Part shown: positions 1 through 64,000 of the stretch, piece by piece
How the letters are laid out: each line of letters begins with the position of its first letter
Numbering within the stretch: position 1 is the stretch's first letter
Source of the DNA: an uncultured Mediterraneibacter sp.
GTDB taxonomy: Bacteria > Bacillota > Clostridia > Lachnospirales > Lachnospiraceae
Direction of reading: 5' to 3'
NCBI GenBank assembly: GCA_944377745.1
Contig: CALWFV010000007.1
Coordinates: forward strand, 27,031 to 91,030
DNA length: 64,000 nucleotides
Notes under the pieces: model-generated
Databases searched by the model: none
The model's input: only the letters and a program-made list of their open reading frames with translations
What the model was told of the DNA's origin: nothing
Translations under genes and position numbers: made by a program

Positions 1-44
1 CTCCTGGAGATGGCAGAGCCAGAATCCCAATGGGTATAATGACT

Positions 45-170
45 GAGAAATACTAGGAACTCTGTAAAACGGCTAAAGACAAGCCTTACAATGGTGCAAC
101 TCGACTCGGGCTCAGACAATCACCATTGTAAGGCTTAACGCCGGTTTTTCAGAGTTCTAACTATTTCTAC
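45..170. repeat. long imperfect palindrome (hairpin element 1)
   Basis: Seen directly: a perfect 16-bp inverted repeat (81-96 with 121-136) is extended outward by a near-complementary stretch ending in matching AGAAATA-like sequence. The loop (97-120) holds AACTCG, six bases, then GCTCAGACA. The same loop signature occurs in the element at 17765-17972 although the arms differ entirely. It lies upstream of the kinase gene promoter, so it could be a terminator of an off-window gene or a dispersed palindromic repeat. Confidence 0.6.
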
Positions 171-181
171 GGATCAGGCGA

Positions 182-210
182 TTGTCACCCGAACGTGGAT
201 GTGTTACACT
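182..210 (+). promoter_or_regulatory. putative sigma-70 promoter of the PfkB kinase gene
   Basis: TTGTCA (182-187), a 17-bp spacer and TACACT (205-210), followed 35 bases later by the start codon at 246 with AGGAGAGG in front of it. Found by eye only. Confidence 0.45.
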
Positions 211-245
211 GTGCTTGGAAATTTTGAGGTAAGAGGAGAGGCGCT

Positions 246-1145
246 ATGAGCATACTTAATTTTGGCTCGCTGAACCTGGACTATACTTACCGGGTATCGC
301 ATATCGCGGCTCCGGGGGAAACGCTGACATCCCGCAGCCTGGAGGTACGTCCGGGAGGTAAGGGACTGAACCAGTCTGTCTCTCTGGCGCGGGCGGGAGC
401 TGTGGTATGTCATGCGGGACTGATCGGAGAGGACGGAAGGATCCTCGAGGAGAGCTGCAGAGAAAGCGGAGTGGACACACAGTTTATCGGCGTGTCCGAT
501 GTGAGAACGGGCAATGCCATTATCCAGGTGGATGACAGTGGCCAGAACTGTATCATCCTCTTTCCGGGAGCGAACCGGGCAGTGGACGAGCAGTTTGCCG
601 ACCGGGTCCTGGAATCATTTGGATCGGAAGATCATATCCTTCTCCAGAATGAGATCAGCAGTCTTCCTTATATTATTGACAGGGCGTGGGAGAGAGGGAT
701 GAAGATCATCCTGAATCCGTCGCCGATGGACGAGCGGCTGAAAGAGTGTGATCTTGAAAAGGTCTGGCTTTTTATCCTGAATGAGGTGGAAGGCGCTCAG
801 CTGACCGGGATGAAGGAGCCGGAGGAAATCCTGCAGGAGATGCGCCGCAGATACCCAGGTGCCCGGATCGTGCTCACGCTCGGCGCGGACGGATCCATGT
901 ATTCCGGAGAAGGAAAGGTTTTGAGGCAGAAAATCTTTCCTGCGGAGACCGTGGACACAACAGGAGCCGGAGACACTTTCAGCGGATATTTTATCACAGA
1001 GTACCTGGCGTCCGGCGACGCTGCATCGGCTCTTCGCAGGGCATCCATGGCTTCCGCCATTGCGGTGTCCAGAAAAGGGGCGGCGGAGGCGGTCCCGGAA
1101 ATGGAAGAGGTAATAAGAATGCTGAGAGAACGGGGGAGTCTATGA
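246..1145 (+). CDS. PfkB family carbohydrate kinase (ribokinase-like)
   Basis: A 299-residue cytosolic sugar kinase of the ribokinase/PfkB family, predicted to transfer phosphate from ATP to a sugar hydroxyl. The N-terminal substrate-binding GGKG-type motif is at residues 37-40 (GGKGLNQS). The C-terminal anion-hole and catalytic-base motif DTTGAGD is at 237-243, with Asp243 the expected base. Length is normal for ribokinase. The start has AGGAGAGG a few bases upstream. The stop overlaps the next start by four bases (ATGA), so the two are probably translationally coupled. The substrate (ribose, fructose or a nucleoside) cannot be decided from sequence. Confidence 0.88.
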   Translation: MSILNFGSLNLDYTYRVSHIAAPGETLTSRSLEVRPGGKGLNQSVSLARAGAVVCHAGLIGEDGRILEESCRESGVDTQFIGVSDVRTGNAIIQVDDSGQNCIILFPGANRAVDEQFADRVLESFGSEDHILLQNEISSLPYIIDRAWERGMKIILNPSPMDERLKECDLEKVWLFILNEVEGAQLTGMKEPEEILQEMRRRYPGARIVLTLGADGSMYSGEGKVLRQKIFPAETVDTTGAGDTFSGYFITEYLASGDAASALRRASMASAIAVSRKGAAEAVPEMEEVIRMLRERGSL

Positions 1146-1819
1146 AACGAAATGTTGACCTGAGAGAGATATCAGACGGAAGACTGTATACGGCAGAGGA
1201 TATGGTGAGGGCGGATTGCCACGACTGTCAGGGGTGTTCGGCATGCTGCAGCGGGATGGGCGATTCGGTTGTACTGGACCCTATGGATATCTGGAGGCTG
1301 CACAGAGGAACCGGAATGGATTTCGCCGAACTTGTGGAAAAAGGATATGTGGAACTGGGGATCGCGGACGGGATGATCCTGCCGCATCTTGCGATGTCTG
1401 ATGAAAAAGAAACATGTCGTTTTCTGGATGGGGACGGGCGATGCTCAGTTCACGATGCACGGCCGGGGATCTGCAGGCTGTTTCCTCTGGGAAGATATTA
1501 TGAGGAAGGCGGCGGTTTTCGCTATTTTCTCCAGATCCATGAGTGCAGGAAGAAGAAGAGAAGCAAGATCAGGGTAAAGAAATGGCTGGGCATTCCTGAT
1601 ATAAAGAAATATGAGAGATATATCATTGACTGGCATGATTTTCTGATCCGGTGCGAGGAAGGACTGAAAGAACTGGATGAACAGAATGCCCGCATACTCA
1701 GGATTTATGTGCTCCGTATCTTTTTCCAGAATTCTTTCGAGGGAGAAGAGGAGGAGTTCTATAAAGAATTCTGGAAAAGAATGGACGAGACGAAAGAAAA
1801 ACTTCAATTAGGGAGGTAG
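1142..1819 (+). CDS. YkgJ family cysteine cluster protein
   Basis: A 225-residue protein with the YkgJ/UPF0153-type cysteine cluster, thought to bind a metal or an Fe-S cluster. Cysteines are clustered near residues 28-38 (DCHDCQGCSACC) and again in the middle (ETCRF, GRCSVHDARPGICRLFPLG). The C-terminal half is charged and helical. The start overlaps the stop of the sugar kinase gene, and the next gene begins within a few bases of this stop, so the three form one operon. The biochemical role of the family is not established. Confidence 0.8.
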   Translation: MKRNVDLREISDGRLYTAEDMVRADCHDCQGCSACCSGMGDSVVLDPMDIWRLHRGTGMDFAELVEKGYVELGIADGMILPHLAMSDEKETCRFLDGDGRCSVHDARPGICRLFPLGRYYEEGGGFRYFLQIHECRKKKRSKIRVKKWLGIPDIKKYERYIIDWHDFLIRCEEGLKELDEQNARILRIYVLRIFFQNSFEGEEEEFYKEFWKRMDETKEKLQLGR

Positions 1820-1825
1820 ATGGAC

Positions 1826-2299
1826 ATGCTCAGTGGACTGATTTTTACATTATTTGAGTTGATCGGCGGAATCTTCTATATGATATTTTCGATCATATGG
1901 TGGCTCCTTATGATCGTGGCAGACTGGAAGGTTCTCAGCAAAGCAGGCGAGCCGGGCTGGAAGAGTATCATTCCGATTTATGACAGCTATACGTTTTACA
2001 AGATCGCATGGGATACGAGGATATTCTGGCTGGGAATTGCTCTTGCGGTGGCGCAGGGGATTTTTGAGGTCCTGGGAGGAAATTCGTTCTCTCTGTTCGG
2101 GATCCTTGCCGCAGTCTGCGGACTGGCCTATGCCGTGATCAATTTCCTGTACTGTATCTGTCTGGCGTCAAGTTTTGGAAAGGGAAAACTCTTTGGCGTC
2201 GGACTCTGGATCTCGGGACCGATCTTTACGATGATCCTGGCTTTCGGCTCAGCGCAGTACCGCGGGAGGACAACATTTACCAATAACAGTTATTTCTGA
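1826..2299 (+). CDS. small multi-pass membrane protein (DUF5684-like)
   Basis: A hydrophobic protein of about 157 residues with four likely membrane segments: an N-terminal one, one around IFWLGIALAVAQGIF, one around LFGILAAVCGLAYAVI and one near the C terminus. After the first helix comes the segment WKVLSKAGEPGWKSIIPIY, typical of DUF5684-type proteins. A GGGAGG site at 1811-1816 favours the ATG at 1826 (spacing 9) over the in-frame ATG at 1820 (spacing 3). It is last in the kinase-YkgJ operon and converges on the P-type ATPase gene. Function unknown. Confidence 0.72.
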   Translation: MLSGLIFTLFELIGGIFYMIFSIIWWLLMIVADWKVLSKAGEPGWKSIIPIYDSYTFYKIAWDTRIFWLGIALAVAQGIFEVLGGNSFSLFGILAAVCGLAYAVINFLYCICLASSFGKGKLFGVGLWISGPIFTMILAFGSAQYRGRTTFTNNSYF

Positions 2300-2317
2300 C
2301 CCTGCTTCTGATCTGAC

Positions 2318-4186
2318 TTACTTTTTCTTCCATTTCAGAAGAAGAGCAGAATTGATGATGACCAGCACCGAACCGGCGTTATGTACCAGCGCGCCGACCA
2401 CCGGATTCAGGATCCCTGTGATCGCCAGGATGATGGCGATAAAATTCAGGGTCATGGAAAAGGTGAGATTCAGTTTGATGGTGGTCATCATTTTTTTTGA
2501 GAGCTTCAGCAGATGGGGGAGCTCTTTTATCTCATCGTCAACCAGGGCGATATCTGCCGCATCCACCGCGATGTCACTTCCTACTTTCCCCATGGCGATC
2601 CCCACGTACGCCTTCTTGAGCGCAGGCGCGTCATTGATCCCGTCGCCGATCATGCAGACATGACCACTGTTTTCCTGACAGGCATCGATCCACTGAAGCT
2701 TATCTTCAGGAAGGCATCCGGAATGGACGTCCGTTATATCGATCTGTCCGGCAATAAATCCGGCGGCGTTCTCGTGATCTCCTGTGAGAAGCACCGGGGA
2801 AACCCCTGCGTCACGGATCCCGGCAACGGTTTTTTCCGCGTCCGGGCGGAGCGTGTCAGACAGAGCGATAAATCCGGCGGCCTTCCGGTCCACAGCAAGC
2901 CAGGTGACGGTACATCCGTCGTCTATATATTTATCTGCACGACGGAAGAACTTTTCCGGGATCCGGACGTCATGTTCTGCGAGAAGTTCCGGGTTCCCCG
3001 CGAGTATCTCCCGTCCCTCTGTCAGAGCAGATACACCGCGTCCGGGAAGCATATGAAAGTCGTCCGGCTGAGGAAGGGCAGAAGAGGATTCTTTTCTGCG
3101 GCATCGTACGATCGCTTTCCCGAGAGGATGCTCTGAGTTCAGTTCCGAGACAGCCGCATACTGATACAGCATGTCATCGGAGAGATCCGGAAGAAGGCTT
3201 ACCACAGCCGTCACTTGCGGAGTCCCGAAAGTAAGTGTTCCGGTCTTGTCAAATGCGATATGAGTCACATTGGCAAGGCGCTCCAGAGCGTCTCCTTCCC
3301 GGACAAGAAATCCGTGCTTCGCCGCATTTCCGATCGCTGCCATGATGGCGGTGGGAGTGGCGAGGACAAGGGCACAGGGACAGAAGACTACCAGGATGGT
3401 CACTGCGCGGATGATCTCACCGCTGATCAGCCAGGTGAGCGCCGCAGCGCTCAGTGCGATCACCACGATCCAGGTTGCCCACCGGTCTGCGATACCGACG
3501 ATCTTCGCCTTTCCTGCGTCTGCGGACTGTACAAGCCGGATCATTCTCTGGATGGAACTGTCTTCTCCGACTTTCACGGCTTTCATCTCGAATGCGCCGA
3601 ACTGGTTTACGGTCCCGCTGGACACGTCGTCTCCCGGACTTTTATCCACCGGCATGGATTCTCCGGTCATGACTGCCTGATCCACTGACGTCATGCCGGA
3701 GAGGATGACGCCATCCACAGGGATGGATTCTCCGGGAAGGACCCGGAGCACGTCTCCCACAAGTACCTCCTCTGAGGGGATGATCTCTTCTCCATCCTTC
3801 GTGAGACGTCGCGCGGTTCTGGGGGTAAGGTGGACAAGGCGCTCGATGCCTGCCCGGGCCCGTGCAACGGTCAGATTTTCCAGGAGAGCTCCGATCTGCA
3901 TGATAAAGGCTACCTCGCCTGCCGCAAAGTCTTCCCCGATGATGACCGAGGCGATCAGGGCGATGGATACGAGCACATCCGCCTTGATGTCAAAAGCGGT
4001 GACCAGTCCGATGACTGCCTCCAGTATGATGGGGATACCGCAGAGTATGATCGCGATCCATGCCATATCGAAAGGAAAGGGGTGGAAGCCGGCTATGCTG
4101 GCAAGGAGGGAGATAGCTGATATGACAAGAAACAGGATATCCCGTTTCGTTCCGCCAAGTTCCAACAGTTGTTCCAGTTTTTTCAT
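2318..4186 (-). CDS. heavy-metal-translocating P1B-type ATPase
   Basis: A 622-residue inner-membrane pump that couples ATP hydrolysis to metal export. It has the actuator motif TGES at 174-177, the membrane metal-site motif CPC at 269-271, the phosphorylation motif DKTGT with Asp313, an SEHPLGKAI nucleotide-site motif and the hinge GDGINDAP. It has no N-terminal metal-binding (HMA) domain, so it is shorter than most CopA/CadA proteins. The last membrane helices carry HNAGS and lack the YN and MxxSS residues typical of Cu(I) pumps, so the metal cannot be named. CsoR-like operators in its promoter and the csoR-like gene just upstream point to metal-inducible expression. Confidence 0.92.
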   Translation of the reverse strand: MKKLEQLLELGGTKRDILFLVISAISLLASIAGFHPFPFDMAWIAIILCGIPIILEAVIGLVTAFDIKADVLVSIALIASVIIGEDFAAGEVAFIMQIGALLENLTVARARAGIERLVHLTPRTARRLTKDGEEIIPSEEVLVGDVLRVLPGESIPVDGVILSGMTSVDQAVMTGESMPVDKSPGDDVSSGTVNQFGAFEMKAVKVGEDSSIQRMIRLVQSADAGKAKIVGIADRWATWIVVIALSAAALTWLISGEIIRAVTILVVFCPCALVLATPTAIMAAIGNAAKHGFLVREGDALERLANVTHIAFDKTGTLTFGTPQVTAVVSLLPDLSDDMLYQYAAVSELNSEHPLGKAIVRCRRKESSSALPQPDDFHMLPGRGVSALTEGREILAGNPELLAEHDVRIPEKFFRRADKYIDDGCTVTWLAVDRKAAGFIALSDTLRPDAEKTVAGIRDAGVSPVLLTGDHENAAGFIAGQIDITDVHSGCLPEDKLQWIDACQENSGHVCMIGDGINDAPALKKAYVGIAMGKVGSDIAVDAADIALVDDEIKELPHLLKLSKKMMTTIKLNLTFSMTLNFIAIILAITGILNPVVGALVHNAGSVLVIINSALLLKWKKK

Positions 4187-4234
4187 AATGACACTCCATT
4201 TCTGCCGTCTTATAACAGCGAATTCATTTTAGAG

Positions 4235-4286
4235 TATACCTATGCGGGTACAGGTATAGTATACCTATAGGGGTATGGGTTGTCAA
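4235..4286 (-). promoter_or_regulatory. metal-responsive promoter with two CsoR-type operators
   Basis: On the minus strand TTGACA (4286-4281), a 17-bp spacer and TATACT (4263-4258) form a near-consensus sigma-70 promoter for the ATPase gene. Two pseudo-palindromes with C/G tracts, ATACCTATAGGGGTAT (4261-4276) in the spacer and TATACCTATGCGGGTA (4235-4250) just downstream of the -10, resemble CsoR-family operators. Their centres are 25 bp apart. Repressor bound there should block polymerase. Confidence 0.75.
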
Positions 4287-4385
4287 GCGGCAAGAAATCA
4301 CAGGAAGCGCAAAAAGGCATATCCCGGGATTGTAAGCGGTCGCCAAGGTCTATGGCAAGCCCGGACTTTGGCTCGTCGCAGCTGC

Positions 4386-4418
4386 AAAAAAAGACATACG
4401 CGAAAAGCGTATGCCTTA
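4386..4418 (-). terminator. rho-independent terminator of the csoR-like gene
   Basis: Read on the minus strand, GGCATACGCTTTTCGCGTATG forms an 8-bp stem with a short loop and is followed by TCTTTTTTT. It lies about 55 bases past the csoR stop, which separates csoR transcription from the ATPase promoter. Confidence 0.8.
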
Positions 4419-4470
4419 AAGCATGACATTATAATTTCCTGTCCATGAGTGCGATACGAACTGTAACAGT

Positions 4471-4746
4471 TTATTTCATATTGGCAAAACGTTCCACAGC
4501 TTTAGTGAAACTGGCAATCGTCTGTTCCACATCCCCGTGCTCAATGCCGTCTTTTACACAATGGTTTATATGACCTTCCAGAACAATCTGGCCCACTTTG
4601 TGGAGAGCGGACTTTGCCGCGTTGATCTGGGAGAGGATATCCTCACAGGGAATATCTTCGTCGATCATCCGGTCGATGGCCTGAACCTGTCCGATGATCT
4701 TCCTGAGACGGCGGTGAAGGTTATCTGAATCCATACATTGTTTCAT
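4471..4746 (-). CDS. csoR: CsoR/RcnR/FrmR family metal-sensing repressor
   Basis: A 91-residue all-helical DUF156-family repressor. The Cu(I)-type ligand triad of CsoR is present as Cys34, His59 and Cys63 (the H-x3-C pair lies in GHINHC). The basic N-terminal helix (HRRLRKIIGQVQ) is the usual DNA-binding face. An AAGGAGGA site precedes the start. It has its own promoter and terminator and lies directly upstream of the P-type ATPase gene, whose promoter holds matching operators. Copper sensing is the simplest reading, but the ATPase is not a typical copper pump, so the inducer is uncertain. Confidence 0.88.
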   Translation of the reverse strand: MKQCMDSDNLHRRLRKIIGQVQAIDRMIDEDIPCEDILSQINAAKSALHKVGQIVLEGHINHCVKDGIEHGDVEQTIASFTKAVERFANMK

Positions 4747-4764
4747 GGAAAATCCTCCTTATAA

Positions 4765-4845
4765 TATGATGCCGGGGCAAAGCCCCGACTACGATGCCTG
4801 CAGCAAAGCTCATGTGGGCTTAGACCTTTTGACCCTGGCATCATA
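4765..4845 (-). repeat. inverted-repeat element in the csoR 5' leader
   Basis: TATGATGCC (4765-4773) pairs with GGCATCATA (4837-4845), and inside it GGGGC-AAA-GCCCC (4774-4786) forms a second hairpin. A middle copy of GATGCC (4793-4798) could pair alternatively with the outer arm. The whole element lies between the csoR promoter and its ribosome binding site, so it should be transcribed as a structured leader of about 100 nt. It may also be a dispersed palindromic repeat. The 380-base stretch 4747-5127 holds this, two divergent promoters and a 15-codon leader frame. Confidence 0.55.
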
Positions 4846-4850
4846 AAATA

Positions 4851-4879
4851 ATTATCAGACATTCGTTTATATTTGTCAA
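4851..4879 (-). promoter_or_regulatory. sigma-70 promoter of the csoR-like gene
   Basis: On the minus strand TTGACA (4879-4874), 17-bp spacer, GATAAT (4856-4851). It diverges from the dehydrogenase promoter at 4890-4918. No CsoR-type operator is visible here, so the repressor may not be autoregulated. Confidence 0.65.
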
Positions 4880-4889
4880 GAAACGTACG

Positions 4890-4918
4890 TTGACAAATTA
4901 TTAACAATGTGATATCCT
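4890..4918 (+). promoter_or_regulatory. sigma-70 promoter of the malate/fumarate locus
   Basis: TTGACA (4890-4895), exact 17-bp spacer, TATCCT (4913-4918). The predicted transcript begins near 4925, leaving a 5' leader of about 200 nt before the dehydrogenase gene. Confidence 0.7.
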
Positions 4919-4963
4919 AAAAAAAGCGAAATCTGATTAATTCTAAAGTGAGGAGTCACGACC

Positions 4964-5011
4964 ATGAAGCAGTGCATTTTAAGTAGACAAGGGACGTTTG
5001 ATAGAAAATGA
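4964..5011 (+). CDS. possible 15-codon leader peptide upstream of the dehydrogenase gene
   Basis: ATG at 4964 follows GAGGAG with a spacing of about 8-9 bases and opens a 15-codon frame, MKQCILSRQGTFDRK. Its stop TGA overlaps an ATG (5008) that is in frame with the dehydrogenase, in the coupled arrangement ATGA. Whether it is translated is unknown. It could simply be chance in a long leader. Confidence 0.35.
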   Translation: MKQCILSRQGTFDRK

Positions 5012-5127
5012 CACTGGGAATTGATCAAGATTTCTTTTTTGTTTTCGCCTGCGCAGAGCGTGGGGCAGAAAGCAATCCTTTATTCCAGAAAAAGCACAAA
5101 ACGCAGAAGCAAAAGGAGGAAAAACTA

Positions 5128-6075
5128 ATGGGCAGTAAAATCACCATCATCGGCGCAGGAAGTGTCGGAGCAACAATCGCATTCAAACTCTCTTCTGAAG
5201 ATATCGCATCAGAGATTGTTATGATCGATATCAATAAGGATAAGGTAGAGGGAGAGGTTATGGACATTGAGCAGGGAACCTGCTTCAGAAGCCCGATCTC
5301 TATCATCGCAGGAGATTATGCGGATGCAAAAGATTCCGACATTGTCATCATCACATCCGGAATCGCCCGCAAACCGGGACAGACAAGAATCGAACTTGCG
5401 CAGACAAATGTCAACATTATCAAATCCATCACACCGGAGATCGTAAAAGCGGCTCCGAATGCAAAATATATCATTGTCAGCAACCCGGTTGACATCCTGA
5501 CATATGTATTCACAAAGATTTCAGGACTTCCGGAAAACCAGATCATCGGATCCGGTACACTTCTTGACACGGCACGTCTTCGCTATGGACTGTCATCACA
5601 CTTTAAAGTTGCACAGAAGAACATCCATGCTTATGTGTTCGGCGAGCACGGAGATTCCTCTTTTGTACCGTGGTCAGGAGCGGATATCTCCAGCGTGAAC
5701 ATTGACGACTACTATGAGTCAATGAAAGCGCATGGCTCCGACCTTGCGGAACTGGACAAAGACGGAATGGAGGAGTATGTACACAAATCAGGCGGACAGG
5801 TCATCGCAAAGAAAGGGGCTACTTTCTATGCGGTATCTGTTTCTGTATGTGAACTGTGCAGCATCGTGCTGGCGGCTTCAGACTCTGTCGCAACAGTTTC
5901 TACCATGATGCACGGCGAGTACGGCATTGACGACGTATGTCTGAGTGTTCTGAACCTTGTGGGACCAAACGGCGTTCAGGGCAAGATCCCGATGCGCCTG
6001 ACAGATGAGGAAGTTGCAAAACTTCAGTCCAGCGCAAATAAGCTGAAAGAGGTTATCGCTCAGCTTGATATCTAA
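5128..6075 (+). CDS. NAD-dependent malate dehydrogenase of the lactate/malate dehydrogenase family
   Basis: A 315-residue cytosolic 2-hydroxyacid dehydrogenase. The NAD-binding GAGSVG is at 9-14, with catalytic His174 (GEHGD), Asp147 and substrate-binding Arg150. The overall sequence looks like L-lactate dehydrogenase. However, the residue equivalent to Gln102 of Bacillus LDH, which sets substrate choice, is Arg81 here (IARKPGQTR), as in malate dehydrogenases. Reduction of oxaloacetate to malate fits the fumarase and fumarate reductase genes downstream. AGGAGG at 5114-5119 fixes the start at 5128 rather than the in-frame ATG at 5008. Expected to be annotated as lactate dehydrogenase by similarity. 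Confidence 0.85.
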   Translation: MGSKITIIGAGSVGATIAFKLSSEDIASEIVMIDINKDKVEGEVMDIEQGTCFRSPISIIAGDYADAKDSDIVIITSGIARKPGQTRIELAQTNVNIIKSITPEIVKAAPNAKYIIVSNPVDILTYVFTKISGLPENQIIGSGTLLDTARLRYGLSSHFKVAQKNIHAYVFGEHGDSSFVPWSGADISSVNIDDYYESMKAHGSDLAELDKDGMEEYVHKSGGQVIAKKGATFYAVSVSVCELCSIVLAASDSVATVSTMMHGEYGIDDVCLSVLNLVGPNGVQGKIPMRLTDEEVAKLQSSANKLKEVIAQLDI

Positions 6076-6084
6076 TCCCCAATT

Positions 6085-6107
6085 TCCCTGGCGCACTGCG
6101 CTGGGGA
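6085..6107 (+). other. intergenic hairpin between dehydrogenase and hdrB genes
   Basis: TCCCTGGCGCA (6085-6095) and TGCGCTGGGGA (6097-6107) form an 11-bp stem with G-U pairs and no following T run. It is more likely an RNA processing or stability element than a full terminator. Confidence 0.4.
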
Positions 6108-6161
6108 ATGATCAAGTAACAGGGCGGATCAGTTCCGCCTGACAGACGAGGAGGTAATACT

Positions 6162-6959
6162 ATGAAATACAGCTATTTTCCCGGCTGTACTCTGAAGAAC
6201 AAGGCACAGGATCTTGATCACTATGCCAGAATTTCCGCAGAAGCTCTGGGATTTGAACTGGAAGAGATCAGCGAATGGCAGTGCTGCGGCGGTGTTTATC
6301 CCCTGGGAACCGATGAGATCGCAACAAAGCTTGCCTCCGTCCGCGCGCTCAACGACGCGAAAGAGAAGGGGCAGGAGCTTGTCACACTCTGTTCTGCCTG
6401 TCACCATGTGATCAAGCGTGTGAACGACGATATGAAGAACGTCGATGATATCCGTACAAGAGCCAACAACTATATGGCACTTGACGAGCCATATGAAGGT
6501 GAGACGAATGTGCTCCACTATCTTGAAGTGCTCCGCGACATCGTGGGTTTTGATGAGCTGAAGAAGAAAGTGACGAATCCGCTCAAAGGAAAGAAGATCG
6601 GCGCGTACTATGGCTGTCTTCTTCTCCGTCCCGGAAAGATCATGGCGTTTGACGATCCGGAAAACCCGAAGATCCTGGAAGATTTCATCCGCGCGATTGG
6701 CGCAGAGCCGGTGATCTATCCGTACCGCAACGAGTGCTGTGGAGGATACATATCTCTGAAGGAAGAAGAAATGTCAAAGAATATGTGCCGCAAGATCGAG
6801 GAGAGCGCGTCCGGTTTCGGAGCTGACATGCTGATCACGGCCTGTCCGCTGTGCATGTACAACCTGAACAAGAACAATGGCGGAAACCTGCCTGTTTATT
6901 ACTTTACAGAACTTCTTGCAGAGGCACTGGGACTGAAAGAGGAGGTGAAGGAACAGTGA
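6162..6959 (+). CDS. hdrB: HdrB-like heterodisulfide reductase subunit B (CoB-CoM Hdr family)
   Basis: A 265-residue cytosolic subunit with two complete CCG domains: Cys9, CCGG in the mid-forties and CSAC, then YGC, ECCGG and CPLC. In methanogen HdrB such motifs hold two non-cubane [4Fe-4S] clusters that reduce a disulfide. A gut Clostridium is not expected to use CoM-CoB heterodisulfide, so the acceptor here is different or the clusters only relay electrons. AGGAGGT precedes the start, and the stop overlaps hdrC by four bases. It is the first gene of the Hdr-Flx-Frd run. Confidence 0.88.
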   Translation: MKYSYFPGCTLKNKAQDLDHYARISAEALGFELEEISEWQCCGGVYPLGTDEIATKLASVRALNDAKEKGQELVTLCSACHHVIKRVNDDMKNVDDIRTRANNYMALDEPYEGETNVLHYLEVLRDIVGFDELKKKVTNPLKGKKIGAYYGCLLLRPGKIMAFDDPENPKILEDFIRAIGAEPVIYPYRNECCGGYISLKEEEMSKNMCRKIEESASGFGADMLITACPLCMYNLNKNNGGNLPVYYFTELLAEALGLKEEVKEQ

Positions 6960-7345
6960 AGACTGAGAAGAACCGCGCGGAACTGATCAAGGAGATCAGC
7001 GGCGTGAATCCCCTGAAGTGTATGAAATGCGGTAAATGTTCCGCTTCCTGTCCCTCCTACAATGAGATGGACATCAAACCTCACCAGTTCGTATCCTACG
7101 TGATCAATGAAGATATCGAGTCTCTGGTGAATTCAAAATCCCTCTGGAAATGCCTTTCCTGTTTTGCATGTGTGGAGAGATGTCCCCGCGATGTGAAGCC
7201 AGGTAAACTGATCGACGCGGCGAGACAGATCGTTGTGAGAGAGCGGGACAACACTTATCTGTCACCGGATGAGGTGCCGGAACTGCTTGATCCCGAAACA
7301 CCGCAGCAGCTGCTTGTAAGTGCGTTCAGAAGATACAGGAGGTGA
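6956..7345 (+). CDS. hdrC: HdrC-like 4Fe-4S heterodisulfide reductase subunit C
   Basis: A 129-residue protein with two ferredoxin-type cluster motifs, CMKCGKCSASCP near residue 22 and CLSCFACVERCP near residue 67. In Hdr complexes HdrC carries electrons from HdrA to HdrB. The GTG start at 6956 overlaps the hdrB stop, and AGAGGAGG lies just upstream. The separate, short HdrC is the bacterial/methanogen arrangement, not a fused form. Confidence 0.87.
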   Translation: MKTEKNRAELIKEISGVNPLKCMKCGKCSASCPSYNEMDIKPHQFVSYVINEDIESLVNSKSLWKCLSCFACVERCPRDVKPGKLIDAARQIVVRERDNTYLSPDEVPELLDPETPQQLLVSAFRRYRR

Positions 7346-7353
7346 GAGAAAAG

Positions 7354-9342
7354 GTGCAGAGGATTGGAGTATTTGTCTGCCACTGCGGTACAAACATCGC
7401 AGCTACGGTAGACGTAAAGAAAGTTGTGGAGATGGCCCAGCATGAGCCGGGAGTTGTCCATGCGGAGGACTATGCGTACATGTGTTCCGAAGCCGGACAG
7501 GAGCTGATCCACAAGGCAATCAAAGAGAAAAAACTGACGGGGCTTGTAGTCTGTTCCTGTTCTCCGCGTATGCACGAGACGACATTCAGAAACGCGGCGG
7601 AGAAAGCGGGCTTAAACCCATACATGGTGGAGATCGCCAACATCCGTGAACACTGTTCATGGATCCACAAGGACATCGGGGAAGCAACAGAGAAAGCTGT
7701 CATCCTGATGCGGGCGGCGATTGCCAAGGTCAACCTGGACGCGCCGCTGAAACCGGGCGAGAGCAAAGTCACAAAGAGAGCCCTTGTCATCGGCGGAGGA
7801 ATCGCTGGTATTCAAACAGCGCTGGACATTGCAGAGGCGGGATATCCGGTTGATATCGTGGAGAAGACGCCGAGTATCGGAGGAAGGATGTCACAGCTTG
7901 ACAAGACCTTCCCGACACTGGACTGTTCCTCCTGTATCCTGACCCCGAAGATGGGAGAGGTGAACGCTCACCCGCTGATCAACATCTATACATACAGCGA
8001 AGTGGAGAGCGTAGCCGGATTCGTGGGGGACTTTACCGTTGAGATCCGTAAGAAAGCAAGAAGCGTGGATATGGACAAGTGTACAGGCTGCGGCTTGTGC
8101 CAGGAGAAATGCCCGAGCAAGAAGAGTCTCAGCGAGTTTAACCGGGGGTTAAGCACACGGAGTGCGATCTATACTCCGTTCGCGCAGGCAGTTCCGAACG
8201 TTCCGGTGATCGACAGGGAGGCGTGTATCAAGTTCAAGACCGGCAAGTGCGGAATATGTTCGAAAGTCTGCCAGGCGGGCGCGATTGATTATGACCAGAC
8301 AGATGAGATTGTTACAGAAAAGTACGGTGCGATCGTCGTTGCGACCGGATTCGATATGATCAAACTGGACAAGTATGACGAGTATGCGTACAGTCAGAGC
8401 AAGGATGTCATCACATCTCTCGAACTGGAGCGTATTATGAACGCGGCAGGACCGACCGGCGGGCATCTTGAGCGTCTCTCTGACGGAAAGGATCCGAAGG
8501 AAATCGTGTTCATCCAGTGCGTGGGAAGCCGCTGTGCAGACGACAGAGGAAAGAGCTACTGTTCCAAGATATGCTGTATGTACACTGCGAAACATGCAAT
8601 GTTGATCCGTGACAAGTATCCGGATACCAATGTGACAGTATTCTACATTGATGTCCGTACGCCGGGAAAGAATTTCGACGAGTTCTACCGCAGAGCCGTG
8701 GAGGACTATGGAGTAAACTACATAAAAGGCCAGGTCGGAAAAGTTATTCCGCAGCCCAATGGAAAGCTGCTCGTACAGGGCGCGGATCTGCTGGACAGCA
8801 AGCAGATCTTAAAAGAGGCTGATATGGTCGTTCTTGCAGCTGCCATCGAGCCGAATCCGGATGTGAGAAAGATCGCTACCATGCTGACAGCAAGTATCGA
8901 TACAAACAACTTCCTCACGGAAGCTCATGCGAAACTTCGTCCGGTAGAGTCCCCCACAGCGGGTATTTTCCTCTCCGGCGTATGCCAGGGACCGAAGGAT
9001 ATCCCGGAGACCGTATCTCAGGCAGGTGCGGCGGCGGTTAAAGCCATCGGACTGCTTGCGAAGGATAAGCTGCTGACCAATCCGTGTACGGCACATTCCG
9101 ATGAACTGATGTGTAACGGATGTTCACAGTGTGCGAATGTCTGCCCGTACGGAGCGATCACATATGAGGACAGAGAGGTGAATGATCACGGAATCCGTGA
9201 GAGAAGACGCATCGCTGTTGTAAACGACGCGCTGTGTCAGGGATGTGGAGCATGTACCGTAACATGTCCGTCCGGAGCAATGGACCTGCAGGGATTCTCT
9301 AACAGACAGATCTTAGCGGAGGTGGATGCGATATGTCGATAG
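7354..9342 (+). CDS. hdrA: HdrA-like flavin-bifurcating subunit
   Basis: A 662-residue FAD and multi-[4Fe-4S] protein, the expected site of flavin-based electron bifurcation. Visible are an N-terminal Cys-rich segment (VCHCGTN), an FAD-binding VIGGGIAGIQTA near residue 145, the HdrA-typical DCSSCILTPKM, a ferredoxin-like pair (CTGCGLCQEKCP and CGICSKVCQ) and a C-terminal pair (CNGCSQCANVCP and CQGCGACTVTCP). The GTG at 7354 has AGGAGGTGA at good spacing; the GTG at 7342 overlaps that site and is less likely. It overlaps the next gene by 10 bases. Confidence 0.9.
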   Translation: MQRIGVFVCHCGTNIAATVDVKKVVEMAQHEPGVVHAEDYAYMCSEAGQELIHKAIKEKKLTGLVVCSCSPRMHETTFRNAAEKAGLNPYMVEIANIREHCSWIHKDIGEATEKAVILMRAAIAKVNLDAPLKPGESKVTKRALVIGGGIAGIQTALDIAEAGYPVDIVEKTPSIGGRMSQLDKTFPTLDCSSCILTPKMGEVNAHPLINIYTYSEVESVAGFVGDFTVEIRKKARSVDMDKCTGCGLCQEKCPSKKSLSEFNRGLSTRSAIYTPFAQAVPNVPVIDREACIKFKTGKCGICSKVCQAGAIDYDQTDEIVTEKYGAIVVATGFDMIKLDKYDEYAYSQSKDVITSLELERIMNAAGPTGGHLERLSDGKDPKEIVFIQCVGSRCADDRGKSYCSKICCMYTAKHAMLIRDKYPDTNVTVFYIDVRTPGKNFDEFYRRAVEDYGVNYIKGQVGKVIPQPNGKLLVQGADLLDSKQILKEADMVVLAAAIEPNPDVRKIATMLTASIDTNNFLTEAHAKLRPVESPTAGIFLSGVCQGPKDIPETVSQAGAAAVKAIGLLAKDKLLTNPCTAHSDELMCNGCSQCANVCPYGAITYEDREVNDHGIRERRRIAVVNDALCQGCGACTVTCPSGAMDLQGFSNRQILAEVDAICR

Positions 9343-9779
9343 AAAAGAACGAAGAATTCAGACCAAAGATCGTTGCGTTCTGCTGCAACTGGTGCAGTTA
9401 TGCAGGCGCAGACCTGGCGGGAAGCAGCCGTATGTCCTATTCGGCAGATGTGAAGATCATCCGCGTCCCCTGCTCCTGCCGTGTCAATCCGATGTTCATC
9501 TTAAGAGCATTCGAGAGAGGAGCGGACGGCGTTATCATGTGCGGATGCCATCCGGGAGACTGTCACTACACGTCAGGAAACTTCTATGCGAGAAGACGTA
9601 TGACGCTGCTCTTCTCCATGCTGGATTACATCGGAGTGGAAAGCGGACGTACCCGCGTAGAGTGGGTATCGGCGGCTGAGGGCGCCAAATTCTCCCAGAC
9701 TATGCATGAGTTTGTGGACAAGATCACGTCTCTCGGCAAGAATGTAAGATTGGAGGATTTAAGATGCAGGAATTTGTAA
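9333..9779 (+). CDS. MvhD/FlxD-like [2Fe-2S] electron-transfer subunit
   Basis: A 148-residue protein of the hydrogenase iron-sulfur (MvhD) family. Cysteines occur as CCNWCSYAG, PCSCRVNP and CGCHPGDCHY. MvhD or FlxD hands electrons from the NADH- or hydrogen-oxidising partner to HdrA. Overlap with both neighbours (10 and 16 bases) implies coupled translation. No hydrogenase genes follow, so the electron donor should be the Flx proteins encoded next. Confidence 0.86.
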   Translation: MSIEKNEEFRPKIVAFCCNWCSYAGADLAGSSRMSYSADVKIIRVPCSCRVNPMFILRAFERGADGVIMCGCHPGDCHYTSGNFYARRRMTLLFSMLDYIGVESGRTRVEWVSAAEGAKFSQTMHEFVDKITSLGKNVRLEDLRCRNL

Positions 9780-10813
9780 AGGCAACGAGCCAGGCGGGAG
9801 CTAGTTCACATCTGGCGACTGCCGGGCAACGAGAGTCGCAGACTCGAGTGATTAACCGCGCGAAAGAGCTTCTGGCTGACGGAACTGTGGCGAGAGTGCT
9901 CGGATGGAAAGCCGGGGATCTGCCTTACAATCCGGAACCGGCTTACTTTGAGAAAGAAGAAGACTTTGCGGATTTCGTATACAACGGATTCTGTGGAGCG
10001 AATTTAAGCAAATATATGATCGAGGCTTCCAAACTGGAGGGAAAGACTCTTGTCTGCCTGAAGCCATGCGATACATACAGCTTCCAGGAGCTGATGAAAG
10101 AGCACCGTGTTGACCGCGACAAAGCGTATATCATCGGTGTGGGATGCAAAGGAAAACTGGATATCGAAAAGATCAAAGCCATGGGCATCAAAGGAATCCA
10201 GAGCATATCCGGCGCAGAGCTCGAGGACGAGGCAGAGACCCTGACGATCCAGACGATCTATGGAGAAAAGACCTGCGCGTACAAAGACGCCATGCTTGAG
10301 AGATGCCATGTCTGTAAAGGAAAGGACCACATGATCTTTGACGAGATCATCGGCGAGTCCAAAGAGACGAAGGATGCGGACCGCTTCACAGAAGTGGAGA
10401 AGATTGAGGCGATGAGTCCGGAAGAGAAATTCGCATTCTTCCAGAAAGAGCTGAGCAAGTGCATCCGCTGCAATGCCTGCAGAAACGTATGTCCGGCATG
10501 CAGCTGCAGAAAATGCGTATTTGACAGCAACAAGTTTGACAGTGCACAGAAGGCGAACGTGGATTCTTTCGAGGAGAAGATGTTCCACATCATCCGTGCT
10601 TTCCATGTAGCAGGAAGATGTACAGACTGCGGCGAGTGCAGCAGAGTATGTCCGCAGGGAATTCCGCTCCACCTGTTCAATCGGAAGTTCATCAAGGATA
10701 TCGATGAGCTTTACGGCGAGTATCAGGCGGGAGCAGATCTGGAACCGAGAACCCCTCTTACCGATTACCGGTTTGAGGATGCTGAGCCTGGGATCGTGGC
10801 AGAAAGGGGATAA
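9764..10813 (+). CDS. FlxC/FrhB-like 4Fe-4S and flavin electron-transfer protein
   Basis: A 349-residue cytosolic protein. The N-terminal two-thirds resemble the FrhB/FdhB family (LKPCDTYSFQEL, IIGVGCKGKLD and CHVCKGKDH). The C-terminal third has two ferredoxin motifs, CIRCNACRNVCPACSCRKC and CTDCGECSRVCPQG. GGAGGA precedes the ATG at 9764. Its place between MvhD-like and FlxB-like genes matches the third Flx subunit of the FlxABCD-HdrABC complex known from Desulfovibrio. Exact subunit naming is by order and is an inference. Confidence 0.72.
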   Translation: MQEFVKATSQAGASSHLATAGQRESQTRVINRAKELLADGTVARVLGWKAGDLPYNPEPAYFEKEEDFADFVYNGFCGANLSKYMIEASKLEGKTLVCLKPCDTYSFQELMKEHRVDRDKAYIIGVGCKGKLDIEKIKAMGIKGIQSISGAELEDEAETLTIQTIYGEKTCAYKDAMLERCHVCKGKDHMIFDEIIGESKETKDADRFTEVEKIEAMSPEEKFAFFQKELSKCIRCNACRNVCPACSCRKCVFDSNKFDSAQKANVDSFEEKMFHIIRAFHVAGRCTDCGECSRVCPQGIPLHLFNRKFIKDIDELYGEYQAGADLEPRTPLTDYRFEDAEPGIVAERG

Positions 10814-10816
10814 TGT

Positions 10817-11860
10817 ATGTATAAGATCGCGAAAGAAAATCTGACGGCATTATTTCAGAAGATTGCCTCAGAACAGGAATTATATCTGCCGGTGAAGACC
10901 GCAGGTCAGACAAACTTCGGTGTGTGGACAGAGGACGCTCAGGTCGATCTTGATACACTGAAAACAGTGAAATCTCCGAAAGATGCCTTCTTCCCACAGA
11001 GCGAGACGCTTTACACCTGTATCAGGGACGGGAAGAAGCTGAAAATCGAGCCGGAAGCCCTCAAAGATCAGAACTTTGTCGTATTCGGAATGAGGGGCTG
11101 CGACGTAAAGGGAGTGGAGGTGCTTGACCGCGTATTCCTCGTAGATCCGCTGGATACATTCTATGCGGCGCGCAGGGACCACGGGACGATCGTAGCGCTT
11201 GCCTGCCACGAGCCGGAGGAGACCTGCTTCTGCAAGGTGTTCGGCGTTGATGCTGCGGATCCGTCTGCGGCTGATGTGGCGACATGGATCATCGACGGTA
11301 CTCTGTACTGGAAGGCCCTCACTGAGAAGGGAGAGGCGCTCACAGAGACGGTAAAAGATCTTCTTGAGGAGGACAACAGTGCGGATGAGATCGTTGAGAA
11401 AGAGAAAGCGTCAGTACGTGATATCGTAGAGAAGCTTCCCTATATGCATCTTTCCCTGGAGGGATGGAACGGGGATGTTCTGATGGAGAAATTCGAGGAT
11501 CCGCTGTGGGATGAACTCTACAAACCATGTCTTGCGTGCGGAACCTGTACTTTTGTATGTCCCACATGTCAGTGTTATGATATCAAAGACTATGATGCGG
11601 GCAGGAATGGAGTTCAGAGATACCGCTGCTGGGATTCCTGCATGTACTCTGATTTCACTATGATGGCCCACGGGAACAACCGTAAATCTCAGAAGGAGAG
11701 ATTCCGTCAGAGATTCATGCATAAGCTGGTGTACTATCCGGCAAATAACGAAGGCATGTATTCCTGCGTCGGCTGCGGCAGATGTGTGGAGAAGTGCCCT
11801 GCTTCACTGAATATCGTGAAGGTCATAAAAGCGTTTCAGAAACAGGGAGGTGAGCAGTAA
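10817..11860 (+). CDS. FlxB-like 4Fe-4S dicluster protein
   Basis: A 347-residue protein related to the beta subunits of sulfhydrogenase/HydB and FlxB. The N-terminal domain has conserved acidic and hydrophobic blocks (GMRGCDVKGVEVLDRVF). Two C-terminal [4Fe-4S] motifs follow, CLACGTCTFVCPTCQCYD and CVGCGRCVEKCP. It should pass electrons between the NADH-binding FlxA-like subunit and the rest of the complex. The stop TAA overlaps the next ATG by one base (TAATG), a coupling signal. Confidence 0.78.
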   Translation: MYKIAKENLTALFQKIASEQELYLPVKTAGQTNFGVWTEDAQVDLDTLKTVKSPKDAFFPQSETLYTCIRDGKKLKIEPEALKDQNFVVFGMRGCDVKGVEVLDRVFLVDPLDTFYAARRDHGTIVALACHEPEETCFCKVFGVDAADPSAADVATWIIDGTLYWKALTEKGEALTETVKDLLEEDNSADEIVEKEKASVRDIVEKLPYMHLSLEGWNGDVLMEKFEDPLWDELYKPCLACGTCTFVCPTCQCYDIKDYDAGRNGVQRYRCWDSCMYSDFTMMAHGNNRKSQKERFRQRFMHKLVYYPANNEGMYSCVGCGRCVEKCPASLNIVKVIKAFQKQGGEQ

Positions 11861-12714
11861 TGAGTGAATGTACCTGTCATAAGAACTACACACTGGATAC
11901 TCTGATCCCGAAAGTAGGCGTGATCACGGATATCCGCGAGGAGACGCCGGACGTCAAGACATTCCGCGTGAACGCGCCGGAGGGCGGCAAGCTCTTCGAG
12001 CATATGCCGGGACAGTGCGCGATGCTCTGCGCTCCGGGAATCAGCGAAGGTATGTTTTCGATTACCTCTTCGCCGACCAATAAAGAATATCAGGAATTCA
12101 GCATCAAAAAATGCGGTGTGCTGACCGACTATCTCCACAGTCTGGAGGTGGGGGATGAGATCACAGTCCGCGGACCTTACGGAAATCATTTCCCGGTAGA
12201 AGACAAGCTCAAAGGCAAGGATCTTCTGTTCATCGCCGGCGGAATCGGACTTGCTCCGCTTCGTTCGGTTATCAATTACGTGCTGGACAACCGCGGTGAT
12301 TACGGTACAGTGGACATTGTGTATGGATCCCGTTCCGCGGACGATCTGGTTCAGTTAAAAGAGATCCAGGAGGTCTGGATGAACGCGCCGGATGTGCATG
12401 TCCATCTTACCATTGACCGCGAGCAGGAAGGCTGGGACGGCCATGTGGGATTTGTGCCGAATTACGTAAAGGAGCTTGGATTCGATGTAAACAAGACAGC
12501 TCTGATCTGCGGACCACCGATCATGATCAAGTTTACTCTTTCAGGTCTTGAGGAACTGGGCTTTTCCAGAGAGCAGGTTTATACAACGCTTGAGCTTCGC
12601 ATGAAATGCGGGATCGGCAAGTGCGGAAGATGCAACATCGGATCAAAATATGTATGTAAAGACGGCCCGGTATTTCGTTGCGATGAGATCGATGAGATGC
12701 CGAATGAATACTAG
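11860..12714 (+). CDS. FlxA-like FAD/NAD(P)-binding oxidoreductase (PyrK-like fold)
   Basis: A 284-residue ferredoxin reductase-type subunit predicted to oxidise NADH or NADPH. It has an FAD-binding domain (PGQCAMLC, SITSSPTNK), an NAD-binding domain (FIAGGIGLAPLRSVINY) and a C-terminal [2Fe-2S] cysteine set (MKCGIGKCGRCNIG with a later KYVCKDGP). The same architecture occurs in PyrK, sulfhydrogenase gamma and FlxA. It gives the locus a nicotinamide entry point, so NADH is the likely donor for bifurcation at HdrA. Confidence 0.82.
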   Translation: MSECTCHKNYTLDTLIPKVGVITDIREETPDVKTFRVNAPEGGKLFEHMPGQCAMLCAPGISEGMFSITSSPTNKEYQEFSIKKCGVLTDYLHSLEVGDEITVRGPYGNHFPVEDKLKGKDLLFIAGGIGLAPLRSVINYVLDNRGDYGTVDIVYGSRSADDLVQLKEIQEVWMNAPDVHVHLTIDREQEGWDGHVGFVPNYVKELGFDVNKTALICGPPIMIKFTLSGLEELGFSREQVYTTLELRMKCGIGKCGRCNIGSKYVCKDGPVFRCDEIDEMPNEY

Positions 12715-12731
12715 GGAAAGGAAGAAATATC

Positions 12732-13406
12732 ATGGAGAAAATGGTAAATGTATATTTTTTCGGTAAGAAATACAGTGTGCCGGCTGATCTGACGATCATG
12801 ACAGCTATGGAATATGCTGGCTACACACTGAAAAGAGGATGCGGCTGCCGTCATGGTTTCTGCGGTGCCTGTGCTACGATCTACAGGATCAAAGGAAAAA
12901 ATGAGCTGAAGACATGTCTCGCCTGTCAGACACAGGTTGAGGAAGGCATGTATGTGGCAAGCATCCCGTTCTTCCCGACAGACAAGAGAACATATGATAT
13001 CAACGAGATCCGTCCGGAACAGAGAGTCATGATGGACCTGTACCCGGAGATCTACAGCTGCATCGGCTGCAATGCCTGCACAAAGGCATGTACACAGGAT
13101 CTGAATGTCATGCAGTACATAGCATATGCACAGCGCGGTGATTTTGAGAAATGTGCGGAAGAGTCCTTCGACTGTATCGGATGCGGATGCTGCTCCGTGA
13201 GATGTCCGGCTGGTATCTCCCACCCGATGGTAGGAGTCCTCGCAAGACGTCTGACAGGAAAATACATCGAGCCTGAGTCAGAGCATCTTACAAAGCGTGT
13301 GGAGGAGATCCACCACGGCGATTATGACGAACTGATCGAGCAGATCATGGAGAAACCGATCACAGAGATGCAGGAACTTTACAACAACAGAGAGATCGAG
13401 AAATAA
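12732..13406 (+). CDS. FrdB/TfrB-like Fe-S subunit of a soluble fumarate reductase
   Basis: A 224-residue protein with an N-terminal [2Fe-2S] ferredoxin domain (Cys37, Cys39, Cys44, Cys47, with Cys62/Cys65 in TCLAC). Two C-terminal cluster motifs follow, CIGCNACTKACTQ and CIGCGCCSVRCP. This is the layout of FrdB/SdhB and of the N-terminal part of methanogen TfrB, which also has a fused CCG (HdrB-like) region. Here no CCG region is attached and a separate HdrB is encoded in the same operon. It has no membrane segment. GGAAAGGAAG precedes the start. Confidence 0.82.
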   Translation: MEKMVNVYFFGKKYSVPADLTIMTAMEYAGYTLKRGCGCRHGFCGACATIYRIKGKNELKTCLACQTQVEEGMYVASIPFFPTDKRTYDINEIRPEQRVMMDLYPEIYSCIGCNACTKACTQDLNVMQYIAYAQRGDFEKCAEESFDCIGCGCCSVRCPAGISHPMVGVLARRLTGKYIEPESEHLTKRVEEIHHGDYDELIEQIMEKPITEMQELYNNREIEK

Positions 13407-13418
13407 GGAGGGAAGATC

Positions 13419-15020
13419 ATGTTTACACCGGAAATGATGGAATCCGTAAAAAAAGTGGAGGCCACCAGAGCATCCCGTCTGGGCGTTGAGCCGAGACGTA
13501 TGTCCGCAGATGAAAAAGATGCCCTTCTTAAGGCATTTCATCCTGACTATAAAGAAGACGCGTTCGCAGAGATCAAGGTAGGACCGAACAAAGGCCAGAA
13601 AGCACCGAAGGAACTGGTACACCTTCTGCATTCTAACAGCCGTCTTCTCGCAGACAAGGTTGATATCAATAAAGTTGATTACGACGTTGACGTGCTCATC
13701 ATCGGAGGCGGCGGAGCAGGAGCTTCCGCAGCCATCGAGGCTGACGAGGCAGGCGCGAACGTCATGATCGTCACAAAACTCCGCATCGGTGACGCCAACA
13801 CCATGATGGCAGAGGGCGGTATCCAGGCGGCTGACAAAGAGAATGACTCCCCGGTACAGCACTATCTGGACGCTTTCGGAGGCGGACATTTTGCCGCGAG
13901 ACCGGAGCTGTTAAGACGTCTTGTCATGGAAGCTCCGGATGCGATCAAATGGCTCAATGATCTGGGAGTTATGTTCGATAAGGACAAAGACGGACGGATG
14001 ATCACCACACACGGCGGTGGAACATCAAGAAAGAGAATGCATGCATGCAAGGACTACTCCGGAGCAGAGATCATGCGTACTCTTCGCGATGAAGTATTAA
14101 ACCGCCAGATTCCGATCGCTGAGTTTACAGCGGCAGTGGAACTGATCAGAGACGACAGGGGACAGGTTGCGGGCGCTGTTCTTCAGAACCTGGAGACAGA
14201 CGACTATCTTGTAGCAAAGGCAAAGACTGTCATCATCGCAACAGGCGGTGCTGGACGTATGCACTATCAGGGATTCCCGACATCCAACCATTACGGTGCA
14301 ACCGCAGATGGACTGATCCTTGGATACCGTCTGGGCGCGCCGCTCCTGTATCAGGATACGATTCAGTATCATCCGACAGGAGTTGCATATCCGTCACAGA
14401 TATTCGGTGCTCTTGTGACAGAGAAAGTTCGTTCCGTGGGAGCGCAGCTTGTAAATGTTGACGGTGAAGCTTTCATGCATCCGCTGGAGACACGTGATGT
14501 TGCTGCTGCAGGAATCATCCGTGAGTGTACAGAGCGCGGCAAAGGAGTGACTACACCGCTTGGAAGCGGCGTATGGCTTGATACCCCGATGATCGAGGAG
14601 ATCGGCGGTGCCGGAACGATCGAGAAGCGTATCCCCGCGATGCTCCGTATGTACATGAACTACGACATCGATATGAGAAAACTTCCGATCCTCATATACC
14701 CGACACTCCATTACCAGAACGGCGGACTGGAGATCGGCGGGGACGGATTTACAAAGGTAATCGACAACCTGCTGGTAGCAGGAGAGGCAGTCGGCGGAAT
14801 CCACGGAAGAAACCGTCTGATGGGCAACTCCCTGCTCGACATTATCGTATTCGGACGCAACGCGGGAAAAGCTGCGGCTGCGAAAGCGAAAAGCGTGGAG
14901 CTTGGAAATATGAATCTTGATCACGTAGAAGCATATGCAGAGGAACTCAAAGAGGCAGGCTTGGATACAGGTGATGTTTCACCGCTTCTGCTCCCGAAAT
15001 ACGCGAGACATGAGAGATAG
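13419..15020 (+). CDS. FrdA-like flavoprotein, catalytic subunit of a soluble fumarate reductase
   Basis: A 533-residue flavoprotein. FAD-binding GGGGAGAS is at 97-104. All expected dicarboxylate and proton-transfer residues are present: His318 in HPTG, Glu335, Arg338, Arg359 (TRD), His431 (HYQNGG) and Arg466 (NRLMGNS). The residue that binds FAD covalently in membrane FrdA/SdhA (His in RSHT) is Asn127 here (DANTMMAEGG), so FAD should be non-covalent. An N-terminal extension of about 85 residues precedes the Rossmann fold. There is no signal peptide and no membrane-anchor gene nearby. L-aspartate oxidase is an alternative, made unlikely by the FrdB-like neighbour and fumarase genes. Confidence 0.85.
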   Translation: MFTPEMMESVKKVEATRASRLGVEPRRMSADEKDALLKAFHPDYKEDAFAEIKVGPNKGQKAPKELVHLLHSNSRLLADKVDINKVDYDVDVLIIGGGGAGASAAIEADEAGANVMIVTKLRIGDANTMMAEGGIQAADKENDSPVQHYLDAFGGGHFAARPELLRRLVMEAPDAIKWLNDLGVMFDKDKDGRMITTHGGGTSRKRMHACKDYSGAEIMRTLRDEVLNRQIPIAEFTAAVELIRDDRGQVAGAVLQNLETDDYLVAKAKTVIIATGGAGRMHYQGFPTSNHYGATADGLILGYRLGAPLLYQDTIQYHPTGVAYPSQIFGALVTEKVRSVGAQLVNVDGEAFMHPLETRDVAAAGIIRECTERGKGVTTPLGSGVWLDTPMIEEIGGAGTIEKRIPAMLRMYMNYDIDMRKLPILIYPTLHYQNGGLEIGGDGFTKVIDNLLVAGEAVGGIHGRNRLMGNSLLDIIVFGRNAGKAAAAKAKSVELGNMNLDHVEAYAEELKEAGLDTGDVSPLLLPKYARHER

Positions 15021-15034
15021 GAAAGGGAGAGAAC

Positions 15035-16204
15035 ATGTTTTTAATTGAATGGTTCCAGGACAGTGTCATGAGCGAAACGCTCATGGTACTGTTCCTGGTA
15101 GCGTTTGTTGGCTATCTGGTAGGAAGTATTACAATCAAAGGGGTAGAACTGGGGACGGCAGGCGTTCTGCTTGTCGCTCTCGTGTTCGGACATTTCATCG
15201 GAAACAATGAAGAACTGGTAAGTGGTCTTGGAATGTTCCAGGATTTGGGGCTGATCTGTTTTGTGACTTCTGTTGGCTTTATCGCGGGACCGAAATTTTT
15301 CCGAAATTTCAAGATCAATGCAAAGTCGTATATCCTTCTGGGATTTATCGTCATTGCGATCGGTGCTATTGTCACCGCCGGAATTATCGAGATTGCCGGC
15401 GTTCCTACGGATATCACAGTAGGTATGATGTCAGGAGCACTGACGAGCACGCCGGGGCTGGCGGCTGCGATCGATGCAACCGGCTCTGCAAATGCGTCTG
15501 TAGGATACGGAATTGCATATCCTTTCGGTGTTGTCGGTGTAGTGCTGTTTGTACAGCTTGTGCCGAAGATGTTAAAAACTGATATGGCTGCTGAGAGAGC
15601 AAAGTTTGAGGCGGCTCAGAATGTTGGCGATGTGAAAACGAAAGATAATCTAGTTCATGTTGATGCGATGGGATTCTTCCCGTTTGCACTTGCAATCGCG
15701 CTGGGAATCGTCCTTGCCAAGATTGTGATCCCGCTTCCGGGCGGAGCAGAGTTCTCACTGGGCACGTCAGGCGGTCCGCTGATCGCAGGTCTGATCCTCG
15801 GTCACTTCGGACATGCAGGGAAGATCAGCTTCCATGTGGAAAAATCTGTGCTGGAGTGCTTAAGAGAGTTCGGTCTGGCTTTGTTTCTGATCGGAGCAGG
15901 CGTGGAGGCTGGAGCAGGATTTATCGAGATCCTGCAGGAACAGGGACTGATCCTCTTTGTATACGGCGCGCTGATCACTCTGATCCCGATGATCGTCGGA
16001 TACTTTGTTGCGACAAAGCTGATGAAGCTGAGCCTCTTCAACACACTCGGATCTATCTGCGGCGGCATGACAAGCACGCCGGCTCTCGGAACATTGATCC
16101 GTGTGACCGGAACAGACGACGTGGCGTCCGCGTATGCTGCGACCTATCCGGTAGCTCTGGTGTTTGTGGTGCTGGCATGCCAGTTCATCGGTATTTTCCT
16201 GTGA
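15035..16204 (+). CDS. AspT/YidE-family permease, probable succinate or dicarboxylate exporter
   Basis: A 389-residue inner-membrane protein with about ten hydrophobic segments in two similar halves (SGALTSTPGLAAAI in the first, CGGMTSTPALGTLI in the second), the duplicated signature of the aspartate:alanine exchanger family. SucE of Corynebacterium, a succinate exporter, belongs to this family. The RCK/TrkA-C domains usual in the middle are missing here. It lies between fumarate reductase and fumarase genes, which suggests export of the succinate formed. Confidence 0.75.
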   Translation: MFLIEWFQDSVMSETLMVLFLVAFVGYLVGSITIKGVELGTAGVLLVALVFGHFIGNNEELVSGLGMFQDLGLICFVTSVGFIAGPKFFRNFKINAKSYILLGFIVIAIGAIVTAGIIEIAGVPTDITVGMMSGALTSTPGLAAAIDATGSANASVGYGIAYPFGVVGVVLFVQLVPKMLKTDMAAERAKFEAAQNVGDVKTKDNLVHVDAMGFFPFALAIALGIVLAKIVIPLPGGAEFSLGTSGGPLIAGLILGHFGHAGKISFHVEKSVLECLREFGLALFLIGAGVEAGAGFIEILQEQGLILFVYGALITLIPMIVGYFVATKLMKLSLFNTLGSICGGMTSTPALGTLIRVTGTDDVASAYAATYPVALVFVVLACQFIGIFL

Positions 16205-16232
16205 TCTGAAGCAGGTTTTATATTCTATCAGG

Positions 16233-16303
16233 AATTTTCGGCGGATCTGCAGAGCCCTGGCAAAGCGGTCCGCGGAAAACATTCCGCAGTTGACTGCGGG
16301 AAT
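16233..16303 (+). other. two hairpins between exporter and fumarase genes
   Basis: An outer hairpin pairs TTTTCGGCGGATC-like sequence with GGTCCGCGGAAAA (about 16235-16279). A second, ATTCCGCAGT (16281-16290) with ACTGCGGGAAT (16293-16303), has a 2-base loop. No T run follows, so these look like mRNA stability or processing elements that could set different subunit levels. Confidence 0.4.
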
Positions 16304-16343
16304 AAAATCCAAACAAAATTAAAAATGGAAGGAGTTGGCTTTC

Positions 16344-17186
16344 ATGCGTGAAATTAATGTAAGCACACTTACAGACGTGATCGAGAGACTCTGCATCGAG
16401 GCAAACGAGCATCTCCCGGAAGACGTGAAATGTGCGATCCGCGACTGCCGTGCGTGTGAGGACGGAGAGATCGCAAAAGGCGTTCTCGACAACATCATCG
16501 AGAACTATGAGATCGCAGACAATGAGAATGTGCCGATCTGCCAGGATACAGGTATGGCATGTGTATTCCTTGAGATCGGACAGGATGTACATCTTGTAGG
16601 AGGAGACCTTGCAGAGGCAGTGGACGAGGGAGTACGCCGCGGATATACAAACGGATATCTCCGTAAATCTGTTGTGAAGGATCCTGTCCGCCGTGGAAAC
16701 ACCGGAGACAATACACCGGCTATGCTCTACACAGAGATCGTGCCCGGTGAGAACATCAAGGTCACAGTAGGACCGAAGGGATTCGGAAGCGAGAACATGA
16801 GCCAGATCCGTATGTTCAAGCCGTCAGCGGGACTTCAGGGTATCAAGGACTTCATCATTGAAGCAGTGGAGACGGCAGGACCGAATCCATGTCCTCCTAT
16901 GGTCGTAGGCGTTGGTATCGGCGGTACATTTGACAAGTGTGCTCTTCTTGCAAAGAAAGCGCTCATGAGACCCCTCGATTCCTCAAATCCGGATCCGTTC
17001 TATGCAGATCTGGAAAAAGAGATGCTGGAGAAGATCAACGAGCTGGGTATCGGACCTCAGGGATTCGGAGGAAAGACGACAGCCATCGGTCTGAATATCG
17101 AGACAATGCCGACACATATCGCAGGTATGCCGTGCGCAGTCAACATTAACTGCCATGTGACACGCCACAAATCGGAGGTGATATAA
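16344..17186 (+). CDS. class I fumarate hydratase alpha subunit
   Basis: A 280-residue subunit of an oxygen-sensitive [4Fe-4S] hydro-lyase that interconverts malate and fumarate. Cluster cysteines are expected at Cys66 (VPICQDTG), in GPNPCPPM and in [18 protein letters not shown] at 16327-16334 sets the ATG at 16344; an in-frame TTG lies at 16335. The beta subunit starts directly after the stop. The related L-tartrate dehydratase is an alternative, but the neighbouring malate dehydrogenase and fumarate reductase genes favour fumarase. Confidence 0.86.
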
Positions 17187-17744
17187 ATGGCAAGAAAGAT
17201 TACATTACCACTCACAGAGGAACTTGCTAAGACACTTCACGCGGGAGATCAGGTACTTCTTACAGGAACAATCTATACATCCCGCGACGCCGGACACAAG
17301 AGAATGTGCGAGGCTCTTGCAAAGGGAGAGAAGATCCCCTTTGATCCGACGGATGCGACGATCTACTATGTGGGACCGACTCCGGCAAAACCGGGGCATG
17401 TCATCGGAAGCGCCGGCCCGACGACCAGCGGACGTATGGATGCATACGCACCGACCATGATGTCTGTCGGGGCAAGAGGTATGATCGGAAAAGGCGCGCG
17501 CCTTCCTGAGGTTGTGGAGGCGATGAAGAAATACAGCGGCGTTTACTTTGGAGCGATCGGAGGAGCGGGGGCTCTTCTTGCCAAATGTATCAAGAAAGCC
17601 GAGCTGATCGCATATGAAGATCTGGGGGCAGAGGCTCTGAGAAAACTCTATGTGGAGGATATGCCGGTTGTTGTCATTATTGACAGCGAGGGGAATAACC
17701 TGTACGAAGAGGGAAGGAAGGCTTATCTGGAGTCTAGGAAATAG
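17187..17744 (+). CDS. class I fumarate hydratase beta subunit
   Basis: A 185-residue C-terminal-type fumarase domain with the characteristic GPTTSGRMDAYAP and KGARLPEV segments and the GAIGGAGALLAKC block. It begins at the base after the alpha stop with GGAGGTGAT upstream. In Escherichia coli FumA these two parts are fused; split subunits are common in Clostridia. Last gene of the malate-fumarate-succinate locus. Confidence 0.88.
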   Translation: MARKITLPLTEELAKTLHAGDQVLLTGTIYTSRDAGHKRMCEALAKGEKIPFDPTDATIYYVGPTPAKPGHVIGSAGPTTSGRMDAYAPTMMSVGARGMIGKGARLPEVVEAMKKYSGVYFGAIGGAGALLAKCIKKAELIAYEDLGAEALRKLYVEDMPVVVIIDSEGNNLYEEGRKAYLESRK

Positions 17745-17764
17745 TTTTTTCTAAAAACGTTATT

Positions 17765-17972
17765 CGGAGAGGACGGGGCAGGTGCTCCGGCTCCGGTTCC
17801 GAAAGTTAAGAAAATCTAAAAGCTCCGGGAACTGACTAAGAACAATACAAAAAACAACACAACTCGCTTACGCTCAGACAGTGTTGTTTTTCGTATTAAC
17901 GTCAGTTCCCGGAGTTTTAATATTTTCTAAGACTTTCTCTAGTCGCCGGAATCACCTGCCCCGTCCTCTCCG
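17765..17972. repeat. 208-bp nested palindrome (hairpin element 2)
   Basis: Three perfect nested arms are seen: 20 bp (17765-17784 with 17953-17972), 14 bp (17823-17836 with 17901-17914) and 10 bp (17851-17860 with 17881-17890). The 20-base loop (17861-17880) carries AACTCG and GCTCAGACA, as in element 1 at 45-170. It fills most of the 288-base gap between the convergent fumarase and galT genes and may serve as a two-way terminator. Confidence 0.65.
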
Positions 17973-18032
17973 AAAGGTTTTCGAGAAAACTGTTTTCTGA
18001 CTCTGAGAGGAAAACTCTGAGAGGGGTGTTTT

Positions 18033-19523
18033 TTACAGGACGCTGATGAAGCGGTGGAAGGATTCGAGGCCTTCGGGGGTGCATTTGTAGACTCCGGCGT
18101 CTTCGAGTACCTGGCAGAAGACTTTTCCGACTTCCTGTTCCAGGATGTGCTCGATATTGTCTGCGTTGACGTTCGGATAGTTCGGAAGGAACTCGTCTAC
18201 CCAGTCTGTATGTTTTTCGATCTGCTCGTTGCTGCGGATATCTTTTCCTTCCAGAATGTATTCCTTCAGAAGTTCCATCTCGCCTTTCAGACGAGCCGGG
18301 AGTACGGCAAGTCCCATGACTTCGATCAGTCCGATGTTCTCCTTCTTGATGTGGTGGAGTTTTGCGTGGGGGTGATATACGCCCAGCGGATGCTCATCTG
18401 TAGTGATATTGTTGCGCAGTGTCAGATCCAGTTCATACAGATCACCGCGTTTCCTCGCAATAGGAGTGATCGTGTTGTGAGGCGTTCCGTCTGTCTCCGC
18501 GAAGATGAAAGCGTCCTCATCCGTATACCCGCGCCATTTGCCCAGAATATGGTCGGCGAGGTCGATGACTCTCTCCACATCCTTGCTCTGAAGGCGGATG
18601 ACGGAGAGGGGCCATTTCACGATGCCTGCTGTGACGTCCTCATAGCCTGTTACAGTAAAGTTCTCGATGACAGGAGCTTTTGCCATTGCAAAAGTATAAT
18701 TTCCGCCCTGGAAATGATCATGGCTTAAGATGGAACCGCCCACGATCGGAAGATCCGCATTGGATCCCAGGAAATAGTGGGGGAACAGTTTGATGAAATC
18801 GAACAGTTTTGCAAATGCCTTCCGGTCGATCTTCATCGGGATATGCTCGCCGTTGAAGACGATGCAGTGCTCATTGTAGTATACATACGGAGAATACTGG
18901 AATCCCCATTTGCTTCCCTGGATCTGGATCGGGATGATCCTGTGGTTCTCCCTTGCAGGATGATTTGCACGTCCTGCATATCCTTCGTTCTCCATGCAGA
19001 GCTGGCATTTCGGATAGGATGCCGATTTTGCCTTTCCGGCAGCGGCGATGGCTTTCGGATCTTTTTCCGGTTTGGAAAGATTGATGGTGATGTCCAGCGT
19101 GCCGTACTGGGTGTCCACCGTCCATTTCCTGTCCTTTTTAATGCGGTAGCGACGGATATAGTCACTGTCCTGGCTGAGTTTATAGTAATACGCCGTTGCG
19201 TCTTCCGGTGACTTTTCGTATTCTTTCCAGAACTTCTCCTGGACCTGTGCAGGACGGGGCATCAGGCAGTTCATGAGACGTGTGTCAAAAAGATCTCTGT
19301 AGGTGACACTGTCCTCAATCAGCCCTCTCTTTACCGCCTCATCCAGAAGCTCGCCGAGCACATCTTCCAGGACGATATTGCTCAGATCGCAGTCTACATC
19401 CTCGTAATCATCCTCTTTCATCACATCGAGGATAAGATTAGTCGTGTAAATCCTTTCTGATTCCGGGGTGAGCCCGGTATCGATCCCGTACTGTACCAGT
19501 TTCCTGACCGCTTCATAGATCAT
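18033..19523 (-). CDS. galT: UDP-glucose--hexose-1-phosphate uridylyltransferase, class II
   Basis: A 496-residue class II GalT (the Firmicutes type, unlike the short HPHPQ-signature enzyme of E. coli). It exchanges galactose-1-phosphate with UDP-glucose in the Leloir pathway. Recognisable blocks are HWNP-like replacement segments such as LSHDHFQGGNYTFAMA and YHPHAKLHHIKKENIGLIEVMG. AAGGAGGT lies before the ATG at 19523; longer in-frame starts run into galK. It is 46 bases downstream of galK in the same operon. Confidence 0.92.
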   Translation of the reverse strand: MIYEAVRKLVQYGIDTGLTPESERIYTTNLILDVMKEDDYEDVDCDLSNIVLEDVLGELLDEAVKRGLIEDSVTYRDLFDTRLMNCLMPRPAQVQEKFWKEYEKSPEDATAYYYKLSQDSDYIRRYRIKKDRKWTVDTQYGTLDITINLSKPEKDPKAIAAAGKAKSASYPKCQLCMENEGYAGRANHPARENHRIIPIQIQGSKWGFQYSPYVYYNEHCIVFNGEHIPMKIDRKAFAKLFDFIKLFPHYFLGSNADLPIVGGSILSHDHFQGGNYTFAMAKAPVIENFTVTGYEDVTAGIVKWPLSVIRLQSKDVERVIDLADHILGKWRGYTDEDAFIFAETDGTPHNTITPIARKRGDLYELDLTLRNNITTDEHPLGVYHPHAKLHHIKKENIGLIEVMGLAVLPARLKGEMELLKEYILEGKDIRSNEQIEKHTDWVDEFLPNYPNVNADNIEHILEQEVGKVFCQVLEDAGVYKCTPEGLESFHRFISVL

Positions 19524-19569
19524 TGATGTTACCTCCTTGATATTGATATTTTCAGGAAGATGAGCGGGA

Positions 19570-20742
19570 TCACTCATCAACGCGGGAAGCTCCGTCACCG
19601 ATATCGACGGTGTAGAACTCCGCTTCATGTCCGACCTTTTTTTTGTATGTCTTTCCGATGCTCTCGATGAATGTGTCCACAGCGTCATTCTTCACGATGC
19701 TTACCGTACATCCGCCGAATCCGCCGCCTGTGATACGGGAGCCGATCACGCCCGGGATATTCCAAGCCAGATCCACAAGGATGTCGATCTCTTCACAGGA
19801 AACTTCATAGTCGTCACGCAGGGAGATGTGAGACTGGTTCATCAGTTCTCCGAATTTTGTGATATCTCCGTCTTTGAGTGCGGAAACCGCGTCGATCGTG
19901 CGCTGGTTCTCATATACGGCATGTTTTACACGTTTCAGCTGTACCGGATCCTTGATCAGATCTTTATGTGCTTCAAATTCATCCGGTGTAAGGTCACCCA
20001 GTGCCTTGATATCCAGTTCTGCCTGGAGAGCCGCCAGCGCGTCCGCGCACTCCTGGCGTCTGTCGTTGTAGGCGGAATCTACGAGGCTGTGTTTTACCTT
20101 GCTGTTTGTGATGATGATCTTTGCGTCATCAAGCACGATGGGAGCGTACTCGTACTTCATCGTGTTCGTGTCGAGGAAGATCGCGTTGTCTTTCTTTCCC
20201 ATTGCGACAGCGAACTGATCCATAATGCCGCAGTTGCAGCCGTTGAAGTTGTTCTCGGAATACTGTCCGATGAATGCAAGGTCAGTCATGGTTAAGGAAT
20301 CGATCCCGAAGAGGTCTGTCAGGATCACGCCTGTTAGGACTTCAAGGGATGCAGAAGAGGACAGCCCGGAACCGTTCGGGATATTGCCCCAGATGACCAT
20401 GTCAAATCCATTATCAAGTTTGTATCCTTTCTCTTCAAACGCCCACACAACGCCGAGCGGATAGTTCGCCCAGTTGTATGCTTTCTTGTATGTAAGGTCG
20501 TCGAGAGATACCTCTACCACGTCGAAGGAATCCAGGTTCATGGAATAGAAATGGATCAGCCGGTCGTCCCTTCTGCGCGCCGCTCCATATGTGCCGAGAG
20601 TCAGTGCGCATGGAAAAACGTGACCTCCGTTGTAGTCGGTGTGCTCGCCGATCAGGTTGACGCGCCCCGGTGAAAAATAGAAGTGCGCGCCGTCTGAACT
20701 GCCGAAAAGCTCTGCAAATTTGTCAAATAACTTTTTCTTCAT
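19570..20742 (-). CDS. galK: galactokinase
   Basis: A 390-residue GHMP-family kinase that phosphorylates galactose at C1. The galactokinase signature GRVNLIGEHTDYNGG is near residue 28, the ATP-binding GSGLSSSASLEV near 125 and a C-terminal GGGFGGCTVSIV block near 345. GGAGGAG precedes the start. It is first in the galK-galT operon. No galE or mutarotase gene is adjacent, so epimerisation is encoded elsewhere. Confidence 0.95.
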   Translation of the reverse strand: MKKKLFDKFAELFGSSDGAHFYFSPGRVNLIGEHTDYNGGHVFPCALTLGTYGAARRRDDRLIHFYSMNLDSFDVVEVSLDDLTYKKAYNWANYPLGVVWAFEEKGYKLDNGFDMVIWGNIPNGSGLSSSASLEVLTGVILTDLFGIDSLTMTDLAFIGQYSENNFNGCNCGIMDQFAVAMGKKDNAIFLDTNTMKYEYAPIVLDDAKIIITNSKVKHSLVDSAYNDRRQECADALAALQAELDIKALGDLTPDEFEAHKDLIKDPVQLKRVKHAVYENQRTIDAVSALKDGDITKFGELMNQSHISLRDDYEVSCEEIDILVDLAWNIPGVIGSRITGGGFGGCTVSIVKNDAVDTFIESIGKTYKKKVGHEAEFYTVDIGDGASRVDE

Positions 20743-20773
20743 TCTGATCTCCTCCTGAAATGTTGTGGAAAAT

Positions 20774-20807
20774 GCTGAAACGATTGTCGCTTTCTGGTTC
20801 TATTATA
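20774..20807 (-). promoter_or_regulatory. galK -10 element and possible LacI-type operator
   Basis: On the minus strand TATAAT (20807-20802) is a strong -10; no good -35 is seen. Just downstream, sequence around CAATCGTTTCAGC (20774-20787) resembles a LacI/GalR half-palindrome centred on CG. This is a weak prediction. Confidence 0.35.
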
Positions 20808-20875
20808 AATCTCCACGGTGAAAAGAGTATATAAAAAATACGTGCAGGAACATGTAAAAATGTTGCGGGGCTGTC

Positions 20876-22594
20876 TTATTCAGATACAAAAATAACTTCA
20901 CATGCTTTTCCATAAAATGCTATTCCGCATTTTACAATTTCCGTCATTCCGTCCAGACGGGGCTGTTCCAGATAACGTTTCTCTCTGATCTGATCCAGTG
21001 CCTGCCTGCATCCATTGCCCAGATTCCCATTTTCAGCATATTTAATCTCTGTGACAATACCCAGTTTTTGGGGATAAATTTCTATAACAATATCAGCATA
21101 TCCTTTTCCGCTCTCACGGTTTGAGATGACTTTCCAGTCCTCCCTGCTCCGAAGAAGTCCCAGAAGAAAGCCGTGATAAAAGTTCTCCTTAAAATCCTTT
21201 CTGACAGCCGTATCCCGTAAGCTGATCGTCTCCTGGAGAAATTCTGACAGCAGCGTCTGGACAGTACCGGCGTCGGAATTCCTGAACGCTTCGCAGAAAG
21301 CATCCAGTTTCGGGCGCTCACTCCTTACTTTCAGCTGCATCCAGTTTCGGATCTGGGTCATAAAAATATTATGGATTTCGCGATTCGGGATTACAAGCTG
21401 AAGAAAATCATCATCTGCCTCCCCGCGCTGAGTCAGATATCCAGTTGTAAACAGGACACTCCAGACATTTTCTACATCGTCGTACAATTCTTTATAAGTC
21501 AGTTCTTCGTTTATTCTTTTGTATATAGATTCCCCGGAGATCAGACGCTCAATTTCATCCCTGGTGTCAGGCTTCGCCATTTCCAAAAGATGACGGACCA
21601 CGTCGTTGCTGCTTGTATTGGACCAGAAATCTTTCGGAGGGAGTGTCGGTTTTACGCGGAGCTTATTGACATAGCTGATCACATCCCAGGGACAATATAC
21701 GTCTGTATCTCCGAAACGATAACCATCGTACCACTTTTTGATCAGCGGATATTTATCTTCCAGTCCATAATACATGAGCATTTTACGGACTTCGGCGTCA
21801 GTGAAGCCAAAATAAGAATCACATTCCGGATCTGTGATGGAGAAGACATTAGGATTGTTCAGCCCTGTAAAAATACTTTCCTTCGATACGCGCAGGCATC
21901 CGGTCAATACGGCGAAACAGAGACTGTCGTTTGTTTTCAGAGCTTTCTCAAATATATTTCGGATGAGCAGTATGATTTCATTATAATATCCCTGTTCATT
22001 TGCTTTTGCCAGAGGGACATCATATTCATCGATCAGAATAATAACCTTTTTCCTGTAATGCTTTTCCAACAGTGTGGAAAGAGTTTTTAAACTGTCCATT
22101 AATACGGAATCCGGCATTACGAAACTTTCTGTTCCGGTAGTGTCTACGTTTATGAGCTGTTCATACTGCTGTTTTTCCCGATCGGTCAGTTCGGCGGCAT
22201 CTGACAGAAACTGAAACCGCAGTGCTTCATTGCCGATGACAGAGCACAACAGGGAACGGGCTGTAGCGTAGTCAGTTCCGTTGACCCCTTTCAGACTGAT
22301 CGAGATAACAGGAAATTTCCCCATATATTCTTCGCAGAGACTGGGATTTTCAGAAATTGATAAGCCTTCAAATAAAGTCCTGTCACACCCAATCTCAAAA
22401 AAGTTTTTAAACATGCTCATATTCAGTGATTTTCCAAAACGGCGCGGGCGGGTAAAAAGATTTACTTTGCCCCATGCATTCAGAAGATCACGGATCAGAC
22501 CGGTTTTATCAACATAATAGAAACCGGCAGACCGGATTTCTGCAAAGTTTTCAATACCAATCGGCAGTTTCATCCGAGCAGTTTTTTTCTCCAT
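20876..22594 (-). CDS. AAA-ATPase-like protein with C-terminal PD-(D/E)XK (DUF1703) domain
   Basis: A 572-residue protein of a family often amplified in Bacteroidetes and Lachnospiraceae. The N-terminal ATPase part contains FAEIRSAGFYYVDKTGLI, RPRRFGKSLNMSM (P-loop-like) and ILIDEYDVPLAKA (Walker B-like). The C-terminal PD-(D/E)XK nuclease-like part contains GYADIVIEI and GIVTEIKYA with Asp, Glu and Lys in the expected order. It is a single gene with its own upstream region, divergent from an AraC regulator. The role of the family is not known; a mobile or defence role is a guess. Confidence 0.82.
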   Translation of the reverse strand: MEKKTARMKLPIGIENFAEIRSAGFYYVDKTGLIRDLLNAWGKVNLFTRPRRFGKSLNMSMFKNFFEIGCDRTLFEGLSISENPSLCEEYMGKFPVISISLKGVNGTDYATARSLLCSVIGNEALRFQFLSDAAELTDREKQQYEQLINVDTTGTESFVMPDSVLMDSLKTLSTLLEKHYRKKVIILIDEYDVPLAKANEQGYYNEIILLIRNIFEKALKTNDSLCFAVLTGCLRVSKESIFTGLNNPNVFSITDPECDSYFGFTDAEVRKMLMYYGLEDKYPLIKKWYDGYRFGDTDVYCPWDVISYVNKLRVKPTLPPKDFWSNTSSNDVVRHLLEMAKPDTRDEIERLISGESIYKRINEELTYKELYDDVENVWSVLFTTGYLTQRGEADDDFLQLVIPNREIHNIFMTQIRNWMQLKVRSERPKLDAFCEAFRNSDAGTVQTLLSEFLQETISLRDTAVRKDFKENFYHGFLLGLLRSREDWKVISNRESGKGYADIVIEIYPQKLGIVTEIKYAENGNLGNGCRQALDQIREKRYLEQPRLDGMTEIVKCGIAFYGKACEVIFVSE

Positions 22595-22699
22595 AAAATA
22601 TCACGCCTTCCTACGGTCTTATACTCAGTACTAATTTTAACATCCGTGTAATCGAATGGCAAGTATGGCGGAACTGATGATCAGGTAAAAAAGAAAACC

Positions 22700-22728
22700 T
22701 TGTGGTAACCGGAAAAAGAAAGTATAGT
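22700..22728 (+). promoter_or_regulatory. putative promoter of the AraC regulator gene
   Basis: TTGTGG (22700-22705), 17-bp spacer, TATAGT (22723-22728), in the region shared with the divergent ATPase gene. Moderate match only. Confidence 0.4.
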
Positions 22729-22769
22729 AAAAGGAGTTACTTCTGTCAGCTGCTGAAAGGATAGGAATT

Positions 22770-23609
22770 ATGGCGGATACATACAAATATTCGTATAAAG
22801 CAGGAGAGGACTTTTTGAATTCGCTCTCCGTATATAACGCAGGACATCAGAAATGCGAGCCCCAGTACCAGTGGGGTCCGGGGATAAGGGACCACTACTG
22901 TATCCATCATATCCTCTCGGGAAGGGGGTACTACACGGCGGGAAACCAGACCTTCCGGCTGGATAAGGGGGATACGTTTATCCTTTACCCGGGCGAGGAA
23001 GTGAAGTACTATGCCGATGAGGAGGAACCCTGGGAGTACGCCTGGGCAGGCTTCATGGGGACGGACGCGGCGTCCATCATACGGAGGACAGATTTCTCAA
23101 AGTCAGCGCCCTATATCAGAAAGGGCAGAATACCGGAAGAAAAGATACGGGAAGGGCTGGAGCACATTTTTGAGTTGAAGGGGAATACCTTTGAAGCAAC
23201 GGTAGCCATGGCAGGAGCGCTCTACAGCCTGCTTGCCATATTCATGCATTACAGTGAGAGAGAACTGCAGGAAAAGGATATCCAGGCGGCTTATGTAGAG
23301 AAAGCGCAGACCTACATCGGGACAAATTATTCCTATCCGGTCACAGTGGAGGACGTCGCGGCGTATGTGGGGATAAGCCGCAGCCATCTGTTCCGTTCCT
23401 TCCAGACATACCTGGGAAAATCACCCAAAGAATATCTGTCAGAGTACCGGATCAGGCAGGCTTGCCATCTGCTGAAAGAGACAGACCTTTCGGTCTCCGC
23501 GATCGCGTATTCCGTCGGATTTGAGAATAACCTTTATTTCTCAAAAGCATTTAAAAAGATTAAAAAGATCAGCCCGTCTGAGTATCGGAAATCTCATCAG
23601 CCCGGCTGA
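22770..23609 (+). CDS. AraC family transcriptional regulator
   Basis: A 279-residue regulator with an N-terminal cupin-like sensing domain (GRGYYTAGNQTFRLDKGDTFILYPGEEVKYYAD) and a C-terminal pair of AraC helix-turn-helix motifs (VEDVAAYVGISRSHLFRSFQ; SVSAIAYSVGFENNLYFSKAF). This is the layout of sugar-responsive AraC regulators. No transporter or hydrolase gene adjoins it, so the target is unclear. The 250 bases after it (23610-23861) are GC-rich and hold nothing recognisable. Confidence 0.88.
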   Translation: MADTYKYSYKAGEDFLNSLSVYNAGHQKCEPQYQWGPGIRDHYCIHHILSGRGYYTAGNQTFRLDKGDTFILYPGEEVKYYADEEEPWEYAWAGFMGTDAASIIRRTDFSKSAPYIRKGRIPEEKIREGLEHIFELKGNTFEATVAMAGALYSLLAIFMHYSERELQEKDIQAAYVEKAQTYIGTNYSYPVTVEDVAAYVGISRSHLFRSFQTYLGKSPKEYLSEYRIRQACHLLKETDLSVSAIAYSVGFENNLYFSKAFKKIKKISPSEYRKSHQPG

Positions 23610-23861
23610 TACCGTCCGGACGCTGCGAAACGGACAGAAGGGCTGCCCGTCTTGCCAGATAAGGGAAAAGTCCCGGGCTGTGACTCATGTCCTGGACTGT
23701 GCTTCATGTCCCGGGCGGCTCATGGCATGGATGCCGGCGCGCTTGCATAAGATTAGGAAGAGAATGCCCGGAAACGGGCGAAAGACCGGACGGAGGGGCG
23801 GGCTACGCAGAGAAAACGAAAACAAAACGGACAGGAACAAGGGGGATGGGGACGCGGGGCA

Positions 23862-24617
23862 TTGAAACGGCGGATGCAGGCGGTTGCCCTGACCTATATG
23901 TTTCTTTTTTTTCCGGTGTCGCAATATTTCAGCAGTATACTCCCGGAGACGGGAAAGGAGAGCGTGCGGACGGATACGGAAACTGTCCGTGGAGCAAAAA
24001 GCGGCAGTAAGACCCGGGGAAACAGCGGAACCGGCATGAACGGCGGGAATGTCCCGGGACCGATGGTCGCCCTCACTTTTGACGACGGGCCTGACGCGGA
24101 ATCCACCCCGCTTCTTCTGGACGGGCTTAAGGAGCGGAATGTTCAGGCCACATTCTTTGTGATCGGAGAGAATATTGAAAAAGAGGATAACTGGGAGATC
24201 ATAAAAAGGATGCACGAAGAGGGGCATGAGATTGGAAACCATACCTATCATCATGCGGATCTGTCGAAACTGAGCTATGAAGACGCCCATAAGGAACTGA
24301 CGATGACCGATGAACTGATCCGGGATATCACCGGGGAAGAAACTTCTCTGGTAAGACCGCCCTTCGGCGCGTTCTCTGCGGCTCTGGCAGAGGAGATCGA
24401 TAAGCTCTATGTGAAATGGACGGTGGATCCGCTGGACTGGACAACAGAAAATGTGGATGAGATCGTGCAGAGAGTAGTGACGGATGTGCAGGAAAATGAT
24501 ATCATTCTCCTGCACGACTGCTATGAGACCTCGGTTGAGGCGGCATTTCAGATCATTGATATCCTTCAGGCAGAGGGATACGAGTTTGTCACGGCCGACA
24601 GGCTGCTCATAGAGTAG
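23862..24617 (+). CDS. secreted or membrane-anchored polysaccharide deacetylase (NodB family)
   Basis: A 251-residue CE4-type deacetylase predicted to remove acetyl groups from cell-wall or surface glycans. Motif 1 TFDDGP, motif 2 NHTYHH, motif 3 RPPFGAF, motif 4 DPLDW and motif 5 LLHD are all intact. The N terminus (KRRMQAVALTYMFLFFPVS) is a likely signal or anchor sequence. The TTG at 23862 includes the basic KRR and is preferred, but no clear ribosome binding site is visible; ATG at 23874 is the alternative. It resembles the PdaB/CDA group. Confidence 0.83.
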   Translation: MKRRMQAVALTYMFLFFPVSQYFSSILPETGKESVRTDTETVRGAKSGSKTRGNSGTGMNGGNVPGPMVALTFDDGPDAESTPLLLDGLKERNVQATFFVIGENIEKEDNWEIIKRMHEEGHEIGNHTYHHADLSKLSYEDAHKELTMTDELIRDITGEETSLVRPPFGAFSAALAEEIDKLYVKWTVDPLDWTTENVDEIVQRVVTDVQENDIILLHDCYETSVEAAFQIIDILQAEGYEFVTADRLLIE

Positions 24618-24693
24618 GATGAGAAGCATCCACAGAGCGAGGATTCACAGAACAGGACGGAGCATCAAAACTATAGGAAAATGGAGTGCAAAA

Positions 24694-25416
24694 ATGTCGG
24701 AAGAATATACAAGAACAGAACTGCTGATCGGAAGAGAGGGGATGGAACGCCTGGAAGGGGCGTCGGTGCTTGTCTTCGGCGTGGGCGGTGTCGGATCCCA
24801 CTGTATTGAAGCGCTGGCGAGGAGCGGAGTCGGACGCTTGACTCTTGTGGACAACGACGTCGTTTCGATAACGAACATCAACCGCCAGTCCATTGCCCTG
24901 CACAGCACGGTGGGGCGGTATAAGACAGAGGTCATGAAAGAAAAGATCCGGGATATCAACCCGGAGATCCGTGTGGATACGTACGAGACGTTTATCCTGA
25001 CCGATAATGTGGAGAGCGTGATCACCGGAAAGGAAGATTACATCATTGATGCGGTAGACACAGTGACGGCGAAGCTTGCTATCGTGCAGACAGCGCTGGA
25101 AAAAGGGATCCCGGTCATCAGCAGCATGGGGACCGGCAACAAACTGCACCCTGAACTCTTTGAGATCACTGATATATCAAAGACCAGTGTGTGTCCGCTG
25201 TGCCGTGTCATGAGAAGAGAGCTGAAGGCGCGAGGGATCGTGCATCTGAAAGTGCTCTACTCAAAGGAAAAGCCGGTGGACACGTCCAGCAGGACGACCG
25301 ATGAGGATCCCGGAACGCGGCGTTCGGTTCCGGGAAGTATCTCTTTCGTGCCGCCTGTGGCGGGGCTTCTGATCGCCGGAGAGGTGATCCGGGAGCTCGC
25401 AGGGATAACAGTCTGA
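24694..25416 (+). CDS. tcdA: tRNA threonylcarbamoyladenosine dehydratase (TcdA/CsdL, ThiF-like fold)
   Basis: A 240-residue E1-like ATP-dependent enzyme that cyclises t6A37 in tRNA to ct6A. The nucleotide-binding VFGVGGVGSHCIEAL, the TNINRQS segment and a later CPLCRVMRRELK cysteine pair are typical of TcdA. GGAG precedes the ATG at 24694; the upstream in-frame extension has no ribosome site and overlaps only intergenic sequence. It converges on the GntR gene with a 5-base gap. Confidence 0.87.
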   Translation: MSEEYTRTELLIGREGMERLEGASVLVFGVGGVGSHCIEALARSGVGRLTLVDNDVVSITNINRQSIALHSTVGRYKTEVMKEKIRDINPEIRVDTYETFILTDNVESVITGKEDYIIDAVDTVTAKLAIVQTALEKGIPVISSMGTGNKLHPELFEITDISKTSVCPLCRVMRRELKARGIVHLKVLYSKEKPVDTSSRTTDEDPGTRRSVPGSISFVPPVAGLLIAGEVIRELAGITV

Positions 25417-25421
25417 TCTGT

Positions 25422-26129
25422 TTATTCGTCGGAAACACGTTTTAAAATATTGCGCATGTGTTCGGACATAAAATGAGTTGCAGCAACAGGATCGTGCTTT
25501 TCCAGAGCATTATAGATCTCGTGATGATAATCGGCTCCCTCTTTGGCAAGTTCTTCGTTAAAGTAATCGCTGATCGCATCAAAACAATATCTTTTTATGA
25601 CATTCAGAGACTGGATTAAAAGATCATTTTTTGATGCGGCTGCGATCGCGGAATGGAATTCCAGGTCATATGTAGGATAAGAGAGTGTGTCGTTTTGGTT
25701 GGCATCACATGCAAGAAGTTTTTCCCTGATCGTTTTCAGGTCATTTTCATCTGCACGGACCGCCGCATAATGTGTAGCTGAAATCTCTATACTTTCACGA
25801 AATTCTATGATCTGAGATATATTTGATTTATTGATCATAAGAAATGGAACAAGAAAATCAATATATAATCCGATCCCGGTCTCTTTGACATAATTCCCGT
25901 CACCGCGGTGGGTTTCCAGAATACCCAGCATGTTCAGATTGGCAATTGCAGAGCGGATGGTATGCCTGCTGACTTTGAGAGAATTTTTTAATTCATTTTC
26001 AGAAGGAATCTTTTCGCCCTTTTTCCAGGTCCCATTCATAATATTCTGTAATAAGACGTCAAAGGTCATTTTGGTAACACTGACTTTCGGGATTTCAGAT
26101 ATAGTTAAATTATCATTATTTTGGGACAT
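25422..26129 (-). CDS. GntR family (FadR/FCD type) transcriptional regulator
   Basis: A 235-residue regulator with a winged helix near residues 20-85 (IPSENELKNSLKVSRHTIRS, then LETHRGDGNYVKETG) and a C-terminal all-helical FCD ligand-binding domain containing the usual metal-site pattern (YDLEFHSAIAAAS; ending HHEIYNALEKHDPVAATHFM). AGGAG lies before the start. It diverges from the MFS-ABC-rhamnose isomerase operon, and palindromes suited to a dimer sit in both promoters. A repressor of that operon, released by a sugar acid or pathway intermediate, is the likely role. Confidence 0.88.
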   Translation of the reverse strand: MSQNNDNLTISEIPKVSVTKMTFDVLLQNIMNGTWKKGEKIPSENELKNSLKVSRHTIRSAIANLNMLGILETHRGDGNYVKETGIGLYIDFLVPFLMINKSNISQIIEFRESIEISATHYAAVRADENDLKTIREKLLACDANQNDTLSYPTYDLEFHSAIAAASKNDLLIQSLNVIKRYCFDAISDYFNEELAKEGADYHHEIYNALEKHDPVAATHFMSEHMRNILKRVSDE

Positions 26130-26141
26130 AGTTATCTCCTT

Positions 26142-26181
26142 AATACATTTTGTATTCTAATTAAATGTATATTTTGCATAC
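26142..26181. promoter_or_regulatory. two palindromes upstream of the GntR gene
   Basis: AATACATTTTGTATT (26142-26156) is a perfect 6-3-6 palindrome, and GTATATTTTGCATAC (26167-26181) has GTAT/ATAC ends. Their centres are 25 bp apart. They lie directly upstream of the regulator's ribosome site and could be autoregulatory operators. Confidence 0.45.
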
Positions 26182-26297
26182 GGAAAAGTCAAGGGATTAA
26201 AAATAATTTCGTCAGAAAATAGTTTGATCAGCATGGTGAAATCAAAATACTGGGGAAAATACACAAAATATAAAATATATTTTATGAAAAATACACA

Positions 26298-26357
26298 TTT
26301 ACAACAACAATTTTGAATGTTATTCTATATTTAACTTGTTGGACAAGCAACAAGTTA
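26298..26357 (+). promoter_or_regulatory. promoter and palindromic operator of the sugar-catabolic operon
   Basis: TTTACA (26298-26303), 17-bp spacer, TATTCT (26321-26326). Immediately downstream is a perfect inverted repeat, TAACTTGTTG (26332-26341) with CAACAAGTTA (26348-26357). Within it CTTGTTGGACAAG (26335-26347) fits the TTGTnnnACAA pattern seen in FadR-type operators. The placement over the start site suits repression by the divergent GntR protein. Confidence 0.6.
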
Positions 26358-26399
26358 AAGCACCCGAAAAAAGTCTGTGGAAATGGATCAAATAATTTT

Positions 26400-27574
26400 A
26401 TGAAAAAACAGAGAAAAATGTATGTTGCGTCATTATTACTGTCTGTTGCTGCGACATCCATAGCATCCGGGGCAATGGGAATAATGATGAATCCGGTCAT
26501 TGATTTTTACAGTTTAGAATCTTCACAGGAAGGTATGATGAGCAGTTGTATCAGCGCGGGGGCACTTTTGGCTCTTGTGCTTGGAATGTTCTTCAGAAAC
26601 AGAGTGATAAAAGCAGATTTTATAGTCTGGGGCGGTTTTCTTATGTCAATAATGCTGATCGCCAAAGGGGTATCTATGAGTTTTCCGGCTTTTTTAGCAG
26701 TATGTTTCCTGATGGGGGTAGGGACAGTGATCACAGATTCTTATCAGAGCGCATTCATGGCAGATATTTTGGGAGCAGAGGCAAAAAAAGGGCTGGGAAT
26801 CCTGCACGGCATATTTGGAATGGCAGGATTTATCCTTCCTCTTTGCCTGAGCAGACTGTTGGAGACAAATACATGGCATCATGTATATCTGATGATCGGC
26901 AGTTTCAGTCTGATCCTGGTGCTCCAGTTTCTGGTTTCGACAAAAACTCTGGGCGAAAATATACCGGAAAGTACCCTGCTGGAAGAAAAATTAAGTTTTA
27001 AGCAGACTGTAATTTTTATAAAAATCCGTTTTTCAGTCTTCTCCTTCTATGTATGTTTTTGGGGGCTGCCGGACAAAATGGTATTTTAGTATGGACGGTC
27101 CGATATGTTTCGATCACACTGTCAGATCAGTATCTGGCTCCGGTCTGTCTTTCACTGTTTTGGATCGCAACCAGTGTCAGCCGCATTTTTTCACCCCGCC
27201 TTCCGTTTTCTTCCCTGGGAATTCTGGCAGTCGGCTCTGTTCTTTCTGGAATAGGCTGGGGAATAGGAGTGTTTTCAAATACTTCTCCTGGAATATGCAT
27301 TGCCTGTGTGGCAGCAGGGATGACAAGCGGATGCTGTATTCCACTGCTGCTTGGGATCGGCGCTGAATTCAGCCGTAAGGACACCGGGCTTGTTACCAGT
27401 ATGTTAATGTTTGTCAAGACGGCAGGTCAGATCATCTGCCCTGTTGTGATCGCATATATCCAGTCAATCGGCGGATTGAGAAACGCAGTATATATGATAG
27501 CGCCTGTTTTTATTGCAGACGGATCAATCGCATTTATTTTAAACAGGATGAAAAAGCAGAACGCTTTTTTATAA
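26400..27574 (+). pseudogene. MFS transporter gene interrupted by a one-base frameshift
   Basis: The first frame (ATG at 26400) encodes an N-terminal half with six hydrophobic segments and then changes into non-family sequence. The second frame, entered near 27020, continues with LLCMFLGAAGQNG and five or six more segments to 27574. Adding one A to the A5 run at 27020-27024 joins them into a single MFS protein of about 390 residues reading IFIKNPFFSLL across the joint. It is first in the operon after the operator. Sequencing error, true pseudogene and -1 slippage on the A run are all possible. An importer of a sugar or glycoside is the likely original role. Confidence 0.8.
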
Positions 27575-27615
27575 AAACTCACAAATCATACAAAACAAGA
27601 AAGGATGGAACAGGT

Positions 27616-28674
27616 ATGAAGAAACAAGAATGTCAGACACTCGCAAAGAAGGTTTTAGCAATCGGCTGCGCGGCTTCCATGCTGATATTGTCAGCCTGTG
27701 GAGCAGGAGGATCGGATTCAGGGGCAGATGTTGTGATGGTTGGAGAGGATGGAGAAATATCATACGATGAATTTGGGTACGATGCAGAACCGGCAGGGGA
27801 TTATACGATTGCGGTCGTGACGAAAAGTGCAGCTATCCCGGTGTGGGAGTCGCACATTATTGCAGCCCAGAAAGCAGGGGAAGAACTGGGAGTGGAAGTG
27901 CTGGATTATTCGCCTACGAAAGCGGACAACGTGGAGGAACAGAAAAGGATCCTTGAAGACCTGATCACATCCGGTGTGGATGCCGTGGTACTTGCACCTG
28001 CCAATACAGAAGCGGTCAAGGGACCTGTCCAGGATCTGATCGATGCAGGAATTCCGGTCGTCTACGACAATACAATGGGGCCATCGGATGTAGATTATCT
28101 GACCTATGTGGGAGTTGACAATGAACTGGTAGGAGAAATGATCGCAGAGGAGATGGCGGAAAGGATCGGAGAAGAAGGAAATGTCCTTTTAATGGAAGGT
28201 GTACCTGGACAGGCAACATCGGACATCCGTAAAGAAGCGGCTCTGGAAAAGTTCGCTGAATATCCCGGGATTACAGTAGAGAGCGGAGTTACGAACTGGC
28301 AGACAGATGAGGGAAGAAAACTGGCCGAAGATTACATCACAAAATGGGGAGATGATCTCAAAGCCATTGTTGCGATCGGTGGAAACCAGGCAGAAGGAGC
28401 TGTAGAAGCAGTACAGGCAGCAAATATGCAGGATCAGGTTCTGATCAGCGGCTTTGATGTGCAGGAGCCGCAGTATACGGCAGTAGAAAACGGATCAGAA
28501 GCATTTACTGTATCTCAGGGAGTTTATGAGCAGGCATATCTGAGTGTAGTGGCTGCCGTACGCGCTTTAAATGGTGAGAGCGTTCCGCGTCAGATCAACT
28601 GTCCGATCACGATCGTGACACAGGATAATCTTGAAGAAATGGACGAACGTCCTACGGCATTAGAAAACAGATAA
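27616..28674 (+). CDS. ribose-type ABC transporter substrate-binding lipoprotein
   Basis: A 352-residue extracellular sugar-binding protein of the periplasmic binding protein type 1 (RbsB) family. A signal peptide ends at a lipobox (LSAC) with Cys28 as the lipid anchor. The segment IAVVTKSAAIPVWESHIIAAQKAGEEL begins the first lobe, and INCPITIVTQDNLEEM closes the fold. It lies 41 bases after the broken MFS gene and 12 before the ATPase gene, so it is part of one operon. The sugar is unknown; rhamnose or a related deoxysugar is suggested by the isomerase downstream. Confidence 0.88.
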   Translation: MKKQECQTLAKKVLAIGCAASMLILSACGAGGSDSGADVVMVGEDGEISYDEFGYDAEPAGDYTIAVVTKSAAIPVWESHIIAAQKAGEELGVEVLDYSPTKADNVEEQKRILEDLITSGVDAVVLAPANTEAVKGPVQDLIDAGIPVVYDNTMGPSDVDYLTYVGVDNELVGEMIAEEMAERIGEEGNVLLMEGVPGQATSDIRKEAALEKFAEYPGITVESGVTNWQTDEGRKLAEDYITKWGDDLKAIVAIGGNQAEGAVEAVQAANMQDQVLISGFDVQEPQYTAVENGSEAFTVSQGVYEQAYLSVVAAVRALNGESVPRQINCPITIVTQDNLEEMDERPTALENR

Positions 28675-28686
28675 GAAGGTGCATAT

Positions 28687-30219
28687 ATGCAGGAGATCAA
28701 AAACAAAAAGCTCGTAGACATGAGGCATATAACGAAAATATTTCCGGGAGTCAAGGCGTTGGATGATGTTTCCTTTGATCTGGAATCGGGAGAGGTTCAT
28801 GTCCTGATGGGAGAAAACGGCGCAGGGAAATCTACTCTGATGAAAGTCCTGGCAGGCGCCTATACCCCGGATGGGGGAGAGCTGTTTATCAATGATGAGA
28901 AGATTACACAGTTTGACCCGGTCAGCATGAAAAATAAAGGGGTCGGTATCATCTATCAGGAATTTAATCTTGTCCCTTATTTAAATGTTGCTGAGAATAT
29001 TTTTATTGACCATATGCCTAAGAAGGGGCTGCTGCTGAACAAAAAAGAAATGCACAGAAAAGCGTCAGAACTTCTGAAAGATATGAAGATGAAGGTGGAT
29101 ACTCATGTGCTGGCAGGAGAAATCCCGGTGGCACAGCAGCAAATGGTGGAAGTTGCAAAAGCGTTGACCAATGACATCAAGATCCTGATCATGGATGAGC
29201 CGACAGCAGCTTTATCCGGTGTCGAGATCGATCAGTTGTTTGAGATTATCCGGTCATTGAAGAAAAGAGGGATCGGGATCATCTATATTTCTCACAGAAT
29301 GCAGGAAATACCGGTGATCGGTGACCGGATCACGATCATGAGAGACGGGCAGTATATCGCGACTGAAAATGTGAAAAACATCAGCAATGACCAGATCGTC
29401 CGCCTAATGGTAGGAAGGAAGCTGGGGGATCTGTACCAGAGAAGTGAGCATACTGTAGGAAAACCTGCGCTGAAAGTAGAGCATCTCACTTCGAAAAGAG
29501 CAGGGCTTCAGGATGTGTCCATGAAAGTGAGAAGTGGGGAGATCGTTGGCCTTGCAGGGCTGGTTGGCGCAGGCAGGACAGAATTGATGCGGGCAGTTTT
29601 CCATATTGATCCTTACGACTCCGGGAAAGTGATCGTAAAAGGCGAAGAAATCAGACAGAAGGCTACCGTGCGTAATATGATCGACAAAGGTGTATCGCTG
29701 ATCCCGGAAGACAGGAAACAGCAGGGGTTATCTCTGATCCTTTCTGTATCCCAGAATATTGTGATGGCAAGCCTGAAGAAAATCAGTACGGGAGGATGGC
29801 TCCAGAAGAAGAAAGAGCGCGAAATTGTAGAAAAATATATAAAAGAGCTTAATATATCTACGCCATCCCCTGAACAAAAGGCAAATAACCTTTCCGGTGG
29901 AAACCAGCAGAAAGTTGTCCTTGCAAAATGGCTGTGTACAGAGGCGGATATTATTATTTTTGACGAACCGACCAGAGGAATTGATGTGGGCGCCAAAAAG
30001 GAAGTGTATTCCTTTATGGATAATCTGGCAAAAGAGGGGAAAGCCATTGTTATGATTTCTTCGGAAATGCCTGAGATTATCGGGATGAGTGACCGGATTT
30101 ATGTGATGCGGGACAGAAAGATCGTCAAGGAACTGAGAGGAAATGATGTGACGCAGGAGATGATCTTGTCCTATGCATTAGAGGGAGCCAGAATGGAGGG
30201 AGAAAATGACAAAAATTAA
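28687..30219 (+). CDS. ribose-type sugar ABC transporter ATP-binding protein (two ABC domains)
   Basis: A 510-residue RbsA/MglA-like ATPase. The first domain has Walker A GENGAGKST near 40 and Walker B ILIMDEPTAAL. The second lacks a classical Walker A (GLVGAGRTEL) but keeps signature NLSGGNQQK and IIFDEPTRGID, as is usual for this family. AGAAGGTG precedes the start. The stop overlaps the permease start by 14 bases. It powers import through the two permeases that follow. Confidence 0.93.
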   Translation: MQEIKNKKLVDMRHITKIFPGVKALDDVSFDLESGEVHVLMGENGAGKSTLMKVLAGAYTPDGGELFINDEKITQFDPVSMKNKGVGIIYQEFNLVPYLNVAENIFIDHMPKKGLLLNKKEMHRKASELLKDMKMKVDTHVLAGEIPVAQQQMVEVAKALTNDIKILIMDEPTAALSGVEIDQLFEIIRSLKKRGIGIIYISHRMQEIPVIGDRITIMRDGQYIATENVKNISNDQIVRLMVGRKLGDLYQRSEHTVGKPALKVEHLTSKRAGLQDVSMKVRSGEIVGLAGLVGAGRTELMRAVFHIDPYDSGKVIVKGEEIRQKATVRNMIDKGVSLIPEDRKQQGLSLILSVSQNIVMASLKKISTGGWLQKKKEREIVEKYIKELNISTPSPEQKANNLSGGNQQKVVLAKWLCTEADIIIFDEPTRGIDVGAKKEVYSFMDNLAKEGKAIVMISSEMPEIIGMSDRIYVMRDRKIVKELRGNDVTQEMILSYALEGARMEGENDKN

Positions 30220-31153
30220 GAAGCTAATACATAAGATCCCGCTGATCACCTGGTTTATCATTGTACTGATCGTTGTGTTCAGCTTCCGGTCAGACCAGTA
30301 TCTGACCTACCGGAACCTGCTCGTACTGCTGCAGCAGGGATCGGTCCTCCTTGTGGTAGCATCTGCCGCTACCTTCGTGATCATAAGCGGTGGGCTTGAC
30401 CTTTCACTCGGATCAATACTTACTGTAAGCGGCATCACTTCGGCGATGGCAGTTACTGCCGGTATTCCGATACCGATCGTTTTTCTGGTCGGGGGAATCA
30501 CAGGTTTCCTCTGTGGGGCGGTAAATGGATTTTTTATATCTTACTGCGGACTGCCTCCTTTTATTACAACACTTGGAAGCCAGGGGATTTTTTATGGAAT
30601 AGCCCTGCTGCTGACAAACAACGAAGGAATTGTGATCTATGATGAGAGTTTCCTTATATTAGGAGCAAATATCGGCGGGATGATTCCGATGGCGTTTGTT
30701 TGCTGCTTTATTCTGTACATTATCATGATCATTGTACAGGATTATACAAGATTTGGACGATATATCTATGCAATAGGCGGTAATGCAGAAGGAGCAAGGC
30801 TGTCAGGACTGAGAACAAGGTTCTGGAAATTCTTCATATATGCTTTTGCGGGAATGATGACAGGTCTGGCTGCTGTTATCCTGACTTCGCGTCTGGAAGT
30901 GGCGGATCCGCTTGTTGGAGACAGGTGGGAGTTTGAGGCAATCGCCTGCGCGATCCTGGGCGGAACCAGTATGAATATAGGAAAAGGCGATGTGAAAGGA
31001 ACTATCCTGGGAGCAGCGCTCCTGACGATAATCAGAAGCGGTATGAATGTGGTACGGATCCCATCATTATGGCAGTCCGCAATCCTGGGAACAGTCCTGA
31101 TCCTGGCGATTGTTTTCCAGGTGAGATTGTCACTTAAGGAGGGAAGAGGATGA
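30206..31153 (+). CDS. ribose-type ABC transporter permease 1
   Basis: A 315-residue RbsC-like inner-membrane permease with eight or more hydrophobic segments, including the family block VIISGGLDLSLGSI and IACAILGGTSMNIGKGDV. GGAGGGAG is placed just upstream. The ends overlap both neighbours (14 and 4 bases). Two different permease genes in tandem suggest a heterodimeric channel, unlike the single RbsC of E. coli. Confidence 0.92.
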   Translation: MTKIKKLIHKIPLITWFIIVLIVVFSFRSDQYLTYRNLLVLLQQGSVLLVVASAATFVIISGGLDLSLGSILTVSGITSAMAVTAGIPIPIVFLVGGITGFLCGAVNGFFISYCGLPPFITTLGSQGIFYGIALLLTNNEGIVIYDESFLILGANIGGMIPMAFVCCFILYIIMIIVQDYTRFGRYIYAIGGNAEGARLSGLRTRFWKFFIYAFAGMMTGLAAVILTSRLEVADPLVGDRWEFEAIACAILGGTSMNIGKGDVKGTILGAALLTIIRSGMNVVRIPSLWQSAILGTVLILAIVFQVRLSLKEGRG

Positions 31154-32124
31154 ACGGAAAGATAAAAGGCATAAACAGTAATATTTTACCTGCGGTCAGC
31201 CGTCTGGGAATACTTTTTATAATAATCATCATGGGCTGTATCATCGATCCTTCTTTCCTGAGCCTCAGGAACATTGGGAATAACCTGGCAAATGCCAGCA
31301 TACTGATCATTCTCGGTGTGGGAGAAACAGTGGCGATCATTACAAATGGTCCGGATCTGTCAGCAGGATCTATTATGACAATGGGTGGAGTTGTCACAGC
31401 TATTCTGATGAAAAACTATGATGTTCATTTTGTGCTTGCAATTCTTGCCGGACTTTTAGTGGGATGCCTTCTCGGGGCGCTGAACGGTTATATGATCGCA
31501 TACGTAAAGATCCCGGCATTCATCTCGACGTATGGCCTGCAGTGGGCAGTCTTCGGATTTGCGTATATTATCCTGGAAGGGTATGTGCTCTACTCATTTG
31601 ACGAGACATTCCGCTTTATAGGAAATGGATGGATCTTTAAATATATATCCATGACTACAGTCTGTATGCTTGTGATCGTTGTGGCGGGGACACTGCTTCT
31701 TAAGAAAACGACGTTTGGCAGAAAATGTTATTCGGTCGGATCGAATGCAACTCAGGCGGCAATGTCTGGGATCGACTCCAGAAGAGTTGTTATGAAGGCT
31801 TTTATCTTCAGTGGATTTATGTCAGCGGCGGCAGGAGTTTTATATGTTGCAAGAATGAATTCTGTACAGTCTGATATTGGAAGCGCTTATCTGCTGAACG
31901 TTTTGGCAGCAGTATATATGGGCGGGACCAGTGCTTCCGGCGGAGAAGGCGGAATTCCTGGAACGATCATCGGGGCGCTGGCAATGACAATGGTTTCTAA
32001 CTGCATGAATCTGCTGGCAGTTCCAAGCGAACTGCGGGATGCGGTCATTGACATACTGATCATTTTGACAGTGCTCCTGGATACAATAGTCAGAAAACGC
32101 ATGATGAGCAGAAAGGTTGGATAA
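31150..32124 (+). CDS. ribose-type ABC transporter permease 2
   Basis: A 324-residue second RbsC-like permease, clearly paralogous to the preceding one (VAIITNGPDLSAGSIMTMGG; AAVYMGGTSASGGEGGIPGT). AGGAGGGAAGAGG precedes the start. The stop lies one base before the ATG chosen for the cupin gene. Confidence 0.92.
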   Translation: MNGKIKGINSNILPAVSRLGILFIIIIMGCIIDPSFLSLRNIGNNLANASILIILGVGETVAIITNGPDLSAGSIMTMGGVVTAILMKNYDVHFVLAILAGLLVGCLLGALNGYMIAYVKIPAFISTYGLQWAVFGFAYIILEGYVLYSFDETFRFIGNGWIFKYISMTTVCMLVIVVAGTLLLKKTTFGRKCYSVGSNATQAAMSGIDSRRVVMKAFIFSGFMSAAAGVLYVARMNSVQSDIGSAYLLNVLAAVYMGGTSASGGEGGIPGTIIGALAMTMVSNCMNLLAVPSELRDAVIDILIILTVLLDTIVRKRMMSRKVG

Positions 32125-32125
32125 G

Positions 32126-32482
32126 ATGAAGTTTGTGATGTCAGACGAAGGGAAGTGCTATACAACGGAAGGACATGATAAAGAAGTGTTTTCAAGGATT
32201 ATCTATAAAGATGTCATAGATATACATATAACAACTTTCCCGGGGGGAACTGGCATGGAAGAGGAAGTCCATGAAAAGATAAATCATGTCTTCTATATGC
32301 TGAAAGGGAAAATGGAGGTGATGCAGCATAAAAAAGTATTAAGAGAGCTTTGTGAGGGGGATGCAGTTTATATCCCCGCAGGAGAGGCGCACGAGATTAG
32401 AAATTGTTCCGAAGTGGATGCTGTGTTTTTAGCAGCAAATTTTGAAGAAAACAGGAGACCAGACTATGAAAAAAGTTCTTAA
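32126..32482 (+). CDS. small cupin domain protein
   Basis: A 118-residue single-domain cupin. The two metal-binding motifs are partly visible: EEVHEKINHVFYMLKGKMEV (with His and Glu) and GDAVYIPAGEAHEIRN (with His). Such proteins act as sugar isomerases, epimerases or small-molecule sensors; here it may handle the imported sugar. The ATG at 32126 has AAAGG upstream; a TTG at 32117 is the in-frame alternative. The 3' end overlaps the reductase gene by 17 bases. Confidence 0.78.
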   Translation: MKFVMSDEGKCYTTEGHDKEVFSRIIYKDVIDIHITTFPGGTGMEEEVHEKINHVFYMLKGKMEVMQHKKVLRELCEGDAVYIPAGEAHEIRNCSEVDAVFLAANFEENRRPDYEKSS

Positions 32483-33836
32483 ACCTTTTAAATTTAACAC
32501 GATGCAGGATGCAGGAGATTTCAAGAAAGCAATGGATGGTGCGGGACTGCCTTTTCCGGTGGACGAGAATGTGGATATCCTGGGAACACCAGTGAAGATT
32601 GGAAATAAAACAGTGCAAAACAGAATGTGCATCCAGCCTTTGGAAGGGTTTGACGGTCTTCCAGATGGAAGTCCGTCGGAACTTGATTTCCGAAGATACA
32701 AGAGATATGCAGGCGGTGGGGCAGGTATGATCTGGTATGAATCTATCGCAATTTCAGAGGATGGCAGATGTAATCCGCTGCAGATGGTGATCCGTCCGTC
32801 CACAGTAGATGAGATAAAGAGAATGGTAGACGAGGCAAACGCAGTCGCGGTCGAAAAATACGGACGTCGTCCGTACAATGTGCTGCAGCTTACCCATTCC
32901 GGACGGAGAAGCAATGACAAAAACTGGAAATCGACTCCTCTTGCGGTATGCGAGAATCCGTATATGGATGACCATACCAGCATTGACGGGAGCAGCGGAA
33001 AGATCACGATAGCGACAGATGACAAGATTGAGCAGATCATCAGAGGATTTATTGATGGCGCTATTCTTGCACATCAGGCCGGGTTTGACGCGGTTGATAT
33101 AAAGATATGCCATGAATACATATTAAGAGAACTTCTGTCTGCATTTACACGTCCGGGGAAATTCGGGGGCAGTTTCGAAAACAGGACAAGAGCAGTATTC
33201 ATGATCATTGACGGGATCAGAGAAAAATTAGGGGATGCACTTGATATCTGTGTCAGGCTGAATGCATATGACTGCGTCCCATATCCCTACGGATGGGGAA
33301 TGAAAAAGGAAGAGGGCGTAATGGAACCGGATCTTACGGAACCGATTAAACTGTGCCAGATGCTGGTGGAACGGGATGTCCGCCTGATCAATCTGTCAAC
33401 AATGATGCCGCGCTACCAGCCTTACGGAAGAGGACTGATGGCAGAACATGAAGAGGGACCTGAGGCGGAGATAGATCCATATAAGGGAACTTTCAGCCTG
33501 TTGGATGCGACGAGACAGATCAAAGAAGCTGTTCCAGGCGGTGTGTTCGTATGTACAGGACTCACCTGGCTGGAGCAGTTCGGAGGAAATGTGGCGGCAG
33601 GCGGAATCAAAGAAGGCTGGTTTGATATCGGAGGATTCGGGAGACAGGGATTTGCCTATCCGGAGTTCGCAAGAGACCTTCTCTATGACAAGACAATGTA
33701 CCGCAACAAGTGCTGTATCCTGTGTGATAAGTGTTATGACCTGATACAGAAAGGACACTGTCAGACCGGATGCGTTATGCGTGATCAGGCAATTTATTTA
33801 AAACTTTACAGAGAGAATGTGATGAATAAGAAATAG
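32466..33836 (+). CDS. old-yellow-enzyme-like NADH:flavin oxidoreductase
   Basis: A 456-residue FMN-dependent TIM-barrel oxidoreductase of the old yellow enzyme family. Seen are NRMCIQPLEGF near the N terminus, LQLTHSGRR, DIKICHEYILRELLSAFTRP and GGSFENRTR, the last two typical of the barrel's substrate and FMN sites. A C-terminal Cys-rich tail (CCILCDKCYDLIQKGHCQTGC) looks like a metal or Fe-S site. The Fe-S cysteines and second Rossmann domain of full 2,4-dienoyl-CoA reductases are absent. It sits between cupin and rhamnose isomerase genes, so the substrate may be an oxidised sugar or the aglycone of a rhamnoside. Confidence 0.85.
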   Translation: MKKVLKPFKFNTMQDAGDFKKAMDGAGLPFPVDENVDILGTPVKIGNKTVQNRMCIQPLEGFDGLPDGSPSELDFRRYKRYAGGGAGMIWYESIAISEDGRCNPLQMVIRPSTVDEIKRMVDEANAVAVEKYGRRPYNVLQLTHSGRRSNDKNWKSTPLAVCENPYMDDHTSIDGSSGKITIATDDKIEQIIRGFIDGAILAHQAGFDAVDIKICHEYILRELLSAFTRPGKFGGSFENRTRAVFMIIDGIREKLGDALDICVRLNAYDCVPYPYGWGMKKEEGVMEPDLTEPIKLCQMLVERDVRLINLSTMMPRYQPYGRGLMAEHEEGPEAEIDPYKGTFSLLDATRQIKEAVPGGVFVCTGLTWLEQFGGNVAAGGIKEGWFDIGGFGRQGFAYPEFARDLLYDKTMYRNKCCILCDKCYDLIQKGHCQTGCVMRDQAIYLKLYRENVMNKK

Positions 33837-33860
33837 AGTCCGAAAAGGAAGAGACGGTAT

Positions 33861-35090
33861 ATGGGAAAAACAGAAGAAAGATATAAAATTGCAAAAGAAA
33901 TTTATGGAGAATACGGTGTTGATACAGATAAAGCCTTAAGCCAGATGAACGAGATCCCTGTAAGTATCCATTGCTGGCAGATTGATGATCTTTCTGGATT
34001 TGAAAATCCGGAAAGAGGACTGTCCGGAGGTATCCAGGCGACGGGAAGTGATCCGAGCAAAGCGAAAAATAAAGAAGAGTTCGTACAGAATCTGACCCAG
34101 GCTCTTAAAATGGTTCCGGGAAAAAACAAGCTTGCACTCCATGCGATCTATCTGGAAAACTTCGGGAGATTTGTCGACAGAGATGCAATAACTCCAGAGA
34201 ATTTCTCATTTTGGGTAGATTATGCAAAAGAAAACTCCCTCGGTCTGGATTTTAATCCAACCTATTTCAGTCATGACAAAGCGGATGACAATTTTACTCT
34301 GTCCAGCTATGATCCGGAGATCCGCAAATTCTGGATCGAACATGGAAAGAGGTGCCGGAAGATCAGCGAATATTTTGGCAGAGAACTTGGTCAGACGTCT
34401 GTCAATAATCACTGGATTCCAGATGGATATAAAGACTATACAGTAGACAAATTAACACACAGAGAACTGCTGGCGGAGAGTATGGACCAGATTCTGAAAG
34501 AAAAAATTGACTGGCGTTACAGTATTGACTCGTTCGAAAGTAAACTGTTCGGATTAGGGCTGGAGAGCTATACAGTGGGTTCACATGAGTTCTATACAAA
34601 TTATGCCGCGATCAGAAATAATTGTATTGTCTGCATGGATATGGGACATTTCCATCCAACGGAAACTGTATCAAGCAAAATTTCAAGCTATCTCGTATTT
34701 GGTCGTCAGATGCAGCTTCATGTCAGCAGGCCGGTGAGATGGGACAGCGATCATGTAGTAATAGTGGATGATGAACTGAAAGAAGTGATGCTTGAGATCA
34801 AGAGGCAGAATGCATTTGACCGGGTGCATATAGGTACGGATTATTTTGACGGATCCATCAACAGGATCGCTGCCCAGGCCCTTGGAGCACGCAGTGTAAA
34901 AAAAGCAATCCTCTATGCACTGCTGGAGCCGACAGATCTTCTCGAAAGATATGAAGAAAATGGAGATCTGGTACGACGTCTGGTCTACAGTGAGGAAGAG
35001 AAGATGCTGCCATTCGGACTGGTATGGGATCAATTTTGTGAAATGAACAACGTGCCCTTCTCCGGATGGGTGGAAAAGATTTTAAAGTGA
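33861..35090 (+). CDS. rhaA: L-rhamnose isomerase
   Basis: A 409-residue metal-dependent aldose-ketose isomerase (L-rhamnose to L-rhamnulose). It matches E. coli RhaA along its whole length: VSIHCWQIDDLSGFENPE, LALHAIYLE, LGLDFNPTYFSH, GLESYTVGSHEFY, MDMGHFHPTE, LHVSRPVRWDSDHV and RVHIGTDYFDGSINRIAA. The metal-binding Glu, Asp and His residues in these blocks are present. No rhamnulokinase or rhamnulose-1-phosphate aldolase gene is adjacent, which is unusual for a rhamnose operon. Confidence 0.92.
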   Translation: MGKTEERYKIAKEIYGEYGVDTDKALSQMNEIPVSIHCWQIDDLSGFENPERGLSGGIQATGSDPSKAKNKEEFVQNLTQALKMVPGKNKLALHAIYLENFGRFVDRDAITPENFSFWVDYAKENSLGLDFNPTYFSHDKADDNFTLSSYDPEIRKFWIEHGKRCRKISEYFGRELGQTSVNNHWIPDGYKDYTVDKLTHRELLAESMDQILKEKIDWRYSIDSFESKLFGLGLESYTVGSHEFYTNYAAIRNNCIVCMDMGHFHPTETVSSKISSYLVFGRQMQLHVSRPVRWDSDHVVIVDDELKEVMLEIKRQNAFDRVHIGTDYFDGSINRIAAQALGARSVKKAILYALLEPTDLLERYEENGDLVRRLVYSEEEKMLPFGLVWDQFCEMNNVPFSGWVEKILK

Positions 35091-35109
35091 CTGCAGTACA
35101 GGAGAAAGG

Positions 35110-36093
35110 ATGAACAGTTTTATGGAAAAACGTATTATAATACCGGATACAGACCTGTCCGTTTTCCCGATCGGATTAGGAACAGTAGATGCAGGATTAT
35201 TATGGGATGGCGCTGATGCGGACAGGATCTTTGACGCTTATTTTGACTGCGGCGGAAATCTGATCGACTGCGCTCATGTATATGCTGACTGGGTAGCTGG
35301 TGAAAAAGCGCGTGCTGAACGAGTTCTGGGCGACTGGCTGGCGCGGAGCGGAAAACGAAACCGGACAGTTATAATGACAAAGGGCGGGCATCCGGATATG
35401 ACGGGAGAAAACCCGGATACGCATAAAAGCAGGATGTCGCATTCGGATATGGTGCAGGATTTGGACGAATCCTTAAAAAAGCTTCGGACCGATCATATCG
35501 ATATCTATTTCTATCACAGAGACAACAGAGAGCAGGCAGTAGAAGAGGAAATAGAGACTATGGAAGGGTTTGTCAAAGAAGGAAAGATCCGCTATTATGG
35601 ATGCTCCAACTGGGATGCAGACCGGATGAAAGCAGCAGACGCATATTGTAAAGAAAAAGGATACCGTGGTTTTGTGGCAGATCAGAGCCTGTTGAATCTT
35701 GGAATGAAATATATGAATCCTCTTGAAGACGACACACTTCGGTATACAAAAGGAGAGGCATATCAATATCATGTTGATAATCCGGGAAATCTGGAGATGC
35801 CTTATATGGGAAACTGCAGTGGATTTTTCCATATATATGATGCAAAAGGGGAAGAAGGGGTGAAAAATAATCCGTATAATACCCCGGACAATTTAAGAGT
35901 GGCAGCCGGAGTGAAAAGACTGAAAGAAAAATATAACTGTTCGATCACGCAGATCGTGCTCGGATTCTTCAGCCATCAACCTTTTGCATGTGTGCCGCTG
36001 TATGGCCCGGCGTGTTCGGAGCATGTCATTGATGCCTGCGGAACGATGGATGTGCCGCTGACAGACGATGATTATAATGAGTTGTTGAAATGA
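35110..36093 (+). CDS. aldo/keto reductase
   Basis: A 327-residue NAD(P)H-dependent reductase with the AKR barrel. The catalytic tetrad is visible: Asp and Tyr in IDCAHVYADW, Lys in MTKGGHPD and His in IYFYHRDN. GGAG precedes the ATG at 35110. It is last in the operon, 19 bases after rhaA. It could reduce the ketose made by RhaA to a polyol or act in the opposite direction. A weak hairpin with a T-rich tail follows (36119-36160). Confidence 0.86.
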   Translation: MNSFMEKRIIIPDTDLSVFPIGLGTVDAGLLWDGADADRIFDAYFDCGGNLIDCAHVYADWVAGEKARAERVLGDWLARSGKRNRTVIMTKGGHPDMTGENPDTHKSRMSHSDMVQDLDESLKKLRTDHIDIYFYHRDNREQAVEEEIETMEGFVKEGKIRYYGCSNWDADRMKAADAYCKEKGYRGFVADQSLLNLGMKYMNPLEDDTLRYTKGEAYQYHVDNPGNLEMPYMGNCSGFFHIYDAKGEEGVKNNPYNTPDNLRVAAGVKRLKEKYNCSITQIVLGFFSHQPFACVPLYGPACSEHVIDACGTMDVPLTDDDYNELLK

Positions 36094-36205
36094 CCTTTTG
36101 GATATATCAGAGTGAAAAGTCAGGGGCAATCTGACGAAAGTTATTTTCTTTTTTCCAAAAAGCTGTATAATAACATTGGTTTGTAAATTGTCTGGAGGAA
36201 AGAAA

Positions 36206-37522
36206 ATGGATCTTTTTGACTATATGAGAGAAACAAATCAGAAGAAGGAATCGCCCCTGGCGTCCAGGATGCGTCCGACAACGCTGGATGAAGTGGTGGG
36301 ACAGCAGCACATCATCGGGAAGGACAAACTTCTGTACCGGGCGATCAAGGCGGACAAGCTGGGATCGCTCATCTTCTACGGACCGCCGGGGACCGGAAAG
36401 ACCACGCTGGCAAAAGTGATCGCTAATACGACCAGCGCCGAGTTCAAGCAGATCAACGCCACCGTGGCCGGGAAGAAGGATATGGAGGAAGTGGTGAAGG
36501 AGGCGAAAGATCTGCAGGGAATGTACGGGAAAAAGACAATCCTGTTCATCGATGAGATCCACCGGTTCAACAAGGGACAGCAGGACTATCTGCTGCCCTT
36601 TGTGGAGGACGGGACGATCATCCTGATCGGCGCCACCACGGAGAATCCCTATTTTGAAGTAAACGGGGCGCTCCTGTCCAGGTCCAGCATCTTTGAGCTG
36701 AAAGCGCTGAGCAAAGAAGATATCAGGACGCTGATCCTCCGGGCAGTGACGGACACGGAGAAGGGAATGGGCAGCTTCCATGCAAAGATCGATGAGGACG
36801 CCCTTGATTTCCTTGCGGATATCTCGGGCGGAGACGCCAGGAACGCGCTTAATGCAGTGGAACTGGGAATCCTGACAACGGACCGCTCGGAGGACGGGAT
36901 CATTCACATCACTCTGGATGTCGCCTCGGAGTGCATCCAGAAGAGAGTGGTGAATTACGACAAAAAAGGGGACAATCACTACGACATCATCTCCGCGTTC
37001 ATCAAGAGCATGCGGGGATCTGATCCGGATGCGGCGGTGTTCTACCTTGCGAAGATGCTCTACGCCGGAGAGGATATTAAGTTTATCGCACGGCGCATCA
37101 TGATCTGTGCGTCCGAGGACGTTGGGAATGCAGATCCCATGGCGCTGACCGTGGCTGTGTCGGCGTCCCAGGCGGTGGAACGGATCGGGATGCCGGAGGC
37201 TCAGATCATCCTGTCACAGGCGGTGACTTATGTCGCCACAGCGCCGAAGAGCAATTCCGCGTGCAATGCGATCTTTGCGGCAAGTGAGGCGGTCAGAAAC
37301 AATCAGACAACAGTTCCGGTCCATCTCCAGGACGCCCACTATAAAGGGGCACAGAAACTGGGACATGGAACGGGGTACAAGTATGCTCACGATTATCCGG
37401 GACATTATGTAAAACAGCAGTATCTCCCGGATGAGATAAAAGACGCCAGGTTCTATGAACCCGGCGTCCTCGGTTACGAAAAAACGATCAGAGAATATCT
37501 AGAGAAGATCCGTCAGCAGTGA
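36206..37522 (+). CDS. rarA: replication-associated recombination protein RarA (MgsA)
   Basis: A 438-residue AAA+ ATPase acting at stalled replication forks. Walker A (YGPPGTGKTTLA) is near residue 57, Walker B with sensor (LFIDEIHRFNKGQQD) near 115, and the C-terminal tetramerisation region ends with YKYAHDYPGHYVKQQYLP. GGAGG at 36194-36198 sets the ATG at 36206. A TGTATAAT -10-like element lies at 36164-36171. Its last 24 bases overlap the 3' end of the convergent DUF4364 gene. Confidence 0.94.
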   Translation: MDLFDYMRETNQKKESPLASRMRPTTLDEVVGQQHIIGKDKLLYRAIKADKLGSLIFYGPPGTGKTTLAKVIANTTSAEFKQINATVAGKKDMEEVVKEAKDLQGMYGKKTILFIDEIHRFNKGQQDYLLPFVEDGTIILIGATTENPYFEVNGALLSRSSIFELKALSKEDIRTLILRAVTDTEKGMGSFHAKIDEDALDFLADISGGDARNALNAVELGILTTDRSEDGIIHITLDVASECIQKRVVNYDKKGDNHYDIISAFIKSMRGSDPDAAVFYLAKMLYAGEDIKFIARRIMICASEDVGNADPMALTVAVSASQAVERIGMPEAQIILSQAVTYVATAPKSNSACNAIFAASEAVRNNQTTVPVHLQDAHYKGAQKLGHGTGYKYAHDYPGHYVKQQYLPDEIKDARFYEPGVLGYEKTIREYLEKIRQQ

Positions 37523-38011
37523 GGTGTAGATCTCCTGGCTCTTCAGAGACCACTTTGCGGCGATGGTCTCTGCCTCTTTTTCAGTCGGAACAGTGAGTTT
37601 CAGGTCAATCAGGCTGTAGCCGTTCTCGACGATCTGGCAGCGGACCTCAAATTCATGGTTGGTGTTCAGGTAATAGTCGGATTTTACAGAGACTTCTTCT
37701 TTCAGGTCATACTGTTTCTCTTTGAGAAAATCATCGATCTCCTGCCGGATGGCGGGAGATATTTTGTTGCTGAAGAAATGGATCGTCTCTTCTCCGTTCT
37801 CTGTCAGATGATAGAGAGTCCGGTTGTGGGTTGTCTCCGCTTTGAGAAGATCCGAGCTGATCAGCTCGGAAAGAGTTTCCTGAAGTTTAAAATAGGACGT
37901 ATATCCTTTATCCAGTATAAACTCGGAAATCTGGGATGTGGCGAGGGGAAAGTCCACCCTGTCCAGCATGTAAAGTACGATGAGTTTATATAATGTGTAT
38001 GTCTCAGCCAT
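37499..38011 (-). CDS. DUF4364 family protein (winged-helix-like)
   Basis: A 170-residue protein of a Clostridia-specific family. The N-terminal part (LYMLDRVDFPLATSQISEFIL; YFKLQETLSELI) looks like a winged-helix DNA-binding domain, followed by an alpha/beta region. AAAGGAG stands before the ATG at 38011. The start lies inside the stop region of the radical SAM gene (8-base overlap), so both are one minus-strand operon. Function unknown. Confidence 0.82.
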   Translation of the reverse strand: MAETYTLYKLIVLYMLDRVDFPLATSQISEFILDKGYTSYFKLQETLSELISSDLLKAETTHNRTLYHLTENGEETIHFFSNKISPAIRQEIDDFLKEKQYDLKEEVSVKSDYYLNTNHEFEVRCQIVENGYSLIDLKLTVPTEKEAETIAAKWSLKSQEIYTSLLTDLL

Positions 38012-38939
38012 AATACTCCTTTCCCTGCCAGATATCATTCTCCTTCAGATACTGGTTCAGCCGGTTGAGCACGGTTCGCTTGGCCCCGGTCCAAAGCGGC
38101 GCGATGAGAAGATCTTTGGGGCCGTCCCCTGTGAGCCGGTGGATGACAATCTCAGGATCCAGCCGGGCGATACATTTTCCCAGAAGACGGATGTATTCCT
38201 CCATATCGGGGACATGAAAGGGGCGTGCATCATAAACTGAAGCCAGATCCGTCCCTTTGAGAACATGAAGAAGCTGAAGTTTGATCCCATGGATACGGGA
38301 ACGGTTCAGGTATTCGATGGTCTCCAGCATCTTTTCCTCCGTCTCTCCGGGGAGAAAGAGGATCACATGAACGATCGTCTCGATCCCGATCCTGCGAAGA
38401 TTTTTCACCGCGGCGTCAAAGACGTTCAGAGAGTATCCGCGCCGGATACTGCGGGCTGTATCCTCGTGGATCGTCTGGAGTCCCAGTTCCACCCAAACCG
38501 GTTTGATCCGGTTCAGGCGTTCCAGAAGTGCGAGCACATCGTCTCCCAGACAATCCGGACGGGTCGCGATGGACAGGATTTTCACATCCGGATCCGAGAT
38601 CGCCTCAGTAAAGATCTTTTCCAGATAAACGGCCGGTCCGTAGGTATTAGTGAACGCCTGGAAATATGCGATGTAGGACCGGACGGGACGTTTGGCGAGA
38701 AGCTCTTCCTTTCCCTTTTTAAGCTGGTCTGCAACAGACATTGCAGCAGATCCGGCAAAATCCCCGGAACCTTTTGCACTGCAGAAGATGCATCCGCCTG
38801 TACCGGCCTTTCCATCCCGGTTGGGACAGGTCATCCCGCCGTTCAGTGTGATCTTATACACTTTTTCCCCATATGTGCTCCTCAGAGCCCGGTCCAGGGA
38901 ATGATAACGTTTTTCCCCCCAGCGAGTGATCTGGTCCAT
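38004..38939 (-). CDS. TIGR01212 family radical SAM protein (YhcC-like)
   Basis: A 311-residue radical SAM enzyme of the YhcC family. The cluster cysteines have the family's long spacing, C-x11-C-x2-C (TCPNRDGKAGTGGCIFC). Further signature blocks are AYFQAFTNTYGP and WVELGLQTIHEDT. AAAGGAG 10 bases upstream points to the ATG at 38939 rather than longer in-frame starts. The reaction is not known. It heads a two-gene operon with DUF4364 and diverges from rho. Confidence 0.88.
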   Translation of the reverse strand: MDQITRWGEKRYHSLDRALRSTYGEKVYKITLNGGMTCPNRDGKAGTGGCIFCSAKGSGDFAGSAAMSVADQLKKGKEELLAKRPVRSYIAYFQAFTNTYGPAVYLEKIFTEAISDPDVKILSIATRPDCLGDDVLALLERLNRIKPVWVELGLQTIHEDTARSIRRGYSLNVFDAAVKNLRRIGIETIVHVILFLPGETEEKMLETIEYLNRSRIHGIKLQLLHVLKGTDLASVYDARPFHVPDMEEYIRLLGKCIARLDPEIVIHRLTGDGPKDLLIAPLWTGAKRTVLNRLNQYLKENDIWQGKEYYG

Positions 38940-39020
38940 GAGATCCATTCTCCTTTTTCTCATACTTCTGATTATCATAACACTCCTGAACTTTATGTGC
39001 AAATAAATATGAAAAAAAGC

Positions 39021-39049
39021 TTTTCATTTTTTATGACATGCTGTATAAT
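39021..39049 (+). promoter_or_regulatory. putative promoter of rho
   Basis: TTTTCA (39021-39026), 17-bp spacer, TATAAT (39044-39049). About 95 bases of leader precede the rho start, enough for Rho-sensitive attenuation as known for rho in other bacteria, though no motif for this is seen. Confidence 0.5.
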
Positions 39050-39150
39050 ATGTACATATTTGATGTTTTTTCATATAAAAGTCGATTCAGACTGTTAATT
39101 CCCGATACAACAGATTGAAAGATATTAAAAGAAGAGAAAGGAAAGATTTT

Positions 39151-40500
39151 ATGACGAGAGAAAAATATGAATCTCTGCCCCTGTCCACATTGAAGGAGCT
39201 GGCAAAGGCGAGAAAGATGAAAGGGATCTCCGGTATGAAAAAGGGGGATCTGATCGACGCTATGCTCGCTCTTGACGAGAAGGAAAAGCAGAAAGAGGCA
39301 AGCGATGAGGCGAAAGAAGAAATAAAGGAAGAGATGAAGGAAAAGAAAGAGGAGACGGATATCGAACAGCTTGACAGCGGACATACCGCGAACGGCATCC
39401 TGGAGGTCATGCAGGACGGTTTCGGATTTATCCGCTGTGAAAACTATCTCCCCGGCGAGAATGACGTCTATGTATCTCCATCCCAGATTCGCAGGTTCGG
39501 GCTGAAGACCGGCGATATTATTATGGGAAATACCAGGATCAAGACTCAGGGAGAGAAGTTCAGTGCCCTGCTGTATGTCTCTACGATCAACGGAATGCGT
39601 CCGTCAGAGGCGATGAAGAGAAAGAATTTTGAGGATCTTACTCCGATCTTTCCGAACAAGCGGATCCGTCTGGAGACCCCCGGCTGCAGTACGGCGATGC
39701 GGATCGTGGATCTGGTGTCTCCCATTGGAAAGGGACAGAGAGGAATGATCGTCTCCCCTCCGAAAGCGGGAAAGACGACGCTTCTAAAAGATGTTGCACT
39801 CTCTGTGCAGAAGAGCGAGCCTCATATGCATCTGCTCATCCTTCTGATCGATGAGCGCCCGGAGGAAGTAACAGACATCAAGGAAGCGATCGAAGGGCCG
39901 AATGTGGAGGTCATCCACTCCACCTTTGACGAACTTCCGGAGCATCACAAAAGGGTATCCGAGATGGTGATCGCACGGGCGAAACGTCTTGTGGAGCACG
40001 GCAAGGACGTGATGATCCTTCTGGACAGCATCACACGACTTGCAAGGGCATACAACCTTACCGTACCGCCGTCAGGAAGGACCCTTTCAGGAGGCCTTGA
40101 TCCGGCGGCATTATACAGTCCGAAACGTTTCTTCGGCGCGGCCAGGAATATGAGAGAGGGCGGAAGCCTGACGATCCTTGCGACTGCCCTGGTGGATACG
40201 GGAAGCAAGATGGATGACGTTGTATACGAGGAATTCAAGGGAACCGGAAACATGGAACTGATCCTTGATCGCAGGCTTCAGGAGCGAAGAGTATTTCCTG
40301 CTGTGGACATCCCGAAGTCGGGTACCAGACGTGAGGACCTGCTCCTTAATAAAGATGAGCAGGAGGCAGTGTACATTATGCGCCGGGCCATGAATGGGAT
40401 GAAGGCGGAAGAGGCGGTGGACAACCTGCTGAACATGTTCACAAGGACGAAAACGAATGCAGAACTGGTACATCAGGTGATCCGTCAGAAGTTTATTTAA
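39151..40500 (+). CDS. rho: transcription termination factor Rho
   Basis: A 449-residue hexameric RNA helicase that ends transcription at rho-dependent sites. It has an N-terminal helical Rho_N region ([20 protein letters not shown]), a charged Glu/Lys-rich insert near residues 48-70, the RNA-binding cold-shock fold ([20 protein letters not shown]), Walker A ([13 protein letters not shown]) and the Q/R-loop region. GAAAGGAAAG precedes the ATG at 39151. The order rho-rpmE is common in Firmicutes. Confidence 0.96.
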
Positions 40501-40507
40501 AAAACTG

Positions 40508-40536
40508 TTGCAAAAGAAAATATCTTATGCTACAAT
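40508..40536 (+). promoter_or_regulatory. putative promoter of rpmE
   Basis: TTGCAA (40508-40513), 17-bp spacer, TACAAT (40531-40536), in the short gap between rho and rpmE. Confidence 0.55.
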
Positions 40537-40591
40537 TAAAAAGCTGTTTAGAGAGTATAATAAGTAATTTTAAAATAGAGAGGTGAAAATC

Positions 40592-40792
40592 ATGCGCGAA
40601 GGAATACATCCCGAATACCATCAGGCAACTGTAACCTGCAACTGCGGAAACACATTTGTTACAGGTTCCACAAACGAAAGCATTCATGTGGAAATCTGCT
40701 CCAAGTGCCATCCGTTCTATACAGGACAGCAGAAAGCGGCACAGGCCCGCGGCCGTGTTGACAAGTTCAACAAGAAATACGGTATCAAATAA
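40592..40792 (+). CDS. rpmE: 50S ribosomal protein L31
   Basis: A 66-residue L31 of the zinc-binding type, with Cys16, Cys18, Cys36 and Cys39 as ligands (TCNCGN and CSKCHPFY). GAGAGGTGA lies before the ATG at 40592. Because it carries the C+ form, a zinc-independent paralogue might exist elsewhere in the genome. Confidence 0.95.
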
Positions 40793-40806
40793 GAAAGACG
40801 TGGTTC

Positions 40807-40837
40807 AGGCTGAGGTGGAAGCATCTCAGCCTGTTTC
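40807..40837 (+). terminator. terminator after rpmE
   Basis: AGGCTGAG (40807-40814) pairs with CTCAGCCT (40825-40832), followed by GTTTCATT. The T run is short, so termination may be partial and read into yqhQ. Confidence 0.6.
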
Positions 40838-40848
40838 ATTAGGTTACT

Positions 40849-41031
40849 GTTCACACTGTACTCAGGGATAGGAAAATGCATCGTCATGCTTGCATGTAAG
40901 AGGCATTTTCCTATCCCTGGTTACGAGTGGAACTCGTAACCGCCGCCCACATAAGCAGTCTTAGCACGCAGTGCGGAACGGGAGCGCGTCAGCGCGACGA
41001 GTGCGCATGCAGGCGGCGGGAAAGTGTGAAC
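40849..41031. repeat. 183-bp multi-hairpin intergenic element
   Basis: An outer repeat (GTTCACACT 40849-40857 with AGTGTGAAC 41023-41031) encloses a perfect 15-bp inverted repeat (40865-40879 with 40903-40917) and a perfect 10-bp hairpin GGTTACGAGT-GGA-ACTCGTAACC (40919-40941). A GCCGCC/GGCGGC pair follows (about 40942-40947 with 41012-41017). It fills the rpmE-yqhQ gap and looks like a folded RNA or a small non-autonomous element. Confidence 0.55.
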
Positions 41032-41056
41032 GATAAAAAAGTTCACAGGAGGCATT

Positions 41057-41974
41057 ATGAAATCATCTAATATTGGCGGACAGGCAGTCCTGGAAGGCAT
41101 TATGATGAGAAACGGCGGAAAATATTCCGTTGCTGTGCGGAAGACCGACGGGGAGATCGCGGTCGACGTACAGGATTATAGAAGCGTCATTCCCTGGAAG
41201 ACTCCGCTGAAGATCCCCTTTATCCGCGGAATCTTTAATTTCGTGGATTCCCTGGTGCTGGGGATGAAGACGCTGATGTACTCAGCCAGCTTTTTTGAGG
41301 AAGAAGAGGAAGAAGAACTGCTGACGGAGGAGGAAGCGGCAAAGAGGGAAAAAAGTGAGAAACTGATCATGAACCTGACAGTTGCGTTCGCAGTGGTGAT
41401 CGCTGTCGCGATCTTTATGGTTCTGCCTTATTTTCTCAGCAGCGTCGTGGAGAGATATACTTCTTCACGGGTGCTGATGACGATCTTTGAGGGAGTGATC
41501 CGCGTTGCGATCTTCCTGCTCTATATCTTCCTGATTTCGAGAACAAAAGACATAAAACGGACTTTCATGTATCACGGGGCAGAGCACAAATGTATCAACT
41601 GCATTGAACACGGCCTGGAACTGAATGTGGAGAACGTGAGAAAAAGTTCCAAACAGCACAAAAGGTGCGGGACCAGCTTTCTTTTCTTCGTGATGATCGT
41701 GAGTATCATATTCTGCTTTTTCATCACTGCAGAATCTCAGCTGCTCCGTGTGATCATCCGCATTGCTCTGCTGCCGCTGATCGCAGGAGTTTCCTATGAG
41801 ATCATCCGTCTTGCGGGCAACAGCGACAATGTATTTATCAATCTGCTGAGCAGACCGGGGATGTGGGTCCAGAATATGACGACCAAAGAACCGGATGACA
41901 GTATGATCGAAGTTGGGATCCGCGCAGTGGAGGAAGTATTTGACTGGCGGACCTGGCAGAAGGAGAACCTGTGA
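41057..41974 (+). CDS. DUF1385 family membrane protein (YqhQ-like)
   Basis: A 305-residue membrane protein. The N terminus has the family block NIGGQAVLEGIMMRNGGKYS. A highly acidic stretch (EEEEEEELLTEEEAA-like, near residues 78-95) precedes several transmembrane helices, and YHGAEHKCINCIEHG with HKRCGTSF is a conserved His/Cys segment. CACAGGAGG is just upstream. The stop overlaps prmC by four bases. Its role is unknown, but this place before prmC-prfA is conserved in many Clostridia. Confidence 0.88.
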   Translation: MKSSNIGGQAVLEGIMMRNGGKYSVAVRKTDGEIAVDVQDYRSVIPWKTPLKIPFIRGIFNFVDSLVLGMKTLMYSASFFEEEEEEELLTEEEAAKREKSEKLIMNLTVAFAVVIAVAIFMVLPYFLSSVVERYTSSRVLMTIFEGVIRVAIFLLYIFLISRTKDIKRTFMYHGAEHKCINCIEHGLELNVENVRKSSKQHKRCGTSFLFFVMIVSIIFCFFITAESQLLRVIIRIALLPLIAGVSYEIIRLAGNSDNVFINLLSRPGMWVQNMTTKEPDDSMIEVGIRAVEEVFDWRTWQKENL

Positions 41975-42864
41975 CGCTCAGAGAAGCCTGCGCATGGGGA
42001 CAGGGGCAGCTTACGGCAGAAGGAGTGGAAGACGCTGCTCTTGACGCCTGGTACCTCCTGGAGTATGTGACGGGCGTAAGCAGAGCGGCTTACTATGCGG
42101 AACCGGGCAGGAAGATGACAGAGGAACAGAAAGAAAAGTACTCTGCCCTGATCGGGAAGCGGGTGGAGCATATCCCGCTCCAGCATCTGACCGGATTCCA
42201 GGAGTTTATGGGACTGGAATTCCGGGTGAATGAGCATGTGCTTATCCCGAGACAGGATACAGAGACCCTTGTGGAACATGCGCTGGAGTATCTGGAGAAA
42301 GAAAGGATACCGTCACCGGGAAGAAGCATCCAGATCCTGGATATGTGCACCGGCTCCGGATGCATCCTTCTGAGCGTTCTGAGATATGCAGAGAAATATA
42401 TAGAGAAAAATGAACACTGTACAGAGCCTATAAAAATAGAAGGAACCGGTGCAGACGTCTCGGAGGAGGCGCTTCAGGTGGCCCGCAGGAATGCTGACGC
42501 ACTGTATCCGGAGGCAAGGCTTGTCCAGAGCGACCTGTTCATGGAGATTTCAGGAAAATATTCCATGATCCTTTCCAACCCGCCCTATATCCGGACGGAG
42601 GAGATCAGCCGGCTCCAGGATGAGGTCAGGTTCCATGATCCTGTCCTTGCACTGGACGGAAGAGAGGATGGTCTGTACTTTTACAGAAGGATCGTAAAAG
42701 AGGCGCAGCCGCATCTCGAGCGCGGAGGTGTTCTCATATTTGAGATCGGATACGATCAGGCCAGGGATGTCACGGAACTTCTGCGGAACGCCGGATACGC
42801 GGAGATAACCGTGAAAAAGGATCTGGCAGGACTTGACCGTGTTGTGTCAGGCGTGTTACAGTGA
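41971..42864 (+). CDS. prmC: peptide chain release factor N5-glutamine methyltransferase
   Basis: A 297-residue SAM-dependent methyltransferase that modifies the GGQ glutamine of release factors. The SAM-binding ILDMCTGSGCILLS and catalytic SNPPYI motifs are present, as is the N-terminal helical substrate domain (PLQHLTGFQEFMGLEF). The GTG start overlaps the yqhQ stop. Its target RF1 is encoded next. Confidence 0.93.
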   Translation: MTLREACAWGQGQLTAEGVEDAALDAWYLLEYVTGVSRAAYYAEPGRKMTEEQKEKYSALIGKRVEHIPLQHLTGFQEFMGLEFRVNEHVLIPRQDTETLVEHALEYLEKERIPSPGRSIQILDMCTGSGCILLSVLRYAEKYIEKNEHCTEPIKIEGTGADVSEEALQVARRNADALYPEARLVQSDLFMEISGKYSMILSNPPYIRTEEISRLQDEVRFHDPVLALDGREDGLYFYRRIVKEAQPHLERGGVLIFEIGYDQARDVTELLRNAGYAEITVKKDLAGLDRVVSGVLQ

Positions 42865-42917
42865 TTCAGGAGAAACGAAAGAACAGATAGATAGAAAGAG
42901 AAAAGGACAGATAGAAA

Positions 42918-43988
42918 ATGTTTGACAGATTAGACGACTTACTGATTCGGTATGAAGAAGTGATGGGGGAACTGCAGGAACCCGACGTGGCAAATGATCC
43001 TCAACGGTTCCGGAAACTGATGAAGGAACAGAGTGACCTTGCGCCGATCGTCGAAGCATATAAGGAATATAAGGCATGCAAACAGAATATAGAGGACAGC
43101 CTTGCCCTGTTGGAGGAAGAATCCGATGAAGAAATGAAGGAACTGGCCAAGGAAGAACTGAACGAATCCAGAGAACGTGTTGCGGAGCTGGAGCAGAAAC
43201 TGAAGATCCTTCTGCTTCCCAAAGACCCGAATGATGACAAAAACGTTATCGTTGAGATTCGTGCCGGTGCGGGCGGCGACGAGGCGGCTCTTTTTGCCGC
43301 GGAAGTCTACCGAATGTATGTACACTATGCAGACAAGCGCGGGTGGAAGACGGAGATGATCTCTCTCAATGAGAACGGGATCGGCGGCTTCAAGGAATGT
43401 GTGTTCATGATCACAGGCCAGGGCGCCTATTCCCGCCTGAAATACGAGAGCGGCGTGCACCGTGTCCAGAGAGTGCCTGAGACAGAGAGCGGCGGAAGGA
43501 TCCATACATCCACCATCACCGTGGCGATCATGCCCGAGGCGGAGGAAGTGGATGTTGTGATCGATGAGAAAGATATCCGTATCGACGTTATGCGCGCGTC
43601 CGGAAACGGAGGTCAGTGCGTCAATACGACGGACTCCGCGGTCCGGCTGACTCATTATCCGACAGGGATCGTGATCTACAGCCAGACAGAGAAGTCTCAG
43701 CTCCAGAACAAGGAGAAGGCATTCCGTCTGCTCCGTTCCAAGCTCTATGATCTGGAGCTTGAAAAGCAGCAGGTGTCGGAAGCGGAAGCGAGAAGAAGCC
43801 AGATCGGGACAGGAGACCGCTCTGAGAAGATCAGGACTTACAACTTCCCTCAGGGAAGAGTGACGGATCACCGGATCAAGCTGACTCTGCATAAGCTGGA
43901 CAGTGTGCTGAACGGAGATCTGGATGAGATTATAGACAGCCTGATCGCGGCGGACCAGACCGCCAAACTGGCAAAGATGGAGGACTGA
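42918..43988 (+). CDS. prfA: peptide chain release factor 1
   Basis: A 356-residue class I release factor recognising UAA and UAG. The GGQ motif ([20 protein letters not shown]) is intact. An RF1-type anticodon-like tripeptide, PxT, is in [14 protein letters not shown]. The start follows a purine-rich run with AGAAAAGG. Only seven bases separate it from the next gene. Confidence 0.96.
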
Positions 43989-43994
43989 TGATTT

Positions 43995-44888
43995 ATGGAA
44001 TACGATTTTAAACGCCCGGAGCTTGAGGACAGAGACCTGGTCAACCACTACTTTTTCCAGGCTCCAGGGAGAAGTTGCGAGAGAACCTTTGTAAATGTGT
44101 TCCTCTGGTCCAGACACTACAAAGTAAAGTTCGCTGTCATCGAGGACGCACTGGTGTTCCGCAATGAGGGGAACGATTATGCGTTTTCCTATCCGGCAGG
44201 AAATCCGGACGCGGTAAAGAGGGCGCTGGAAGCCATTATGGAGTACTGTAAGGAAAGAGAATGTCCCTTTAAACTCTACAACGTGACTCCAGAGCATTTT
44301 GAGCAGATGGAGAACTGGTTTCCGGGCCGGTTCAAGATAGAATATGTGCGGGATGTGGCGGACTATGTCTATGAGACAGAGAAACTGGCGACCCTGGCGG
44401 GAAAGAAGCTCCATGGAAAGAGAAACCATATCAACAAGTTTAAGAACCTTTATTCGGACTGGTCTTATGAGAGCCTGAGCGATGACAATGTGGAAGAATG
44501 TTTCCAGATGGCCCTCAGGTGGAGGAACCAGAACGGCTGTGATGATGATGCGGAAAAGAATGCGGAGATGTGTGTAACGCTGAATTCTCTGCGGCTGTAT
44601 AAAGAGCTGGGGCTTCGGGGAGGTATCCTGAGAGTGAACGGAGAGGTCGCCGCGTTCTCCATGGGAGAGCCTCTCTGCAGCGATACATTTGTAGTTCATA
44701 TTGAGAAGGCGTTTGCCGATATCGAAGGAGCCTATCCGATGATCAACCAGCAGTTTGTCCTGCATGAGTGCATGGATTATACCTATGTAAACCGGGAGGA
44801 TGATGCGGGTTCAGAGGGACTGAGAAAGGCAAAGCTTTCCTATCGGCCTGCGTTCATGGTGGAAAAAGGTATTGTGACAGAAATATGA
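43995..44888 (+). CDS. DUF2156 domain protein (GNAT-like, LysX/MprF C-terminal-like)
   Basis: A 297-residue protein made of two GNAT-like halves, as in the soluble C-terminal domain of MprF-type lysyl-phosphatidylglycerol synthases. The segment LHGKRNHINKFKNLYSDWSY and FVVHIEKAFADIEGAYPMINQQF are family-typical. There are no transmembrane helices here, so it lacks the flippase part of MprF and probably transfers an acyl or aminoacyl group in the cytosol. Co-directional after prfA. Confidence 0.82.
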   Translation: MEYDFKRPELEDRDLVNHYFFQAPGRSCERTFVNVFLWSRHYKVKFAVIEDALVFRNEGNDYAFSYPAGNPDAVKRALEAIMEYCKERECPFKLYNVTPEHFEQMENWFPGRFKIEYVRDVADYVYETEKLATLAGKKLHGKRNHINKFKNLYSDWSYESLSDDNVEECFQMALRWRNQNGCDDDAEKNAEMCVTLNSLRLYKELGLRGGILRVNGEVAAFSMGEPLCSDTFVVHIEKAFADIEGAYPMINQQFVLHECMDYTYVNREDDAGSEGLRKAKLSYRPAFMVEKGIVTEI

Positions 44889-44913
44889 TTACAGAAGAAA
44901 TGGAGTGAAAGTG

Positions 44914-46119
44914 ATGATTTCAAAGAAAATGGAAAATATGGTGGCAAACAGTTCGGCAATCCGGGCGATGTTCGAGGAAGGAAACCGTCTGGCGAAGATC
45001 TACGGTGCAGAGAATGTGTTCGACTTCAGTCTGGGAAATCCCAATGTTCCGGCTCCGGAGGCTGTAAAAAAGGCGATCATTGATCTTCTGAACGAGGAGG
45101 ATCCGGTTGTCCTTCATGGTTATACGAGCAGCAACGCGGGATATGAGGATGTCCGCCAGGCAGTCGCTGAGTCGCTTAATGCAAGGTTCGGCACAGCCTT
45201 TTCCGGGAAGAATATCACGATGACAGTGGGGGCGGCAGGAGGACTGAACGTGATCCTGAAGGCGCTTCTCAACCCCGGTGATGAAGTGATCACTTTTGTT
45301 CCGTATTTTGGGGAATACAGAAGTTACGTAAACAATTATGACGGTGTGCTCGTGGAGATCTCTCCTGACACCGCCACATTTCAGCCGAAACTGGATGAGT
45401 TCGGGGAGAAGATCACCCCTAAGACAAAGGCGGTCATCGTAAATACGCCGAACAATCCGACCGGCGTGGTCTACTCCGAGGAGACCATCAAAAAGATGGC
45501 TGCTGTTATGGAGAAAAAGCAGAAGGAGTACGGGACAGATATCTATCTGATCTCGGACGAGCCTTACAGAGAACTGGCCTATGATGGCGTTGAGGTGCCC
45601 TATCTGACAAAATATTATGACAATACCGTAGTGGGATATTCCTACAGTAAATCTCTTTCCCTCCCAGGAGAGCGGATCGGCTATCTTGTCATTCCGGATG
45701 AGGCGGCGGACAGTGAGAATCTGATCTCTGCCGTGAACGTGGCGACACGTATTCTGGGTTTTGTCAACGCGCCCACACTCCAGCAGAAAGTGGTGAAAGC
45801 GTGTCTTAATGAAAAGACGGATATCTCTTTCTATGACAGGAACAGGGAGACGCTGTACAACGGATTAAAAGAGCTGGGATTTGACTGCATCAAACCGGAG
45901 GGCGCTTTCTATCTGTTCGTGAAATCGCCGGTGGAGGATGAGAAGGTTTTCTGTGCCGATGCAAAGAAATACAATATCCTGCTTGTTCCGGGGAGTTCTT
46001 TCGGATGCCCGGGATATGTTCGGATCGCTTACTGTGTTGCATATGAGACCATCGTCAACTCTCTGCCGAAGTTTAAGGAACTGGCAGAAGAATACAGGAG
46101 AGCGGGAAAATGGCAGTAA
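44914..46119 (+). CDS. PLP-dependent class I aminotransferase (AspC-like)
   Basis: A 401-residue fold-type I aminotransferase. NPNNPTGVVYSEE holds the substrate-contacting Asn/Pro block, ISDEPYRELAY the Asp that binds the PLP ring nitrogen, and SYSKSLSLPGERIGY the PLP-binding Lys. GGAG at 44902-44905 favours the ATG at 44914. It overlaps the next aminotransferase gene by 10 bases. Amino-acid specificity (aspartate or aromatic) cannot be fixed. Confidence 0.88.
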   Translation: MISKKMENMVANSSAIRAMFEEGNRLAKIYGAENVFDFSLGNPNVPAPEAVKKAIIDLLNEEDPVVLHGYTSSNAGYEDVRQAVAESLNARFGTAFSGKNITMTVGAAGGLNVILKALLNPGDEVITFVPYFGEYRSYVNNYDGVLVEISPDTATFQPKLDEFGEKITPKTKAVIVNTPNNPTGVVYSEETIKKMAAVMEKKQKEYGTDIYLISDEPYRELAYDGVEVPYLTKYYDNTVVGYSYSKSLSLPGERIGYLVIPDEAADSENLISAVNVATRILGFVNAPTLQQKVVKACLNEKTDISFYDRNRETLYNGLKELGFDCIKPEGAFYLFVKSPVEDEKVFCADAKKYNILLVPGSSFGCPGYVRIAYCVAYETIVNSLPKFKELAEEYRRAGKWQ

Positions 46120-47180
46120 GAGAGGAACTTCTGAAAAACATACGGACTGTCGAGCCGTATGTTCCCGGGGAACAGCCTCAGGAGAAAGTTATAAAGCTCA
46201 ACACAAATGAGAATCCTTATCCCCCGGCTCCGGGGGTAAAAAAAGAGCTTGATTCTCTGGATCCGGCCGACTTCCGTCTGTATCCTGATCCGGCATCCGG
46301 CGTTCTCGTAAAAGCTCTTGCTGAGAATTACGGAGTAAGGGAAGATCAGATCTTCGTGGGCGTGGGATCTGATGATGTTCTGTCCCTGTGTTTTTTGACA
46401 TTTTTCAATTCAGAAAAACCGGTTCTGTTCCCGGACATCACGTATTCATTCTATAAAGTGTGGGCACAGCTGTACCGTATCCCGTATGAGTGTCCGCCCC
46501 TGGACAGGGATTTCCGGATCGTCAGGACGGACTATTACAGGGAGAACGGAGGCATCATCTTCCCGAATCCGAATGCGCCTACAGCGATTTACGAGGGACT
46601 TGATTTTGTTGAAGATATCCTCAGACATAATCGGGATTCCATCGTAATCGTGGATGAAGCGTATGTGGATTTTGCCGGTGAGTCTGCTATGGGACTGATC
46701 GGGAAATATGATAATCTGATCGTGACACAGACGTTCTCCAAATCCCGGAGCATGGCGGGAATGCGGATCGGATACGCGGTTTCCAGTCCGGATTTGATCC
46801 GCTGTCTGAATGATGTAAAGTATTCTTTCAATTCTTACACCATGAGCCGTGCGGCGCTGGTATGCGGCGCGGCGGCAGTGAGAGACCGGGACTATTTTGA
46901 GGAGAATATCAAAAAGATCAAAGAGACAAGGGAGCGGGCAAAGAGGGAACTGTCCGGTCTTGGATTCGAGTTTACAGATTCAGGGGCAAACTTCCTGTTT
47001 GTGCGCCATCCGGAGTATGATGGGACCAGACTTTTTACAAGACTGAAGGAGGCTGGTATCTATGTCAGACACTGGGAAGATGAGAGAATCAGACAGTATC
47101 TTAGGATCACGGTAGGAACGGATGAAGAGATGGAGAAGCTGTTTGAATTTCTCAGAGACTACGAGGAGACAGAGACCTGA
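46110..47180 (+). CDS. hisC: histidinol-phosphate aminotransferase-like protein
   Basis: A 356-residue aminotransferase of the HisC subfamily: KLNTNENPYPPAPGV near residue 30, VDEAYVDFAGES and the PLP-lysine segment TFSKSRSMAGMRIGYA. HisC converts imidazole-acetol phosphate to histidinol phosphate. No other histidine genes are here, so it may act on aromatic or other keto acids instead. Coupled to the preceding aminotransferase by overlap. Confidence 0.82.
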   Translation: MAVREELLKNIRTVEPYVPGEQPQEKVIKLNTNENPYPPAPGVKKELDSLDPADFRLYPDPASGVLVKALAENYGVREDQIFVGVGSDDVLSLCFLTFFNSEKPVLFPDITYSFYKVWAQLYRIPYECPPLDRDFRIVRTDYYRENGGIIFPNPNAPTAIYEGLDFVEDILRHNRDSIVIVDEAYVDFAGESAMGLIGKYDNLIVTQTFSKSRSMAGMRIGYAVSSPDLIRCLNDVKYSFNSYTMSRAALVCGAAAVRDRDYFEENIKKIKETRERAKRELSGLGFEFTDSGANFLFVRHPEYDGTRLFTRLKEAGIYVRHWEDERIRQYLRITVGTDEEMEKLFEFLRDYEETET

Positions 47181-47212
47181 ACTGCCCGGATAAAGAAAAG
47201 AAATAATAACAG

Positions 47213-47265
47213 GAGCCGCTGTGGGATGGAGAGGGGTTCTCTTTTCACCACAGCGGCTCTTTTTC
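47213..47265 (+). terminator. rho-independent terminator after the aminotransferase genes
   Basis: AGCCGCTGTGG (47214-47224) pairs perfectly with CCACAGCGGCT (47248-47258), followed by CTTTTTC. The convergent DUF368 gene ends at 47292, so it ends this plus-strand operon cleanly. Confidence 0.85.
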
Positions 47266-47291
47266 TTCAACACATATTTTGTTTTTTAAAA

Positions 47292-48137
47292 CTATTCCAC
47301 TTTTACGCGGCTGTTGAATTTATCCAGTGCAAGTGCACAGACAATACCAACCACGATGCAGATCAGATTGACCACTGCTGTTCCCGCCGTCAGGAAACTG
47401 CCAACCGGAATGATCATGACGGTAGCTGCTATGACGATTCCGATGATGCCGTGGAAGGCGATAGAATAGAAATTGTCAAAAAGAGCGTTGATTGCTTTGG
47501 CAAGCAGGATCACGGTTACGAGGGCGCCGATGCCGGCCGGGAACAGGACGCTCATGTCAAAATGGCCGATACCGTCAACAAACGGGGTGTAAAGTCCGAG
47601 CGGCATCAGCAGAGTGGAGAAACTCATACCCGGAGCGATCACACTGAGAGCAAGGCAGAAGCCGCAGAACAGGTACCAGAAGAAATTCGGCACCACTTCT
47701 ATGGAGGTCATCTGAAGCCCGATCAGCAGCGCGAAGATAAAACACATACATACTACAAGTGAGATCCAGGAACCTTTTGAGCGGCCCTGTTCGCCTGCTT
47801 CACGAAAAAGGGACGGCAGCATCCCAACGATCAGCCCGATGAAAAGGCAGACGGAGGGATCCGGATACCGGTTCAGGAAAAACGCCAGGATGTTGGCGAC
47901 TCCGAGAAAACCGATAACTCCACCGATAAAGACTGGAATGAGCTTAGGTACATGCGTTTTGAAATTTTTAAAGGGATTTGATAAGAGTTCCATGATAGGC
48001 TTATATATGCCGAAAATGACGCTCAGAACTCCGCCGGATATTCCGGGGAGAACGGCTCCCAGTCCGATCAGCGCTCCCTGAATGATGCGGAATAAAAACT
48101 GCAGAGGGCTGAAATTACTGTTTCCTTTTTTGTCCAT
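47292..48137 (-). CDS. DUF368 membrane protein (PopT-type undecaprenyl-phosphate transporter family)
   Basis: A 281-residue polytopic membrane protein with eight or more hydrophobic segments. The family signature GLGAVLPGISGGVLSVIFGIY is near residue 20, repeated in related form as SVIAPGMSFSTLLMPLGLY in the second half. DUF368 proteins have been shown in other bacteria to recycle undecaprenyl phosphate across the membrane for wall and polysaccharide synthesis. It has its own promoter, divergent from the ispG operon, whose product feeds isoprenoid lipid synthesis. Confidence 0.87.
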   Translation of the reverse strand: MDKKGNSNFSPLQFLFRIIQGALIGLGAVLPGISGGVLSVIFGIYKPIMELLSNPFKNFKTHVPKLIPVFIGGVIGFLGVANILAFFLNRYPDPSVCLFIGLIVGMLPSLFREAGEQGRSKGSWISLVVCMCFIFALLIGLQMTSIEVVPNFFWYLFCGFCLALSVIAPGMSFSTLLMPLGLYTPFVDGIGHFDMSVLFPAGIGALVTVILLAKAINALFDNFYSIAFHGIIGIVIAATVMIIPVGSFLTAGTAVVNLICIVVGIVCALALDKFNSRVKVE

Positions 48138-48187
48138 GTGCTTGAAATCCTTTCTTTTTTCATATACTTATTTTTAAGACCATAATA

Positions 48188-48216
48188 TTTATACTATTTT
48201 TCTGACAGTTTTGCAA
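48188..48216 (-). promoter_or_regulatory. promoter of the DUF368 gene
   Basis: On the minus strand TTGCAA (plus-strand TTGCAA palindrome at 48211-48216), 17-bp spacer, TATAAA (48193-48188). Confidence 0.55.
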
Positions 48217-48239
48217 GAAGCAGTTCATTTTTTGTAGCG

Positions 48240-48268
48240 TTGACAGTGGTGGGGGAAATCTTTATAAT
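48240..48268 (+). promoter_or_regulatory. promoter of the 48298-ispG-polC operon
   Basis: Perfect consensus TTGACA (48240-48245), 17-bp spacer, TATAAT (48263-48268). The next start codon lies about 30 bases downstream. Confidence 0.85.
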
Positions 48269-48297
48269 GAAAGACAAGAAAAGAAAGGGTTTAGATT

Positions 48298-48741
48298 ATG
48301 ATTTACGAAAATAACGAAGAAAAAAGAAGTACACTCTGGAGGACGGTACTTACGGTATCATCAGTCCTTATTGTTATCATAGCTGTTTTTTTTATTGTCA
48401 AGCTGTTTACAGATAACCCGCTCGAGGGAACCTGGGTCAGTGATGAGGGAGATATCACCCTGACATTTACGGACGAGAGAGACAGCGTATCTGTACAGAG
48501 CGGATCCGTCAGCGTAACGACTGAGTGCAGTGTGGATAAATCCACGAAGGTACTCACCGTGCATGTCAGTGACGAGCTTATAAAAGAGCAGGCGGAAAAT
48601 TCTGACGGGGATGTCACCGAGACACAGCTCCGTGACCTGCTCGATGATATCGAAGGGACATACGAGTATAATATTGAGAATACGACCCTTACACTGACAG
48701 AGAGGGAATATGGAAACCAGATGGTCTTTGAGAAAAATTGA
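48298..48741 (+). CDS. small membrane-anchored protein with an extracellular beta domain
   Basis: A 147-residue protein with one N-terminal transmembrane helix (residues about 16-38) and an outside domain rich in beta strands that begins NPLEGTWVSDEGDITLTF, a lipocalin/DUF5640-like opening. The outside part is acidic and Thr/Ser-rich. It is first behind a consensus promoter and 15 bases ahead of ispG. Function unknown. Confidence 0.75.
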   Translation: MIYENNEEKRSTLWRTVLTVSSVLIVIIAVFFIVKLFTDNPLEGTWVSDEGDITLTFTDERDSVSVQSGSVSVTTECSVDKSTKVLTVHVSDELIKEQAENSDGDVTETQLRDLLDDIEGTYEYNIENTTLTLTEREYGNQMVFEKN

Positions 48742-48756
48742 TCGGAGAAAAGTCAG

Positions 48757-49812
48757 ATGTACAGAAATCAGACGAAGGAAATTTTGGTTGGAAATGTAAA
48801 GATCGGCGGTGACAATCCTATCGCCATCCAGTCCATGACAAACACGAAAACGGAGGATGTAAAGGCGACGACGGAACAGATCCTGCGTCTTGAGGCTGCC
48901 GGATGCGATATTATCCGGTGCGCGGTGCCGACCATGGAGGCGGCGGAAGCGCTCAGGGAGATAAAGAAGAACATACACATTCCTCTTGTTTCCGATATCC
49001 ATTTTGACTATAGGCTTGCCATCGCGGCGATCGAGAACGGGGCGGATAAGATCCGGATCAATCCGGGGAATATCGGTTCCCGGGAAAAAGTACAGGCTGT
49101 GGTGGATAAGGCGAAGGAGTATGGCGTGCCGATCCGCGTGGGCGTCAACAGCGGTTCGCTTGAAAAGCATCTGCTGGAGAAATACGGCGGAGTGACGGCG
49201 GAAGGGATCGTGGAGAGTGCTCTGGACAAAGTCCATATGATCGAGGAGATGGGATATGACAACCTTGTCGTCAGCATAAAATCATCGGATGTGATGATGT
49301 GTGTCGAGGCGCATGAACTGATCGCGAAACAGTGTCCCTATCCGCTCCATGTTGGTATTACGGAGTCGGGCACAGTGTATTCCGGAAATATCAAGTCCTC
49401 TGTGGGACTGGGCATCATCCTCCACGAAGGGATCGGAAATACGATCCGGGTCTCTCTTACAGGCGATCCGGTGGAGGAGATCCGTACCGCAAAACTGATA
49501 CTGAAGACACTGGGGCTCCGTAAAGGAGGTATCGAAGTGGTGTCATGTCCCACCTGCGGAAGGACAAAGATCGATCTGATAGGACTTGCCAACGAAGTGG
49601 AAAAAATGGTGGCTGACATTCCGCTGGATATCAAAGTGGCGGTCATGGGATGCGCAGTCAACGGACCCGGTGAGGCGAAAGAAGCGGATATCGGGATCGC
49701 CGGCGGGATCGGCGAAGGTCTGCTCATCAAAAAAGGTCAGATCGTAAAGAAGGTTAAAGAGGAGGAACTTCTCAGCACATTACGTCAGGAGTTGTTAGAT
49801 TGGAAGCAGTAA
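48757..49812 (+). CDS. ispG: 4-hydroxy-3-methylbut-2-enyl diphosphate synthase (flavodoxin/ferredoxin)
   Basis: A 351-residue [4Fe-4S] enzyme of the MEP isoprenoid pathway. The TIM-barrel part carries [24 protein letters not shown] and [11 protein letters not shown]. The C-terminal cluster domain has [12 protein letters not shown] and [11 protein letters not shown] with three Cys. GGAG lies 10 bases before the start. It overlaps polC by 13 bases. Confidence 0.95.
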
Positions 49813-52800
49813 AGAGTGAAAAAACTTTTTTTAATGTGTTTCCCACGTTGAAAGTGGAGGACGATATAAGGATTCTCTTCGGAGATGTAGAAGTACAGAA
49901 GATCACGACGAATTCCAGTCGTGATTTTCTTCACGTTCACATTTTGAGCCGGCATCTGATCCAGAAGAAACAGATCTGGCAAATGGAGCAGAAGATCAAG
50001 GAACAGCTTTTCGGAACAGCATCCGTAGCTGTCCAGATCAGGGAACTCTATGAACTGTCAGGACAGTATACTGCGGAAGCGCTCATGCGGGAATACAGAG
50101 AGAGTATCATAGAGGAACTTAAGACGATCAGCGTCCTTGCTGCAAATATGTTCGCTCAGGCTGACATCACTTTTGAGGAAGGCGGCGTGATCCAGCTGGG
50201 ACTTGTCAATACGATCGTGTCGGAAGGACGAAAGGAAGAGATCCTGGAACTGCTGGAGGAAATTTATGACCGCAGGTTCCGGATCCCGGCGGATATCAGG
50301 ATCACTTATCACTCTCCGGAAGGGAACGGAACGAGAGAATATGACGAACAGCGGATCCAGCAGGAGATCAACGCCATCTTTGAACGGCGCGCAAGACAGC
50401 GGGGCGAGGAAATCCCGCAGAAGAGCGAGACGAAGAAGAGCGGGGCGGAAAAGAAAACTTCCTCCTCCGGTTCAGGAAACGGCGGTTCAGGAAAGTCCGG
50501 ATCCGGGAACGGACACAGAGAGAAAGGGAAAAAGGAATTCCGGAAAAAGGATTTCTACCGTCCGGTCAAGGTCGGCGATGATCCGAACCTGATCTACGGA
50601 AAGAATTTCGACGATGAACCGATCACACTGGACCAGGTGGTAACGGAGATGGGAGAGATCACGATCCACGGGAAGATCATCAACTTTGATACCCGTGAGA
50701 TCCGGAATGAAAAGACGATCATCATGTTCGCGGTGACAGACTTTACGGATACGATCACGGTGAAGATGTTTACAAGGAACGATCAGCTCCCCGAGATCCT
50801 TGCGGAACTGAAAAAAGGCGTTTTTGTGAAGATAAAGGGGATCACTACCATCGACAAATTTGACGGTGAGCTGACCATCGGCTCCGTGACCGGCATCAAA
50901 AAGATCGGCGATTTCACTGTATCGAGAAAGGACTTAAGTCCGGCAAAAAGAGTGGAACTCCACTGTCATACAAAGATGAGCGACATGGACGGAGTATCGG
51001 AAGTGAAAAACATCGTGAAGCGCGCCCATGACTGGGGACACCCGGCCATTGCCATCACGGATCACGGTGTGGCTCAGGCATTTCCCGATGCCAATCATTA
51101 CATAGAGACGCTGGATGCGGACGACCCCTTTAAAGTGATCTACGGTGTGGAGGGCTATGTGGTGGACGACCTGACTGACATCGCAGTGAACGCCAGAGAA
51201 CAGACGCTGGATGATACCTACATTGTTTTTGATATCGAGACCACGGGATTCAGCTCAGTCCGTGACAGGATCATAGAGATCGGGGCAGTCAAGGTCGTGA
51301 ACGGGGAGATCGTGGACCGGTTCAGTACCTTTGTGAACCCGGAGCGGCCTATCCCCTTTGAGATCACGAACCTGACCAGCATCACGGACGAGATGGTCAT
51401 GGACTCGCCGACGATCGAGGTGATCCTTCCTCAGTTCCTGGAGTTTGCAGGCGACAGTATCCTTGTTGCCCACAACGCCGGATTTGACGTGGGATTTATC
51501 GAGGAGAACTGCAGGAACCAGGCGATCGACAGGAAATTTACCTATGTGGATACGGTTGCCCTTGCCAGGGTACTCCTTCCCACTCTGTCAAAATATAAGC
51601 TGAACATTGTGGCGAAAGCACTGGGAATCTCCCTTGAGAACCATCACCGGGCTGTGGATGACGCGGGAGCGACGGCAGAGATCTTTGTCAAATTCGTGGA
51701 GATGCTCAAAGACAGGAATATCAATACGTTAAAAGAGATGAACCATTTCGGGGACCGGAATGTGAACGCGATCCGGAAGATGGCAACGTATCATATCATC
51801 ATCCTTGCGAAAAATGATATCGGACGGTTCAATCTTTATCAGCTGATCACAGAATCCCATCTGACGTATTACGCCAGAAGGCCCAGAATCCCGAAGAGTC
51901 TTCTGAACGAACACAGGGAAGGCCTGATCATCGGAAGCGCCTGCGAGGCGGGAGAGCTTTACCGGGCCGTCCTGGAGCAGCGCTCCGCGGAGCAGATCGC
52001 TCGGCTCGCGGATTTCTACGATTACTATGAGATACAGCCAGTCGGGAATAACCGGTTCATGATCGAGAGCGAGAAGGTACCGGATGTGACTTCGGAGGAA
52101 GATCTGAGGAATCTGAACCGACAGATTGTGGAGCTGGGGGAAAAATTCAAGAAACCGGTGGTGGCGACCTGTGATGTCCATTTCCTCGACCCGGAGGATG
52201 AGGTGTACCGCCGTATCATCATGGCGGGAAAAGGGTTTGATGATGCGGATACCCAGCCGCCCCTGTTTCTCCGCACGACAGAAGAGATGCTGGATGAATT
52301 TTCTTATCTGGGGTCTGCAAAGGCAAGGGAGATCGTGATCGACAATCCAAATAAAATCGCGCGGATGGTGGAGAAGATCTCACCGGTAAATCCTAATAAG
52401 TGCCCGCCGATCATTGAAAACTCGGATCAGGAACTTCGCGATATCTGTTATAGAAAAGCCCATGAGATGTACGGGGAGGATCTTCCGGTGCAGGTTTCTT
52501 CCAGACTGGAAAAGGAGCTGAATTCTATTATATCCAACGGTTATGCCGTTATGTACATCATCGCCCAGAAGCTGGTGTGGAAGTCAAATGCGGACGGATA
52601 TCTGGTAGGATCCCGTGGATCCGTCGGATCTTCTTTTGTCGCCACAATGGCAGGGATCACGGAAGTAAATCCGCTAAGCCCGCATTATTACTGCGAAAAG
52701 TGCCATTACAGCGATTTTGATTCGGAGGAGGTGCGCGCTTTTTCCGGAGGCTGCGGGTACGATATGCCGGACCGGAATTGTCCGGTATGCGGTGAGAAGC

Positions 52801-54332
52801 TGGTGAAGGCGGGATTTGACATCCCCTTTGAGACCTTCCTGGGGTTCAAGGGAGACAAAGAGCCGGATATTGACCTGAATTTCTCCGGTGATTATCAGGC
52901 GAAGGCACACAAATATACAGAGGTCCTTTTCGGTGAAGGACATACTTTTAAAGCGGGAACGATCGGAACCCTCGCAGATAAGACGGCCTATGGTTTTGTG
53001 AAAAATTACTATGAGGAGCACGAGCAGCGAAAGCGGAGGTGTGAAATCGAGAGGATCACAGAGGGCTGTACCGGGATCCGGAGAAGCACCGGGCAGCATC
53101 CGGGAGGTATCGTGGTCCTTCCTCATGGACACGACATCAACGAGTTCACGCCGGTGCAGCATCCGGCAAATGATATGGAGTGCGGGATCATCACCACGCA
53201 CTTTGATTACCATTCCATCGACCACAACCTTCTGAAGCTGGATATCCTTGGGCACGATGATCCGACTATGATCCGTACCCTGGAGGATTATATCACTTCG
53301 GATGCTATGGACAATGAGTATAATGAAGAGCACCCGTTTGTCGCGACGGAGATCCCTCTGGATGATAAAGAGGTGATCGAACTGTTCCACGGAACGGAGA
53401 TTCTCGGGATCAAGCCGGAGGATATCGACGGATGCAGGCTGGGATGTCTTGGAATTCCCGAGTTTGGAACGGATTTCGTTATCCAGATGGTGGAGGATAC
53501 GAAGCCTCAGACTCTCTCTGATCTGATCCGTATTTCCGGTCTGTCCCACGGGACAAATGTATGGCTGGGGAACGCGCAGGAGCTGGTGAAATCCGGAAAG
53601 GCAACGATCTCCACCGCGATCTGTACCAGGGATGATATTATGATTTATCTCATCAACAAAGGGGTGGAGAGCGCCCTGGCGTTTACTATTATGGAGAGCG
53701 TACGAAAAGGAAAAGGACTCAAGCCCGAGTGGGAAGAGGCAATGAAGGCTCAGGACGTTCCGGACTGGTATATCTGGTCCTGTAAGAAGATCAGTTACAT
53801 GTTCCCGAAAGCCCATGCCGCCGCCTATGTCATGATGGCGTACCGCATCGCCTACTGTAAGATCAACTATCCCCTGGCTTACTATGCGGCGTACTTCGGC
53901 ATCCGCGCGGACGCCTTTTCCTATGAGATCATGTGCCAGGGGAAGGAGAAGCTGGATTATTATATGAAAGACTATAAAAAACGAAGCGATTCTCTCAGCA
54001 AGAAGGAGCAGGATGTCATGAAGGATATGAAGATCGTTCAGGAGATGTATGCGAGGGGATTTGACTTTATGCCTATCGACATCTACCGGGCAAAAGCGAA
54101 GAAGTTCCAGATCATCGACGGAAAGCTCATGCCTTCCCTTGCCAGCATCGAGGGAATGGGGGACAAGGCCGCGGAGGCGGTGGAAGAGGCGTCGAAGGAC
54201 GGGCCGTATCTGTCACTGGATGATTTCAGGCAGCGGACCAAAGTCAGCAAGACTGTGATCGATCTGATGGCAGACCTGGGGCTGTTCGGGGATCTGCCCC
54301 AGAGCAATCAGCTGTCGCTGTTTGATTTCTAA
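49800..54332 (+). CDS. polC: DNA polymerase III, PolC type
   Basis: A 1510-residue replicative polymerase of low-GC Gram-positives. In order: an N-terminal domain; a Gly/Ser/Lys low-complexity linker near residues 200-260; an OB fold; a PHP domain ([15 protein letters not shown]) interrupted by a DEDDh 3'-5' exonuclease ([32 protein letters not shown]); the polymerase core ([12 protein letters not shown] and [10 protein letters not shown]) with a Zn-type CxxC pair; and the helix-hairpin-helix tail. The TTG start at 49800 has AGGAG 9 bases upstream. Confidence 0.96.
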
Positions 54333-54361
54333 GCTTTATGCGAGAGCGTCATCCGGCACAC

Positions 54362-54420
54362 AAAAAAAGAGTATACGGACACTTTATTTCAGAAAAGTGT
54401 CCGTATACTCTTTTTTTTTG
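54362..54420. terminator. bidirectional terminator between polC and the XRE gene
   Basis: A perfect stem of about 18 bp (AGAGTATACGGACACTTT with its complement) has an A run on the left and T9 on the right, so it can end transcripts from either side. Confidence 0.9.
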
Positions 54421-54444
54421 TGTGCGCCTGGCGGCGCACATTTC

Positions 54445-54693
54445 TTAAGGTTCAAGGTTCAGGAGACTCTGGACCGACACGTTTAAGACAGCCGAAAAAT
54501 AGAGGAGCTCAAAATCGGGTACGACCCGGTCTCCGGTCTCGATCCGGCTGATCGCTTTCTGGTTCAGATTCAGTCCTTCAAGCTGGATTTTGGCGGCCAG
54601 CTGTTCCTGGGACAGGTTTGCAAGTTCACGCAGATCTCTTATCCTGCTCCCCGAAACATTACATTTTCCATCCTTGTACTTGTACAGTTTCAT
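54445..54693 (-). CDS. XRE family helix-turn-helix regulator
   Basis: An 82-residue single-domain DNA-binding protein (IRDLRELANLSQEQLAAKIQ, NQKAISRIETGDRVVPDFEL). AAGGAG about 11 bases upstream supports the ATG at 54693 over an upstream TTG. It diverges from the polysaccharide locus, and near-identical direct repeats flank the promoter between them, so it may control that locus. Confidence 0.82.
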   Translation of the reverse strand: MKLYKYKDGKCNVSGSRIRDLRELANLSQEQLAAKIQLEGLNLNQKAISRIETGDRVVPDFELLYFSAVLNVSVQSLLNLEP

Positions 54694-54736
54694 AGTATTA
54701 TTTTCTCCTTGCAAAATAGTTTTATCCCCTATGCTT

Positions 54737-54808
54737 ATCCTAAAGATGACTAATTTTTATTGACATTAGCACAAAAGCGTGGTTATAATTATCCCAATGA
54801 TGACTAAA
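54737..54808 (+). promoter_or_regulatory. polysaccharide-locus promoter flanked by direct repeats
   Basis: TTGACA (54760-54765), 18-bp spacer, TATAAT (54784-54789). Two 18-base direct repeats, ATCCTAAAGATGACTAAT (54737-54754) and ATCCCAATGATGACTAAA (54791-54808), match at 15 of 18 positions and lie on either side, 54 bp apart. They are candidate binding sites for the divergent XRE protein. Confidence 0.6.
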
Positions 54809-54872
54809 AATGTGGTCGTCAGAAAAAAACAGGGAGAGAAGTTTGCTGTATAACAGTACAAATTAATAAATT

Positions 54873-56084
54873 GTGAAAACGCATATTCTGATACTCGCAT
54901 GTGTCAGCGGATTTCTGGAAAAGTTCGAAAAAGAAAATGTAAAGATTCTTAATGAACTTGGTTTCTGTGTGCACTATGCTGCCAATATGCAGGAACAACA
55001 TTACATTTTTGATCCAAATGAATTTCAGGAGATGGGAATCACAGCGCACCATATTGACATTGAAAGATCCCCATACATGTTCAGAAATAATATTCGGGCA
55101 CTGCGGCAGGTGATAAACATTGTCGAGGAGAACAACATTCAGGCAGTACACTGCCATTCTCCTGTGGGAGGTGTGCTGGGCCGGCTTACCGGCCGTTACT
55201 TTAAAAACAGAAAAAGAGAAATAAGAATAGTCTATACGGCACACGGGTTTCATTTTTACAGGGGAGCGCCCCTGATAAATAACACGGTTTATTTTTTTGT
55301 GGAAAAATGGCTGGCCCGTTACACTGATATCCTTATCACGATCAACAGGGAGGACTTTGAGAATGCCAGAAAATTCCGGATGAAAGACGGGAACAGGGTA
55401 TACCGGATTCCGGGGGTTGGACTCGACAGACAGCGTTTTGCGCCGATGTCTCCGGAACAAAGGGAGAAGAAGAGAAAAGAACTTGGAGTAGACGGTTTCT
55501 TTTTTCTGGTGAGCTGCGGGGAACTTAATGAGAATAAAAACCAGCGTATCGTATTGGAAGCGCTGGCAAAGATGCGGGATGAAGGAAAAGATATCTCCCG
55601 TATCAGGTATGGCATATGCGGGGAAGGTTTTTTCCACAGCCGCATGGACGAATGGATCCGGGAACTGCGTCTGGAAGAAAATGTGATCATGTATGGATAT
55701 TGCCTTGACGTCAGACCGATTCTTGGATGCGCCGACGCGTCGGTCTTTCCGTCCCGAAGGGAAGGACTTGGGATGGCAGGGATGGAATCCCTGTCAATGG
55801 GAGTTGCGCTTATCGCCGCAGATAACCGGGGCACAAGAGAATATATGATACATAAAAAGAACGGATACGTCTGTGAGAGCGACCGTGTAGAAACTGTAAT
55901 AAAAGGAATTGAATTTATGATGAAACTGGATCCGCGCAGGAGGAAAGAGATGGCGAGATCCTGTCGTGAGTCAGTGGAGAGATTCGATAAAAAATATACA
56001 AATAAGATTATGAAGCAGATATATCGAGAAGTGGGAAAAGATGAACAGACAGATAAAAATAAGTGTGATCATGGGAGTATATAA
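54873..56084 (+). CDS. GT4 family glycosyltransferase
   Basis: A 403-residue GT-B fold transferase. The N-terminal domain begins HILILACVSGFLEKF. Acceptor-side segments are AVHCHSPVGGVLGRLTGRY and YTAHGFHFYRG. The C-terminal nucleotide-sugar domain has SRREGLGMAGMESLSMG, the family's E-x7-E motif. It is likely to add a hexose or HexNAc to a lipid-linked saccharide. The GTG start at 54873 has no clear ribosome site. It overlaps the next gene by 44 bases. Confidence 0.87.
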   Translation: MKTHILILACVSGFLEKFEKENVKILNELGFCVHYAANMQEQHYIFDPNEFQEMGITAHHIDIERSPYMFRNNIRALRQVINIVEENNIQAVHCHSPVGGVLGRLTGRYFKNRKREIRIVYTAHGFHFYRGAPLINNTVYFFVEKWLARYTDILITINREDFENARKFRMKDGNRVYRIPGVGLDRQRFAPMSPEQREKKRKELGVDGFFFLVSCGELNENKNQRIVLEALAKMRDEGKDISRIRYGICGEGFFHSRMDEWIRELRLEENVIMYGYCLDVRPILGCADASVFPSRREGLGMAGMESLSMGVALIAADNRGTREYMIHKKNGYVCESDRVETVIKGIEFMMKLDPRRRKEMARSCRESVERFDKKYTNKIMKQIYREVGKDEQTDKNKCDHGSI

Positions 56085-56892
56085 CCCGGAAAAAGAAAAG
56101 CTGGCAAGGGCTGTAAGATCAGTTATAGGACAGACTCTGGAAGACTGGGAAATGATTCTGTACGACGACGGTTCGAAGCCTTCCTGCAGTCAGGCGGTCA
56201 GAGAAGCTGCAGGAAATGACAGCAGGATCTGCTATATCAAAAATGAAAAAAACCATGGACTTGCATATGCGCTGAACCAGTGTATAAGTCGGGCGGGAGG
56301 AAAGTATATTGCCAGGATGGATGACGATGACGAGTGCATGCCGGAGCGGTTTGAAAGACAGTTTGAATTCCTGGAGTCACACCCGGAATACCAGTGGGTC
56401 GGTTCAAACGCGGAACTGTTCGATGAAAACGGTATATGGGGGATACAGAAAGTATCCGAGATTCCCGGGAAGAAAGACTTTCTGAAATTCTCCCCTTATA
56501 TCCATCCTTCCGTCATGTTCCGGAGGAATGTGCTGGTGAATAATCACGGATATATTTCCGCAAAAAAGACCTTTAGATGCGAGGATTACGAACTATTTAT
56601 GCGGCTCCATCTCAGGGGATACCGGGGATATAATATCCAGGAAAACCTGATCCTCTACAGGGAGGACGCAAAGTCGTACGAAAAAAGAAAAATAGTGTAC
56701 CGTGTCAACGAAATGATGATACGGTATCGGGGTTTTAGAAGGATGGGGATTCTGAAGATTTCAACAGTACTGTACATATTCCGCCCGCTGGCGGGAAGCG
56801 TGGTACCTTCCATTTTTGTCAAATATCTGCGCAGGAGGGAGAGAGATGACGAGTCAGAAAGACATGCCCAAAATAAGACTGGAACAGTATAA
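56041..56892 (+). CDS. GT2 family glycosyltransferase
   Basis: A 283-residue GT-A fold transferase. IKISVIMGVYNPE opens the Rossmann-like domain, YDDGS and ARMDDDDE hold the metal-binding DxD, and CEDYELFMRLHLRGY is the ED-x catalytic-base region. It probably extends the surface glycan. The start lies inside the GT4 gene and the end overlaps the next gene by 47 bases. Confidence 0.88.
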   Translation: MNRQIKISVIMGVYNPEKEKLARAVRSVIGQTLEDWEMILYDDGSKPSCSQAVREAAGNDSRICYIKNEKNHGLAYALNQCISRAGGKYIARMDDDDECMPERFERQFEFLESHPEYQWVGSNAELFDENGIWGIQKVSEIPGKKDFLKFSPYIHPSVMFRRNVLVNNHGYISAKKTFRCEDYELFMRLHLRGYRGYNIQENLILYREDAKSYEKRKIVYRVNEMMIRYRGFRRMGILKISTVLYIFRPLAGSVVPSIFVKYLRRRERDDESERHAQNKTGTV

Positions 56893-58240
56893 AAGATATC
56901 TGAAAAAAGAAGAGATTTTGTACCGCCCAGCAGTCATGACTCAGGAAAAACAGAGGGATACACCAACAGTCACCTGTGCTTATGTACTGGGGCCGATGCT
57001 GAATGCCTTTATCATATGGGTGCTTCAGAACGCGCTCCGGGCTGGAAAGAAAAGGCTTTATTTCCTTGCAAGAGACGGATATCTGATGTACCAGACTGCG
57101 GAGATCTATGTCAGGAGACTGAACCTTCCGATCGAGTGCAGATACCTGAGCTGTTCCAGGTATTCCCTGCGGATACCCATGTTCCGCCTGGACATGGAAG
57201 ACGCCATGGAGTACATATGCCGGGACAGCATCTGTGTGAATCTGTCGAGGATACTGGGGCGTGCCGGCCTGACTGGGGATGAGCAGGAAGAAGTGCTGAA
57301 GGATATCGGGGAGGAAGGGCACGGGAATGAATCAATCCCGTATGTACGCCTGGCAGAAGTGAAAGAGAAACTCTGGCATTGTGAAGTATTTATGGAATAT
57401 ATGCTGCGTCACTCGAAGGAGGCGGCCCCCGGGCTTACAGGATATCTGACCCAGGAAGGTCTGCTGGACGGAGAGGAAGATTTCCTGGTTGACAGCGGCT
57501 GGGTCGGATCCATTCAGAAGACGCTCAATCAGGTCCTTGAGAACATGGGGAGAAAGAAACCGCTGGAAGGCTTCTACTGGGGAATCTATGAGCTTCCGCC
57601 GGGGGTGAAAAGGGAAGAGTACCACTGTTATTACTTCGGCCCGGAGGGACAGCTCGGAGAAAAAGTAAACTTCAACAATAACCTGTTCGAGACGATATTC
57701 AGCGCGCCTCACGGCATGACACTGGGATACGAGAAACGGGGAGAGCAGTATGTTCCGATCTATGCGCCTGTCTCATCCGACAGAAAAAAATATATGGAAA
57801 AGCTGAGCCGCCGTCTTGAAGAGTACACACGGAGGGCAGCGGAACAGATTATGGATCTGGATGACGCAGACACGGACAGCGAAAAGAAGACGATGAAGAA
57901 AATACTCACTCTGTTCATGGGGCACCCTACCCGGGATGAAGCGGAAGCATACGGAAGCCTCGGCTTCTGCGATGACGTGCTGGAGTACGCCGACCGGCCC
58001 CTTGCTGAAGAGATGGATGAGAAAGACCTGAGGGATAACCATGTGATCAATAAGATCCTGGTCATGCTCGGGATCCGCAAAAAGGAGATCAGAGAGAGCG
58101 CCTGGTATGAGGGAAGCGCGGTACGCTTCGGGAAAAGACCGGGATATCACCTGATCCAGTACGGATTATATAAATACCTGCTCTATATCAGGCAGATGTA
58201 TATGTGGAGAAAGAGTAATGTCCGCAAAAAAGAAGGCTAA
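56846..58240 (+). CDS. FLARDGY-motif protein without HAD domain (COG5610-like C-terminal part)
   Basis: A 464-residue cytosolic protein of unknown role. It contains YFLARDGYLMYQTAEIY, a CSRYSLRIP segment, VDSGWVGSIQKTL and FSAPHGMTLGY. The same four blocks occur, in order, in the two larger proteins at 60039 and (except the last) 62104, which also carry a HAD domain. AGGAGG at 56833-56838 sets the ATG at 56846. Position between glycosyltransferase and exporter genes suggests a role in making or modifying a surface polymer. Enzyme activity is not known. Confidence 0.72.
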   Translation: MTSQKDMPKIRLEQYKRYLKKEEILYRPAVMTQEKQRDTPTVTCAYVLGPMLNAFIIWVLQNALRAGKKRLYFLARDGYLMYQTAEIYVRRLNLPIECRYLSCSRYSLRIPMFRLDMEDAMEYICRDSICVNLSRILGRAGLTGDEQEEVLKDIGEEGHGNESIPYVRLAEVKEKLWHCEVFMEYMLRHSKEAAPGLTGYLTQEGLLDGEEDFLVDSGWVGSIQKTLNQVLENMGRKKPLEGFYWGIYELPPGVKREEYHCYYFGPEGQLGEKVNFNNNLFETIFSAPHGMTLGYEKRGEQYVPIYAPVSSDRKKYMEKLSRRLEEYTRRAAEQIMDLDDADTDSEKKTMKKILTLFMGHPTRDEAEAYGSLGFCDDVLEYADRPLAEEMDEKDLRDNHVINKILVMLGIRKKEIRESAWYEGSAVRFGKRPGYHLIQYGLYKYLLYIRQMYMWRKSNVRKKEG

Positions 58241-59045
58241 AAAGACAGAGATTGAAAAAACAACAAAAATAGAAGAGAAAAAAGAACGCAGAAAGCAGTA
58301 TTTCTTTGTAATCAGGGAACTGACCAGCCGGGAGATCAAGAGGAAATATTCCAGGTCCTATCTGGGAATCGTGTGGAGTGTGCTGAATCCTCTTCTGATG
58401 ATGGCGGTGCTGTCAATGATCTTTTCCCAGCTGTTCCAGCGGTCGATCGAGAACTATCCGATCTATTATCTGACCGGATATATCTTATGGCAGATGTTTA
58501 CAGGGTCCACCAACGCGGCAATGACCACTCTGATCGACAACAAGATGCTGCTCATAAAGGTGAAGCTTCCCATGGAAATCTTCATTCTGGCGAGAGTTTA
58601 TACAGCGCTCGTCAATCTGGGGTACTCTATAGTGGCTTATATCGTAATGCTTGTAGTTTTCGGAGTGAAGCCGGACTGGACAATGCTGTTTTCACCGGTG
58701 ATCATTCTTTTTCTGCTGATTTTCTCTCTGGGAATATCGTTTGTCCTTGCTATGGCATATGTTTTTTTCGGTGACGTCAAGCATCTGTATTCTGTGCTTC
58801 TGACGCTTTGGATGTACTGCTCCGCCATATTCTATCCGATTGACCGGATGGAAGGAGTGATCAGGAAGGTGATCGAATTTAACCCGATCTTCAACTATAT
58901 AGACGCGATGCGTAATGTGGTAATGTACGGGATCCTGCCTCCCGTCTGGGAAATCATCCGTATGGTGGTATGGGCGATTATTGTATATGCGATCGGATAC
59001 TGTATATTCAGGAAAAACAAAAATAAAGTGATGCAGAAGATATAG
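58218..59045 (+). CDS. ABC-2 type polysaccharide export permease (Wzm/TagG-like)
   Basis: A 275-residue inner-membrane permease with a Lys/Glu-rich cytosolic N terminus (about 40 residues), the amphipathic ELTSREIKRKYSRSYLGIVWSVLNPLL segment typical of Wzm and TagG, and six membrane helices. It forms the channel for flipping or exporting a lipid-linked polymer. The ATG at 58218 overlaps the preceding gene by 23 bases, and the ATPase gene follows after 11 bases. Confidence 0.9.
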   Translation: MSAKKKAKKTEIEKTTKIEEKKERRKQYFFVIRELTSREIKRKYSRSYLGIVWSVLNPLLMMAVLSMIFSQLFQRSIENYPIYYLTGYILWQMFTGSTNAAMTTLIDNKMLLIKVKLPMEIFILARVYTALVNLGYSIVAYIVMLVVFGVKPDWTMLFSPVIILFLLIFSLGISFVLAMAYVFFGDVKHLYSVLLTLWMYCSAIFYPIDRMEGVIRKVIEFNPIFNYIDAMRNVVMYGILPPVWEIIRMVVWAIIVYAIGYCIFRKNKNKVMQKI

Positions 59046-59056
59046 AGGGGATGAGA

Positions 59057-60028
59057 ATGTTGAGTTTGCGGATGGTTTTGACACTGATGACCGGAGTGCT
59101 TGCCATAACTTTTCTTGTTTTACTGCTGATCCTGTTTTTCCTTGTGATCCGCGGCGAAAGAAGAAGAAAAAGAAGAAAACGTGCCAGATACAGAAAAAGG
59201 CGCATGCAGAGGGAGAATACTCCAAAACGAAATAACCTGGATCGAAAGCACAGAGCCATAAAGACGAAAGGGGCAGAAGAAACAGAAGAAATCGAAATAA
59301 ATGTCCAGCATGTGTCTATGGAATTCAAGAGGGAAAAGGATGAAGCGACCAGTATAAAAGAACTGTTGATCCGGACTCTGAAAGGACAGAGAAGCTATGA
59401 GATGTTCAAGGCGCTGGATGACGTCAGCTTTACAGTTCATAAAGGGGAAGTCGTCGGGATCATCGGAACAAACGGGTCAGGCAAGAGTACGATACTGAAA
59501 ATCATATCCGGCGCCCTCGCGCCGACGGAGGGGCATGTGGAGGTCGATAAAAATAAAATACAGCTCCTGACACTGGGGACGGGCTTTGACTTTGAACTTA
59601 CCGGGAGAGAGAATGTATATCTCAACGGAGCTATTATCGGCTACACGAAAGAATACATTGACGAGAAATATGATGATATTGTTAGATTTGCCGAGCTGGA
59701 GGGATTTATGGAAGAAAAAGTGAGAAACTATTCTTCGGGTATGGTGTCCAGACTGGGATTCGCCATTGCAACTGCGCGCGATACCCCGGAAATTCTGATC
59801 CTTGACGAGGTGCTGAGTGTGGGAGATATGTTTTTCCGAAAGAAAAGCGAGGCCCGGATCAAAGAGATGATGCACGGCGGATCCACAGTGCTTATTGTAT
59901 CCCATTCGACTTCCGTGATCAGGAATAACTGTACTAAGGCAGTCTGGATCGAGAAGGGACACCTCCGCGCTGTCGGCGACCCGAAGGAAGTATGCGAGGC
60001 TTATGAGAAAATGAATCAGGACGGTTGA
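59057..60028 (+). CDS. polysaccharide ABC exporter ATPase with N-terminal membrane anchor
   Basis: A 323-residue Wzt/TagH-like ATPase. Walker A IIGTNGSGKST, signature NYSSGMVSRLGFA and Walker B EILILDEVLSVGD are intact. Two features are odd. First, residues about 6-32 form a strong transmembrane helix followed by an Arg/Lys-rich stretch (RRRKRRKRARYRKRR), so the ATPase seems anchored in the membrane. Second, there is no C-terminal carbohydrate-binding domain. GAGGGG at 59045-59050 favours the ATG at 59057 over 59051. Confidence 0.88.
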   Translation: MLSLRMVLTLMTGVLAITFLVLLLILFFLVIRGERRRKRRKRARYRKRRMQRENTPKRNNLDRKHRAIKTKGAEETEEIEINVQHVSMEFKREKDEATSIKELLIRTLKGQRSYEMFKALDDVSFTVHKGEVVGIIGTNGSGKSTILKIISGALAPTEGHVEVDKNKIQLLTLGTGFDFELTGRENVYLNGAIIGYTKEYIDEKYDDIVRFAELEGFMEEKVRNYSSGMVSRLGFAIATARDTPEILILDEVLSVGDMFFRKKSEARIKEMMHGGSTVLIVSHSTSVIRNNCTKAVWIEKGHLRAVGDPKEVCEAYEKMNQDG

Positions 60029-60038
60029 GGTGAATGTG

Positions 60039-62080
60039 ATGGGAACCAGAATACTGGCAGATAAAGTCTACAGCGCTCTTGTGAACAAAGTCCCGGGAAT
60101 ACGGGAACGGTACAGGAGAGTGCGTTACCGGGGAAATAAAGCGGCAAGGTCTGAGGCGTGGATTTATCTGATCTGGCTTAATACAGCCTACCACGTGTTC
60201 CGATACCGGAAGATCGGAGCATCTGAAAAATATCCTTATTATGAGAAAAAGGTCCTCTATACGAAAGGAAGCGAATCATCACTTTCAAAAAGAGAGAAGC
60301 CGGAGCAGCTTGCCGCAGAGCTTGCAAAGTATGACGTGATATCATTCGATGTTTTTGATACCCTGGTCTTCCGTCCCTTTTCCAGTCCGTCAGATCTTTT
60401 TTTCTGCTGGGCGATGAGCTGAACTATATGGACTTCAAAAGGATCCGCATGGAGATGGAGTGGAAGGCGAGAGAGAGAAAGTACAAACAGGAAGGAAACT
60501 ATGAAGTCACTCTTGAAGAGATCTATACCTTGCTGGCGGAAGAAACCGGGATCGACAAAGAAAGTGCGATGAAGCGCGAAGTCGAACTGGAATACGAATT
60601 CTGCTTCGCGAACCCGTATATGTTCCGCGTGGTAAGCGAACTTCGCAGACTGGGTAAGCGGATCATCATCACCTCGGATATGTATCTGAACACAGAGCAG
60701 ATTCGAACGCTGCTTGGGCGCTGCGGATATGATGAGTTTGACGGATGCTATGTGTCCTGCGATATAGGGAAATCCAAAAGCAAAGGGGATCTGTATGATG
60801 AGGTGAAAAAATCAGAAAAGAAAGCAGTGAAAAAAAGGGAGCTTACTTTTGTCCATATAGGAGACAATTACATAGCAGATGTAGAAAATTCAAAGAACCA
60901 CGGGTTTTCCAGCATTCACTATGTAAATGTGAACGCTGCTGGAGAGCAGTACCGGGCAGAAGATATGTCAGAGATCACTGGAAGTGTTTACCGCGGAATT
61001 GTGAACGTACATATTCATAATGGCCTGAACGAGTATTCCAGAGAATATGAGTATGGATTCATCTACGGCGGTCTGTTTGTGACAGGATACTGCCAGTTCA
61101 TCCATGAATATGTCAATACCCATGGGATACAGAAGATCCTGTTTCTGGCGAGAGACGGTTATGTGCTTAAGAAGGCGTATGAACTGCTGTATCCGGAAGA
61201 AGCGGAAATCTGTGAATATGTCTACTGGTCCCGGCTTGCAGCGGCAAAGATGACAGCAGGATATTTCAAATACGATTACTTCCGCCGGTTCCTGCACCAC
61301 AAGGTGAATCAGGGATACAGCCTTAAAAAGATTCTGTCTTCTATGGAACTGGAAGATATGCTGGAGGAACTGCGCAGGAGAACCGGATATACTCAAAATG
61401 CAGAGCTGACAGACAGGAATGTGGAAAAGGTCAAACAGTTTTTTATGATGCGCTGGAAGAGGGTGCTGGATCATTATGAAGAACAGCTTGAAGCGGGAAG
61501 GAAGTACTTCGGAGACATCCTAGATGGATGCGGGAAAGCCGTGGCAGTTGATATCGGCTGGGCGGGGAGCGGAGCCATCGCGCTGGATCATACCGTCAAC
61601 CGGATCTGGAAGATGGATACAGAGATCATCGGCGTCATCGCAGGGACGAATACCTGCCATAATGCAGAGCCTGACGCCAGTGAGACGTTCCTCCAGACCG
61701 GGAAGCTGGTCAGCTATATGTACTCACAGAGGGAAAACAGGGATTTGTGGAAGTTCCATGATCCGGGAAAGGGACACAACCTGTATTGGGAGCTGCTTCT
61801 GGGAGCGCCTCACGGGAGCCTGAAGGGGTTTTATCCTGGGGAGGAGGGGAAGTGCGAGTGTGTGTTGAAAGAGGAGCGTGCGGAAAAGGGGAAAGTGATG
61901 GAGATACAGAGGGGGATTATGGCGTTTGTGAGGGAGTATGAGAAAGTAAGCAGTAAGAGCCGATTGATAAGAGCGGTATCAGGTAGAGATGCATATGCGG
62001 CGATGATGATGGTAGAGGGAGAAGTAAATGATAAGTTTTTGAGAGAATTAGGAAAGATAGATAGAATAAACGTTGAGTAA
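60039..62080 (+). pseudogene. HAD plus FLARDGY protein gene, frameshifted at a T7 run
   Basis: The first frame (ATG 60039 with GAGG upstream) runs to DVISFDVFDTLVFRPFSSP, which is HAD motif I, then stops at 60422. The second frame continues the same protein from about 60397 to 62080 with HAD motif II (ITSDMY), motif III (HIGDN), FLARDGYVLKKAYELL, VDIGWAGSGA and GAPHGSLKGF. Adding one T to the T7 run at 60397-60403 rejoins them (LFFLLGDEL) into about 680 residues. COG5610-like family. It may be a sequencing error, a true pseudogene or a phase-variable gene. Confidence 0.78.
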
Positions 62081-62103
62081 AAGATGACGAATATTTATGA
62101 AAT

Positions 62104-63933
62104 GTGAGGATAAATGATTTGGTGAAAGACAAGCTATACAATTTTTTTGTCAGGACAAATGGAAGGGTTTGGTATGAGTACGAGCGATATGTAAGAGAAC
62201 ATATGGAAGAACATCGGCTTCACAGGTTTAGGCATTTAAGAGTACTTTTAAAATTAAACTGGTTTTATCGTGTAAAGAAAGGAAATACACCATATCTATA
62301 TTGGGATGTACCTTTGCAGCCAATTACAAATGATTCAATTATGAAAGAGACGGAGAAAAAAGGAAAGCAAAAAAGTTTAATTGATTCTGATATCGATAAT
62401 GATCAGTACATAGAATCGATTTTATCACAAAAAAGACGAATGGAACCTTATCATTATGCACAAAGTATCATGAAACATGATGTGATTTCATTTGATATGT
62501 TTGACACATTAGTAGTTCGAAAGGTGGACGAACCGACAGATATATTTGAAATAGTAGGACATAAACTGGGAATATCAAATTATAGACAGATAAGAATTAA
62601 TGCAGAAAAAAAGGCCAGGCAAAAATCCAAAGCGATAAACGGACATGAAGAAATATCTATTTACGATATATATAAAGAAGTGGCTTTTCAAACAGAAATT
62701 GATGCAAATAAAGGAGTATTATGCGAATTTGAGACAGAAATGGAACATTGTATTGGAAATCCTTACTTTTTAGCCATTTATAATATACTAATGAGTAATA
62801 AAAAAACTATTTGTGTAACATCAGACATGTATTTTAATGAAAATCAATTGAAAGCTCTTTTAGAAAATTGCGGTTATACTAATGTAGATAAAATCTTTGT
62901 TTCCTGCGATTATAAGTGCTCAAAAATACGATATGGTGGAGAATTATATAAAGTTATTAAAAAATATTATGGTGAAGAAAAAGATATCGTACACATTGGC
63001 GATAATAGAAAATCAGATTTTGAAAATGCAAGATTACAGAATATCAATGCCCGTCATTACTTTGCATGCAGGACATTTGGCAATAAGAATAAGGTGAAAG
63101 GTTTATCGCCGCTAATTAGCTCCTTTTATAATGCTGTTGTTAATTTTCGATTGCATAATGGGAACGAAGCTTATTCTTTATATTGGGAATTTGGATACAA
63201 ATATTTTGGCTTGCTTGCTCTCGGCTACGTGTCATGGTTACATAAAATGGCATACATTAACGATCTGGATTCTGTTTGTTTTTTGGCAAGAGACGGATAT
63301 CTTTTTAAGAAAATATATGACAGATTATATACCGATATTCCAAGTAAATATATTTTGTGGTCACGTGCCACCGCATGCAGATACGGTCTTGAAAAAAATT
63401 ATGTGATATCAAAGTTAGTAAAAAAAGGCATAGGGATTTCAACGGTCAGACAGTTACTTGACGTTATTGGATTAACAGACAAACAGGAAATTTTTGATGA
63501 ATATGGTTTTTATTCTTGGATTCCTATTATGAGAAGCAATGTAGAGAGTTTTTCAAATGTATTTTTAGAAAATTGGGATAGATTCAACTTTGAAGAAAAA
63601 GGACTGCCATATGAAAAATATTTGGCCAGTATTCTTTCCGAATGTGAAAATATTGCAATCGTTGATACAGGCTTTTCAGGAAGAAATCTTTTTGAGTTAA
63701 AAAAATATTTGCGCTCACACATTAAAGATATAAAAAATATAAAAATGGTTTATATTGCGAATGAGGAGCCTCTTATGAATTCATTGTATAATTTGAAAGA
63801 GGAGTATAAGTGCTACGTTTTTGACACAAATGAAAACATTGCAATAAAAAATAAATGTACAAATAACAATGATGTATTTAATGCTTTATTAGAGAGAATA
63901 TATTCATGGACTGGACCATCCTTTTGTTTTTGA
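62104..63933 (+). CDS. HAD plus FLARDGY protein (COG5610-like), AT-rich, probably truncated
   Basis: A 609-residue protein. HAD motif I is DVISFDMFDTL, motif II VTSDMYF and motif III HIGDN; then FLARDGYLFKKIYDRLY, WSRATACRYG and VDTGFSGRNL. The final APHG block found in its two paralogues is replaced by YSWTGPSF and the protein ends at once. Codon use is far more AT-rich (AAA, ATA, TTA) than upstream genes. Start is uncertain: GTG 62104, TTG 62119 (GAGG at good spacing) or GTG 62122. Related N termini suggest about VKDKLYN as the beginning. Confidence 0.75.
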   Translation: MRINDLVKDKLYNFFVRTNGRVWYEYERYVREHMEEHRLHRFRHLRVLLKLNWFYRVKKGNTPYLYWDVPLQPITNDSIMKETEKKGKQKSLIDSDIDNDQYIESILSQKRRMEPYHYAQSIMKHDVISFDMFDTLVVRKVDEPTDIFEIVGHKLGISNYRQIRINAEKKARQKSKAINGHEEISIYDIYKEVAFQTEIDANKGVLCEFETEMEHCIGNPYFLAIYNILMSNKKTICVTSDMYFNENQLKALLENCGYTNVDKIFVSCDYKCSKIRYGGELYKVIKKYYGEEKDIVHIGDNRKSDFENARLQNINARHYFACRTFGNKNKVKGLSPLISSFYNAVVNFRLHNGNEAYSLYWEFGYKYFGLLALGYVSWLHKMAYINDLDSVCFLARDGYLFKKIYDRLYTDIPSKYILWSRATACRYGLEKNYVISKLVKKGIGISTVRQLLDVIGLTDKQEIFDEYGFYSWIPIMRSNVESFSNVFLENWDRFNFEEKGLPYEKYLASILSECENIAIVDTGFSGRNLFELKKYLRSHIKDIKNIKMVYIANEEPLMNSLYNLKEEYKCYVFDTNENIAIKNKCTNNNDVFNALLERIYSWTGPSFCF

Positions 63934-63948
63934 CCTCATAGTTTAGCA

Positions 63949-64000
63949 TTATGCTGCTCTGCTTGCACGTCTCTGGATTGCCCTGTATACTGTCATCAGT
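63949..64000 (-). CDS. possible C-terminal end of a transposase-like gene (partial)
   Basis: On the minus strand an open frame enters from the right edge and ends MTVYRAIQRRASRAA then stop at 63949. The basic tail is of a kind seen in transposases, but 16 residues are too few to identify it. Base composition here returns to a more balanced value than the AT-rich gene to the left. Confidence 0.2.
   Translation of the reverse strand, partial: LMTVYRAIQRRASRAA

What the first reader, a model, noticed from the sequence alone, without database searches (positions are those of the whole stretch)
5128..17744. Cytosolic NADH-driven, probably electron-bifurcating fumarate reduction locus (Hdr-Flx-Frd)
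One strand carries, nearly without gaps, malate dehydrogenase, HdrB, HdrC, HdrA, MvhD/FlxD-, FlxC-, FlxB- and FlxA-like proteins, FrdB-like and FrdA-like proteins, an AspT/SucE-type exporter and both fumarase subunits. FlxABCD-HdrABC is a known NADH-linked complex in Desulfovibrio, where the acceptor is thought to be a DsrC disulfide. No DsrC is seen here. Methanogen TfrB fuses an FrdB part to a CCG (HdrB-like) part; here these are separate proteins in one operon. Inference: HdrB passes electrons to FrdAB, so NADH oxidation drives fumarate reduction (exergonic) and ferredoxin reduction together. This would be a quinone-free, membrane-free way to save energy during succinate formation.
Basis: partly seen in the sequence, partly recalled or inferred. 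Interest (0 to 1): 0.88.

Follow-up and report, generated by a model that had tools for sequence, protein, structure and literature searches.

The report
Bifurcating fumarate reductase operon, gut Clostridia
A gut bacterium carries, as one gene block, an NADH-oxidising electron-splitting complex next to a soluble fumarate reductase, which could let it make succinate and save energy without quinones; the arrangement was already proposed in print for another bacterium and is here found tightly conserved among gut Clostridia.

Summary
In detail: window 5128-17744 (+) holds mdh-hdrBCA-flxDCBA-frdBA-aspT-fumAB in a Mediterraneibacter-like genome.

The idea is not new. A 'succinate operon' with fumarase, Flx-Hdr, fumarate reductase and a possible exporter, proposed to bifurcate, is in print for Pseudoclostridium thermosuccinogenes; a similar flx-hdr/tfrAB proposal exists for tubeworm symbionts.

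Found here:
- hdrBCA-flxDCBA-frdBA is complete in 59/59 named loci and 18/18 class loci with enough sequence, one shared.
- 27 of 196 class genomes have HdrA and FrdA; 3 have one.
- HdrBs linked to frdBA form a 100/100 group that also takes in 7 unlinked HdrBs, all from FrdA genomes, and none of 21 from genomes without FrdA.
- FrdB has two [4Fe-4S] motifs; FrdA lacks the covalent-FAD histidine. No DsrC, Sdh cytochrome or above-cutoff MenB; Rnf and PEPCK present.

Against: elsewhere FrdBA sits beside cytochromes or in genomes where no HdrA was found.

The parts
5128..6075 (+). mdh: malate dehydrogenase of the LDH-like group (ORF open from 5008)
   Evidence: Arg at the LDH-102 position in 71 of 71 operon loci with a readable copy
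6162..6959 (+). hdrB: two CCG domains, proposed electron exit to FrdB
   Evidence: 10 cysteines conserved in 92 of 92; only CCG protein over cut-off found in the genome
6956..7345 (+). hdrC: two [4Fe-4S] motifs (ORF open from 6851)
7342..9342 (+). hdrA: proposed bifurcating FAD subunit with ferredoxin domains
   Evidence: 683.6 bits to HdrA 5odc over 6-664; C591-C642 kept in 102 of 102 copies
9333..9779 (+). flxD / mvhD-like [2Fe-2S] protein
   Evidence: PF02662, 178.8 bits
9764..10813 (+). flxC-like Fe-S protein
   Evidence: Fer4 domains, conserved position in the block
10817..11860 (+). flxB-like (sulfhydrogenase/AsrA beta type) Fe-S protein
   Evidence: Fer4_22; 170 bits to sulfhydrogenase 1 beta 9nez
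11860..12714 (+). flxA-like FAD/NAD(P)H-binding subunit
   Evidence: PF00175, PF00970, PF10418; HydG/AsrB-like
12732..13406 (+). frdB-like: [2Fe-2S] plus two CxxCxxCxxxC motifs
13419..15020 (+). frdA-like fumarate reductase flavoprotein without covalent-FAD His
15035..16204 (+). aspT/YidE-class exporter (possible succinate exporter)
   Evidence: TIGR01625 188.7 bits, above cut-off
16335..17186 (+). fumarate hydratase alpha subunit
   Evidence: NF004885 416 bits, above cut-off
17187..17744 (+). fumarate hydratase beta subunit
   Evidence: NF005310 295 bits, above cut-off
4890..4918 (+). promoter-like site ahead of mdh
   Evidence: TTGACA-17-TATCCT with TG; a consensus match only

Best explanation
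A soluble NADH-dependent, flavin-bifurcating fumarate reductase. FlxA takes hydride from NADH; FlxB, FlxC and FlxD pass electrons to the FAD of HdrA. There one electron goes through HdrA's ferredoxin domain to ferredoxin, the other through HdrC and HdrB to FrdB and the FAD of FrdA, which reduces fumarate. Net: 2 NADH + fumarate + oxidised ferredoxin give 2 NAD+ + succinate + reduced ferredoxin. The cluster also supplies malate dehydrogenase, fumarase and a probable succinate exporter. Reduced ferredoxin is probably re-oxidised by Rnf with ion pumping. Shown: genes, motifs, gene-order conservation, co-occurrence, HdrB grouping, RnfC and PEPCK genes present, no DsrC or Sdh cytochrome found. Inferred: complex formation, electron path, bifurcation, ferredoxin use, export.
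For: Nine-gene block intact in 59/59 named and 18/18 class loci with at least 8.7 kb upstream (one locus is in both sets), and 21/21 plus 9/9 shorter loci agree as far as they go. HdrA and FrdA together in 27 of 196 class genomes, one alone in 3. In the phylum sample 35 of 39 FrdA genomes have HdrA, against 106 of 359 without FrdA (kinship not corrected for). HdrB tree: one 100/100 group holds all 23 Frd-linked HdrBs used and 7 unlinked ones, all 7 from FrdA genomes and 0 of 21 from others (Fisher p 0.009, kinship not corrected for). Precedent for an HdrB-like partner of SdhB: SdhE of SdhABE, whose SdhB also has a second [4Fe-4S] (passages); window FrdB has that pattern. HdrA keeps the C-terminal ferredoxin cysteines in 102 of 102 copies and aligns end to end with methanogen HdrA. 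FrdA keeps the His/Arg residues recalled as catalytic in E. coli FrdA. Energetics: about -43 kJ per mol succinate at Fd -450 mV and NADH -320 mV. RnfC and PEPCK in the genome. In another lineage korAB- and sucCD-like genes follow frdBA, a direct ferredoxin user.
Against: No biochemical test. FrdBA of the same family lies beside cytochrome b561- or NapC-type genes in 5 of 39 phylum genomes, and in 4 of 39 no HdrA was found (at most 3 candidates per genome were scored there), so HdrB is not its only possible donor. G190 has frdBA and only a distant HdrA. HdrB keeps both non-cubane cluster cysteine sets, so disulfide reduction remains possible. HdrA also groups by Frd type, in two groups, so the HdrB signal is partly a whole-operon signal. 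Over all unlinked operons HdrB identity to the window did not differ between FrdA-plus and FrdA-minus genomes, and HdrA was closer in FrdA-minus ones. The FrdB model has pTM 0.47, and query-normalised TM is at most 0.28 among the 50 PDB matches listed.
Confidence: 0.75

Rival explanations
1. The complex is real but does not bifurcate: HdrA only relays NADH electrons to FrdBA, wasting the energy.
For: NADH to fumarate is strongly downhill without coupling (-68 kJ/mol). Nothing here shows ferredoxin reduction.
Against: HdrA keeps the C-terminal ferredoxin-domain cysteines in 102 of 102 copies, which a plain relay would hardly need; RnfC is present; korAB-like genes follow frdBA in another lineage.
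Confidence: 0.12
2. Two separate enzymes share an operon: HdrBCA-Flx reduces an unknown disulfide, and FrdBA takes electrons from another donor such as ferredoxin or flavodoxin.
For: Outside the class, frdBA and hdr-flx are often unlinked, and FrdBA has other neighbours. HdrB keeps both CCG cluster sites.
Against: No DsrC found in the genome. In the class no locus with enough sequence breaks the linkage. In 7 genomes the HdrB type follows FrdA even when unlinked.
Confidence: 0.1
3. The flavoprotein reduces or oxidises another substrate (another enoate, or aspartate as in NadB).
For: FrdA matches TfrA best and below its cut-off, with NadB models not far behind.
Against: Residues equivalent to E. 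coli FrdA H232, R287, H355 and R390 (recalled as catalytic) are kept; malate dehydrogenase and fumarase lie alongside; top fold match is E. coli quinol-fumarate reductase.
Confidence: 0.03

Closest known systems
'Succinate operon' of Pseudoclostridium thermosuccinogenes (BMC Microbiol 2020, PMC7282089, passages seen; it cites the 2019 preprint of Koendjbiharie and van Kranenburg, not held)
   Same: Fumarase, seven-gene Flx-Hdr, two fumarate reductase genes and a possible succinate transporter, with the same bifurcation proposal
   Different: Different organism; fumarase at the other end by its locus tags; no malate dehydrogenase is named in that operon in the passages. Its sequences were not compared here
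flxABCD-hdrABC with korABCD and tfrAB in tubeworm symbionts and Thioflavicoccus (mSphere 2019, PMC6315080, passages; Nat Microbiol 2024, PMC11636981, passages)
   Same: Hdr-Flx beside a fumarate reductase, direct electron transfer proposed
   Different: Part of a reverse TCA cycle; the reductase is named after methanogen TfrAB
FlxABCD-HdrABC of Desulfovibrio (Ramos 2015, seen only as a citation; Hdr/flox in PMC4215793, passages)
   Same: Same kind of hdr-flx complex, NADH oxidation and proposed ferredoxin reduction, acting with Rnf
   Different: Proposed acceptor DsrC; its fumarate reductase is a separate quinol enzyme
E-type SdhABE / methylmenaquinol:fumarate reductase of Wolinella (PMC2680327, passages)
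   Same: HdrB-like 10-Cys SdhE partner and SdhB with a second [4Fe-4S] in place of [3Fe-4S]
   Different: Membrane-linked; HdrA and Flx are not part of it (recalled)
Methanogen thiol:fumarate reductase TfrAB (recalled; NCBIfam NF004900, NF004898)
   Same: FrdA best matches TfrA; FrdB-like and HdrB-like parts
   Different: TfrB fuses both parts (recalled); here they are separate genes; scores are below the family cut-offs

Membership tests
FlxABCD-HdrABC | All seven subunits in one cluster | tested here: met
FlxABCD-HdrABC | HdrB with two CCG cluster sites and HdrA with ferredoxin domains | tested here: met
   HdrB cysteines kept in 92/92; HdrA C591-C642 in 102/102
FlxABCD-HdrABC | DsrC as the proposed disulfide acceptor | tested here: not met
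   no DsrC match in the genome; of 14 control genomes only E. coli rang. Concerns the acceptor, not the complex
P. thermosuccinogenes type succinate operon | Fumarase, Flx-Hdr, Frd and transporter in one cluster | tested here: met
P. thermosuccinogenes type succinate operon | Orthology of the proteins | not tested
   its name is not among the 80 best of 515 relatives kept
Electron-bifurcating enzymes | Ferredoxin reduction coupled to the exergonic reaction | not testable with these tools
   needs an enzyme assay
E-type SdhABE | 10-Cys HdrB-like subunit and FrdB with two [4Fe-4S] motifs | tested here: met
E-type SdhABE | Quinone-linked SdhE anchor (NF042965) | tested here: not met
   140.7 bits against a cut-off of 500; the HdrB model scores almost the same, 138.5 against 345
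TfrAB | FrdB and HdrB parts fused in TfrB | tested here: not met
   separate genes 6162-6959 and 12732-13406; TfrA 324.5 bits against 718
Quinol:fumarate reductase (FrdABCD, FrdCAB) | Cytochrome or membrane anchor subunits | tested here: not met
   no Sdh_cyt match in the genome, none in the operon; FrdC/FrdD models were not searched
Quinol:fumarate reductase (FrdABCD, FrdCAB) | Covalent-FAD His and [3Fe-4S] in FrdB | tested here: not met
   Asn127, invariant in A1 (14 rows) and A3 (40 rows); all eight cluster cysteines present
Quinol:fumarate reductase (FrdABCD, FrdCAB) | Menaquinone synthesis | tested here: inconclusive
   menB match 85.6 bits, far below 342.7; the futalosine route was not searched

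The most novel reading that the evidence does not exclude
HdrB is the interchangeable plug between the HdrA-Flx splitter and a shared fumarate reductase head. One HdrB lineage has become dedicated to FrdBA, keeping that tie whether the genes are linked (hdrBCA-flx-frdBA), reduced to hdrCB-frdBA, or scattered in the genome; the same FrdBA head is plugged into cytochrome b561 or NapC modules in other lineages. In gut Clostridia this makes fumarate reduction a quinone-free step that feeds ferredoxin to Rnf.
Probability: 0.5. Interest if true: 0.65.

Novelty: new member of a known kind. Interest (0 to 1): 0.5.

Why it matters
Succinate is an important gut metabolite. If this works as proposed, many Lachnospiraceae and other gut Clostridia make it without quinones or cytochromes and earn extra ion-motive force through ferredoxin and Rnf, so standard energy budgets of succinate formation would be too low for them. 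It would also give Flx-Hdr an acceptor that is a protein, not a disulfide, and it marks one clean operon family on which the proposal can be tested.

Tried and rejected
Considered and rejected: a DsrC-like acceptor (none found); a membrane QFR (no Sdh cytochrome); a lactate dehydrogenase at the head of the operon (Arg at the specificity position in 71/71); loss of frd in G027, G485 and G004 (their contigs end inside the operon).

Against the reading: comparing all unlinked hdr operons, HdrB identity to the window was the same in FrdA-plus and FrdA-minus genomes (median 35.9 and 35.6, p 0.46), and HdrA was closer to the window in FrdA-minus genomes (58.2 against 54.3). Only the tree set the seven Frd-type HdrBs apart. 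I had noticed those seven by identity before building the tree, so the test is partly after the fact.

Led nowhere: the FrdB model (pTM 0.47) gave no good PDB match (query-normalised TM at most 0.28 among the 50 listed). Rfam found nothing in the window at gathering scores. An HdrB-FrdB interface could not be modelled (single chains only). A 2021 review of energy conservation in fermentations (PMC8473912) does not hold the words fumarate or heterodisulfide in its main text.

Limits of counts: 21 of 80 named and 9 of 27 class loci had under 8.7 kb upstream and are not in the 59 and 18; all 30 agree as far as they go. Two of the 27 class loci are also among the 80, one of them in both full counts. 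In the phylum searches at most 3 candidates per genome were scored, in the class searches at most 6 or 7, so absences are weaker than presences. HdrB tree: 22 of 26 unlinked FrdA-plus loci, 21 of 23 FrdA-minus loci (no HdrB found in the others), 22 linked loci and the window; other loci with a linked HdrB (for example L108, genus loci among L093-L102 and the named loci) were not put in. The FrdB and FrdA models used 46 of 69 and 39 of 72 non-redundant loci listed, plus the window protein. Neighbours in other lineages were named by Pfam for one representative per cluster, the rest by sequence cluster.
Full report
OBSERVATION. The region 5128-17744 (+) contains, nearly without gaps, mdh, hdrB, hdrC, hdrA, flxD (mvhD-like), flxC, flxB, flxA, frdB, frdA, an AspT-class transporter and both fumarase subunits. 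A promoter-like site lies at 4890-4918; a terminator-like and a weaker promoter-like site lie between aspT and fumA (consensus matches only, and such sites are frequent here). The nearest named relative is an uncultured Mediterraneibacter (FrdA 97%).

PARTS. HdrA aligns over its whole length with methanogen HdrA. Most of its cysteines are invariant or nearly so in 92-102 copies; C71, C398 and C548 vary more. HdrB has ten cysteines in two CCG sites, kept in 92 of 92, and is the only CCG protein over cut-off found in the genome. FrdB is far from the standard family (26 bits, cut-off 88). Unlike E. coli FrdB it has two complete CxxCxxCxxxC motifs, so two [4Fe-4S] clusters are expected. FrdA keeps the His and Arg residues recalled as catalytic in E. 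coli FrdA, but the position of the covalent-FAD His is Asn127 in the 14 and 40 rows aligned. It lacks the E. coli C-terminal region and has an N-terminal extension. Its model (mean pLDDT 80.8, pTM 0.86) matches E. coli quinol-fumarate reductase best (TM 0.67). The mdh product is LDH-like but has Arg at the specificity position in 71 of 71 loci with a readable copy (the meaning of that residue is recalled).

CONSERVATION IN THE CLASS. The nine-gene block hdrBCA-flxDCBA-frdBA is complete in 59 of the 59 with at least 8.7 kb upstream, and the 21 shorter ones agree as far as they reach. Named carriers include Blautia schinkii, Clostridium asparagiforme, Ohessyouella, Porcincola and Sporofaciens. 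The outer genes are less constant: of 60 named loci with all nine, mdh is seen in 47, aspT in 35, both fumarase genes in 24. In 196 class genomes HdrA was found in 29 and FrdA in 28, both in 27. Of the three single finds, G485 is cut by a contig end inside the operon, G477 has a distant HdrA (47%), and G520 is 75% complete with its contig cut upstream of flxC. Eighteen of 18 class loci with enough upstream sequence have the full block, one of them also among the 59; the nine shorter ones agree. In 61 relatives 17 have both, 2 only HdrA and 2 only FrdA. G004 and G027 are cut by contig ends, and so are G003 (inside flxC) and G016 (at frdA). In the genus itself the operon is patchy: FrdA of this kind was found in 16 of 37 genomes, own included.

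BEYOND THE CLASS. In 398 phylum genomes FrdA of this family (52% identity or more, nearly full length) was found in 39 and HdrA (E at most 1e-100) in 141; 35 of the 39 have HdrA. At most three candidates per genome were scored there. The neighbours of frdBA differ. I sort the 39 thus. Linked hdr-flx: 6. Linked hdr with an extra long HdrA-like/pyridine-nucleotide protein, often followed by korAB- or sucCD-like genes: 11 (HdrB itself beyond the contig end in 2). Linked hdrCB without hdrA: 5 (one cut by a contig end and placed by its genus). No linked hdr but an Frd-type hdrBCA-flx elsewhere: 7. Cytochrome b561- or NapC-type neighbour: 5. No HdrA found: 4 (three of one genus, beside pyruvate carboxylase). 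G190 has only a distant HdrA.

HDRB FOLLOWS FRDA. In a maximum-likelihood tree of 66 HdrBs one branch (support 100/100, length 0.70) holds all 23 Frd-linked HdrBs used and exactly 7 unlinked ones. All 7 come from genomes with FrdA; none of 21 HdrBs from genomes without FrdA falls there (7 of 22 against 0 of 21, Fisher p 0.009, not corrected for kinship). The seven operons run hdrB-hdrC-hdrA, the 21 run hdrC-hdrB-hdrA, although some linked Frd-type operons also run C-B. HdrA groups by type too, in two groups with shorter stems (0.085 and 0.23, quick tree), so part of this is shared operon descent. Simple identity comparison did not show the split. Together with hdrCB-frdBA operons that lack hdrA, I read this as HdrB being the subunit fitted to FrdB. 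The known SdhABE enzymes have an HdrB-like SdhE next to an SdhB with a second [4Fe-4S] (PMC2680327, passages), which makes such a contact plausible.

MECHANISM. NADH electrons enter at FlxA, pass FlxB/C/D to HdrA, and split: low-potential electrons to ferredoxin, high-potential electrons through HdrC and HdrB to FrdB, FrdA and fumarate. At -320 mV for NADH and +33 mV for fumarate (values as in PMC5861303, passages) and -450 mV for ferredoxin (assumed), the coupled reaction yields about -43 kJ per mol succinate. The genome has RnfC (510 bits) and PEPCK, no DsrC match, no Sdh cytochrome match, and no MenB above cut-off (the futalosine route and FrdC/FrdD were not searched). So the reducing branch looks quinone-free, but the ferredoxin would most simply be used by membrane-bound Rnf. 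None of the electron steps has been measured here.

WHAT IS IN PRINT. BMC Microbiol 2020 (PMC7282089, passages) describes the 'succinate operon' of P. thermosuccinogenes with fumarase, Flx-Hdr, fumarate reductase and a potential succinate transporter. [quoted passage not shown] mSphere 2019 (PMC6315080, passages) suggests direct electron transfer from flxABCD-hdrABC to korABCD and tfrAB products. Searches bearing on a biochemical demonstration or on this operon in Lachnospiraceae showed none in the titles and abstract starts listed; most subscription journals are not in the library.

VERDICT. The parts I did not find in print in those searches are its strict conservation in gut Clostridia, the dedicated HdrB lineage, and the exchangeable partners of FrdBA elsewhere.

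Noticed in passing
   Followed up: partly
L084, L085, L086 and L074, L083: The same FrdBA family sits beside a cytochrome b561-type protein or a NapC-type cytochrome gene.
   Followed up: partly
L062, L064, L091: frdBA directly behind pyruvate carboxylase, in genomes where no HdrA was found.
   Followed up: no
window 5128-6075: The operon's malate dehydrogenase is an LDH-like protein that annotation models call lactate dehydrogenase.
   Followed up: yes
G-handle HdrA hits: Many HdrA genes outside the class hold one in-frame TGA, possibly selenocysteine; the window's HdrA does not.
   Followed up: no
same-genus genomes: FrdA of this kind was found in 16 of 37 genomes of the genus, so the operon seems to be gained or lost often.
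   Followed up: no
window 18033-20742 (-) and 2318-4186 (-): Operon flanks: galT and galK downstream, a heavy-metal P-type ATPase upstream.
   Followed up: no
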